This document shows positions 1 to 64,000 of a stretch of DNA of 64,000 bases, piece by piece; the stretch's first letter is position 1, and each line of letters starts with the position of its first letter. The notes below the pieces were generated by a model. The model was not told the DNA's origin and did not search any database. It was given only the letters and a program-made list of their open reading frames with translations. Origin of the DNA: Branchiostoma floridae (Eukaryota; Chordata; Leptocardii; Amphioxiformes; Branchiostomatidae); NCBI RefSeq assembly GCF_000003815.2, contig NC_049983.1:10731482-10795481 (forward strand), in the 5' to 3' direction. The translations under genes and the position numbers were made by a program.

Positions 1-666
1 TGCAAAAAAACGTTATGGTGATTTCCTTATATATTCGCTAAGAAATTGGAAGAATTAGGGTTTGGATCATATGTGAAAGTGTTGAATGCCTCTTGAATAT
101 AGGCCACTTAACGTTATATGAAATTTCGCGTACTTGACCTACGTGGCGATTGCATTTAATCTGAAAATATATTGCATTTATCTTATTTGACATGATAAAA
201 TTCATTAGTAAAAATAGAAAGAAAAGCGTGTTCATGAGTCCGGAAAACAAAATTACGTTTAATTTCACAGCGTTGAGAAGGATCAATCCAGAAATCCACA
301 TAATGCAACCAACCTTGAAGCTTTATAATGGTTTAAAAACAGTAATTAGTACTTTCCATTCCTCATACTGTGCTCTCTCCTGGTACATGACGTCTTTTGC
401 GTGTCATAATTGCACAACCTGTTATTCTGGGGTCACATTACATTCACAACGTCTAGTAAGTTCCATCAAACAATTGGGAAGGGCGGATGGGTGCATAACT
501 TAACTCGCACTCGTGTGTCATACCAAAACTTTGAATTTTCTTGTGACGCATTGAAAACTTATCACTTGTACATACAGTTTTGTAGATATGTCTGCAATAG
601 AATGGCATGGGAATGCAAACGAACGATCTTGTGTGATGTATGAAGCGAGTCTGATTGCGTATGCAT

Positions 667-1216
667 TTATCAACTGACGGCACCTGCAACATAATCTATT
701 GCAGCATTAATAAGGTTTCCCTTAAACGTTCGACATTATTTGTTAGCATACCAACGTACAAAACAGCGTATAAAATTGGCGTTCTAATGAAAGAGTAATA
801 TTCGTGTATATCTTCTATTGTAATAATTTTTTAAAGTTTGTGTTCTCCCTTTATAGCTTCCGTAGTTACCAAATTTAAGTTTTCCTTTGACGTATTAAAA
901 ACATATGATTAGGGACCAACCAACCAGTATAGATATGGTCAGCGACATCAGAAATGACCAGTGACCACTAAACTCCAATATAGTTTTTTCTGGTATAACG
1001 TTATATATTTTCAACTGGAGGCACCTAAAGCACAATCGGTTACAGCAGAACTTTACCGAAAATGCTTCACATAAAAGTAAACATTATGTTGCCAGCGTAC
1101 AAATTCAGCGTAAATAAAATTGGCATTGTAACGTGAGGATAGTATTTCGTGTATATTACTTTCAGTGATAAGGTTATAAAGTTTGTGTTCTTCCTTTATA
1201 CTTCCCGTAATTACAA
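667..1216. repeat. diverged direct repeat pair, about 200 bp each
   Basis: Bases 667-868 and 1011-1216 are two diverged copies in the same orientation, spaced about 345 bp. Matching blocks in order are an AACTG-GGCACCT segment, a TTACAGCA-like segment, ACGTACAAA/GCGTACAAA followed by CAGCGTA, and a TAAAGTTTGTGTTCT-CCTTTATA block near the end. No open frame spans them, so they look like an old local duplication of non-coding sequence or a partly decayed repeat. Confidence 0.6.
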
Positions 1217-1545
1217 GTCAAACTTGCATGCCGCTCGCTACAAAAGATCTACTCTCCCCCTGGGAGACCGTTTGTTGATGCTCACATTAGCGGTGCAAAT
1301 TGCGTCTTCGATAAAAGCTTTCAAGGGACGCCAACGTTTGAAGCTACACTGGCGCAGTCGGTATGGGGCATACTAAGTGTTGGGAGTGTTTACAGGGGCG
1401 ATGGAGCGAGTCAGTGATGATTTTCTTTAAGTAGGAACAAATGCACATTTTATAGTCTAATAATCTAATGCTAAACTTTATTGAGCGCTATGCAACATGT
1501 GTGTAGAAAAAGTATTAGGATGAAATACCAGTTGTTGCTTTGCAT

Positions 1546-1663
1546 TATTATCTTCACCAAGAAGGTTATGTTTCGTTCGTGCCTCTCTTTACCTCTCTCT
1601 CTCCTTCTCTCTCTCTATCTCTATCTCTATCTCTATCTCTCTCACATTGTGTGTGTGTGTATC

Positions 1664-1713
<50 letters not shown>

Positions 1714-1850
1714 CATACATATAACTCAAGGAAAAAGTTGTGGATTGATCTTTATGATATTTAGAAAGTGGATAGGGGTTAGAAAAACAAAGGTTAAGTT
1801 CGATAATGAGATCCCTAGCAACTTTTTAAGGTACAGCAGGTATTGGCATG
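1546..1850 (+). repeat. dispersed repeat copy 1 with embedded microsatellite
   Basis: This copy starts with an ATTATCTTCACCAAGAAGGTT-like head, is interrupted by CT- and GT-rich microsatellite, and continues with an ATAACTCAAG block, a GATATTTAGAAAGTGGATAGG block and an AAGGTTAAGTTCGATAATG tail. The same head-to-tail order recurs near 16.8 kb, 32.8 kb, 58.8 kb and 60.2 kb. It is an interspersed repeat; the class is unknown to me. Confidence 0.6.
1590..1709. repeat. compound microsatellite (CT)n-(TATCTC)n-(GT)n
   Basis: Direct reading shows CT repeats, then TATCTC hexamers, then a run of GT dinucleotides ending about 1709. The open frames of 131 and 74 codons that cross it are low-complexity artefacts rich in Leu/Ser and Cys/Val. 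Confidence 0.95.
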
Positions 1851-3278
1851 CTTTTGTCGTAATTGTAACGTGGTAGGTAGCTTCTGGGGCAGAGAGTAAG
1901 TCTTTGGGTTAAGGTAACAAGTTTTATTTTTCCCTTACGTTCCCAATCAGCGTTAAGATCGCACCACACTTCAAATAGAGCAAAGTTTCTAGGGAGTTTT
2001 ACGATTGAAACATCCCAATGAAGACAAAAACCCTGATAGCTACACAAATGTCCTTAGTCATCTCCACCAATGATTAATCAAGTAGTTCTTACCCTGTACA
2101 CTTGTCCCCTGCTGATGAAGATAACACTTAACGCCTGGTTCTAAATGTATAACGCTTTCCATTACTTTGACGGAATGGGCTGATGAAACATTCAGTCCCT
2201 CAGTTATGTCAGCGCCATTGACGTCATTGCCTAAGAGGTTGGAAAAACGATCATTATGTCGCACGTCACAAGATACTTCAGGACTACCGTTTAGAGAGAA
2301 AGAAATTAATGGCACTGACGTCTTGCTGTAAGCAAAGGAACTTCAATGAGATAAGATAAGATAGAATAAATGGCTGTTCTTTTGCTCTTCTCAGATTAAT
2401 GTTTGATCGCTTGACCTCGATAACAGTGAGTTACGATCCACGTGTAACTAAAATACAATATGTGCAGGAATCTGTATAAGCAATGCTTCATCTCGTTTGA
2501 TGCAAGTAATTATAATTTACGTCGATAACGTAATAAAGGGAGTTATTATTGTAATCTTACCGTTTCATAACAAATTGATTTTATTTTGAATATGGCTTTT
2601 CTTTGGCAGTACCAGTGTAACTGCCAGAATGGTGTTCAAAACATGATCCACGGACACGTTTTCAAAACTTTGCGGTAATATTCCTTCTTCAAAAACTCTA
2701 TTTTGTTGATAATAAGAACTTATAAAAAAGCATCTGCTGTCCTCATGCAAACTTTATAACTCTTCCCGTGTCCCGCGGTGTGACAAAGCAGCTTCTGAGT
2801 CGGCACTTATTTTTCTGGCATGTCCCCGGCAGGAGATGGATGTACTTAACGCCTCCTCCACATCTCACAGCTCGGCACTGTAAGGTCGATAAATGTTTCC
2901 ATATCCGCGGGTTAATAGTACAAAATGATGGGAGATAGACTCCCGCTGAGCCCATGATTACAGGCGGGGTACCAGGCAGATTCCCCCGTACGCTCACTCC
3001 ATTGATCGGGTACAGATCACAAAACGGATCTGTGAATAATTGAAGACCTCGTGGTTAGGAAACCCATTTTGGTATCAAGGGGAAATGGAACTGCCGTCGT
3101 TCGGGCACTTTGTTTGAGCACAAGAGAATCCCCTCTTGATGTCGTCTTCCATCAAACACAGATAAGTAGTGTCAGGACTCTAGGAGATACTCGCCAAGGT
3201 TATCCGCGCTGTGTGATGATATCTTTCGCGTAGTATATTCACATACAATTCAATCCCTACAACTGGATAAAAATCTTT

Positions 3279-4051
3279 CCATTTGATAGTGTTACATGAG
3301 ATTGCAACATTTTTGTAAACTTTTTTTGTAAAAGCATCCATTCTTCTGCCTTATTAACGATGGATCTGATAATTTTGATGCACGTTATTGTAAAGAGTAT
3401 TGATATATTTCAATTCTATAGATGATATTGATGATACAAAAGTGTGTGAGAGACTATACTATGTAAAATGTTTGTTAAGGTTAGACATCCTGGTAAGCAA
3501 TATTCAAATACAATTTAATCTCTACAACTGGATAAAAAATGTACTTCCGAACGTTTCGAGTGACACCCATCACTCTTCTTCAGCATCACTGGAATGAACT
3601 GGCAGAACAATTCAATACAAGTACAGCTAACTAGTTAAAAACTAGTTAAACATCTATTCAATAATTCCTTAAGTTCGTATGCAACTTTAGGAGTTATTGA
3701 ATAAATGTTTAACCAGTTTTTCTAGTTAGCTGTACTTGTATTGAATTGTTCTGCCAGTTCATTTTAGTGACGCTGAAACAGAGTGATGGGTGTCACTCAA
3801 AAACTCCGGAAGTAAATTTCCGTTTTTTATCCAGTTGTAGAGGTTGAATTATATTTGAATATTGTTACCTGGATGTCTAACCTTCATAATCCCTCAACAC
3901 ACTATAGCCTTTCTGTCATGAATATGACTCCTAGATACGGTTTATAAGAACGGGCATCAAATCCATCGTTAGTAATAAAGCCAATGAATGGATGCTTTTA
4001 CAAAAACAAAGTTTACAAGAATGTCGCCATCTAGTGTGACAAAATCAAATG
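3279..4051. mobile_element. large foldback (palindromic) element, about 770 bp
   Basis: The arms, roughly 3279-3680 and 3690-4051, are near-continuous reverse complements. The outer ends read CCATTTGAT at 3279 and the complementary ATCAAATGG ending at 4051. Inner matches include the TTTTGTAAAAGCATCCATTC block, GGTTAGACATCC and its complement, and AGTACAGCTAACTAG close to the centre. There is no open frame that could encode a transposase. It is best read as a foldback or MITE-type non-autonomous DNA element, or an inverted duplication. Confidence 0.85.
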
Positions 4052-4437
4052 GAATGATTTTCGTAAAAGTCTTTATGCCTCAATAATAAAATCTTGATAA
4101 TAACCTTTATGGAGCTCATACCTTAATTGCTTTTATAGCTGAAGAGGCTGTAATAAACATGAAAAACAATCCCAGATGATTTTGACAAACCTGAATGACT
4201 CCTTAAAGCTCACATATATTTTCAGATTAACGTTATGCTGGTCACATATACGCTCCATTTCGTATCACTGCAGGCATGTCATAACATACGAGCATCGCAT
4301 ACATGACCGCATTCTACAAAACTGGCGGTGCTCATGTAGCTAAAGTAATAGCCACACTCATGCTCATACATTACCGACATAACATATATTTTCTGACTAC
4401 ACTTCAAAATGATCGATTGAAGCTTGAGTTACACTAT

Positions 4438-4574
4438 AAATTGACGTTGAAAAGATATTTAAGTCCTTCTTTTTTCAGTGCCTCTGCATTGCATTTGATT
4501 TCGTGCATTTAAATTGACGTTGAAAAGATATTTAAGTCCTTCTTTTTTCAGTGCCTCTGCATTGCATTTGATTT
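4438..4574. repeat. 73-bp tandem duplication
   Basis: The unit beginning AAATTGACGTTGAAAAG at 4438 is repeated, apparently without mismatch over about 64 bases, starting at 4511. The period is 73 bp. The near identity suggests a recent duplication; no gene is involved. Confidence 0.95.
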
Positions 4575-5952
4575 CTCGGGCGGATAATGTACTTTGTTCA
4601 TCCGCTTCATCGGCGGTCCTTTAAAATACAATTTGCGAAGTTACTTATCTTGTCACAAGAGTCAAAGATAGTCAAGTCAAATTGTTGCAGGTACAATGTA
4701 GGGCAAAGTGATATACATATTCATTGAAGTAACTGTCTATGGATTAATACAGGTCATGTAGGTTCTGGGCTATACAATATTGAGAGAAAACACAATGTAC
4801 AATATAGACCAAAACGTAATAGACTACTTCTTAGAATTTGCAATTGCATCAATTTAGTATACATACTACACGTAGTCTAGTACACACTAGAGCTCAAAAT
4901 AAGAAGATACATGCTAAAATGTCATCGTCATATATGCATCTTACAATAATTTCAAACATCTTCCTATGAATGTGGAGGATAAATTTTCAAATTCACAGTA
5001 TCATTGTTTCTTAAAGCATTGTGATATTCTACATATTTGTTAAAAACACCAATATTCTAGATGAGTGACGGTACGCGATGCATTGAAAAAATAAACGACC
5101 ACAAATGAATTACAAAACTTGGTTTCCTCACCGTGTAAACACATCACGTTGTCTACGGATTAGTGACATGATCTTTTGCTGATGAACCGATCGAAGCGGA
5201 ATGTAATTTGTATCTGATGCCCGTGTAGAGGATTATCCCTTATAATGTAGTCATCGCGCCATGATGTTCTTTAATTAGGTAAAAGTCCAGTTTATTTCTG
5301 GCTTGGCCGGGTAGTCAAGAGATGAAACTATTTCTGCACTGACTGTCTCACATTCGTATCTTAAACTGTACAAGCTGTAGCGGACTGTGGTATTGATGAG
5401 CGTACTGACGGTGTAGCTATCATAGGTTCATTAGTTCTATTAGTAAAACCAAAATATTTGCAGCCAGAGGCTGAATTGAATATTATCAGACAAAACACAA
5501 TTGCATAGTCAAGCTCTAATTCTTGATTACAAACAAAATGTATGAAGAAATAAGCTAGAATATGTGTCACCGTGTATTCTAAAACGTGGGTGGACATAAA
5601 AAGTTAGAATGTCAATATTTAGTATAATGTGAAATCATCACATATCATCAACCCGGATTTAAGTGTTTGTATAACCATTTGAGGCAGGTAGAATAAGAAG
5701 TAGTTTGTTACATGTAAACAAAGTGTATATCGTTGCAAAACACTTGATTCTTTGAAATCATACTGATGTCTTCTGTAGTCAACTACTACTTTGAGTCGGA
5801 ACACGCCGGATCGGAATTTTCCTCATGCTTAAGACATATAATCGATCTTCCATGTCGACGCACGGATAGATGCAGGCAGATGGTTGTCATTATTCCTCTG
5901 ACCATAGTTGATGGGATGTAGCGATGACCGGTCTATATGATTTAGCGGTGAA
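4575..5952. other. non-coding stretch, nothing recognised
   Basis: AT-rich sequence with frequent stops in all frames. I see no exon with plausible splice sites, no RNA gene and no clear repeat, apart from the start of the direct repeats near 5953. Confidence 0.5.
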
Positions 5953-6230
5953 GGGAAGCAACTTATACACAGATAATCAGGGGTGTATCGACATGCCCGC
6001 GGACTGGTCAAACCCCGTATGTCGAGATAGCCCTCCAGTCAGGATTCAACCACGTCTAGCTCAAGGCTGAGATGTATCTAAACTTTAATACTCCAGTGGA
6101 GGGAAGCAACTTATACACAGATAATCAGGGGTGTATCGACATGCCCGTAGACTGGTCAACCCCTGTATGTCGAGATAACACTCCATGATTCAACCACATC
6201 TAACATAGGTTGAGATATATCTAGAAAGGT
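5953..6230. repeat. two tandem direct repeats, period 148 bp
   Basis: Copies begin at 5953 and 6101 with GGGAAGCAACTTATACACAG. They share about 50 bases almost perfectly (through ATGCCCG) and then diverge gradually through GTATGTCGAGATA and a GATTCAACCAC block. A hairpin with AGCCAGGG and CCCTGGCT arms follows at about 6286-6338. No coding potential is seen. Confidence 0.85.
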
Positions 6231-7027
6231 ATATAAGAGCAAACTTCACTTTTCTTGTGTCATTTAGCCACTGAAGAAGCTGTACATAGCCAGGGATAGC
6301 CCTTGATAATAACCTCCGGCTAGTTGGGTAGCCCTGGCTTTATTTCTCATGATTATACAGCCGAATAAATGAAAATTAAAAAAATTGAAAAATAGCGAAA
6401 CTAGTTTGGCCGACGGGCTGAATATAAGTTCAAAATTTGAACTATGCGGCTCCAGATGTCTTACTGAGGGACGACTGCAGTGTGCAAGATGTCCGTAGCT
6501 TGAGGAATGAATCTACTCTTCTATATAGGTTGAGATATACCTGGACTTACACCGATGAATACAGCGATTTGTCAGCTTCTGGACTGTCGATATTTCGTAA
6601 AAGGATGGGGATATTGAGGATACGGTTATATAGGGACCTTACGCAGATATACTATGATCCCCGATTTTCATAAATGCCAGTTAACAGGGTCATTGATAAA
6701 TGGCATTCGATGAATTCGATGTCTGAGAAAGTGTGTACCATGCCCAAAAAAAAGTCATGTAAAGCAACAGAGTGTTGTATATTTTAGGATAAAGATTACT
6801 TGAGGGATCACTGTCCTATTAGAATACTCCACAACCGTTTTTGTAGAAATATGTTTGGTGTTCACAGAGGCGCCAAGAACGAGGCATGTTAAGCTGTTTA
6901 CAGCACAACCTATTTACCCATTTCGATCTATCTGGCCATTTCTGACATCAGGCGAAGATTAATAAGCACGCGGAGGTCATAAGTATGAATATTATGACTT
7001 CCATAAGTCACTTTCTTATCTAGGGAT

Positions 7028-7230
7028 GTCCCTGTAGCTCAACTGGTAGCAGTGCCACAGTTGACCTCACAGATAAACTTAGTTGTAACTGGGAGACCCC
7101 GGTTCAAGTCCTTTGAAGAGCAACTAGCTAGTTTGGGGCTGCACCAGGCTTTCTGAAGTGTTACCTTTTCGCGAAGGTGCCTTTTAATGGATGAAGGCTA
7201 CGGACCTCTCCCGGAAAAAAATATGCCCTG
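7028..7230 (+). repeat. tRNA-like pol III promoter sequence, probable SINE head
   Basis: A TAGCTCAACTGG A-box-like motif at about 7041 and a GGTTCAAGTCC B-box at about 7111 are spaced about 70 bp, wider than in a functional tRNA, and the sequence between them does not fold into a clear cloverleaf. It is followed by unrelated tail sequence. This fits a tRNA-derived SINE better than a tRNA gene. Confidence 0.5.
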
Positions 7231-8499
7231 CTACAGAAAAAGCAAGGAAACTTGCTGTGCTAACCTATCTGCACACAAAATAATGAACATCATTTTTTTC
7301 CTCTGCGTCTCACCCCCCTTTGACCCCAGAAGTTGTGTATCTTAGCTTCCCCCAAAGAAGTTCCCCAAGGTTACGCTTGCCAGTCCGAGCCGACCTTGCC
7401 TTGAGTGAGGTGACTCAGTGCGTGTAATGGAAAAACTTTGTGGCGGCCTTGCGGATCTTACCCGCGGCTACAAGACAGCTTGGCGCTCCTGAATCTTTCA
7501 TGGGACTTCTTCTTTTCATCGCTACTTCAAATTGCGGGGTGTAATTAGGGATCGGATGCATTTTATGAGCTAGCATGAATAATTGATATATGTAATCAAG
7601 AGTAGATGAACGAAATGCGACTGGCTGACAAATATAAAAGACTTGGTATGGAAGACGAGCTTTGTACGTTGAAGTGTTATTGAAAACATTTCAGGCAACA
7701 TTAGCAGTCGTTGCTACTGATATCCCATGTGTGATATGTTTCTCTGCCGGAGGACGATAAAACATATATGAAAACAAAACTTTTATGAATATGAAAATAA
7801 TAGGAGTTGTTGAAAAATGAGAACTGCCTTGAAATCAATCAGGTTTTTGTAGTGTGTAGCAAATCTTGTCAAACAATTTGAATTTAACGTAAAACTTTTA
7901 TCTCTTACTTGAAACGTATTTCTGAGTTATTGGAACTCGCTATCGCACATGCAGATATCATAGAAGTTTGGATATAACGTCAGATATGCAGATATTTAGA
8001 TATTTGTAATTATTAATAATAGATAGTAATTATTTTCAACTCATGGTTCCCTCAAACATGATTGGCCCAGGATATATTATAATAAGTTGTGAAACATCTA
8101 CCGATACATGAAATCCTAATGTTGAGCGTTATTAACAAATTGTTGAATCATGCTTGTTTATTTAGTTATTCCGAACGTGTTTTTTTCTTTCTCTAAATAA
8201 AAATTTCTTCACAAGACCTTGTCCAATTTATGGCGTAGAACTGAAAAAAAAAACTGCAGATAAACTTCTTTTTGCAGTTATCTGCCATCAGATGTAAAAG
8301 TGATTTCGAACCTGTTTAGTCACCGGGGAGTTGATTTCCCGCTGGTCGAGACAGAGAAGACATATTATGTATACCAAATAGTAGTTACGCAAGCAACTCG
8401 GTATGGTTTTGAAAATGGTCAGACGTTTTAGATAGCATCCACTATCTTTCGTCACACGTATTGTACGATATGCACAATATTAACATGTTCATCGTACCT

Positions 8500-8686
8500 G
8501 AGGAATTCCCCTTGCTTTTATCGACAAATACTACGGACAGTAGACCAAGGCTCAATGCCCCGTACAAAGCTCAAGGACTGTGACCCTTTCCAGTAGCGTG
8601 AGCGACAACAGCCGGGTTTCGAACTCCCAACCTCTTTGTCCAGAGGCACGGTTGCTAACCGCTGGACTACGCACACTGCATACGTA
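8500..8686 (-). repeat. tRNA-derived SINE, reverse orientation
   Basis: Read on the minus strand from about 8686, there is an A-box-like TAGTCCAGCGGTTAGC, then a GAGTTCGAAACCC B-box, followed by a non-tRNA tail running to about 8500. The head resembles a tRNA but no acceptor stem closes and the tail continues, as in SINEs. I do not see a second copy in the window. Confidence 0.55.
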
Positions 8687-9022
8687 TTTAAATTGTCTCT
8701 AATCTACTTCTACTTCTATCAACTGGACAAAAGTTCTGCCTGCCTGGCTGTTAACTTTGCAAGGAAACTCCACCGGTACCACATACAGAGATGCCCTTGA
8801 GCGCCCGTCTCGGTTCGCCCTAATGTGCGGAACACGTAACGGGATTTAGGCGGAGCATCCAGAGCATCATCTGACGTTAGCAGGTGCGTCAGTGATTTCC
8901 GTGATTTGCACGGTGAAGCGGGAGCTCGGGAAGTCTGCGGATAAAGCACGTCACCACAAAGGGCTGGAAATGGAAAAATTCTGCAATCAAGAGCACGTTT
9001 TCATCCACGCTAAAGGTGATAT

Positions 9023-9247
9023 CTCACTGCACTTGGGACACCGGTACGGCACTGCGGGGTTAGTAGATCACTCAACGAATTCCAAGAGATAAAGAACTAA
9101 TGTTCTTACATTTTGTATTTGTGTATTTTGTTGTCTTCTTAGTCATATACTTACATATCACGCAATATCTACATTATAAAAAATGGCGAAAATGTGCGGC
9201 ACTGAGTGAACCCCGCAGTGCCGCGGCGGTGCCCCAAGTGCGGTGAG
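9023..9247. repeat. short inverted-repeat (MITE-like) element
   Basis: The left arm, about 9023-9074, contains GCACTTGGGACACC and GGCACTGCGGGGTT. The right arm, 9201-9247, is their imperfect reverse complement. Spacing between arms is about 125 bp. The element is GC-rich compared with its surroundings and has no open frame of its own. Confidence 0.7.
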
Positions 9248-11640
9248 TTACCACCTTTCGGTTCAGCTTCCAGTCCCCCCCCCCTTTCCACTGGATGATT
9301 GTATTATCGCTAGTTGACAGTACAGAGACTGATTCAGATTTCATTTCATAATTGAAATATGCTGAAATATGAAAAAAGTTTCACATCGAAAGAAAACAAA
9401 ACACACAAAGCTCTTTATCAATGAAATCCGCCCAGTGATCTGCCAAATGTTAGTGAAATGGGGGTCCACGCATCTTCACCTAGAAAGAGTTTTGTGAGTG
9501 TATAGTTCCTGTGTCTAGATCCAATGCCTCTCACGACTTTTGCCGGCTTTCCTCTCGAAGACTGATTTTCTCCCTCTTAAGTGCGTACTTGACTTGACTT
9601 AACAAGTCCTCTTCTACCACGATGGCAGCCAAGAAGTAAGAATGAAGATATCTCACGTCGCTCTAAAGTACTCATTTGTGCCTCGAGGTAACAGTACAGA
9701 TGTTACCGATGTTTGACAAGTGTTCACGGACTATTAAGCAGTTCGTATTATGACATCCAGTGTTGTGACGCTAAGAGAAAAGTAATTAAAGCTGTCAACG
9801 TAAAATCATTAATGGGGAAAGCAAAATGTGTCGTTAGCGCATTCAACTTAAGTATCGAATAAATAAATAATTATAGGCTAACTAATTGTTTTAATCAAAG
9901 TGTCAGAAAGTGAAACCTGAATGCAGTTGATGTGGATAGGTCCAATGAGGATATACAATTATTCTGTGTACTTTATGGTAAACAACTGAAACACTTGGTC
10001 TAATTACTGTAGGACTTTTAGTAGGGGAGTTTGTGGAAACCAGAAAGCATGAATTCGAAAGTAAAGCTCACAAAATGTGAAAAATCCATTGGCATACTTT
10101 TATACATTTCTTGGCATACGCCTTTATCTTTTATTCTTTATTTTACAAAAGCACATGCGGGTCCCTGTTTGGAAACGTGACCCAATAGGTGGGATAGACA
10201 ACACAAAGTCTTTGAGCCTTGTATAAGTTACACCCGTATGCTTAAAATTTGCTTTCGGAAGGATAAAGAATGTATAAACAAATAGTACAGGGATCATAGC
10301 CGGAACAGACAGCCGAGTTGTGGGGCTACTGTGAAAAGTAAGAAGTTCTTCCGCTTGTGTATATGGTTGAGGGTAACATCTCATAATCAGATATGCATAA
10401 TCGGTCACACATGGAAAAACATGTTTTGTGTCGAAAATAAAAGACTACGTGGTTTTCTTCCTCAATTTACAAAAGCACAGAACAGGTAACGGCTCAATAC
10501 AGGGTAATGTTGATGTATTCATGAAGAGTAACTTTTCACAAGTTTCTAACATGTGCACCTTCCAAACTTAAAAGCCTCTGCAATGTAAGGCAACAGAATT
10601 ACAGATGAACGGGAAGGGATATGGTTGATTTTAACGAGAAGGGATATGGTTGATTTAGGCCGACGTGTTATAGTTTAAAAGTTAATGTTTAATTTTCCGC
10701 AAAAGTTTGTTCTATATCGTTACAAGAAGCGAGCCCGACGTCTGTTGTTGTGCTGGGCAGGGACATTTGGGGGACCACAATGATTAAAACCGTGTGTGCA
10801 TGATCTAATATGAGCCTTGCGACATGGTACATTCTTCTAACGTCGGCCTCCATTGAGTCGTTCGCTTGATGCATCATCTGTGAAAAGTCAACACAAAAGA
10901 GCTGGGGACCCTTTTCCATCAACGTCCTCTTAGCGGAGCGTTCTTTAGGAATGTTATCTTTTCGTCTTCAATCACGTGCCCTGACTTACGCAAATGCTTA
11001 CGTCGGCAATCTTAAAGAACGGGATGGTTCCGTCGTGCCCGCCAACCCCAAGACGACCTTTGTCTCTTAAAATTCACGGTTCGATGACATCATCAATCTT
11101 ACTGTAGTGTCGTCACAGTTTAGTGTTACTCCACTCTTTTCTTTGCACGACTTCGTATGTAGGACACTGCACAAAGTAGACTTTCTATTTTTGTGTCGAA
11201 TAGAGGTTAACCCTAAATACTTGTGCCGTATGCACGGAAATAATTTGGTTCGAAACATCTGAGGAGTTTTTACCATATCTTTGAGCTCGTTATCGCCAGG
11301 TTCCTGATAATCTAGACCAAATCTGTGGGTTAGCTCGAAAGGGTCAGATAGCTGTGTTTCTCCATCTGATATCGCTCTGGAAAGTCTTCGAGTTGATGGC
11401 CGCCTGCAGTGGTTCAGCAAAAGGGCAAATGGCCACGTCGTTTCCAGTGAAGGAAAGTTTCTATTTGCTGGTTAGCCGTTTCTGCAAGACTGAGTTTGCT
11501 CTTCGTGCGTCACATCTGTGTGTATGCCTTCTCATCATGCAAACGCAGTGACTCCCCTGCAAGATTCATCCGTGCGCAGCTCATTCAAAGTCATTAAATG
11601 TCGATCCGTCATTTTGAGCAGCTACATATGCATTCCTCTG
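9248..11640. other. non-coding stretch with one weak minus-strand exon candidate
   Basis: No gene can be supported. The most exon-like piece is on the minus strand at 10877-10689: an AG acceptor preceded by a short pyrimidine-rich tract (TTGACTTTTCAC), then an open frame of 62 codons beginning with two Met and ending in TAA. I recognise no domain in it and no partner exon. The 117-codon minus-strand frame at 11067-11420 has no motif and no splice context I trust. Confidence 0.3.
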
Positions 11641-11903
11641 CGTCAGAGTGAAGCGCTCCGAGACCTTTTCCTTTCACTGGGAGAAAAAAAAAGACGGATT
11701 CTTCGCCTTTTGTGCGCTCTCTTTGTTGAAGCGAAACTTGCAATGGAGTCCTGACCTACTAATGCTTTGTGTTTACTCGAGTAATCTCCCGGTTAATGAG
11801 AACCGCCTTCTGTTTCCGTCAGACAGGCAGGGCGACTACGAGCTCCGCTGAGGTGGTCTAGCGGCCGGGCTGGAAACGCGCGATTTCCACACCACCAGCA
11901 GAC

Positions 11904-14900
11904 ATGGAGACCAGCCAGGAGGACGGCAAACTTGCGGACGGCGTCCTGGCCGACAAGGACGGGACAACAACAGCGCTGAACGGCACGGAGAAAAACCACC
12001 CCGAGGAAGCCGAGACGAAAAAGGATGACCTGCCCGAGAGGGGAAACTGGACGGGGAAACTGGACTTCATCCTGTCTTGTGTTGGGTTCGCCGTGGGTCT
12101 CGGCAACGTGTGGAGGTTCCCATACTTGTGCTATCAGAATGGCGGAGGTGAGTCTTCTAAATTCACATTTTCTTCATTTTGTAACGATTACCAGATTAAG
12201 ACTGAGTGTATGAAGCAACTAATGGCAGCATAAATACTTTATGTCGTGTTCTAAATGGCACGGCAAGGCAGGCGGTCGGACAGGCGTCATTTGTATTCAG
12301 AGTGTGCCCCTGACTCTACTAGTAGTAGTGGTGAAAATTGCAGTGCAATCAGTGTTAAAAGCCTCTCATTATACCGTGGGATTGACGATGTAGTGAGCAC
12401 GGCTCTACCCGTCTTCGTGGCTCAAACTACACCCGACCCGTACGGCTCTCCGCTCTACCGTGCCCGGACATGATTATAACGCCCTTTCCGCTTTCTTAGT
12501 CTAGCGAACCATTTCTGAATTCTTAAACTGTTCCAAAGGACTGTGTTCCTTCTACTGTAGTTGCATTCAAACTGTACCCGACACTAGCTTTGTAATGACT
12601 AACTATTTGACGTCCTCGACTGTTCACTGATGGCGAACATATTCTTCCATTGACCTTGATGGGCGTTTAATCATAGAAGACACGGACCGAAAATAAGCAG
12701 AGTGGACTTGATGGCCACTTGAAGTCTTTCTTTTACCGAAAATAGAATTTAGATTTTATACTGGGCACGTATTGTAATTCTATCTTTGGTTTTTGACAAG
12801 CTGAATGAATGATATACCTAACATTTGACATTGTTCATTGTTATTTTTTATGCAAGTTTTGCTTACAATATGAACTTTGTAGATTTTTCTAAAGCATTTG
12901 CAATTCGTGGGAGAGTGATGTCATTATAATTCTTGTCATTGTCACTGAAGGGACCACCCTAAAAGATTGATAAATAAATAACTAGATAAATTGTACTTTC
13001 CCCACAAAATTAGGACGACACAAATGCAAAATTCCTGGGGTATTTTTTTCTTTATTCTTCAGCAAGCTTCTTCCATCCAAGAGGACAGACTATACAACAA
13101 TCATTAATTTTTGATGCAGAGGCGTTGTATATCCAACATGTCTTTCTCTATTAACACACTCACGTTTTCATTTCTACCGCGAATGAAATCCAATAAAGCT
13201 GAACTATTTAGTCAGTAAGATGAGGCCAATTCCTCAATCATCTACCAATTTTGGCAGTTATTGCTTTATAGCTACGGTGCTGGTAACTGCATGTAAATGT
13301 CACATAAAGAACATTGAGAAATTACCAAGGCTACCTTTATATAGTCAATGCTTACGTTTTATTACGACTGGGATCTGAATAAGCAATCTTTCACGTAAAC
13401 GTTATTCTTGCTACATATAATCAAGCTGTCTTTGAAATTACATCCTACGTTGATATATCGTCTATCTTAGTCACTACAAAATGCAGCCTCCGTGGTAGTT
13501 AGCTTCAATTTGCCGGATAAAAGAGAATAAAATATCTATCTGATGTATTATTGCCAATTCATATGGCACAGCTTATGTAAGGAGAAAAACCTCTTGATGT
13601 AATGTCGCAATATTTCTTCATCGTTCTCATAAATTTGACAAACTGTCAATGTTCCTGCAATAGACTATCTTCAAATTTAACTCACAGTTACTTTTGATTT
13701 GTGCTATGACAAAAAAGGGCAAGTATTTGTTTAATTCTTACTTTTTCTTCCATTGTTGCTCCTTTTCGTATAGAAGAAAGATGTTCCTTCAATACTGTAG
13801 AGAAAAAGGAGTCGAATCAAATTAGTCAGAATTTAGATTCAGCGTTTAGACAAGAGTAGACACATGCTATATTCCTCTACATTGTCTACTCTTTACATGT
13901 TACTTGCAAGTATTCCTCGGGAAAGAATTTGTAATAAACTTATGATTGATAATAACGAGTATCTTTGTTATATGTTATCACAAACGATAGAAATTGCTTC
14001 GGAAAACCCTTCCGTTTCCAAAAAGACAATCACAAAATTAGATAAACATGTTTAACAGCAAGCAGATGTTTTCATAACTACGTTGGACTACGAAGACATG
14101 CCGTAGCAAGCATTTGGCATTTAGCACTCCCTTCTTTCCCTCGGGGTCAGTGACCCAGGAGGGGAGCTACAGCGGCAAAGGCCAAGAGTCAATAGCGCTC
14201 GGTCAAATGTCGGCGTTCTATTGGTGCGGGCTGAATACAACTGGGGATAATGCTTCTTTTGTCGCGTTCTGCCTTGTGTTGAACAAGATGGGACGATTTC
14301 TTAAAGTGTGAGAGGTTGTGGGCACGGTAAGGGTATTCAAGACGGGGAAGACGAACAAGAACATAGTTACATGCCATTGAAATACATGTTGTTTAAAAGC
14401 ATATATATGATAAAACATATAACGTTAAAGTTCTCGCTCAATATCCTAGAAGCTGGGTCATGTGTGAACTGACAGAGGCATCACATGAATACTTGCGTTG
14501 GAACAAACGGCACAACCGAGGACGTTATATAACGCCCTTGGCACAACGTAGCACATTATAACACTATGAGGACACACAACACCAATTATAATGTTTTGTT
14601 AATGTAACGTTACGACAACAACATGAAGCGCCTATGCTATACCTGAAGAAACATCGCTCTTACTTGATATCGATAAATTTGCAATAATAATGTATGATCA
14701 TCTCTTAAGAGGTTTCGTAATGTTGAGGAACTGTTATTATTCCAAAGTTCATAGATAGGACTTAACTTTTTATTTTGCATCAAAATTGTGCACGGTACAA
14801 ATACTACACAAAGTACAAAATAAATGTATAGAATAAAGCTTAACATCCTAATTAACATAACAATAAGGGCTAACATAAGGCATTTATATAGTGTTATAAC

Positions 14901-17900
14901 ATTGCCTCTTTTTCTCCAGGCGCCTTCCTCATCCCGTACTTCCTGACGCTGTTCCTGGCGGGGATTCCCCTCTTCTTCCTGGAGACCAGTCTGGGCCAGT
15001 TTCTCAGCATAGGTGGGCTGGGCATCTGGAAGATATGCCCGCTCTTCAAAGGTATGTTCAAGGTAGTATGATAACCCTTGGCAAAGAGTGAGCCACCCTG
15101 GCTGAAGAAAACAAGTAAAAATAGCAAAAAAATGAGCGTTTAACGAAAAATTCTTAGAAAATATGTCGCGGTGTGTTGGTTGTATTATTTTGTTCTAGTT
15201 TGATACATTAGCTTTGTTAAACCCACAATAGCAACTTAAGTTTAGAACCCTATTCTGTATACCGTATGTACGTTCATTTGCTTCATCTTTCCATGTTAGA
15301 ATATAGATGATTCATTTCTAATTAGCCCATACAATCACTTCACGTAAGTACGTTAGTATTTGATTTTATTCACTTGCAATTAGCCCCATGGGCATGAATT
15401 TGCTATAAAACATTATTATTATTGTTATTGTTATTACTATTATTATTGTTATTGTTATTGTTAAGACAGCTGCCCATGAGAACCGTGAGAAATTAGACCC
15501 TGTGGCCCTCCAGGGTATTAAAAAGATACCCTGTCCGAAATCTGCGGAAAGTCCCCCACAATCCCCTGATTCACGATTCCCTTTAGACATAAACCCCAAA
15601 GGTCCCGGATGACGCAGGCGATGTTGTCTTATCTTGCAATAATGAGGTCGGTCTGTTAAACGGGTATCAACTGGAATTATGGGCTAGCCCTTTGAACCAC
15701 CTCTTATGTACATCCTACCAGCGTAACGTTGTAAGGTTAATACAGCTCTTACATAGTGTGTCATCGGATGGGCAGAGAAACCTTCAGATGTTAACTCCTT
15801 CAGGGGAGGTCACAGATAGAGCCAGTCGAGAGCACCGTTCAATATGAAATAGGGTATTACAGATCATTTTCGTCAAGTTATCCAAATACGTTTTTTTTTT
15901 CTATTCACAAAATGTCCTGAAAGTATCCGCCATTGTACTGCTCAGCCGAAAATCGTGAAAATGAGAATTGGGAGACCTAATTCCAATTATCTCCAATAGC
16001 ATTTGCACTCTCATCCCACAGACAATAAAAGTCTCTGGAAGTACTAGGCTATTCGCTCAATGTTACATATTAGAAGGGCTTTGCTCAAATCAACATAATC
16101 CTATAACTACCGATTAGATATCCCAGCATGCAGTTAAAGAAGTACCCGGATGTTAACGCATGGTGAAGTACCCGGATGCTGACATATGAGTGCTGTCTTA
16201 GTTTTACTTTGCTACGTAGTATTTGTGATGATTGTCTTGGAACGACTCAAATACTTCTCATTTATTCATAACCAGAGCTGGTGTGAAATGTAAAACTTCA
16301 TCCGAGAGCCGCCATGCATTTAAGAGTAGAAATTGGCTTTATTAGCTAATTACAAGCTATTTAATTTATCCTTACCGAAACATAATTATTTTTCGAGCAA
16401 CATTTTAGTCAATAAAAACTACATAGCGCAGTCTAATAAACGTCTGTTCCACCGGTAATGACTCAAGATGAGAGTCTGGCGCCGGGGGATGGGTCTGAAA
16501 TTGCAACTTTGCAAATCTTCTCGTCTGTGATTGATAAAGGCAATATTCGTGCCATAAAAAATAAACGAAGTCTCCTTACTCAATTTGTCATTGTCAAAGG
16601 GCCGCGCAGTTTGCTGAGAAGTTAACAACTGTGTAGATATTAGGGGATATTAAGCATAATAGACTAGTTCCAGACGAGACATTTGTTATCTAGACGTAGT
16701 TTCCCGTCTGTTCCAATTATGGTACGGTAGCCTACATACTATGTGAACGTAATTTTGACGTTTAAGTTTATGAGTTCTAATATTACTAGTATGTTTTGGT
16801 TGTAACTATGATTGTAAATCATTACCTTCGCTGAAGGGTATGTTTTAGGTACCATTTGTGTGTGTCTGTGTCTGTGTGTGTGCCTGTCAGTCTGTCTGTT
16901 AACAGCATAATAAGTCGAGAAGCTGTGGACACGGTATTTGGTATATGTATGTATATGTCGGAAAACGAAGGTCAAGTTTGATAATGGCTCGCTAGCGGCT
17001 TTAATGGTACTGCAGCTGAACCTTCGGTTTTGATATCTCGAGTTCTGAACATGATTTTTGCATGTGCATCGATGCCTTTAGGTGTGGGCTATGCGGCTGC
17101 AGTGGTGTCATTCTGGCTCAACATCTACTACATCGTCATCATCGCGTGGACTCTCTACTACCTCTTCAGGTGGGATACCTAAGATTATATAGATAAACGT
17201 TCTTTACAAACAATATTAGGAAACAACCACATACACATTCTTGTTTCTATGGCATTTCTCGTTTGTGTCATTCCAACGATAGACAGATTTACATTTATGC
17301 AGCATTAGTATCTAAAAAAATATGAAAAAGATTTAGATCTTCGCTGCTAGTTCACAGCATTTTAGAGAATTCCATCTTTTCATGAGTTGTGAATTGTGTA
17401 TCTATATCATGTATATTGAATGTGTTTTTCCAGCTCGTTCCAGTCCGTCCTGCCATGGGAGCACTGTGAGAACGACTGGAACACCCCAAACTGCTTCACA
17501 AACTTCACCATCCTCAGAAATATGACCAAAAACGAGACCGCCAACTATACAGACTCTACAAGGGAGTTCTGGGAGTGAGTATTACACCTACATGTATTGT
17601 ATGAAACCAGTGTGGATACAAAAGTATCTAAAGAGTAGTAACGTCGGTGCAATGGCCAAGTGGGTAGAGTGTTCGCCTTGCATACGGTAGGTCGTGCATT
17701 CGATCCCCGACCGAGTCATACCAAAGACTTGTACAATGGCACATGCTGCTTTCTCTGCTTAGCACTCTGCACTAATGAGGAAGAGTACGGGAGTTAAACA
17801 CACATCACTACCAGCGGACTAGCCCCTGCTGTAGCGGCTGGTACAACTGTGTGGCCCACGGGCTACATAAATCGAGATGGGTGCCACCCCTAAGCTTCTG

Positions 17901-20900
17901 TTACAGATGTACGGGCAACTTTAACTTCTTTTAAGTTTATGGACAAGCTATCAAGTTACAGTCAGATGGAAGATCAACCTTTCAACAGATATGTTGTAAT
18001 AACCAATGTGCCGTCAAAGTGGGGAAAGGGAAGGCACATGACATTAAGTCAATTGGGGAAGGCATGTGACATTATTACCAAGGTCGGGTGCGCAGGAAAT
18101 GATTACAATGAATACAAATTGTGACCTACAAACCTCTCTGTGTCATATGACAGTGGTTATTCAAAATGTGCAATCAATTTTAAAATGAAATTTGGCGTCT
18201 TGCCTTAAATGTGTCAGACAGAAGATAGTTAATTTTGATGAATAGCAACACATGTCGGGTACACTTGTCTTCTGTGGGCAGGACAACTGCGATAAAGAGT
18301 ACGACATGTGATGTGCCTTCGGGATGATAACTTACTCTCTGCTTGATTAATGCATCACAATTCATCCCTCTGACGCTGTGCAGAAGCTTATCCTGATGGA
18401 ACTGTAATACACATCCAGATCCCTATACATTCTCTCCCAAATCTGACACACTGACAACAGGTTGGCCAACTCTTAACTCTACAGAATGAAAAATCGACTC
18501 TGAGAAATCACGACTCCCTTTTTATCACCAGTAAGTGATGTATACAGAGACATCGTGATTCGTTTTTCGTATCTGGTCTTCAGTAAATGGAAAGTCACGT
18601 TTTATACCTGAGATAACGTGAAGCCAATCAACCCCGTCTTTTCTGATGAGCTCGTTCTGTCGCTCTTTACTTGTACGTAATAGGATTTCATTCACATCAG
18701 GGACTGCCTCGCCTCCATGGCAGAGTAATTAAACCTGCATCATGACTTATTACTTGAAAGGTTTCGACAAAATGATGACTTGTAGACAGAGCTAGTAAAC
18801 ATATCAATTTATGTGGGAATAGTGGGGTCACAGGAGGTCTTGCTCTCGGTGGAAAAACAACAACAAAAGAAATCACACAGTTGTGCATGGTGTTCACCGT
18901 TCCTGTCATATGACACACTGTTGAACACTGTTATTTTTGCCGTGAATAGTTTCAATAGGTTGGTCAAGTTGATTCAACACAGTCTTCTCAAGCAAGGAAT
19001 CTTATTTTTCTTCAATTTCCAAGCAGATCCTACGGTAGCATAAGAAAATATCTTTAACTTCATTCAGGCTGTGACAAGTACGGTACATTGTGGGCACTAG
19101 GCAGCAGGTTGGCAAAGGAGTGTAGCCGGCCTAAGAGTGTCCATTGCCAATGAACACTATGTGTCGGCTACTGTCCCTTGCCATTTTTTGATACAATCTA
19201 TGCTACCGTAGGATGTACTTGGAGATGAATTCTTCTTCTCTTCGGACATCTAGACAACCTGTCTTCAATTGCACCGATAAGATAAGTTCACTTTTCACTG
19301 ATGAAGACAGCAGGCAGGTTGTCTATAGATAAGAAGCGTTGCGTACTTACTAGAAAACTAGATTGAATGTTTAATGTTTCTCCAGGCGAGGAGTACTACA
19401 GATGACGGATGGTCTCCATCAGCCCGGGTCAGTGCGCTGGGAGCTGGCGCTGACTCTGCTCCTGGCCTGGATCATCGTGTACTTCTGCATATGGAAGGGT
19501 GTCGGCTGGACTGGGAAGGTACGGCGCATATAATGTTGAAGTGTTGCCCGTGGGTAAAAAGTGTGCCGACGTCTGAATCTGATAAACAACCGAATGACCT
19601 CAACGGCCAGACAGCCCCAAGAGCAACTCAACTAGGGGTTGAGTTGACTTGTTGCCTGTGAATGAGGATGTCCAATTGCCAACTAAACCCGCAGAAAACC
19701 GTGTTTCTTGGCTTAAGTTACTTTTAGATAAACGTCTAAATTTACATACATTATAGGTCTTTTCGTAATAGCTTAGTAGACAAAGATGCTAAGAGGTATT
19801 GTTGTTGTAATTTTGTTTAGGCAAAGCGGGAACTGCATGCGCAAACACTTACTTGAAGCAATGTCATGTTCATAGTTAGGGTATGAAAACTTCCAGATTT
19901 CTTCATTGTCGATGACAAAAGATAGTGTATGCTATCTGAAAGGTCTGACAGTTTCCAAAATCATACACACTTGTTTGATTAGCTGCCTGTTGGCGTGGTT
20001 AAAGCAATGTCATTGCTGCTTGCACCTTAGCTTTAGCTAAAATACTAATTTTTTCAGTAATGTTATATGTTTGATTCCTCACTTTGATGCGTTACGTCAA
20101 TGAAAGGTTTACACGGTGACTGTAAACATTTCTTTCTGTCTAACTATTGACCACTGTAGGTGGTGTACTTCACGGCGCTGTTCCCGTACTTCGTGCTGTT
20201 CATCCTGCTCATCCGCGGAGTCACCCTGCCCGGGGCGTACGACGGCATCATGTTCTACATCACGCCCAAGTTCGAAAGGCTTTTGGACTCTAAGGTTCGT
20301 ACTGTCCCTTGTTATAATTACCTCCAGAAAATGACTTCCGATATAGGGTACTTTTTTGTCTCTGTGTACACTATAAATCAAGATACCTTTGAATCGTTTT
20401 ATTTCTATTTTGGTATTCTTGTAGTTTTAGAGGTTCTGACGCGCACTGAAGCATTTAATTTAGGTTTTAAATAGAGAAGTGTAGATCGACACCCATTGTC
20501 TAATTAATCGTAGCCTGGAGCAAATTCGCTACTCTCTAAGCAGAGGCTAGGCACCAGCTTGCTATGCCACCTTAGACATAAATGGAAACAGGTTTTGAAG
20601 ATATTGTTATTCCTTTCAAATATAAGTGGGTACCAAACACCACACACTTACTTTACGGAAGTTTGTGTCCAATGGCCTCTTGCTTGCTTTTGAAAACGCT
20701 ACGAATAGAATATTATGGTCCACACTTCCAAATACAGTGTAATTATCGACTTAATACTTTCTGAATATATGTATCTTAGACTGTTAATTTATTATTCTAG
20801 TGCACCTGTATAAACATTTGGTTAGTTTTTGGATTTGTGTTTCAAAGTCATGAATCCCCAATTTGAAGGAAACAGCAGTCACTAGTAGTACAATTCTTAA

Positions 20901-23900
20901 ACCACAACTACCGTAACGGAAGCTGCCATAGTGTTTTTCTAAAAGAACTCTAACCTTGACATAACACTGAGGAAAGTCTTATGCCTTCATCGCCATGCGT
21001 ATTCCCGTCAGTAGATTATTATCACCAGCATGTAGAGTTCATAAAGCCTTTATTGAAGACGTTGATCATATTCACGTACCGGGACCTTGAGCTGTAGATA
21101 TATCAAACGCACTGAAGTGTGTCGAGACAGATTTTCCATATCACCCCACTCTTTCATACACCTCACAGGCTTTACATATCAACAAGCTCTCAGGGCAAAT
21201 GTTAGACTAGCAATCATCTAGTTATCGATGCCATTCGCGCACTACTGAACCACAATGGCAAAAGGTCTATCTGCTGGTGCGTAACTGCATCGTGTTGGGT
21301 ATGTGTAGGTATCTGGTAAGGATCGCATCAACACGTGTGCGGGTCAACAGCCATTTTGTGTTACCATTGCCCGGGGCGCTGCGTTTCGGTGTTATCACAA
21401 GCTCGGGATTTCTTATGAAAGAAGATCCGCCACTCGTGTCTTATACTTCTTTGACTGGATAAATATTGAGGAGTAATTATATCCTGAGTTTATTTTCAAC
21501 TCAAGATAAAGGATTTCTTGGTAATATGCAAATGTTTACTAATTAAAATCGTCTCCAACATTATACACGCGTTTCTCTCGACTGTGCGGATCTATTTTGA
21601 AACGAAATTCCAGCAGAATATATAGAACTGCTTGCTATGCCATCCACTTGACGCTTGTAGATTTGTACATGCTTGCAATGTTGATTTTCGCCTGTAAAAC
21701 CTCTCAACATTGCTATTATTCATATCTACGAGTATGTTCGTATGTCTCATGTTCGCGCCTGGCAAGATGGAAAGAGGCGGAGTTGATGCCAAGTCACTGA
21801 CAATATTTCTCTGTGGTGTAAGGAATGTAGGAAAACGTTCCATGCTGGCAAAAACATTGACAGCATTTCAAATTTTGGTTCTATATCTTATTTTTCATCT
21901 ATCGGCATTAAATGCATTAACTGGAACGGAATGAGAATCTCCTAGAGCCAAAGACTTTCCGTGGTTATGACGTCAATAGCGAGCGTTCAATCATGGGCTT
22001 TAGCAACTGAAGATGACGGGACGGGAAGATGGCATTTTTTGCCCTTTGGCCATGCAGAGATCTATTCACATTTTCTTTGATATGTAACCAACAGATTCGT
22101 CTCAGGGCTAAATGATTCCTGAGAATGTTCTGTGAGGGAACGAACTGGCGTAATCTATGATATAGGCTGAAGACGCATTTCGTAGGAAATTATGACATTT
22201 AAAGCTTTTTACATCAAATGGTCACCATGTAACAAGACCTGACGGCGTGTCCGAGGTTCAGGGTTCAGGTTACATCATCATATCGTTCCTCGCCAGTACT
22301 GCAGTCAGGTCACGGCCTTCTCATTCGCAGGTCCCCGGTTTGGGTCCCAATACGCAGCCCTGTGTGATATGTCTCATAGTTTGGGTAGGATGGCCGAAAC
22401 GACACTCAGCTGAGTTCACCCGTCCCCATTTCAATAGGTTGTATCTGGTCATACCTACTCCGCACCTGACTCTGTTCGGGCTCACCCATTCCTTCTTTGC
22501 CTGGTATCCAGCCGTATTATAGCTCCCGAGTCAGGCTCGCAAAGAAGACAGAAGAGACTCGGGAGCAACAATACGGCTGGATACCAGGCTAATTCCTGCC
22601 GGGCAGGTGAGTAGAAATAGGACTGAAGCAGCATTGTAATTGAGACCAGCTCATCTCACTAAGAGTGAGGACTGAGTGACCCAAATAGGGGAATCAGGAG
22701 TTCGGTTAATCTAATTCTATAATACTGTCAATAATCCCCTCTGGAACAGTTTACATTGTTGTTGTGTCTATCTTAAGAATCTTTCATCCTGAGTGATGAT
22801 ACCTGGCATTTATATGGCAGAACTAGAACATCTCGAGGACGCTTCAGTTTGGCATACTATATTTTCTCCATAAGAGGATAAACTTGAAGCTAATTCCAGT
22901 CATTTTACGATAGCAGTATCATCGGGCAAGAATATGTATAGTTGCTTACCACAAGAATATCAAAAGTCTTGAAGAAATATCTATGCTAGATGGTATATGG
23001 TCCTAATCCTACATAATCCCTACATAATCCATCAAGATTAGGTTTTCCATTATGTCGGGGGACCCATCGCCTGGGGAAACATGTTCTACACTAATATCTT
23101 CTCTAATCCTCCACAGGTGTGGATTGATGCCAGCACGCAGATCTTCTTCTCCTACGGGATCGGTCTGGGCTCTCTGGTCGCCCTGGGCAGCTATAACCAG
23201 TACCACAACAACGTCTACAAGTAGGTCACTACTGCGGCCTTAGTTGCAATGAAAGTTTATTTTATCTGCAAGTAAGTTATTGCCCGAGGGCTAATTGCAA
23301 CTGTAACATACAGAATACATAGTAAACATAAATAAAAGACTTTGGTATAGATAACAATGGTGACAAGTGGAAACAAGTGACTATTCTAGCAATAATATAT
23401 GGACTGCTGAAAGCTACGATCTAAGCATTTGGGGTTTGATTTTTTCTGGAAGCATTGGAAGGCGGAATGTCCCACGTTTTCTATGATGAGTGGGTTATGT
23501 GACGTTAACAGGGTTATAGTTTTGTTTATGTCAGTAAATGTTTGGCCGAGTGGGTAGAGTGTTCGCCTTGCATTCGGTAGTTCGTAAGTTTGAGCCCCGC
23601 CGATTCATACCAGAGACGGTGCATGCTGCTTTCTCTGCTTAGCACTCAGCCACCATTCGGGGAAGAGTATGGAAGTTGAACACACACCACTACCAGTGGA
23701 CTAGCCCCCTGGTAGTGATTGCACAAAGTTGTGTGGCCCACTGCTACTGTAACGGAGATGGGCACCGCCCTGTGCGCCATCCGGCACGGGAAGGACGTTG
23801 ACTTTTGACCTGTCCTTTTCCTAACCTTACCGTATTCATTGGTATTCATAGAGGCAAAGGGCAACCTGTCACTCACGTTCCCGCCGTTGTGGCTTGCCTT

Positions 23901-26900
23901 GTGAGATAAAGAACTCAGTTGAGTGAGGTCACCGAAAGTGTAAAGTGGTAGTCTCCACTGCTATCCGTCTGCGTCGTGAGTCCTGAAAGGATGAAGTTTG
24001 ATACCGTACGGGGGTAAATGTTGAATGTTAAATGGTACATGACGCACAGTAGAGATGTGGACACTTGCCTCCAGAGTATCAAGAGGACGTGAGGACTGAG
24101 ATGCGGCACGATGGCGGCGCTGTGGCCGAGCGATTTTAGCGAATGCTCAACGAATTTCATCGATAAAAAACCAAGCTTTTTTACGTTGTGTCTTTTTAGT
24201 CATACTTGAAAGTTTTGCATGATATCCCCACTTTAAAGTCAAGGGTAACGCAAATTCAATCTAGAACGCAGCTGCCCTGCCAACGTGTGACAGTCCAGTA
24301 AGATACCCATAAAGTAGACTGTGTTTGTCGATGTCCATGATGAGGTCATCAAACTATTTGCCTAAAATGTTGAAGAGTATGTCACAAATTATAGATGGGA
24401 TCTTAAATCAGCGTCCGACCTCCAGAGTTTCCTAATAGTTTCGTTATGTCCTCCCCTTGTTGCCAGGGACGCGTTGATCGTGTGCACCGTGAACAGCTGC
24501 ACCTCCATGTTCGCCGGCTTCGTGGTCTTCTCTGTTGTCGGCTTCATGGCGAGCGTGCAAGGCAAGGAAGTGAGTGAGGTGGCGGCATCAGGTAAGGGTC
24601 GTAATGTATGTTGTTACAACATACCCCATCTAATCTTATGCTGTATTGTATTTGTATGCATACATGTGTCAATGTTGCCAATTAAAAGTTGCACTATTGA
24701 TGATATACTAACATTAAAAGTTGTAACATTAAGTTTATGCATTCTCTATTGCACATTTATGAGTATTGTAGTCTCCGTTGTTCTTTAGATTCTTTGCGTA
24801 GAGTCATAGTCTGTATAGACTGACCGACAGTAGAAATAGTAATAGTAGCTAACATATTAAAGCATGTTACAATGGAATTATGGAATACGTCCAGCAATTC
24901 TTTCTTTTTGACTTCAAATCCAGGACCCGGTCTGGCATTCCTGGCGTACCCATCAGCTGTGATTCAGCTGCCCATCTCTCCTTTCTGGTCCATCTGTTTC
25001 TTCCTCATGCTGTTGATGTTGGGACTGGACAGCCAGGTATGTGTGTTGTTCCTTTCTTGTGCTGTAAATGTACATGTTAATGTTAATGTTAGGGCCAAGA
25101 ATGTGTGCTGTTCCTTTTCTCTCCTGTTGATATTAATGTTAATGTCGGGCAGCCAGGAATGTGTGCTGTACATGTTAATTCATCGTGCTGTAAATGCTAG
25201 AACTGGACAGCTATGTGTGCTGTTCTTTGCTTAGAGAGGATGGTAATATTAGGGTGGGACGGTCGGTATGTGTGCTGTTCCTCCCTTATGTTATTGGTAC
25301 GTGGACTGCGCAGCCAGCAGATATGTGAGCTGTTTCTTCCCGTAGCCGGTGGAATGGCCTAGTGGGTAGAGTGTTCGCCTTGCATTCGGAAGGTCGTGAG
25401 TTCGATCCCGGCCGAGTCATACCAAAGACTATAAAAATGGTACATGCTGCTTTCTCTGCTTAGCACTCAGCATTCGGGAAAGAGTATGGAAGTTGAACAC
25501 ACACCACTACCAGTGGACTAGCCCCCTGCTGTAGTGATTGCGTTGTGTGTGGCCCAGGGCTACAAAACAGAGATGGGCACCGCCCTATGTGCCAGAAATG
25601 GGCACTGCCCTTGGCGCGGGTAGGGTTTAACTTTAACTAACTTCTTCCCGTCGTACAGTTCTGTACCCTGGAGGGGTTCATCACTGCTGTGGTTGACGAG
25701 TGGCCGCACTTGTTCCGCGGACGGAAGGAACTGTTCATCGCTGGAGTCAGCTTCATCTCCTACCTCATCGGACTGTCCCAAATCACTCAGGTGCGGTGTG
25801 AAGAACCTATTCTCATAAAAGCATTGTTTGTACGCTCTATGGTGCCCATGGTGTCGACGTGGATCCTAATATAGCTCCTCGTCTGTTGTTTAGCGCCCTG
25901 CACTGCACCTACATGCGTCGTGGCGTCGTAACTGAGGTAGAGTGTTGGGCTCGGACTCTTGAGGTCCCGGGTTCGCTACCCGCCGCGCCCCCGACGCTGT
26001 GCCCTTGGGAAATGCAATTTACACGACATGCCTCACTTCACCCATGTGTAAAAATGGGTAACTGACTTTGGTTGGGGAGGTAAAAGAATAATAATATCCT
26101 TCTGTCTGTACTTAGTTTGTGACACTGTGACAATACATGTAAGTTACAAACTTGAGTGCAGTGCCACATTGTCCATGTCTGTCGGGACGCAAAAACAAAA
26201 CCCACAGGCTTACAACATAAAGCAATGGCAGCAACTTAGTGATACAACTCGTACTTACTAAATCTTGCTGTTTTTAAATCTACCCCAGGGAGGCATATAC
26301 GTCTTCGAGCTCTTCAACTACTACTCAGCCNNNNNNNNNNNNNNNNNNNNNNNNNNNNNNNNNNNNNNNNNNNNNNNNNNNNNNNNNNNNNNNNNNNNNN
26401 NNNNNNNNNNNNNNNNNNNNNNNNNNNNNNNNNNNNNNNNNNNNNNNNNNNNNNNNNNNNNNNNNNNNNNNNNNNNATATATTGGATGATGATGATATAT
26501 AGCCTGGGTACCATCCGGATAGTAGTTCGCTCCGACGTTTATTATACACAATATACAGTCGCTTCTCGCTCCTTCTCTTATTATACACTATATACAGTCG
26601 CTTCTCGCTCCTTCTCTTATTATACACTATATACAGTCGCTTCTCTGCTATTCTTGGGTAGCAGAAACGAACATATATAGGAGCGAACTATCACCCGGAT
26701 GGTACCCAGGTTAATGCATATACGAATGTCATAAATGAGTTTTTCGGGGGCACCTTTTTGAATGTATTCATATGTACATGAGCGATATACACATAGGGGA
26801 AGGAGAGAAATAGAAACACTGAATGACCCTTCATTAAAGCCTAAATATATAGTGGTGCCCTTTCTTTAACGTCATTATTTCTTCGTCTTCCTTTTCTGTA

Positions 26901-28403
26901 GGCGTTGATCGTTTCTACGACAACATTCAGGACATGATCGGCTACCGGCCGACACGATGGTGGAAGATCTGCTGGCTGTTCCTCACCCCTGCGGTCTGTC
27001 TGGTACGTGCACACATGGTCCTCTTGTGTAGTTCTTGCAGTACCTTTAAGTGGCAGGTCAACTACATAAGATGTATCTATCAAAGTTCTTTGTATACAAC
27101 GAGTTTTTTTTGAAGACCGACGTTGTCACCTTTATCTGGCCAATACTGGCTATTTCTGTTATCATTATAAACTGCAGCTAGGTGTCGCTGCTAACAGGTG
27201 CGGTCCCAGACGACTATGTGCAAAGTACTTTATATATAGCCTCTATATGCTCTCCGGAGAGGAAACATGAATCTAAGCGTGGACTGACTATCCTGGCCAA
27301 TTTCCCGATTTTATTCCAAATTCTACAATCCTCGCACCCCCATAGGAGGGCCTGGTGGAGGCTAAAAAATACTTTACGTTTGGGACCGCACGTATTATTG
27401 TTATCAGCGACACCTAGCTGTGGTGCGTAAAAGAACCCATCAGTGTTGCCCTGATGAAGGTGACAGACAGAACTAATCCTTTGATTTAGCAACATGATGA
27501 AACTGTTCACATTAGTCGCAGTTTGACGGTGAATCTCTTCTTTCCGCCTGTAGTTCACCTTCTTCTTCAGCCTGGTCCAGTACAAGCGTCTGAAGTACGT
27601 GGACTACCTGTACCCGGTGTGGGGAGAGGTGATCGGCTGGTTCCTGGGGCTGTCCTCCATGCTGATTATCCCCGGATATGCCATCTACAAGCTCGCGGTG
27701 ACTCCAGGCACACTGAGAGAGGTAAGATCAATTCACATCATAAATCTATGTTTAACCTCCCTACTGTATAGCCTACGAAACCTGTACAACTCTGGCACCA
27801 ATAGACCACTTCAAAGGGAAAAGGCAACAGTAGATTACCCTCAAGGATCTGTGACGGTAGTCAACGTTATGTTACAATTTTAAACTTTATATCCGTACAC
27901 AAAGTAACGCGCTTACCTACAAGCTTTCGATCAGTCCTCTGATCCAAGTTGATTATCAAGTTGAAATGACCAAAAAGCCTATGCCACACATCCAGATCGG
28001 AAGTGTGACGTCAGCAATGGGTCAAAGGTACTTGGAAGTCGGTATCGGCCCCCGTCTCGGTTGAAACTCTTGGTGAATTTATCACTCTAAGCGTTGTCGT
28101 TTAATACCTCTCAGGAAACCAGGAACCATCATAGATCATCTTGTGCCTTGGATGAAGCTTGATACTAAGTAGTAGCACAAGTACTGTTGTTTATTTGCCT
28201 CAGATTCACTCCAGTCTTTTCTTCACCTTTTCCCCTAGCGGTTCTGGGCCACAGTGCGCCCCAACTTGGACGGCGTTCTCCCGCGGAGCGCCACGGCCGA
28301 GGTTCGGTACGAGGCCGGAGTGGACGACATCAAGCTGAAGGTCCAACCCACCTCCAACCCCGGACTTCCCGAGGACAAGGTGGAGCACTGTAGTGCAGTA
28401 TGA
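11904..28403 (+). CDS. SLC6 Na+/Cl- dependent GABA/taurine/betaine/creatine-type transporter (14 exons)
   Basis: Plasma-membrane symporter of the SLC6 (neurotransmitter:sodium symporter) family. Coding exons are 11904-12147, 14920-15051, 17082-17169, 17434-17574, 19386-19518, 20160-20294, 23117-23220, 24467-24591, 24924-25036, 25659-25790, 26289 into the gap, 26902-27002, 27554-27721 and 28239-28403. All readable junctions are GT-AG and keep frame. Predicted length is about 627 residues, normal for the family, if exon 11 is about 103 nt. TM1 carries the family motif [10 protein letters not shown] (residues 68-77). Extracellular loop 2 has Cys166/Cys175 and four N-glycosylation sequons (N178, N184, N188, N192). 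Na+/Cl- site residues known from GAT-1 are conserved: S303, N335, S339, D403, S404. Overall wording is closest to the GAT/TauT/BGT1/CreaT branch. Substrate cannot be fixed from sequence. The start ATG has a good context and a typical cytoplasmic N-terminus. Exon 11 is truncated by the gap; nothing suggests a pseudogene. Confidence 0.95.
12148..14919 (+). other. SLC6 intron 1
   Basis: A 2.8-kb intron with donor GGAG/gtgagt and acceptor tttctccag/GC. It is AT-rich; I see no further exon, RNA gene or clear repeat in it. Confidence 0.85.
15052..17081 (+). other. SLC6 intron 2
   Basis: A 2.0-kb intron. It contains a short reverse copy of a dispersed repeat tail (15369-15412), an ATT/GTT trinucleotide run (about 15408-15462), and dispersed repeat copy 2 (16821-17035) just upstream of exon 3. 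No other coding sequence is seen. Confidence 0.8.
16821..17035 (+). repeat. dispersed repeat copy 2
   Basis: ATTACCTTCGCTGAAGGGTATGTT-type head at 16821, a TGTGTCTGTCTGT-rich middle, a GGTATTTGGTATATGTATG block, then GAAAACGAAGGTCAAGTTTG and a TACTGCAGCTGAACC end. It has the same order as the copies at 1.55, 32.8, 58.8 and 60.2 kb. It ends about 45 bp before the exon 3 acceptor of the SLC6 gene. Confidence 0.7.
17644..17935 (+). repeat. tRNA-derived SINE family 1, copy 1
   Basis: A tRNA-like head with A-box region TGGCCAAGTGGGTAGAG and B-box region TCGTGCATTCGATCCCC, followed by a conserved body (TGCTGCTTTCTCTGCTTAGCA, then a CACTACCAG-GGACTAGCCCC block) and a TTTAACTTCTT tail. Other copies are at 23541, 25345 and, inverted, near 48780-48990. 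It lies in SLC6 intron 4. Confidence 0.85.
19028..19213. mobile_element. 186-bp inverted-repeat element (MITE-like) in SLC6 intron 4
   Basis: Perfect 15-bp terminal inverted repeats: TCCTACGGTAGCATA at 19028-19042 and its complement at 19199-19213. A nested second inverted pair (TTGGCAAAGGAGTGTAGCCG against CGGCTACTGTCCCTTGCCA) lies inside. It has no coding capacity. Confidence 0.85.
19252..19324. repeat. 73-bp hairpin element before SLC6 exon 5
   Basis: AGACAACCTGTCTTCA at 19252 pairs with a TGAAGACAG...CAGGTTGTCT right arm ending at 19324. It starts 38 bp after the preceding 186-bp element and ends about 60 bp before the exon 5 acceptor. Confidence 0.75.
20295..23116 (+). other. SLC6 intron 6
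   Basis: A 2.8-kb intron with donor AAG/gttcgt and acceptor tccacag/GTG. It contains the foldback at 22500-22590. I see no other repeat or exon. Confidence 0.8.
22500..22590. mobile_element. 91-bp foldback element
   Basis: GCCTGGTATCCAGCCGTATT at the left end pairs with its near-perfect complement at the right end, and CTCCCGAGT pairs with ACTCGGGAG inside, leaving a short loop rich in AAGA. The terminal CCTGGTA-CCAGC wording is reminiscent of the element at 26503, so the two could be related. Confidence 0.8.
23248..23340 (+). repeat. short dispersed repeat (GCCCGAGGGCTAATTGCA type)
   Basis: A TTTATTTTATCTGCAAGTAA segment followed by TTGCCCGAGGGCTAATTGCA. A similar segment occurs at about 53452-53540 in the same orientation and at 15369-15412 in the opposite orientation. 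The class is unknown; it may be the 3' end of a longer retroelement. Confidence 0.6.
23541..23850 (+). repeat. tRNA-derived SINE family 1, copy 2
   Basis: Head with TTTGGCCGAGTGGGTAGAG, then GTTCGCCTTGCATTCGGTAG, a degraded B-box, the shared TGCTGCTTTCTCTGCTTAGCA body and the CACTACCAGTGGACTAGCCC block. It lies in SLC6 intron 7. Confidence 0.85.
25022..25344 (+). repeat. tandem degenerate copies of the SLC6 exon 9 donor region
   Basis: The end of exon 9 plus its donor (GGACTGGACAGCCAG/gtatgtgtg followed by TTGTTCCTTT) is echoed about five times downstream: near 25092, 25147, 25200, 25255 and 25303. Each echo has a variant of the G-rich GGACAGCCAG part, then ATGTGTGCTGTTCC and often a GTTAATGTTAATG filler. 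Units are about 50-70 bp and diverged. The first unit is the genuine exon/intron boundary. This creates decoy donor-like sites inside intron 9. Confidence 0.75.
25345..25650 (+). repeat. tRNA-derived SINE family 1, copy 3, abutting the exon 10 acceptor
   Basis: The best preserved copy: AATGGCCTAGTGGGTAGAG, GTTCGCCTTGCATTCGGAAG, B-box GTGAGTTCGATCCCGGCCG, the TGCTGCTTTCTCTGCTTAGCA body and the CACTACCAGTGGACTAGCCC block. Its pyrimidine-rich end (TTTAACTTTAACTAACTTCTT) runs to within about 10 bases of the exon 10 acceptor at 25658. Confidence 0.9.
25913..26205 (+). repeat. tRNA-derived SINE family 2, full copy
   Basis: Head with GTAACTGAGGTAGAGTGTTGGG and a B-box GAGGTCCCGGGTTCGCTACCC, then a body with CACTTCACCCATGTGTAAAA, GGTTGGGGAGGTAAA and an AACTTGAGTGCAGTGCCACATT block. 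A headless fragment of the same body occurs at 39452-39625. It lies in SLC6 intron 10. Confidence 0.8.
26331..26476. other. assembly gap (146 N)
   Basis: The N run starts 42 bases into SLC6 exon 11, immediately after the codons for YYSA. The missing coding part is expected to be about 61 nt (the TM9-TM10 region) plus the exon 11 donor. Open frames reported across the N run have no meaning. Confidence 1.
26503..26710. mobile_element. 208-bp MITE-like element with internal tandem repeats
   Basis: Terminal inverted repeats: CCTGGGTACCATCCGG at 26503 and CCGGATGGTACCCAGG ending 26710, extending inward through GTTCGCTCC / GGAGCGAAC. The centre holds three tandem units of about 47 bp built on TTATACACTATATACAGTCG plus CTTCTCGCTCC. 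It lies in SLC6 intron 11 right beside the assembly gap, which its repeats may have caused. Confidence 0.9.
27175..27420. mobile_element. 246-bp MITE-like element in SLC6 intron 12
   Basis: A perfect 16-bp terminal inverted repeat CAGCTAGGTGTCGCTG at 27175-27190 with its complement at 27405-27420. The imperfect pairing continues inward through TAACA, GTGCGGTCCCA and AAAGTA-TTT-TAGCCTC, giving arms of about 75 bp. No coding capacity. Confidence 0.9.
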
Positions 28404-28677
28404 CGTTGTCTCTCGTGAGCATGTAATTTCTGACCAAGCTGTGCAAGGGAGGTGTCGGTTGGACGTGCGATCCTGTTATAACGACATCTGGCGATTCACA
28501 ATTGAACAACAGTGAGCCTGGGCCCAATGCAGTTGAGATTCTATGGATATGGAAGGTGATAGCGAAGTCACACTAAAGAAGATATTAGGGCTGTTCCACT
28601 TAAACGTTTTGAGGAAGACTGAAAAATGACCAAATCATTAAATAATCTTGAGGGTGGTGCTGAGAAGCTAGGGTAAA

Positions 28678-28728
28678 GTAAGATAGAGAAAGATCTTTCT
28701 CTATCTTACGTCTTCTCTAGAGAAGACG
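28678..28728. repeat. two abutting perfect palindromes
   Basis: Bases 28678-28709 form a 32-bp perfect palindrome centred on AAAGATCTTT. Bases 28709-28728 form a second 20-bp perfect palindrome centred on CTCTAGAG. They share one base. In RNA each would form a loop-poor hairpin within the presumed SLC6 3' UTR. Confidence 0.95.
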
Positions 28729-30115
28729 TATTTGAAGGCAACGTCTTAATAATCTTTACCTTGAACGACAGGCAGTAGGTACCCTCCTTCTGGGTAATGA
28801 TGCTGTCTATTATTCTAAAAATTGAAAGATTTGAGTGGAGCAACCTTAACAGTAGGATTAGAACAAAAATATTGTAAGGCAATACACATACTGTTGTTTA
28901 TGGGTTCTCTGTAATACTGTACAGACCGCAAGGTGTCCTCCCATGTAATAAGCTCTGTGTACGTACATCGAAGATTGGAAATCCCTCATTCTGCGACCTC
29001 AACTATGGGAATTGTCATAGATATGTAGTTAACATTGTGTAATACATGCAATGGACGGTGTAAAATTCTTGTCTTTCAGTGGATTTGTCGTCTGAAGCCA
29101 TTCTGTAATGGCAGTGTCGAAATGTTGTAGATCGTGCCCTATAATGTAATGATGTCTATCCGAAACCTGCCACTGCAAACGTCACATGTCGATGGCTATA
29201 AACACTGTGCAACTATATATATAATACTATTTTGATGTGACAGACTGTGTATGTAGATTATATTGTACCGATTTGAACAAAAAAATACAGATGTAGTTTT
29301 GTAGCCCGTGTGTTTTTATCGAGAAAGTGCCGTCTTGTATCTTGTATGTAAAATCCATTGTTGTCTATATAGAATATGTAGGATCTATATTTCCACCACA
29401 AGATTGTAACAATACTCAACAGCCATAAACAGTTAGGTAATAGGCTGTCGACAGAGAACAGCTCGAATTTCAAAGAAGTAGATGAAAGATGGCGAACTAT
29501 TGCTCGCGTAACAGTCAATGTTTTAGCTGTTGGAAGGTCGGTCTATCTTTAGAGAAGAGACCTAAACTTGAACTTGTTGATGAAGGATTCTAAGTCCACG
29601 TTGTGTCGAGTGGGGAGGAAAGACAAATGCAGTTTTGTCATGAAACATGTGAAAGGATTGATGATGTAAGGAGGCAAGATGGATCTTGAAGCCAATGCTA
29701 TGAAGACAAACAGAATGATGCAAATAAGTTTTAAAGAAATGACTGTTCTCTCCCCTTTAATGTTCTGTGCATGCGTCATCTTCTTGTGGTTTTGTTAAAT
29801 ATCTGTGATGTAAATATACATATTACGGATTTTGTTAACAAAATGTAGTAGAACTCTAATGCTTGAGTTTTAGTGATAATCTGGATCATTTTAGTAACAA
29901 GTCAGATATAAAACTATGCTATGTAAATATGGCGACCTCCCTATAACCACTGGGGCAGCTAGGATACTACACATACCTTCCTTGTACAAATAATGTTGGA
30001 ATATAATATTGAGTGTTTCGAAATTCTTAACATGGATGATTGGGGTGTCTATAATACGAGAGTACCTCTGTAAGGAATCAAGGAAACAGCTGTATTGATG
30101 TGTCACATAACGACT

Positions 30116-30121
30116 AATAAA
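30116..30121 (+). promoter_or_regulatory. poly(A) signal AATAAA, probably SLC6
   Basis: Canonical hexamer 1.7 kb after the SLC6 stop and 1 kb before the next gene, with a downstream GT-rich element within 40 bases. Assignment to SLC6 is by position only. Confidence 0.5.
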
Positions 30122-30150
30122 TGGATGTTTTTTGTACCTCTTGTCTGTAT

Positions 30151-31134
30151 TTTAGTGTTTCAGGCTTCAGTATGCCTCGATGGAAATGTGACTTTGTAGA
30201 AAAGGGGTTCGCGATTTTAAGTAGGCATGTGCAGTGAAGTGCATTGGTCGAGACAGGAACCATTTAGAAGCTACAACCTTTAACTAGCCTCCCTCGCAGA
30301 CCTGGAGCGGGACTGGCTTTTATTTCGTGGGGTGGGGGAAGCCCGGATGCTGGTTTCAACGTTGGCTAAGGTTCTTTTACGCGGGGAAAATAATTTTTGT
30401 CTCCTTTTCGACCCGGTAGATCTTGTGTTGGACCTTCAATATATTACCCACATTGACAATGCATTCCCTGTGCACGAGTACTACGAATCGCGAACCCCCT
30501 TATTTCTCCTTTCCAACATGTAACGTTAGCTTTACACGTACAGTGCGGCAGAACTGAAGCGACGAGACTCGGGTTGCCTCGGGATAAATCTGGAAAAATG
30601 TTTGACTAACTTGCTCTTTGGCGTCTAGAAAGCGCATTATGGGCAGATACGTTTCAAACGGAATCCGAAGACCAACAAAATTCGAAGCCAAATATCTAAT
30701 ACAGAGACATTACGGCTGACCTTATGATACATAGCAACGTAAATCTTCATGATCAAGTACAACTATTCGCAGGATGTGACTACGCACACGTTACACAGTA
30801 TCCACACGCTAAACAGCGCACGGCCTCGGGCAAGACGATCACATTTCCCGCGTAAAAACGCCAGCCTCGCCGAGAATGTGTCCCAACAACACCCCGCAAT
30901 CATCCGTCAATTTCCCGCTTCCTGTCACAGATCTAGAACAAACCAGAAGAAGGCAGCTATTGGCTGGACAGAAATATTGGCGCCAACGCCGAGCCTTGTC
31001 AGTAATAAATGCGACAACACGTCGTCACAGTTGCAGCAGAAGAAATACGAGCATCTGAAAGCAGCTACTGCCAGTGGTTAAAGAAATTGACCTAAAGCCT
31101 TCTTTTATACAAGTCAACACCGAAAGCTGCCAAC
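30151..31134. other. intergenic; presumed promoter and 5' UTR of the first METTL21-like gene
   Basis: No gene is supported here. Several frames stay open for 60-110 codons, but they lack splice partners and motifs. I cannot locate a core promoter. Confidence 0.4.
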
Positions 31135-34017
31135 ATGCCTATGACAGAAGCGATGACCAGGGACAACATACACGAACAGCTCCCCAAGAGAGACAGAATG
31201 CAGCTCTACAATTTCGTGGGCAGGGACATTATCCTGTGGGAGAGGAACATTGGAGACGATGGGGACGAGATTGGCAAGAGGGTTTGGCCCTCGGTCAGTA
31301 AGGATAGATTCTGGCGACAGTCAATGCCAGCTTATTATTATCATTATTATTATTGACAATTAACAGCTACAACAAAAGGTTAACGCATACATGTTAAATT
31401 TTTACTGAGCAGAAAAAAGTGTTAAAGCTTATCGAACGAAGTATATAGCTGCTGACAGAAAAATTAGTGACAACCGTATCTGATGCTTCAGAAGAGCTTT
31501 TGTGTGTGTGATTTTGTTGTAATGGCTTGATAACAGAGAACCCTTTGAAATGTAAAAGCAAGCCACTGTAACATACACACTATATACATATGCATGAAAC
31601 AACACTATGTTTGTTAGAACTTCAAATGGATTGTTGACATTTTTAAAGACAGTTTTATTTTCGTCTAAAATGTCGCAACATCTAAGCCATGCAAGCCACG
31701 CTAGCAAGGGCTAATCATAGAAATAAGAAACTTGCTAGCTATGTGTAACGTTATGTCTCTATTGTTCGTGAATCAACGTTGGCAACCGTTAAGTTGGTTA
31801 GTAAACTTTTGCATACAAAAAAAAAGCTTATTTTAAAATGCGGCCATAAAAATGAAACCTTCAGATAATCAGATTTTCGTAAAATATTTAGCATATGACG
31901 ATTATCACAATGACCGGACCAGACCAACCCAAACCGGTTGTAAGACGTGTTGACGTGTTTGGCCACATGGACAGTACGGACCACTCAGCACGTAAATGAG
32001 ATGCACAGCATAACATGAATGCCCCAGATCTAAAACGTCGCTGACAAGACAATTCCTCTTGACCCTATAGTGACCTATAAGATAGAAAAACATCCTAGCT
32101 TTCTGAAATGTAATGTTAATATCGAAGACGTAGCAACATCTGAAAATCGCATGAATTTGCCCTCTCAATACATTGATTCCAACTCCCTACTACTGATCCA
32201 TTGTTAGAAATCACATGTAATTGAATAACACCTTCCAAAACGGGAATTATGAAGTCGTTCGTTCTCATTTCATTGAGGGAGGGGGTGATTTGTAGTTTTG
32301 TAATTTTACCGTGCCATTCTAACAGAACGTCTTCCTTTTCTCTTGGTTTCCTCTCTCTATGATACATGCGTCTGAAACTGGCCAATACGGTAGGCAGTGG
32401 ACCTTTGCCAATTCCTGCAGAATGGTGACTTTCCTATGCAAGATAAGAAAGTACTAGAGTTAGGATCCGGCATAGGACTGGTCGGTATAGTAGCCAGTCT
32501 TCTCGGTAAGTCGTCTTTTCAGATGTTCGAGGACATACTTTGCAAGGAACCCTGTGGCACATTGAAACCATGAGGAGCAATAAAGAAAAAGAATCATACA
32601 ATTGTAGCACTCAAAGGGAAAGAATTAAACGCATGGCAAATATGAATATCATATGATTTCAACAACAATAACGACTGGCTCAAAGCAGAGTCCATATGCA
32701 AAATGATGTTGGCTGGTTTACGTCATTTTCTGACCAAACAAAGGTGCTACAGGATTCTGACTCGTCATGTTATCATCTCCATGAATGGTATGTCTGTCCG
32801 TGTGTCTGTCTGTCTGTCTGTATATTTGTGTTTCCAGATATTTGTAGTCAGCATAACTCAATAACCTCTAAATTGATGACGATGATATTTGGTTTATGAG
32901 TAGGCGTTGGGAAGACGAAGGTCAAGGTCGATTTTGAGTCCCATATATGTGACCTTGTTACTGCAGCAGAACTTCCGTTTTTTGTATATTTTGACCTGGA
33001 CGTGCCATGGAGTTGATTTTTTTGTACTTATTTTGGTGGCAGATAGCTTGTGATGTAAGAAAGAAGTGGCGTATGTTTGGGTCCCCTAACAGCTTGCTCT
33101 GGAACTGCAGCCTGAGCATTTTTGTCAAAATCTTACCAGGGGAATAACTGAACAAAGGAACGACGGATTTCAGTGATATTTACTATGCAGATAGCTTAGA
33201 CAGAGATGTACACAATGAATCGCAAATTATGCAAAATGCATATTGTTCTAATAACATAACTTCATAGCCACTTACAGAAACACCTTGATGCCATACGTCT
33301 GACCATCATCATCATCAACATATCCATCATCATACGTCATCGCACACAGCTCCATCGTCTTATCCATCATCATGATCAGCGGCATCGTGGTTTTTGTGGT
33401 GAATGATTTCTTTGTTACAGTTACTGACATGGTTTATTTTGGCCACGCCACAGGGGCGGACGTGACGCTCACCGATCTGCCCAACATTGTCGGCAATATG
33501 GAGGAAAACGTCCGTGCAAACACAAGGGAAGGTTGCAAGTATCCACCAAAGGTAAATTGTGCCAAAAGATTGTTGCATGTCAACATGATATATTATTAGA
33601 AAGAGCGTATGCGCCTATGACTAACTGTGTATCAACAAACGTAAAGGTTTCTTACATAACTCGTCCTAATACACTCCTTTTGTACAGGTGCGTCCCCTAG
33701 TGTGGGGGAGGAACTTGAACAGTATCAAAGGACCGAAAGAAAGCTTCCACTACGATTACGTCATCGGTACTGACGTCATCTACATAGAGGAAACCTTCCA
33801 TGACCTCAGCGTGACATTGAGGCACTTCTGTGACCCGCGAACCACGGTACTACTGGGCTGTCACTTCCGGGTCAGAAACCGTGACCTTAGGTTCATCGAA
33901 CTCTTCAAGAAAGACTTTGATATTGTGAGGGAACACAAGATCCCGGGGCAGGGCGTCAACAAGGTTTTGTTTGAGGCTAGAATGAAAGGTTGGGGTGACA
34001 TCGATGTCCAAACTTAA
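31135..34017 (+). CDS. METTL21-like protein-lysine methyltransferase, tandem copy 1 (4 exons)
   Basis: Class I SAM-dependent methyltransferase of the METTL21 group, which in known members methylates lysines of chaperones and translation factors. Exons: 31135-31293, 32394-32505, 33454-33551, 33688-34017; intron phases 0,1,0; 232 residues, usual for the family. Motif I is LELGSGIGLVG (74-84), post-I is VTLTDLP (94-100), and the family DxxY motif is DVIY (152-155) after YDYVIG. The N-terminus has the WE...KRVWP signature before the first intron. The exon 2 acceptor at 32392-32393 has a poor pyrimidine tract but aligns in length with the two sister genes. A stronger acceptor at 32419-32420 would remove nine residues and keep frame. 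Motif I differs from the sisters (GSGIG, not GAGTG). Substrate is unknown. Confidence 0.9.
32786..32985 (+). repeat. dispersed repeat copy 3
   Basis: Lacks the ATTACCTTCGCC head. It has the GTCTGTCTGTCTGT middle, an AGCATAACTCAATAACCTC block, a GATGATATTTGGTTTATGAG block, GACGAAGGTCAAGGTCGATTT and a TACTGCAGCAGAACTTCCG end. It is in intron 2 of the first METTL21-like gene. Confidence 0.7.
33301..33372. repeat. CAT/ATC-rich simple repeat
   Basis: Interrupted ATC trinucleotides (CATCATCATCATC and CCATCATCAT blocks) in intron 2 of the first METTL21-like gene. Confidence 0.8.
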
Positions 34018-34468
34018 AATCACAGAGCCATAATTAATGTACGTTTTCCAAAGTGAGAGCAACGCTGAATTTCTTTTTCTTTTACATATGAAAATCTCTA
34101 TGCAATTTTCTATGATATTTGGATCGTTGATATGATAAGTTCATAAAATATCATTCACATTTGTCTCGCAATTACTGACCGCGGCGTTGATAGACTTAAG
34201 TGACTATCCACAAATGTATATAACTTTGGTCAGTCTGCCAGCTATATATGGTCATGTTTGTCATATATGCGCAAATTTCAAAAGGACAATGTCATGTTTA
34301 AGAAGCTTTAAGCAATGCCAGTAGACCAGTGCAGTATCCTTTCATAAGGCGATTTGGGATATGGGGGATATGCACTAGATGTTCAGATATGGCGTTGGTA
34401 CTTAGTGACATGTTATGCCCCCATGCGGGTGCTGAAAGAACTATAACTGCAGTTGACCTCCCATCAGT

Positions 34469-35167
34469 AGAGTCCATTCCAAGACACCATGAGGGTTTTT
34501 ATGTGATATTTATAATTAGTCTGAATTATTTTGAATAAAAGAATATCTGAGCCACAATAATTAAATTATTTTCAAAAAATTGACTAAGAAAATACTCATT
34601 TATTTGAATTTCATTGAATATTTTAGAAAGATTTTGAAAGTAACTGTACAAAAATATCTTTATTTAGAATAATTGTGAAACCTCTCTGTGATTATTTCAC
34701 ATTTACAAGTATTTACAAAAAATGGTAAACCTGGCCAAATGGTAAAATTAGTTTATTGCCCCCATAAAAGTAAACCCTATTGTTGCATCTGTATATTTTT
34801 AGATTTCACTGCTGGGCACTGGTGGATCCTTTGTGGTGGGCGATTGTTGCATGGCACCCAACCATACTTTGCAAGGATGTGTTAATTGTTATCTTCCCAG
34901 CCCACCGAACCATTTACAAAAAAATGGTAGAAAATGGTAAATAATGGTAGAATGCTGTTATCATTATTTAGAAACCATTAGAAGTATCCAATTCCACACC
35001 ATGAATATTTCTAAAGTTTTACAGGACCAGGGAAATATTTATAAAGTTGAAACAGTGTTAAAAATATTTCTGAAGTATCAAATGTCCTAGACATATAATC
35101 ACAAAACTTTAAAATCAATTCTAAACAATGGCAACAAACATCCGCACGGTGTCTTGGAATGGACTCT
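34469..35167. mobile_element. possible 0.7-kb element with 20-bp terminal inverted repeats
   Basis: AGAGTCCATTCCAAGACACC at 34469-34488 is the exact complement of 35148-35167, and the match extends one base further outward (TA). Internal sequence is AT-rich and non-coding, with repeated AATGGTA/TACCATT-like words. I see no transposase. It lies about 450 bp after the stop of METTL21-like copy 1. Confidence 0.6.
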
Positions 35168-35620
35168 ATTTGATAAATAAATAGTTCATGGCAGCATAAA
35201 GCCCACTGGAATGTTCCAAGGCAACCATTCAAATCCTCTCAAGGACGACATGAGTACTAGTATTTTAATAGTCCTCAGAATAGTCGACCATATTTTGTAA
35301 CGCATCATTCATGCATGCATAAACATATATATAATTTTTATACAATTATACAATAGGAGAATATGATTCTTGTGTAGGTTGACATTGTATGTATTTCATG
35401 TATCTGTCATTTATTCTTTTATTGTACCTTCGACTGTTTATATGTGTAACTAGCGGACATAAGCCACTGTCATGTACTTGTGAATGAGTTTGTGTAATAT
35501 TTGAATAACTACTACAATATATTCTCTTCGATTTCTTTGAATGTTATTTTATACATTAGACGTAGACAGCAGAGAATAGCTGGTAATGGTTGGCATATTT
35601 TCTGTAAGAACAAGGAGAAT
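35168..35620. other. intergenic, nothing recognised
   Basis: AT-rich sequence between the inverted-repeat element and the minisatellite; no exon or RNA gene seen. Confidence 0.5.
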
Positions 35621-35622
35621 AC

Positions 35623-35895
35623 AGTAGCTAGTATAGTGTCTATAATAACAATGGGAATAGCTAGTATGGTGTCTATAAGAACAATGAGAATAGCTAGTAT
35701 AGTGTCTATAACAACAGGGAGAATAGGTAGTATAGTGTCTATATCATAAAACAATGAAGGAGAACAGCTAGTATTGTGTCTATAAAAACAATGAGGATAG
35801 CTAGTATTAGTACTAGTATAGTGTCTAAAAGGACAAGAAGAATAAGTAAAGTGTAAGTGTCTATAATGGCAACGAGAATAAATAGTATAATAAAA
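35623..35895. repeat. minisatellite, unit about 30-36 bp
   Basis: Degenerate tandem units containing AGCTAGTATAGTGTCTATAA followed by AACAATGAGAAT-like sequence, about seven or eight copies. It produces repetitive Ile/Ser/Val frames on the + strand and a 144-codon frame on the minus strand that are not genes. It lies 400 bp upstream of the second METTL21-like gene. Confidence 0.9.
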
Positions 35896-36301
35896 ACAAG
35901 AAGAATTGCTATGATAGTTTAAATAAGCCACGGCATTAGCGGACAACCGATTTCAATAAGTTCTATATTGAGTACATATAATGCAGGCCCCTCACCGCAA
36001 AGCGTCATCAATGCAGAGTAAGTCCGGTAAAAATATTTGGGGACTATTCCCCATCAGCCCTCACGCCATGACGTCATTCTCCGCTAGTACGGAAATACTA
36101 CCCTTCCGCACGTCAATCTCCTGACATACTGACGCACTGAAGTAAACATTTTATCGCTTATTGTAACAGGTTAAAAATACACGTACAGATCATGTTACCA
36201 TCCTGTCAGCCGGCCTGAGATGTCCACACCATCTGCACCGAAGCTGTAGAGACGCAAGGCCGTCCAAGATAGATCAAATTGCAGGAGACAGTCCAGCAAA
36301 C

Positions 36302-38746
36302 ATGGATGACCTGCTAACTGAACTTCTGGAGCTGAATTCTAAACCGGTATCGTATGCAGAAAGACTGGTGCGTAGCTTTGCAATTTTGGTTCACTTCTGA
36401 GAGGATTCTGTACATGATAACGAGATGTTTATATCTTGTTTTATTTGACGTTATGAACCATAAAACGTGAAAAGAAATATTCATGTTGTAGATACTCAAA
36501 ATAACCGGATTAAGAAAAAGCCCGTCACTTACTAGTATCCCGAAAAAATTGTAAAAGGGCTTGGAAATAAACCCAAGTATTTTGAATGTCAAGTAGAACT
36601 GTAAGATACTATCTCCAAATGAACGATATATTATAATGTATGCACGCTCTGTACTGAGTCGGTTGACTGTTTACACATGTCAAAGTCACTGATGTGCCAG
36701 CACGTATACGTTAAGAATAGCTGCTATATCAGATATCGCTGTCCCTGGGAGGATACCAGATCCACTGGACAAGATAGCTGACAGAAAATAGAACTAAAAG
36801 GCTACAGCAAATCTGCACTCGCCAAAATAAGATACCAATATCCGGGGACAACATGCAATGCTATATTGAAAATGTTATCTAGTACATTATCTCTGACGTA
36901 GGTTCAACTATCCGCTGGCCATATAGACACAGCCCGAAATAAATAACGGACGGGTCCTTGACCCAGATCTATTCTCGCCTTCACGATCAAGATACAATAT
37001 TGTGTCACGGTGTTGGCTTGCGCAAAGTGAAATAGTGGACCATGCCAAAACGCTGTAACAGTTTCAGTTGAGTAGACTAAAATCGTTGGCCAGGAAGTAA
37101 TTGTAGAATTCCAGTTTGGGCCACTCTTCATCTGGAGGACATTCATCTAAATTTTACTATTCGTGAATTGTCCTGTGTTCTGCATAGTTGACAATAACCC
37201 TCTGTTCCATCATTGACTTTATAAACACACTTTTTTGTTCGGATGAAAAGGGTTAGAAATAAGATTATATATTACAAGGCTCCAAATATAGCTGCCATTG
37301 ACATTAGCTCATTAGCGCATGGTGTGGAGGCGTGAACAACTGACTGACTGCTCAAAAGAAATTGAAAGTAAACTTCAACATTGTACATGACTTTCATCAT
37401 TATTTGCCCTTGAGGTTTTTCTAAAACGCGATATAGATTTAAAAAAAGACTTCGTATTTAAGCAAAATGCAGAAAGACGACGTCAAGGTCAGCATGTAGG
37501 AATTCCCAACGCCATTGTTGCACCTGTTCCAAACCCCGAGAACTTGACATAAGACAAGTGCAATACTTAATTGTCAGGGCAGTGTAACGTTATAGAGGAT
37601 GCACAAAACGTATAAAAGACTACGCATACATGTACAGTATCGACATTTTGTATTGCAAATCTTGTCGCGTATCTTGAAAATACTGGGATAACTAAAATCA
37701 TGTATTTAGTGTCAGGATGCATTCAAAGGTCAGAGGTCGTGGATCCAGCAAGTATTCTATAGTAGTGTACATTTCTTGCAAACACAACACAACATAACAT
37801 AACATAACAACACATAACATAACATAGCATAGCATACACCTTACGAAAAAGTAGATTCGTGAAAACGCTGTTAATGAACTGTATCCAAATTATTTTTCAT
37901 AGGAGAAAGCCCGTGACATGATGCGGACCCGGCGGCGAAGACAGGTGTTCCAGCTGCTGGGGAGGGAGATCGCCATCTGGGAGAGTGATGTGGGGGAGGA
38001 GACGGACCTGGCGATAGGGAAGCGCCTCTGGCCCGGGGTAATATAACATGCACCGCATGCAATCAAACAGTGTGGAACGGCATAGAAGCTCATCTTTGTT
38101 CTTGGTAATCATAGTACTAATCATAGTACAGTGCCAAACTTTCTTCCAACACAAAAGTATACACGGGCCAAATTTTCAACGACCACTGTCGCCCTCTTCG
38201 GGATCAATATTGATGACCTTTTACTTCCGAAATTATACTCGCAAGAGTTACAGACATGTGATTTTATTAACACGTGATCTGGCGGATACGTGACACAAGC
38301 ATTTGGTCAAGCGTGCCAGGAAGTTTATAACGCCCACCTAAAGTAGGACTGTGGAACGACATTTTTTTTGTTTTAGAGTTTCATAATAATGAATAGAAAA
38401 CAATAATAAAACTGTAATACAAAATTAACACGAATTGCGCAATTCTCGTAGTTCTCCAAACTGGTGTTAGTTTAATAGATAGTTTAAATGTTTCTATGAT
38501 GCCGGTACCTGGGTCGATTCCTTTGTTTTGCAATTGTCCTTTCCAATCAGGGAGTGGCGTTTGCTGAGTTTCTGGAGTCCGAGAATTTCAACATGACGTT
38601 TGAAGACAAGAAAGTGATCGAGCTGGGAGCGGGGACAGGACTCGTGGGCATTGCCTTAAGCTTTCTAGGTATGGAAAATACGTTATTTATACACGTTATT
38701 ATGCCGTCACCTCATGTCTTTGTTTGCGTGATTAGTTTATTTATTA

Positions 38747-38830
<84 letters not shown>

Positions 38831-38839
38831 CGCGCGCGT

Positions 38840-38884
<45 letters not shown>

Positions 38885-40119
38885 CGTGCGTGTGTGTGCG
38901 CGCTCGCGTGTGTGCGTGCGCGTGCGTGCGTGGGTGTGTTTGTGTGTAGTGCGCGTGTGCGTGTGCGTGCGTGTACGTATGAATGTACACGCATGTTTGT
39001 CTGTGTAAGCTCTCTCTTCTGTCTCTGTACATGGCACTATGTAAGGTTACAAGAGAGAGTAACAAATGTATACTGGTTTTTGAATGCCGCTCTTGCTATG
39101 AGCATGCGTTAAATATGACAGTTCAGTAATAACAGTTGTTCTTTTATTATTTGCAAATGTTAATGCCATAGGAGCTGACGTGACCCTGACTGACCTACCT
39201 GACATCATTTCCTACACGGAAGAGAACGTGTTAATGAATACCATGAACGACAACACACCATTGTGTAGATATACTCCACAGGTGACGCTAGTCTTGATTG
39301 CTCTTATTAGGGAGGTACAAAATGAACACCTCATATATACCCGTTACCAGATAACTCTTTTTAATGTGTATGGAGTTACATATTAACGCCGTGAAAATGT
39401 TTCCAGCAATATTCATAGTTTCCAGTCGTTCCCAGTCGACAATAGTAAATGTAGGCACTTTACACGGCCTTCCTCACTTCACCCATGTGTAAAAATGGGT
39501 ACCAGGCTTTAGTATGGGAGGTAGAGTATACCTTTACCCTCTGTCTGTACTTCGTAAAATAAGTTACTAAAATTTGAGTGCAGTATCACATTGAGCTCGT
39601 CTGTCCGAAAGCAGATACATAAAGAGTCCATGTCAGGAGACTAACGACTTGTTCTCATGATATATGAAATACATCAAATCCCTCAACTGTTAACTTTGTA
39701 TTTGGAAAACATGTAGGTATAGGGGATTGAAGAGGCTCGTTAACACTTTATGCTACTAAATGGAATCAAGAGCCGATTCTGTTCTTTACATGTTGTGCGT
39801 CTTTCTCTAGGTGCGCCCTCTAACGTGGGGCCAGGACCTTGCAGAATACCCAAGGAACAATCCACGATATGACTACGTCATCGGAATGGAGTGTGTGTAC
39901 ATCGAGCCCGTTTTTAATGACCTCATCGCCACCATCAAACACCTGAGTAGCGAGGACACCGTTATTCTCATTGGATACCATGTAAGGATCAAGGCACGGG
40001 AGGAGAAGTTTAGAAAACTGTTTTTCGACAATTTCAATGTACTAGGTGAATTTGCTGTGAAGGGTCCAGCGTTCACGGTGCTAATGGCCAGAGCTCTACC
40101 CGGGGAAAACACTTCGTGA
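36302..40119 (+). CDS. METTL21-like protein-lysine methyltransferase, tandem copy 2 (5 exons)
   Basis: Exons: 36302-36367, 37903-38037, 38551-38668, 39172-39281, 39811-40119; 245 residues. The last four exons match the sister genes in phase (0,1,0) and sequence. Motif I is [11 protein letters not shown] (90-100), post-I is VTLTDLPD, and the DxxY position reads ECVY (170-173) after YDYVIG. Unlike its sisters it lacks an ATG in the position used by them, and the homologous exon is open to its acceptor. The short upstream exon at 36302 supplies an ATG and 22 codons in phase 0 with a usable donor (CTG/gtgcgt); I infer this exon, it is not proven. An Arg-rich stretch (RTRRRRQ) precedes the conserved [13 protein letters not shown] segment. 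Substrate unknown. Confidence 0.88.
37784..37834. repeat. (AACAT)n microsatellite
   Basis: Ten or so pentamers of the AACAT type with small interruptions, in intron 1 of METTL21-like copy 2, about 70 bp before the exon 2 acceptor. Confidence 0.9.
38749..38975. repeat. (AGTT)n followed by (GT)n/(GCGT)n microsatellite
   Basis: An uninterrupted AGTT array runs to about 38830 and passes directly into GT- and GCGT-rich repeat to about 38975. It begins about 80 bp after the exon 3 donor of METTL21-like copy 2. Frames across it are artefacts. Confidence 0.95.
39452..39625 (+). repeat. SINE family 2, headless fragment
   Basis: Shares CACTTCACCCATGTGTAAAA, the GGGAGGTAGAG/GGGAGGTAAAA block and TTTGAGTGCAGTATCACATT with the full copy at 25913-26205, but lacks the tRNA-like head. 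In intron 4 of METTL21-like copy 2. Confidence 0.75.
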
Positions 40120-40449
40120 CGCATTCGTATTCGTCCAAGATTTGACGTGGCGTTACTTGATGGCATTGGTATAATACTTGTCTACGAGGGCTACATATTC
40201 GGTATCTATCCGATCAACTTATGTTGATCTTACAAGTATCGTCTAGTAATAATAATGTGTCTGAGTCTGATGAATGATCAGGTGTCGTATACTTCTCACC
40301 CCAACGTCTGTATTTGGTATTGTACATAGCAACTTTAATTTTGATCGATATCTCTGAAAATTTTGACGGTATCGTATGGATCAGTACTTGGCAACTGTAT
40401 CGGTTAAATGTTACTTTTGATGGTTCTACATAATGAAAAATGTAAACAG

Positions 40450-40455
40450 AATAAA
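40450..40455 (+). promoter_or_regulatory. poly(A) signal AATAAA, METTL21-like copy 2
   Basis: Canonical hexamer 330 bases after the stop codon, followed by T/G-rich sequence. Confidence 0.65.
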
Positions 40456-41225
40456 AAAAGCTTTTAAAAGACTAAGTATTTACTTCAATGATAGGTAGAT
40501 GTGTTTGCTTTTGTTTTATCATTCGCGCGTTTATGTTTGTTAGAAAAAGGGCACTGTTGGTCCCGTCTGCCATTGAACTTGAGTACGTGACGGTTTCTAA
40601 ATAACAGCGATAGGCAGCCCAACCTTCTTCTATATATTTCCATCTGTCTCGCCCTTGGTCGACGTGATACTCTGTACGTCCATAGTGGTAAAACATCCCG
40701 CCCTCTTCACAATTTGTGACACCATTCCAAGAAAACGCGAAACAAGATACCAATATCGTCTGCCACCACGTAACAAACCTTCTCACCTAATATCCATGTT
40801 TGGCGTTAGACTTCGCAACATTGGATCTGGATGATATTTCTGGACATTTTCGATGGTATCGTGTAGTACAGTACTTGGCAAATACAGCGGTTGCGGAACG
40901 GTCCACATAAAGATGAAAATAGCTCATAATAAACATTAACGATCAAACAGTATTCTTCATATTCTGGATGCCCACAGAGGTCTATTTGTAATGCATGAAT
41001 TTGACCATGACTATTATGTCAACAGTAATTTGATCTAGATTGAAGGGGAAGAGAATGTCCGAAATCACTACCAGTTGGCACACGCGGAATTTCTACTTGA
41101 CCAGTCTAGACCAGTTCACACTAGCTGGTGATTTTTTTTTAAATCCGTGTGGTCCTACAGCCGTTTGAAAGCTCCATTCATTTCACCGTGTACTAGCACG
41201 AGGCAAGAGATAGCACCTGGAAGAA
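40456..41225. other. intergenic between METTL21-like copies 2 and 3
   Basis: No exon or repeat recognised. It should hold the promoter and 5' UTR of copy 3. Confidence 0.5.
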
Positions 41226-44146
<2,921 letters not shown>

Positions 44147-44203
44147 TGCTAAATTATTCATTTCTACGTCATCGGCTGTAACGCGAGACTTCAGCTATAG
44201 AAA

Positions 44204-44209
44204 ATTAAA
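44204..44209 (+). promoter_or_regulatory. poly(A) signal ATTAAA, METTL21-like copy 3
   Basis: Common variant hexamer 58 bases after the stop, followed by GT-rich sequence (CATGTTTCATGTGTGCG). Confidence 0.6.
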
Positions 44210-44229
44210 ATGCAGTTGCAGTTTCATGT

Positions 44230-45396
44230 TTCATGTGTGCGTTTATGTACATCGCAAATAGAATTCCGGACATTTTACAGCAATATACAAATATCCGGGT
44301 GAGAAAATGCATACAGACAGCTGTATAGAATGATGAAAATTAAGATGTATAAGTTGAATTACAGTTGACTGAATCCTGAGTATTTTCAAAGTCTGTTTGC
44401 TGTAGCAATTATAAATATTAATCACAATAAATATATCCAGAATATAATGAGAGTTGTACACATGTATATATGGATCCGTAACTCGGCACCTGCATTAATT
44501 ATTTAGAGGCCTGTCGTTCTATTGGTACCGACCAGGTAAGGTCATCGAATTGTTCCCAGACACATTGTAGACAGATGACACGTCAGCTGACTATCAGTTT
44601 GTGGGGTGTAGGTTGCGGTGGAGCACAAACAACCTTGGGGGACGACGGATTGCAGACGTTCGACTACTGATCCTGTTTAGTTTAGACAGGTAGGAATACA
44701 GATAACGTTACATACAAATGAACCGTTTCGTGCGTTTTGGAGTGGGTAGAAATACAGATGCATACAAATAGACAAATTTCGTGCGTTTCTGAGTGGGTAG
44801 TGTCTGTCACATACAACTATATGTAGATAAGCTCGCCTTTGTTCATAGTGTATCTGGGGACAGTTCAGGTGACAATGCTAGGGATGTCACCAGATACTAG
44901 CTTTTGTATCTATAAGAATAGATGCAATTAGACAAAGCATTACTCACAAGGTTTACAAAGGTTTTCACTTAAAGCTGGCTGTTATTGCTTTCCTAAGCAT
45001 GCTTAATGTGGAAATTCGCATGGAAGATCGTGTAATTTGATTATATGGGATGTCAAATTTGTATGCTGTCACCATCTTGTTCTGGGTGGACGTCAATTCT
45101 AACATCCATAGTGCATGATTATGAGAAAATATTGTGTCTAGTTTAAAAGCGTGTTGTTTACAAGGACTATGGCGACAATAGTGTCTCTGCTTACATGAAG
45201 TATTTGTCAATGGTATGCGCAGAAAACTACCTATGAAAAATTTAGTGTAGATCGCGTGCTTTATATCTGCAGAACGAGATCATATTTACCGGCGTGTAGC
45301 TTGTATTGGGCACGACAATAATAACTACGTTGTACACAAACCGTGGAGGGGGACACGACATAGGCAGCTACTAGATAGCTGTTACCAACCTGCACG
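44230..45396. other. intergenic, nothing recognised
   Basis: Between METTL21-like copy 3 and the small membrane protein cluster. It contains a partly repeated phrase (AGGTAGGAATACAGAT near 44689 and GGGTAGAAATACAGATGCATAC near 44743) but no exon or RNA gene that I can support. Confidence 0.5.
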
Positions 45397-45702
45397 ATGG
45401 CCAACATACTTGCAGAAGACATTTCGTCCCACTACGGCAGCCAGGTTATCATGATAGTAGGTGCGTTGACCTCAGGTTTGATGATACAGATGTTTCCTCT
45501 AAACCTGCTCCCGTATGTCATAGGAGCTGCACTGGTCCTTCTTGGCGCCATCATCTTCTTCAGGAGGACCGTTTTGTACCAGGGTTTCCACAACGACGAC
45601 GAGGAAGAAGACACGCCTTACGTTAACGACAAGAAGATCATGGAAGCCCTACCATCCTGTCAAACGATTGAGCAAGCAGCGGTAGAAGACACTGAACAGT
45701 GA
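45397..45702 (+). CDS. small two-helix membrane protein A1, family not recognised
   Basis: Single uninterrupted frame of 101 residues; ATG in good context (GCACGATGG). Two predicted hydrophobic helices, about residues 17-33 and 36-55, separated by a short FPLNLLP turn, so both ends face the same side. After the second helix comes LYQGFHNDDEEEDT, an acidic segment, and a polar tail rich in Glu. The VGAL-SGLM--MF--NLLPY--GA core and the LYQGF-NDDEEEDT motif are shared with A2 at 47446-47694, which supports real coding. No enzyme motif is visible. I do not know its function. It is followed 258 bp later by B1. Confidence 0.75.
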   Translation: MANILAEDISSHYGSQVIMIVGALTSGLMIQMFPLNLLPYVIGAALVLLGAIIFFRRTVLYQGFHNDDEEEDTPYVNDKKIMEALPSCQTIEQAAVEDTEQ

Positions 45703-45960
45703 CTTGATCAGAATACCTAGAAACACTGACTAGTGATTGTTACAAACAGTTACTCACGGATATTTTACCAACCGAAGATGAGTTTTCCTTCTGATTTATG
45801 ATAAACTAATAATCATTATCGCATCATTCGATTTTCCCTCTTGGCATCTAGTAATACACAGAAGGAACAAACAGCGAGGTCATTTCAGAGTGTAAAAAAA
45901 TCATTTACTAGTGTAAAAAAATCATTTACTATTTCGTGTAATATATGAAGTAGACCCAAA

Positions 45961-46335
45961 ATGGCTTATATCAAATCTACATTTGTACTTGGTTCAATGG
46001 TTGTCGCCTCAACCATCATAGTGGGACTTTTCCTCACCACTCTTCCGTCAAAATCGGTAACTGTAATTATAAAAATCTTCTTGGCTACTGTGGGCCTTAC
46101 TGCACTCGTGTTTGTGGGTTTGATAATCGTGTCGGCATCGGCGATGCTACTGGATGAAAAGTTTTTGAAGAAAGACAAGGAGGGTCGAGTACAGGAAAAG
46201 AAAGAGGGAAAAGAAGAGGACCAAAAAGTGAATGAAGATGAGGAAGAGCAGCAAGACTTGGAAACTACGAATGACGATAAGGCCTTGGTGGTAGACAAAC
46301 ATGGTGTATGTGTCCCACCGAAAAAGGTGAATTAA
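45961..46335 (+). CDS. small two-helix membrane protein B1 with acidic tail, family not recognised
   Basis: Single frame of 124 residues; ATG in good context (AAAATGG). Two hydrophobic helices at about 7-27 and 38-61, then a charged tail rich in Lys and Glu (about 66-104) and a conserved C-terminal signature DK-LV-DKHG--V--KKVN shared with B2 at 48000-48578. The signature at the extreme C-terminus suggests a functional docking or sorting signal; that is inference. ATTAAA signals at 46675 and 46694 could end the transcript. Function unknown. Confidence 0.75.
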   Translation: MAYIKSTFVLGSMVVASTIIVGLFLTTLPSKSVTVIIKIFLATVGLTALVFVGLIIVSASAMLLDEKFLKKDKEGRVQEKKEGKEEDQKVNEDEEEQQDLETTNDDKALVVDKHGVCVPPKKVN

Positions 46336-47445
46336 AGTGAAGTAAAGACAACAAGAGAAATCGGTTTATAGATATGAACGCTCCGGATCTCGAACTTCAT
46401 TTCAAAGAATGAAGAGTAGTGTTGAACTCTAGTTGTGGTTTTAGCTGGAATCGTATTTAGACATACGTCTGTTAATTTAGATTTTAGACATACACCTAAC
46501 AGTATTTGGAAATGTATAACGAGAAATACACATTGGACGTTAATGTTGATGTTTTAACATAGTAACGCTGTGTTAGTCAAGGCTTAGGACTGATGGATAT
46601 ATTCAGCACTTCAGCGGTCACTTCGGACAGATCATCTGTTCTTGTGCCTTATAGGAGCATAAACAGATTTACAGATTAAATTCTATACTAGCAATTAAAT
46701 TCTATACATGTATTTATGACATATTGTGCACGAAAAATGCTACCTTTTCTACTATACGTATTATAAAGGAGCTTAGAATTCTATCAACAAATGTTTCAGT
46801 CGACAGCACGGCACAAGAGAATGGAGAAATTAAATAAGCTAGTTGGGAAACAGTTACAATACACAAGATCTCAACACACGTGTTTGTATTTATCAACAAA
46901 TTATGGAGTAATAAAGTTTCTTGACGAAAAATGCTGTCACGTATTTTTTGACTGCCCATATTTTAAAGAAGTGTGCTCATAAAGGGAAATAGGAACATTG
47001 GCAATGAGAATAGAAACAATTGTAGACAATGTATAGGAAATTCGTATGAGAGATGTTGCAGACCGATGGTTGTGGTATGTTACTTATTTGATTTGCCGAC
47101 ATCACATCGTGACACGTATGTTGATTAAAGTCATACATTATACATTCTTCTTACTATTTACGATGCCAATTTAAGTCTTAATATAATAAGGGTAGGAACA
47201 TGTTCTCCATAGATAAGTGTACGTGTCCAATTTTTAAAACTTACGTCTCGCCGATCGCCTTTATTCCAACTGCTGCCAAGAAAGTGTAGTTACTTTTCAG
47301 AAGTACGGTTGACATGGGTTATATATAGAATAATTTGTTTTTATTTCTTTGCGGTATAAAGTTACCAGGGAATGATATCACGTGTAATATATACCCAGGC
47401 TCCAAATTAAAAGCCGGGAATGATAAAACTGCTTCCACTTTCCAG
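46336..47445. other. intergenic between the two A-B units
   Basis: Contains presumed 3' UTR of B1 with ATTAAA at 46675-46680 and 46694-46699. A TATA-like TTATATATAG lies at about 47319-47328. I see no ATG-starting exon that splices in frame to A2, although one is needed. Confidence 0.4.
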
Positions 47446-47694
47446 CCACATACCATACACCAGAAGAAGACCATAAACTACGACAGACATGTTGTCATCA
47501 CAGTAGGTGCTCTCATCTCTGGGTTGATGACTAAGATGTTTGGTATGAACCTACTCCCGTATATTCTAGGTGCTGTACTTGGTGCTATTGTTTCCGTCTG
47601 GGTCACCATTCTGTACCAGGGGTTCCTTAACGACGACGAAGAAGAAGACACGACGTGTAACTTTCCCGAAGACCAAGTCATCGCAGCTGCGTAA
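47446..47694 (+). CDS. small two-helix membrane protein A2, 3' exon (paralog of A1); start not found
   Basis: The frame matches A1 over two helices and the LYQGFLNDDEEEDT motif and ends in TAA. The frame is open upstream to about 47335 but has no ATG before the first helix. A good acceptor (CTTCCACTTTCCAG) lies at 47445, in phase 0, so I take the exon to begin at 47446 with an unseen 5' coding exon. The alternatives are a start-less pseudogene or a non-AUG start. From 47446 it gives 82 residues. The C-terminal tail is shorter than in A1. B2 follows 305 bp downstream, the same order as A1-B1. Confidence 0.6.
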   Translation, partial: PHTIHQKKTINYDRHVVITVGALISGLMTKMFGMNLLPYILGAVLGAIVSVWVTILYQGFLNDDEEEDTTCNFPEDQVIAAA

Positions 47695-47999
47695 GATATA
47701 CATACGTCATTGGTCTGTTCGGAGACTGTACAGTCGACGGTGGGTGAATGAATTGTACTCAAAGGTTGTGACGTACATATTCAGGTTACAGAGACACGGC
47801 TTCTGATACTGATAAACAGTGCTAGATTGATGATTTCAACTGTTCCATCTTGGGTCTGTTGATTCAGAATCGCATTTAGAACTGGAAAATTATTTCTACC
47901 TGTGCACACACGGCACCTAGCGGAGGCACCCTATACTGCACGAAAAATATTCCCTGATTATAATCTTATATTTGTTGAAAGAGACTCTAAAGAGACAAG

Positions 48000-48578
48000 A
48001 TGAAAGTGTCTAACGCGTTGATGGCCTATGTTGGACTTCCCGGCATGATTGTCACCGCGTGCTTCATGGGAAGCGTTGTCCTGGCCGCCCTACCGCAGAA
48101 TGCGTTGTTCGTAGCCTTGCTAGCTGTTCTGATTATCGCCAACTATGCTCTGTTGGCGTTGGTAAAGATAGTGCCGCCTTACTCTGGCGAATTCGAAGAC
48201 GAGGAGGAAGATGAGGAGGAGCAAGATAAAGAGCAAGTAAAGGAGGAGAAGGAAGTGCAAGAAGAGGATGAAGATGAAGAGCAAGAAAAGGAGAATGATG
48301 AAGAGCAAGAAAATGAGGAGGCTGGAGATCAAAAAGAGGAGGAGGATGAAGATCAAGAAAAGGAGAAGGATAAAGCCCCGGAAGAAGAGGAGGAGGAAGT
48401 ACAAGAAGAGGATGGAGATGAAGAACAAGGACATAAGGAGGATGAAGATCAAGAAAATAAAGAGCAACAAGATGAGGGGAAAGGAGAAGAGCAGGAAGAC
48501 GCAAAACCCGAGAATGAAGACAAGATCTTAGTGATGGACAAACATGGAGACTTTGTTGCAACGAAAAAGGTTAATTAG
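48000..48578 (+). CDS. two-helix membrane protein B2 with long acidic tail (paralog of B1)
   Basis: Single frame of 192 residues. Two hydrophobic helices at about 8-30 and 36-57, a KIVPPYSGEF linker, then about 110 residues made almost entirely of Glu, Asp, Lys and Gln in irregular EDEEQ/EKE repeats (64-173), and a C-terminal DK-LV-DKHG--V--KKVN like B1. The tail is much longer than in B1 and probably expanded by slippage of GAA/GAG/GAT codons. The long minus-strand frames here (116 and 142 codons) are shadows of this tail. Highly charged tails often bind cations or basic partners, but no function is shown. Confidence 0.78.
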   Translation: MKVSNALMAYVGLPGMIVTACFMGSVVLAALPQNALFVALLAVLIIANYALLALVKIVPPYSGEFEDEEEDEEEQDKEQVKEEKEVQEEDEDEEQEKENDEEQENEEAGDQKEEEDEDQEKEKDKAPEEEEEEVQEEDGDEEQGHKEDEDQENKEQQDEGKGEEQEDAKPENEDKILVMDKHGDFVATKKVN

Positions 48579-48779
48579 CACAGGAAAAACATCAAGGGAA
48601 GTAATTTGACATCATATAATCAGTAATGTACGTTGTTAGATACTCCAGATTTTGTGCTTTACATGATAAACATTTCGGTTATATGCTTAGTATAACTATG
48701 AGTTAAACGTTGGAGTCTCTTCTGCACCAGATGGTACGTACGGCGGCGCCCAAAGATATATATAGCCTTGGCTTGGGCC

Positions 48780-48990
48780 AAGAAACTTTGTGCAATCATG
48801 GGGATAGTCAACTTGTAATGGTGAGTGTTCAACAACATGTACCAAACTCTTCTCAAACGTGTGCTAAGCAGAGAAAGCAGCATGTAACATGTTAAAATGT
48901 TGAGTATGACTTTGCCGGGGGTAGAACTCACGACCTACCAAATGCAAGGCGAACATTTCACTCACTTGGTTATTGCACCGATGATACCAA
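48780..48990 (-). repeat. tRNA-derived SINE family 1, copy 4, reverse orientation
   Basis: On the minus strand it reads GCAATAACCAAGTGAGTGAAA, GTTCGCCTTGCATTTGGTAG, GTCGTGAGTTCTACCCCCGG and the TGCTGCTTTCTCTGCTTAGCA body seen in the SLC6 intron copies. It lies about 200 bp after B2. Confidence 0.85.
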
Positions 48991-49940
48991 AGAAAGGACA
49001 ACTTTCAGATTCTGAAACAATATAGCTTTCTGTGACTAGATTTACGACTATTCAGGCATGTAAATTGGACGAGGATCACTTCAGGATATTTACATGTAGA
49101 CTATGTCTTATGACAAATGTCAAAAGTATGCTAGGCATTTAAAAGAGGCTGCAGACTTGCTGATAAAGTAAGTTCATTATGCCCCCTACCATTGCGGGTC
49201 ACGTTTCTCTCACGTGATTGGCACGTGATATTTGCATGCCGCCAGCACGTTTACGAACCATATGGTAGGAGACTACCCATAGGTGCGGGAACCGTGTTAT
49301 AGTAGGCGTAAATTTATACTTAAAGTATTCACACACAATAGGTGCAGTAATAACTGGGGGTCGTTGTTTAGACATATCATCATTTATGATATCCACATCC
49401 GTATGAAGTCATATATCCGTTTCTTTTTTTATGTCCTGATAACAAATGGCAAACACAGTGATACGAGTATATAGGATATGTGTCAAAGCATTGACGTTTG
49501 ATGAATTGCAGAATGAAGTAGAGTTACGTAATGCTGACCTGAACACCAGAGACTTCACCACTCATGTTGAAAGTAACGTTTCACTAGCTTACTGACAGAT
49601 TAGGACAATATTAACCTTTACTCATTTTCTGAATGCCAATACAATTGAATGTGTCCTGTCATTTTGTCGTCAATGATGCGTCTACGTTTATAAACTTTCA
49701 CTATGTTTTCTTATTACATACATATATAATAAGTTCATTTCCTGAAATCCAAAGCATCGTCTAAATATCAGAGACGTCTTCTGTGTTGGCATTTGTGGTT
49801 TTCTGTATGCTGTGAATCCTACATACTTAGCCCAATGCAGAGGACGGTGAAGGGTTTTCCAAGAACTCCTGGCAAAGCACTTAAAAGTGAGACGAAAGCA
49901 ATTCCTCGTGTCTATCTATAACGTACCTGCATAGACACTA
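48991..49940. other. intergenic, nothing recognised
   Basis: No exon, RNA gene or clear repeat seen; frames are short and lack splice context. Confidence 0.5.
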
Positions 49941-49943
49941 ACT

Positions 49944-50196
49944 TTACAGTACCCACGCTCTCTTCGCTGCATCAGATACCATGGCGTCCAAGTGTACAGT
50001 TATCAGTGAAGATACAAGTGTGATACCGCTGGAGACATATTGCAACAGACTGGTAATAGTCTGATATATTGTAGCCATACAGTACGTTAAAATACTTGGA
50101 AGTACAGAGATCAGTGTCAGGCGTTTAGGATGGTAGTGTCCTTTCAGACATGTCTGTTGGATCACTGCCACATCGAGGTAATGGAGCTGCATGTAT
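49944..50196 (-). other. weak terminal-exon candidate, minus strand
   Basis: On the minus strand a strong acceptor (CCATTTTTCTTACAG) at about 50197 opens a frame of 80-odd codons that ends in TAA at 49944. It contains a hydrophobic stretch that could form one or two helices. No partner exon or family is recognised. The + strand of the same DNA offers a competing candidate at 49981-50052: ATG, 24 codons in phase 0, donor CTG/gtaata. At most one is real; both may be chance. Confidence 0.2.
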
Positions 50197-50402
50197 CTGT
50201 AAGAAAAATGGTACGTTAGAAAATCTATAGCTATCGCTGAGTGACCCAGACATGTCTGTATCTATATCTAGACTGTAAGATTGTTTTCAATTGTACCTGC
50301 ACAGAGCGAGAGAAGATGTTTAGTTTGATTTGCTGTGTCAGCTTATTTTGACTACTCTTTATGTATAGTCACACTATAAAACGTCGCTGATTTCATATGC
50401 AG

Positions 50403-50592
<190 letters not shown>

Positions 50593-50599
50593 TAGTCAC

Positions 50600-53450
50600 A
50601 AATAATGTCCGTACCATCACGGTACACGATCCAATTGTTAAATTCCACCTTCAGTGTATAAACAGCAAAGCTCGATGTGAAGATTTCTTTGTCGATGTCA
50701 TTTAATGCTTTTACCAGGCTTTTAACATTTCCTTAGACTGATTTTCAATGAGCCACATCGGCATCTCTCTGATACAGGGGCCTTCTTGCAACCAGCTGGC
50801 AGAATGCCGATAGCTGCGTCTAAGATTTATGCCAGATTCTCAGTCCAAGCACTAAGACGTTAGCTGTTGCAGACGGTATCCCATTGGGCCACCATTACGT
50901 TTCCACGTCGTCTAACGGGAAGATAAATTGTCGTATCTAATCGAGGCGCCAGGAGTCTACTCCCGAGGAGGAACATCTACCGCGGGGTGAATGCCCTGGT
51001 TAGGGTTCTGAAACATTAGTTGTTGTTAAAGCCGACAACACATTCGTTTGAACCTTTGCAAAATCCTCCAGACGACGGTGATAGAAGACACGGCTTGCGG
51101 TGGATGTTCTTTAAAGTGAAGATGACAAGAAGAAAGTTAATATTGATGCCTTTTGTGCTAATGAGTAACTTGTGAAGCTGAATGTGTCAAGCTTAGCTTT
51201 ACATATAGGTGTTCTCAAACCGTCAGTTCTCAATCGTCTCACTATACCTCCTAGCATATGCCTTCCTTATTGGACATGAATGATTTTTGTTTATTTTTTC
51301 TTAATTTTCCCAGGAATTTTATTTAATACATAGTAGGAGTATTATGTGCATAAACGCCCTGGTACCCTGCTATCAGTCTACATTTAGTTATGAATATCAG
51401 ACAGTCGGTTGGAATAAAGGTTTAATAAGAGCCACTCAGAGACGGGGGCGATACAGGTTATCTGGCACTTGCGAACCGTTGCTGCAGTTACGTGTCTTTA
51501 ACTCCACGTCCCGAAAGTAGCCATAGGTGGGTCCATTCCGTGAACAATAATTTTAGGTATGTCCCAATTTATTCAAAGTATTGGTCACACGTTAAGTTAA
51601 GTTTTAATTCATGTTATTTGCCAGCAAAGATGAGCTTTCATACTTTTGTGGTGATGAAACATCAAGACGCATTGTACATATAAACACTTCTATTACCGCA
51701 GTTATTCTATGACAGTGGTCGAACCTGGATGTAATTTGTTGGCCTTTTCTGGTCCATTAAACGTCAAAGGTTCAAAATTCCCAAAATGATTTTAGTTTAC
51801 TTCTCATTTTCTTGAAGTTCTTGAATCTCAAGATAAACGTATTTTCACAGTGAATGTTAAACAATGATCCTACACTTGCTTGTAGATTATTTTGCCTTCA
51901 CTTCAAACGTGCAAAAATATAACTCAATATCTTCTCCGTGTAATAAGCTACCTCGAGAGTACAAGCTACAAGTCGCCCCTTATATCAAGGATTCAGAAAG
52001 GCTTGTTAGCCGCGCCTGGATTTACTCTACCTTCTTGGAGGGTTGTTAACATGAAGGATGGGCTCACCTTCTTCAACTTATTCCAGTAATAAAGTCAAAG
52101 AGATTGAACCAGTGACAGACTCTGAAATCATATCCAGACGGACGATGGTCCCTCACACAAGTAGGCCATTGGCCCCTGTATCATCAGAATGCATAAATGA
52201 CAAGCAGTTAACATATTTGACTATTCTTACTGTCGTGTCTCCAGATGACGATTCTTCACACAAATACGTCCTTGTCCTGTCCTGCACAACACATAAATGA
52301 TATGCAGTTCAGCTTAATATGTTTGATTGTTCTTACTATAGTTTCATCTCGAGACGGTGGTTCTTCATACAACATAGGTCATTGGCCCTCGTATAAGCAT
52401 AAATGATATGTAGTTTAACTTCACAAATTTGACAATATCATTTTGTTATCACCTACGCACCACACCATTCAATTGAAGTATTCTCCAAAGCCTTCGTGCC
52501 ATGTCGTATTTTCCTAGTCATCTTTTTTGACATTAGTGCTTTAGGTAGAAACACACACATACAAATGTAGAATGGAAGTGAATCGTTTTCTTCTGCCATG
52601 ATTGGATTTAGGTGGTGGATTTTGGTAGTGGATTCAGGTAATATGTTCCTATCTTTGGTACATTTTGTGGTCTACAACATCGCTGCAAGGCTAGAGAATG
52701 GCTTATGGATCTTATCCCCACGGGATTGCAGCTGTCAGAATCACACCAAGAGTCCATTCATCACAGAGGTATGTACAGCGGCAAACAACCAACAGTCAAG
52801 GACACGTTAGATCTTTGGAAACCACCATCTTCAGCATATTGAATTTTAATTCCTTCGCGTATCGTTTACTTGAAGGAGTCGTGTAAAGTAGCCTACTCAG
52901 ATGTGGAGCGTGGGACCATCAAATGTGCTCTACGACTGCTCGCAGGCGACCCCTGGAATATAGATGGCTTCATTTGCTAAAGCCAAGTTCGCTACTCTGA
53001 TATTTGTGTGTGTAATCAAGTCGTAAGATTGCCCTGCTTGTGTGATAGATAGAGTTTTTATGAGTGTGCAGGGTTTGTAACGTTACTTTGAAGAACTCCA
53101 CCAGGGATGGAGCAAACCACGGTGGATCCCACCCTTTACAAAGGTCTGGAGCCTCTTCAATAATTAGCGTGGAACACAAGCCTTGAATGTCACGTGCAAT
53201 CAATACTGCAGCTCTCCCCGGAGACCGTACGCTGGAGTTACCGGAAGCGTATCTCTGGAGGGCAAACCGATCGAAGCCCATATATTTGCCTCCATCCTTT
53301 CTGTCAGCCCTTTTGCCTGCGCAGACGGCCGGTAGCAGCTTTGCGGCGCGACCTTCCTGTGAAATATGGTACTGCGCGAGTTAGAGGACTAGGCGCTGCA
53401 CAGGACATACAGGTAAAAGAACTGGGTGTATTGTAGACTGTATACTACGA
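50600..53450. other. intergenic, no supported gene
   Basis: Mostly AT-rich sequence with short frames. The stretch 53187-53412 is more GC-rich, stays open in two frames and ends at a donor-like CAG/gtaaaa, so it could contain an exon. I cannot identify it or link it to others. Confidence 0.4.
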
Positions 53451-53451
53451 T

Positions 53452-53540
53452 AATGAATGTTTTATTTGCAAAATCATGCCCGAGGGCTAATTGCATATAC
53501 AGTCTCGAAAACTAAGAGAAGTAGATAATGCGATACATAA
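53452..53540 (+). repeat. short dispersed repeat (GCCCGAGGGCTAATTGCA type), second copy
   Basis: TTTTATTTGCAAAATCATGCCCGAGGGCTAATTGCA-like block, matching 23248-23340. Only the core is well conserved. Confidence 0.6.
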
Positions 53541-53588
53541 AACTAGTGTCTAGTATACTAACTAGAGCTATTTACCTAAACAAATTTC

Positions 53589-53925
53589 AGGTACAGGTAG
53601 AGGTACACGGGTTAAGGTACAGGTCCGGACCTGCACATGTACCTATACACGTTTGATAAAGTATATGTAAGTTAAACGTGTAGCTAATTGTCTTTTATTA
53701 GTGATAAATCGTCATCTTTGTATGGGGATATTTGAATGTGAAAACAATTTCTTTGTAAGTTTTCCCAAGTCTCAACTGCAAGATTATCACAATTGGAATT
53801 TACTTATCTGTGCTTTAATGTGTTTAGGTACAGGTACAGGTACACAGATGTTTAGGTCCGTACCTGTACCTAAATTATTTTTCAGGTACGGCACAGGTGC
53901 TGGTATTTAGGTACACAACCCTAAT
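53589..53925. repeat. GGTACA hexamer-rich segments with inverted arms
   Basis: Runs of AGGTACAGGTACAGG-type hexamers occur at 53589-53650 and 53826-53925. Each has a complementary TGTACCTGTACC-like run close by, so each can fold into a hairpin. About 180 bp of ordinary sequence separates them. Confidence 0.7.
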
Positions 53926-55042
53926 ACCAACCGAACCACTCGCCTGGCAAATAGAAATGTCTAATGGTTGCCTCTGAGAGTGATAAGTCAGTGTGCAATG
54001 TAACGATTTTAGATAATGAACCACTAATGCTACAATAGTTACCAGGCTGAGATTGAACTGGAGCACGGACGTAGGATACCCCCTCCATTGGGTTTTCGAT
54101 TTTCCTGTGCACGCAATTTTGACATCAGTTAGAAGTGATATGCGTAGAGTTTAATCATCATCTAGCGCTGCTAGAATATGTCTACCGCATTATATGGCAA
54201 GGGCGTGCTGATATACTAATGCTTCGGTTGCGGGAATGACCTATTTTTGTGAGGGAGATGACGCAAACGGGACGTCATAACGAAAGCTAATGTTCCGACG
54301 AGTTGACGCGCAACGTTGATCTCGACGCCACCTGCCGTCTGGCCGTCTCGCCCGCCGTACTATTAAGACATTTCACGGTATTGATTTGACACGTAAATTG
54401 CGTGTCCACGCCTGGTGAGACACGATTATAGTCTGTGTAGAAATCTCGAAAATTAACGGTCTTGTTTTTTATAATAATTAACGTCACCGCGGTCTAAGCA
54501 AACTCTTCATTGTAAGGTTTTCAAAATATGGAGAAAGATGCAATGACTACCAGAGTAACTGAGATAGTATCCACGATACGTTAACAACAATTGACAGAGA
54601 GGAATACAGACTGTACTCAATGCGTTAAAGTTTTCCAAGTCAATATTGCATCTGCCAGATAAAACAGACTGATCATAATTGCACTGAAGTCTGTAGACAC
54701 TATAATTTGTCTGCAGTATAATCTGATTGCTGTCTAATAATTTCCCAATCGGCTTTGAATTTATTTCTGGTAACAAAGCGAGCTCAATATGCTCGTTCTG
54801 AGCAGCTCATTTGTGTACAGAGACGACTGCGTGGTACCCTGTAGAGTGCGTGGGCGCTCTGCCTGGGGACAAATGAGATGCTAATGTCTGATGACAGTAT
54901 CGAACTGGTTTTTCCCTGCTGCACATGACACGGTGAGCACGACAGGCACAGAGCAGGTTGACTTTAGGAGCTCCGCTGTTTTATAATTCAGTATCGAACT
55001 GTTTTATCGTAAGCATTGATCTGCTTCATACGCCACTCTAGG
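53926..55042. other. intergenic; presumed promoter and 5' UTR of the PPxY protein gene
   Basis: No gene is supported. The last part should contain the start of the PPxY membrane protein transcript, but no core promoter element is clear. Confidence 0.4.
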
Positions 55043-55111
55043 ATGGTGACGGACATGGAGGCAGACGCTCTGACATCTGCTACGTGTTGGAGACGGGACC
55101 ATCATCGGTAA
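55043..55111 (+). other. upstream open reading frame before the PPxY protein
   Basis: ATG followed by 21 codons and TAA, ending 23 bases before the main ATG. A donor-like G/gtaagc overlaps its stop, so this stretch could instead be the end of an alternative first exon. If transcribed as drawn it would reduce initiation at the main start. Confidence 0.35.
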
Positions 55112-55134
55112 GCAGTGTAACGAAGTGATGTGCG

Positions 55135-58100
55135 ATGGAAGGAACGGGCTGCACCGAGCCGTGCAAACGGATTGACCGGGATCTGCGCTTCAGCATCTGC
55201 ATGATCGTCGTGGGGATGTCCCTGCTGACCGCCGGGTCTCTAATGGTCATCCTCGGACACGTCCTGAGCGCGCAGCTGGACAGTGAGAACGCCAACTCCC
55301 TGGCCATTGCCGGACCGGTCTCGCTGACCATCAGCGGCGGGTTCGTCCTGCCGGGCCTGTGTCTGTATTTTGTCAGGAAGAGGAAGTCTGCCAGAAGGAG
55401 GAGGATCCCGAGGAGCGGCACGGAGCTGGTAGATCTTGTCTTCTCGTCCTACCCGTCCCTGAGTGACATCAGCCCCACCCGGAACTACGCCCCGCCCCCG
55501 TCCTACCAGGAGGTGATGCAGATGGGTCTGGACGTCTACCCCCTCTCCAGCAACAGGTATGACCATTGCTCACGTAACACCTCCCACACGTAAAAATGCC
55601 TTGGTCTCGAAAAAAAAGCATATCCTATGACAAAACAGGACCATTTGTATGAACAACATCTTTAAGGCCTACGGTAAGTGTGGCTATTGTTTTTATAGAA
55701 ATTTCATAATTTGCACTGCAAGAGTTGCGCAATATCTGTTGCACGGACGTATTGCGAGGTCCTTTTCCAGTGTTGTCCTGAGTTGGCATACGCAGTTGGA
55801 AAAGGGAGAATCATAATTTAATATCCAAACAGGAGATAAGTGAATCTTTGTACTGCAACAATTGCACTATAACGTTATATGATGCATGGACGTGATAATA
55901 CGGTTCTTTTCAAGTGTGGTCTTGAGTTGATAGATGACATACTGTGAATAACGTTCGGGAAAAGGGGAGACTCCTAGACTAAACTCTAAACAAGAAAACA
56001 CAAAAGAAGTCGTCAATCTTTCTTACTTGTGCAGACGAAAAGCCTTGGAACATCCTTTTTGTGTCTTACATAACGGATAGCGTCTGAGAAAAGATCAGAA
56101 AGACGTGATATATAGTGGTGATATCAAAGTATCCGCGCATTACCACTAAGTGGAGTTTTCCCTATCGAGTCGTGGCAGGTGGCCGAATCATTAAGACCAG
56201 CCAATTTCACGTGGTTATTCTGTTTGATGGCTACTGTCGGCAAAACCTAATTGTGGTGAGCTAAAAAGCTGCAAATATACTACAGTTGTCATCAAATTCA
56301 ATCCAAAATCCTTTACTGTGTAGAAGATCCGATGATATGCATTTTCCTGTCCAACGTATAGATGGCAATAAGGAATACTTCATACCCAAAACGTTTTCAA
56401 CAAGAGCTATCTACCGCCCCAAAATCGTGATCACAGCTTGTTCAGGACACTATACTAGATATCAAAATCGGAAGCTCCGCCACAGTACCATAAGCCGCTA
56501 GGGGGTCCAAAATCTAACCTTTTTGAGGTGTTGTAAAGACCTACCAAGATATTAGATATCAAAACAATCCATTTAGGCAGTCTTGAGTTATCGCGTTGAA
56601 AAATGGACAGATCTAAATTTCCAAACACCTGTACGTGCATTTCGGTGCAAAGCTAGAGTTTCCATCTAATAGAATGGTGATGAAGTGAGCTGGCCATCCC
56701 TAGGGTATTGTTCACCTTGCTGTAAGGACAAACTCACATGACCATGTTAAACCATGGTGGGAACAATGTCGTAAAGGTGACCCGCGTTGGTGGAGAATTA
56801 GCGTGGTTTCCGCGCCGTAGGGGGGCGGCGTTACTCTTCAATTAGACAAGTTCCCATGTTCTGTATGTTCCAATTATTGGAGCGCATGCATCGAATTTAC
56901 CCAGCGTGCGCCACAGGGAAGCTCTAGCAAGCATCGCACAATCAATATTTCCACTGTGCTGAGATGTAGACATACAATTTACCATGAAAATCTAACAGTA
57001 CGGAAGTTTTAAGTCACCTTTTTAAATTGCATCTACGAAATGCCCTTGCAATAAGAATCGATGGAATATGACTTGTAAGTATCCCAGTACAACGTTGATG
57101 TAGTTCAATGCTCTTTCAGATGAAAAATGACATGCCATTTTATTGAAATTTCTTATCGTAGCAGAGAAGTGAGAGCATAAGCAAAGGTCACATCTCGCAG
57201 TTTCATCTCTTATCTTGTCTATATGTGTAACCTCCGTTCATTCCGTATGCGCGGCTGACAGATGAGTACCTATGTTTCTCTCGCCAGCGGGCAGTCGTTA
57301 AAACAGTCTGTAACTGTCAAAGATTTGAAAGCACGCTGTCTCAAGCACTCACTGCGCATGCCTCGCCTGGCTAAAATATCATGTTTTTCTGGCGCAGAGA
57401 AGACAAATTGTCAGGGGAGTTCGCTCCAAAATCCATCGCTACTTGGAAACCCTCCAATCTTCCTCTGCAATATGTGGCCCCTGGCTTCCGAGATATCGTT
57501 TGCAACAGACGGTGGAATAGTCAGTGTGACAAGGACAAACTCCTACGTTTAGGGCTTCTACGTCTCTACATGTTCAGACAGCCTGATATTTGTTAGCTTG
57601 AACATGGGACAGAAATGATGAAAATAGAAATCGAACGTTGAAATTCAAATATTAGTTGTGATAATGAAATCAAGTGAAGGCAGTTGGAAGCTTCATAAAA
57701 GTTTGTGCTTTCTCATTATTGACATTGAACTTCGTCTTACTCAGGAGTTGTGCCCAAGAACAGGTGATTTTGGTGGATTCATAAAACTAAGGTAGACTGC
57801 AAGAAAATAAATGATGAAATGTTTGAGAGACAGAACCAATATGACAGTTATAGGTCGGCCGTACTGTAACGGCATTATGCTATTCAATTATTAAATTATA
57901 CCCCGGACGTGTTATGTACTCATGAGTTATTCATGGTGAGTGGGAAAGGCATTGCGGACATCGCGTGCAGGGCCATGAAAACGTTTTCCCTGTAAAAATG
58001 TGTTAGACAAATTGCTCACTGAAACGCCGGCAGAGAACCCCTTTGTTTTCACAATCACTAATAATGTAATCTGTTGAAATGGTTTGATGTTTGCAAAAAA

Positions 58101-61100
58101 TTGAACGATTATGACTCTGACATTTACTAGACATACGTTTATTTTACAATTTCTTCAAGCTCTTCTGGTAACCGTATATATAATCAAACTAAAATATTCT
58201 AGACCTCTTCAATTATAGACAACTAGTGCACTGTATAGAATATGATACTCATTGTCGTTAGTCAACTTCTGGACGTAAAATTAACTTTTAAACGGAAAAT
58301 TCCCAAACACCACCACTCACACTTATCATTAGTCAAAACGCAACAGTTTTCAGACAACCGATACTGATGCAATACGGTGTCGAGCTCATAAATTTACGTC
58401 CGAAGTTAGGGTACCTTCCGTTACAATATCAATATTCTAGGATCAGTGTTTGCATCGACATATCCTGAGAGGCGGTTTACCTCAGCCATTGTTCCATTCT
58501 AAGCCCTTTTCCGCGCTGCAAAGCTTAGGTTTAATGAGTTTTATCGGATTTCCACTGCTGATCAGGCTGTGGCAGTTGTGAGGGCGGGAAATTTATGGCC
58601 AAGGTCGTCAGAGGTGACCCGGGAGATGTAGCACCTTGTAGGTACTGTAATCATGGGAGGACCCGGGGGGTCTACGGGGTGCTATTTACGTTCCAAAACA
58701 AGCCTTGCGTTCTTCACAGACAACACTGAAAACACAGACCGTCAGTTTGTATAAGCCACATCGTTCCTTCCTTATGTTTTATTACCTCCGGCAAGGAGAT
58801 TCCACTCTGACGGGGGTACTATTTTTGGTCGTGTATGGGTGGTTGCATCTATATAACTCAGGATCCTTTTGATAGATTTGTATGGATTTTGGCGCGTGGG
58901 TTATTGAAGTCCATAAGAAACAATGCAGTTTAGTCCCCTATGAGTTTTACAGGTACTGCAACATTAGAGGCCCACACCCCCTTCCTGAATGTAGTGTGGA
59001 ATAGTCCATAGACAGCTGATCAGCCTTCGACGACGAATGACCCCTTTAGAAGATAGTTGGCTTGATTGAAGTAAGAAGGGATAGGGGAGGGACACTAACA
59101 TGTATAACATTACTGCTAAGATCTGTTTATTCATTTATTTGTTTATTGCACTTCCCATGTAAAAATGGTGGGGAGACAAAACAGGTGAAATGCCACCTCT
59201 GCAAGTTGTCTCCCCGAAAATCGTTGGCATTAAGAAATAGATGTTTCATGGAATGATGAAATCAAATTCTTGTTAGAGACTCTTTACTGTTTGTTCATCA
59301 GCGTGTTGACAATAATAACTTCTAATTTCGGACGATATGTCGAATGACTATGTCTGTAGCAAAACACGTTTATTACAATTATCACTGGAAATTTGATGAT
59401 AGATCCAGCATAACAACATACAGATCCACTGGGACTAACATAAATGCTTCTTATCTGCTTTAACACACCACGAGTGCTAAAAACAAAAACAAATGGATGT
59501 ATTTTTACTAAGATATTAGATTTGGATGGTTTGTAATATGGATGCGCAGCGATTAAGATCAAATTAAGCTTAAGCAGACTAAGATTGAATTAATAGGTTA
59601 TTATAATGGCAAGACTGTTAAAGGTACTCCAATTATTATTTTTTGTATTACGTACGCCTACGATATATGCATCAAAAGGAAACTAAAATAATAACTGACA
59701 ATATTGGTTGTCTGTATTCTTGGAACAATGCGGCGCAGTCAATATGGCATGCACAGGAGGTTATATTTATATCGATCGCACGCCGTCTGTTAGTCTGATA
59801 CATGTCTATGACAATAGCACTGTCGCATTGTGCTGCTCGGGTCAAACTAAGGACACTGGCCAATCTAGCCAGCTGAGAGTTTACACAAGTTTTTAGCAGT
59901 TTTGTAAGAGAGTTTTTACCAAATCTGCAGTTAGATTGGCAGTTAAGCCCAAATCAATGTCTTCTTTCGTGTTTATCTTATCATTTGCAAATGGTATATT
60001 AGATTGAGGAGTTATGAGATTGCGTTTGATGGTGGACTTAGATTTAAACGTATTTCATTGATAGAGCCCCAGATTGGCGATGAAATTTACAGCGTTTTTG
60101 CTTGAATGTAGTTTTTGCCGTCTATATCCTAAGCAATTTCTTCTAAATCTTTACAAGTAGCTTATCATTTCTTTTACAACATTTACTGACAATATGCTTA
60201 ACACCTTTATTACCTTCGCCAATGGGGCTATGTTTTTGGTAGCGGTTGAGTGTATGTGTGCATATATGTTTGTGGATGGACAGCATAACTCTAATTCTTA
60301 TTGAGAACAAATTTCAAAAACTGAAGGTGCAGATCTAGAATGTATGTTATGGTATGGTATCTTAGATAAATCTTAGAGTATCACAGAAAGTTGGTCTGAA
60401 ATTGACAAACGGACAAAATGTTGCTTGTGTCCCATTCTTGTGGTTATCACATGAAGCTCTTTTACCACGACAAATGCTTGTAGGTACTCCGAAACGTCCT
60501 TCAACGTAGGATCATTCCAGTGGACATTATAACCGTCAACCATCATCGTTACAAAGACTCACGGCAGTTCTGTGTTCACGGGAGAGCTATAATGGATTCT
60601 CGTTAGTGTAGCACCTTGCTCACGGCGTACTCATACATAAAACACTTGATTTCTCGTAAACCTGGTGCTTCTAGTCCCAGAACTGGACATCAGTGAGATG
60701 AAATGGAAACCGTGGCGTCAGAAGGGTAAAAAGGTTGTTTGAAAGACGTTTATGGTATACTTTGAAATGGAATATGTTTGCAGTGGTTTTATGTTTTTTT
60801 TTTCACCGCGAACTCAAATCCACCGCGAACATTCCCCTTTTTACAGTAAGATCTTGCATTGCAGTTTCAACCGCAAACTTAAAACAACGTACTGTAAACA
60901 CTTTATTTTTCCCTACCGTGAAATCAAATCCCCGCGAACATTTTCCATTTTACAGTAGAATGTCCGTATCCTTTCTATTGGTACATTAACCTTGTCATGG
61001 ACGGCAGGTGTGTAATATCATATTCGATATCCGGTTCACGTAAAATGGCTTATTGTAGAGGCAAAATCACCAATTACGAAGAAATGACCATCACAATCTT

Positions 61101-63005
61101 TGTATAGGCACTGTTAGATGTTTTAGCGTCTGGAAATAGAATTATAGATATATCAATACTAGACGACGCTCCCTGGAGGTTTTCGGTTTTACTGTTTGTG
61201 GTTTCTTTTACATAGAAATCTAATTTCAAAATGTATGACGTACTCTTTGGATTCAAACCCTGGTGGAATTTTAAAGGAATCAATTTCATTTCATGATTCC
61301 CAATTAAACAAAACAATAACGATTCAATATCCCTTATGAAACAAGCAGATCTTATCTTACAGAAGATCATTATATGAACAGAGGGATATATGAAGTGATG
61401 TACCTCAAAAATAGCTGTCCGCATTGCAAACAAGTTTCATCATCGCACGAGAGGCCCATCTTCCCCATTACCATTATCTATCTATCACTACCCCTGGCGT
61501 ACCACCAGTTTGAACTGAATCCAAAATCGTTAAAACGAGTTGATTCTATCGACGCATTCCCCCAAACGCGCTGAAACTAAACTCGCATGTCAAAGAGTTA
61601 TCAGTCATGGTGTACTCGCTGTCCCTAGATCCAGTTAAGTGTTTTCCCCAAGCGATGTTGACTGCAGAAATTAAATACAACATTTGCACGAATAGTTCTC
61701 CTCCATTTAGTGTCATTTTGACTTGCTTAATGCTCTAGTTTGATAGAAAATATCACACCATAGCATCATAGTAGCTTTAGAAACTTGCATTTCATAACTA
61801 TTGTAATATCAACTAAGTAAGCTGTATTATAACAAAGATGTTGAGTTGGTTTTGATATATGTACCCAAAGCAATGCTATTCAGATGTTCGCATCGTCCTT
61901 TGCATGTTAAAGATGAGGTTTTCCCACCCAGTGAATGGATAACTCAACTTTCAAAACTCGAACACGTTTTTTAACTGATCTCCAAAAGTTTTGCATGTCG
62001 TATCTTAGCTCTAAAGATACACTTTTCCCTTCTGCCTCGTAATCAGTAAACCTATATATGGCCAGACAAATATAACACGGAGAAAAACGAGATAAAACTG
62101 AGGAGAGCACGCGTGGGGAAAACTTTTCTGAGTAGCGAGCCTGAAGAAGGATTTTGAACCGCCATTCGTGCGGGACACTATCCGTTATCAGTCCACAGCA
62201 TCTGTAAAGGCATTGATCCCAACTAGGCAGACAGACGGACGAATCTGCGCGTGTAGCACAAATGTAAGGATCTTTGAACGTGGGTCTAACGGTCTGTGAA
62301 TGTTAATCAGGCGTGATTAATGAGATGTCAGGATGGCTGAAAGGTCCATATTGCTGACATTCACGAGGTGTTGGGCTTAGAACTACGGGGGGGCCTGAGA
62401 CAGGAACGTTGGTACATGCAAAACTCTGAAAGGCGAGTTTTAAATCACGATTGAATCAATGGCCCACTTGCTCAATGGGAATCAAACAAGATGGATGGGT
62501 GGGTTCGAAACGTTCCTTCCAGTGCTCTCACTTAAGTCTCAATTGGATCTTACGGAGAGAAATGGCCAGAGGAGAGGATGAAAGTGGTTGTTTGAAACTT
62601 TGAATTTCGAAAGGGGGCCAAGGGGGTAAGCAAAAAACAACGATCGAGCCCATGGTAACTTGTTCTCGGTGTGCTTTAGCATTTGCACGGTGCATACTTG
62701 TATCTGTACTCTTCTAATGACGTTTGGACATGTTTTTTCTCTTCTATCTCGACAGGGTGCCAAGTATATCGGTGTTGGACTGCAGCGCCTTGGACATGCC
62801 CGTTCGGCCCGACCTTGTACAGGACCGTCGTGCTGCATGGCACAGATCGCCGCACGAGGGCGCTGCTGTGGAGAACACCTCGTCAACCCCAGCACGCCGT
62901 GAGACATCGCTATCCGCCAGCCCCTCCCATGTAGCAGGGTACCAGGAAACCTCGTTAACAGAACAGGAACCGCCACCCAAATACGAGGACGTGATTCTGA
63001 CGTAG
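55135..63005 (+). CDS. two-helix membrane protein with two PPxY motifs (2 exons)
   Basis: Exons 55135-55556 and 62756-63005, joined through a 7.2-kb intron in phase 2 (AG + G); 223 residues. Helices at about 19-41 and 58-80, followed by a basic stop-transfer segment (RKRKSARRRR, 81-90), which places both termini in the cytoplasm. The tail holds PPSY (121-124) and PPKY (214-217, eight residues from the end, in an acidic setting). PPxY motifs are known ligands of WW domains in NEDD4-family ubiquitin ligases, so a role as adaptor or trafficking substrate is a reasonable inference. The architecture resembles vertebrate TMEM252 or TMEM139, but orthology is not shown. Reading through the first donor would give a 152-residue form ending soon after. 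Frame and motif continuity across the junction support the model. Confidence 0.82.
58781..58960 (+). repeat. dispersed repeat copy 4
   Basis: ATTACCTCCGGCAAGGAGATT head, a GGTCGTGTATGGGTGGTTGCA middle, an ATAACTCAGGATCCTTTTGA block and a TTTGTATGGATTTTGGCGCGTGGG block. It belongs to the same layout as the other copies but is a more diverged subfamily. Confidence 0.55.
60209..60420 (+). repeat. dispersed repeat copy 5
   Basis: ATTACCTTCGCCAATGGGGCTA head, TTTTTGGTAGCGGTTGAGTGTATG, then GGATGGACAGCATAACTCTA and AAATTTCAAAAACTGAAGG. It lacks the GACGAAGGTCAAG tail. Confidence 0.6.
60805..60960 (+). repeat. CCGCGAA-type direct repeat pair
   Basis: Two copies of a phrase with CCGCGAAC/CCGTGAAATCAAATCC, then CCGCGAACATT and TTTTACAGTA, at about 60805-60850 and 60915-60958, joined by about 65 bp that contains TACAGTA / TACTGTA in opposite orientation. 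Probably a decayed interspersed element. Confidence 0.6.
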
Positions 63006-64000
63006 ATTGATGTCGGACTTTTTTGTTGAACGTGTCAAGCGAGGGGAAAGAAGGCTGCGTAGCCCACACGCCCTGTATGATGATGGCCACTAGACTAGAG
63101 TCTTGTGGTTGGACTTCAACTAGTCATAAAGATTTGAATCACGCAGATCTGAATGATGTCCTTTGTTATGTTATGTTTTATGTGTTGAATTTGTAGAATA
63201 TTTCCCATTCAGTGATCCCAACTCACATTGGCATTTGCTTTAGGGACAACCTGAGATGGAAACAGCAATTATATCATTTTTGCCCTTCAAAATTGCGACT
63301 AGAACCATGTCAGTGTAAACTAATCAGTACTGATGCCATGTTGTGGTATATTGTGAATGAAAAGTGTACACTTACATGTATGAAGGATATTGGATGGATT
63401 CAGGGTTAAAACCGAAGTGCTGATACCGAATGTGGAAACTCCTCTCGAAATGGAATGTACTTTTCCTAGTTGATTGGAATTCCATCGCAAACCCATTGCT
63501 CCCGTGGATAGGACGGATGCCTTGCCGGATGTATGCCTTACGGAAGATAAGGCCGCAGAATGGATCAGAAGACGTGCCTTTTATCTGAGAGATAGACACC
63601 AGAATGTATTGAATCAAGGTATTTCCCTCAGCACAGGAGAGTTCCAAGCAAGCGAGGAGACCCATGCCTTACTTTGAAACCCTTACGGTCCAAGGGGATC
63701 TCATTATGCCCATAATAGATTGACATATCTGTTCAGTGTATCTTTAGGGACATACGAACATGCTGCAACAAGTTACTAGCACAGCAGTTGATGCCAAGAT
63801 GGTTTGAATTTTCCTTCTATAGATCGATACCAAGGCAGCCACAGACTGGTACACCCGTCCCCAAGGTTCCGGTGTGTAAATGGTTGGTCGATGTGGCTGA
63901 CATTGAATACTGCTGCATCAACAGGTGTTCGTATTCAAATGAGGTTTCAAACCACGTCTTATGAATGGCAATAGGAATAGAATTCGGTCTAACGCATTGG
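63006..64000. other. 3' flank of the PPxY protein gene, no further gene supported
   Basis: The 3' UTR should begin here, but no canonical AATAAA is seen in the first few hundred bases. The 67-codon frame at 63474-63677 shows an ordinary-looking amino-acid mix but has no splice sites or motif I can support. Confidence 0.4.

Follow-up and report, generated by a model that had tools for sequence, protein, structure and literature searches.

The 64,000-nucleotide stretch of Branchiostoma floridae DNA analysed here (the window) carries four small open frames, and these raise the question of whether two genes have been duplicated together and whether their kept order means that the two products work together. 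The frames, which a sequence-only reading had placed in the order A1-B1-A2-B2, are all present on the + strand. A1 (45397-45702) is a 101-aa frame with hydrophobic segments at residues 17-35 and 37-55, the second directly followed by YQGF and NDDEEEDT. B1 (45961-46335, 124 aa) encodes two hydrophobic segments, a mixed-charge tail and the C-terminus LVVDKHGVCVPPKKVN. In A2 (47443-47694) a core homologous to A1 begins at 47476; 47443 is a chosen point in the open frame and not a start codon, and the stop-to-stop frame is 47329-47694, the nearest in-frame upstream stop lying at 47326. B2 (48000-48578, 192 aa) has two hydrophobic segments, an acidic tail of about 110 residues and the C-terminus LVMDKHGDFVATKKVN, with 69 D/E in the whole protein. 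In each of the four, a short loop lies between the hydrophobic segments. The A-to-B gaps calculated from these coordinates are 258 and 305 bases. No further copy of A or B was found in the window by profile search, which covered 2201 frames with a minimum length of 20 aa and excluded those with long N runs; the best remaining matches had E-values of 0.72 (A) and 1.6 (B).

The two A copies are clearly homologous. They share 59.7% identity over 62 alignment columns (tblastn within the window, E 4e-20), and their common core amounts to 59 codons; the family alignment takes A2 from 47443. The local score of 139, against a shuffled mean of 24.3, is matched by 0 of 1000 shuffles, and the DNA of 45431-45615 matches that of 47477-47652 with an E of 1.6e-23. 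Both the two-helix core and the LYQGF-NDDEEEDT block had been described as shared, and the block, identical at 13 of 14 positions, is the most conserved part of A, located at the membrane edge. Outside the core, no clear similarity was found between A1 and A2. The A1 start is an ATG with A at -3 and G at +4, preceded by an in-frame stop at 45376.

For the B pair, whose family alignment takes B2 from residue 8 (48021), the claimed common C-terminus is evident: 18 of the last 30 residues are identical, and not one shuffle in 1000 equals the score of 90 (shuffled mean 20.3). Conservation in B peaks at the very end of the protein, LVxDKHGxxVxxKKVN, and both copies close with KKVN. The claim of two shared helices needs qualification, since the helical parts score only 45 against a shuffled mean of 29.0 (reached by 8 of 1000 shuffles), a weak likeness that holds for layout more than for sequence. 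In the DNA, 46243-46359 matches 48486-48600 (E 2e-9); the match extends about 25 bases beyond the coding end, so that the B1 stop codon and the first 3' flanking bases (46333-46359, +) still align to 48576-48600 after B2. Both B starts are ATGs with A at -3 and a near upstream in-frame stop. An AlphaFold2 model of B1, with B1 and B2 from residue 8 as its two input sequences, has a mean pLDDT of 61.7 and a pTM of 0.29; it gives a helical hairpin, with helices at 2-26 and 30-76, a tail at 76-106 with pLDDT below 50, and two-residue strands at 110-111 and 117-118 that flank DKHG in a block (111-120) of pLDDT 71.

The substitutions between the paralogues imply coding constraint. In the six-frame comparison, whose columns are fixed by the proposed frame and whose frame-to-frame differences carry no significance test, pN/pS is 0.43 for the A core in that frame and 0.78-1.59 in the other five, and 0.47 for the B C-terminus against 0.66-1.41. 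Nei-Gojobori dN/dS, which had been suggested as a check on the paralogues, is below 1: the A core gives 0.32 and the B C-terminus 0.35, and the B helical part, weakly aligned and with a high dS of 1.62, gives 0.45. Among 1000 bootstraps, pN/pS reaches 1 once for the A core, once for the weakly aligned B helical part and 36 times for the B C-terminus, the last being a modest result taken alone. GC3 is 0.60 in A1, 0.54 in A2 and 0.64 in the helical part of B2, compared with a total GC of 0.33-0.41 in the four non-coding stretches measured; the excess is smaller for B1 (0.46) and for the whole of B2 (0.48). From the constraint between paired paralogues, we conclude that the A and B frames are probably real genes, with doubt over the 5' end of A2.

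The proposal that the A-B unit was duplicated with its order kept is borne out by the paired homology at both the protein and the DNA level. The two units are homologous, adjacent and in the same order and orientation, as in a tandem-duplicated gene pair. The dS values, both rough, are similar (A 0.68, B C-terminus 0.78), and the DNA of the two units matches in the coding parts and a little 3' flank, all other matches having an E of at least 0.069. Together with the two short gaps, these features suggest that the simplest history would be a single old tandem duplication of the A-B segment, followed by divergence under constraint. Just upstream, exons of a PF10294 lysine methyltransferase, presumably METTL21-like, recur in tandem at least three times (33688, 39811 and 43856). 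This array covers 33444-34014, 38548-40095 and 41292-44146, with similar exons at 33.4, 39.2 and 42.3 kb and at 33.7, 39.8 and 43.9 kb. Since the adjacent gene is also tandemly repeated, the locus duplicates readily and duplication here is ordinary; the A-B array would be one case of it, involving genes of no recognised family.

Several other features were observed in the window. An SLC6-type sodium:neurotransmitter symporter exon (PF00209, E 6.4e-19) is found at 11862-12233 (+); position 12147 matches a splice donor strongly (7.3 on the one simple generic consensus matrix, untrained on this genome, that gave all splice scores here). Copies of a dispersed repeat, each about 190-250 bases long and 70-84% identical to one another, occur at 17638-17889, 23543-23779, 25347-25594 and, on the opposite strand just downstream of B2, 48774-48987. 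A long inverted repeat at 3270-4061 matches its own reverse complement at 75% over about 790 bases. A 152-aa open frame at 55135-55590 (+) has two hydrophobic regions, a PPSYQEV stretch and a GC3 of 0.84; Pfam gave nothing above cut-off for it, and it was rejected as a relative of A or B because 244, 167 and 936 of 1000 shuffles score at least as high as its comparisons with A1, B1 and B2, respectively. Rfam gave no match at gathering thresholds over the whole window.

Neither family had been recognised from the letters alone, and our Pfam scans likewise gave no family at cut-off for A or B. The best sub-threshold match of A2 is TM7S3_TM198 (PF13886; E 0.00045), where its 20.4 bits fall below the curated cut-off of 29.2 and A1 is not listed; the likeness is likely to be generic hydrophobic similarity. 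B2 comes nearest to the SLC52 riboflavin transporters (PF06237; E 0.001), but its 18.6 bits lie below the cut-off of 27.9, and the match vanishes when the helical part is scanned without the acidic tail. In the PDB, queried with A1, B1 and the B profile, the lowest E is 0.002, for the B profile against a calcium-channel subunit, with helix 2 and the tail aligned; a weak match of the same profile to calnexin (PDB 8rjc), which involves the tail and the end of helix 2, is not significant (E 0.11) and is taken as compositional. The lowest PHROGs values are 0.0021 for B1 and 0.0022 for B2. In our judgement, these weak Pfam, PHROGs and PDB matches are compositional, such as hydrophobic or acidic stretches produce.

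Transfer from prokaryotes or viruses was also considered and rejected: none of 169 pattern matches in prokaryote genome contigs was confirmed as a relative of B1, nor was any in viral contigs for the two families (57 and 600 pattern matches). A and B are therefore orphans relative to the libraries searched, in which the contig collections are prokaryotic and viral and none covers animal genomes. Among the paper titles and abstract openings listed, none concerned A or B. Small orphan membrane proteins are easily overlooked or left unnamed in animal annotations.

We tentatively conclude, with a probability of roughly 0.4, that A and B are two orphan hairpin membrane genes that were duplicated together, A being sorted through its YxxPhi motif and acidic cluster and B exposing a charged tail with a constrained, probably binding, end. 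Both products would form tight helical hairpins with cytosolic N- and C-termini. The basic residues that follow the second segment in A1 and B1 point to this orientation of the tails; the positive-inside argument draws on these two proteins, since in A2 no basic residue separates the second hydrophobic segment from YQGF. YQGF, which fits the loose YxxPhi motif, and the acidic cluster are present and conserved in both A copies, on the predicted cytosolic side. Located beside the membrane, they could direct A to TGN/endosomal membranes by adaptor-type sorting. The long charged tail of B is probably disordered and exposed, and the small conserved element LVxDKHGxxVxxKKVN at its end is putatively the constrained, probably binding, part of the protein. 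The KKxx end could in addition bind COPI, thereby returning B to the ER.

The most serious competing view is that A2, perhaps with the entire second unit, is decaying and has become a pseudogene by loss of its 5' end; we consider it only slightly less likely than the reading above. The A2 frame is open back to 47326 with no in-frame ATG before the core, and the TTG start assigned to it is a product of the bacterial code in the frame listing, so that A2 either takes its start from an unseen 5' exon or is damaged; moreover, homology with A1 begins only at the core. A candidate splice acceptor abuts the core (first exon base 47446, score 4.7, the best in 45200-48100), but 36 acceptors score above 4.6 on the + strand of the window and this one is not special. 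No splice donor above 5 by the simple consensus matrix was found on the + strand of 45200-48600 to end a nearby 5' exon. On the other hand, the core itself is open, its gap of 9 bases keeps the frame and its codons are constrained; donors do occur further upstream, at 44535 (7.4), 44689 (4.7) and 44298 (4.6), and an assembly error is possible.

A constrained, duplicated unit of small two-helix proteins stands from the sequence-only reading, which also took the kept order as a sign that the two products may work together. A single duplication of a two-gene segment keeps the order without any functional link, so the kept order says little about joint function, and the duplication can be explained whether or not A and B act jointly. 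It is rather unlikely that the two were copied and kept together because they function as a pair, their hairpins perhaps joined in a hetero-oligomer. Order and spacing are kept in both copies, both families are constrained, and each product is a membrane protein with two segments and a charged tail. However, segmental duplication would preserve that order at no cost, the repeated methyltransferase genes next to the array show how readily the locus duplicates, and the sorting-like motifs, if real, indicate different compartments. If the two families turned up together in other species, a functional study would be worthwhile.

Two further explanations appear improbable to a similar degree. In the first, A and B would be ancient duplicates of one two-helix gene, and the array four copies of one family. 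Their layout is identical, and a profile comparison (one comparison) places the hairpins in register over 47 columns with an E of 0.0008; the hhalign probability is, however, just 24%, the four A-B pairwise scores are reached by 319, 435, 332 and 965 of 1000 shuffles, and shared hydrophobicity may explain so weak a signal. In the second, A and B would not be separate genes but would belong to a single transcript unit, as its exons or cistrons. The short A-to-B gaps are compatible with this, and AATAAA and ATTAAA are absent between the A1 stop and B1, the first (46331) lying in B1's own end. Nevertheless, in-frame stops 4 and 3 codons upstream of their ATGs close the two B frames, all donors inside A1 score at most 3.6, and nothing specific appeared among the papers listed on amphioxus, trans-splicing, operons and bicistronic transcripts.

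Less likely still is a lineage-restricted two-component system in which A and B always occur as a pair, A cycling through the TGN and endosomes while B is held in the ER; contact might then be made through the hairpins or the LVxDKHGxxVxxKKVN end, and the pair would constitute a new orphan organelle-contact or cargo-sorting module. That the frames arose by chance in low-complexity sequence is very unlikely: the acidic tail of B2 is repetitive and antisense frames across it are open too, but the A1/A2 score is not attained in 1000 shuffles, pN/pS is lowest in the proposed frame, and GC3 is coding-like in A1, A2 and the B2 helical part.

Under the preferred reading of two orphan hairpin genes, A and B yield two short sequence elements that are open to testing, and each recalls a known system. 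Like KKxx dilysine ER membrane proteins, B1 and B2 carry lysines at -4 and -3 (KKVN), taking the stop as the true end. Of the window's 305 open frames that lack N and reach 60 aa, 2 end in this way (by deduction B1 and B2), as do 7 of the 2201 frames that reach 20 aa; such ends arise by chance in 3.3% (B1) and 1.3% (B2) of 20000 shuffled tails, the two copies not being independent. COPI binding requires KKxx at the C-terminus, and the signal is stated to be active at a distance of 17 residues from the membrane but inactive at 37 (PMC3979892). The B ends differ in this respect, since they lie about 63 (B1) and 133 (B2) residues after the second segment, past the distance given there, and such long tails argue against a working KKxx. 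Furthermore, no site in 45200-48600 matches a donor better than the B1 end, AAAAAG/GTGAAT (4.8), so B1 might in truth end differently. For A, the comparison is with furin-type TGN/endosomal cargo. AP mu subunits read YxxPhi, and acidic clusters are found in TGN proteins such as furin (PMC6627992). No homology was found between A and such proteins, and A would be a two-segment hairpin, whereas furin is a type I enzyme; the likeness lies in YQGF and NDDEEEDT standing straight after the second hydrophobic segment.
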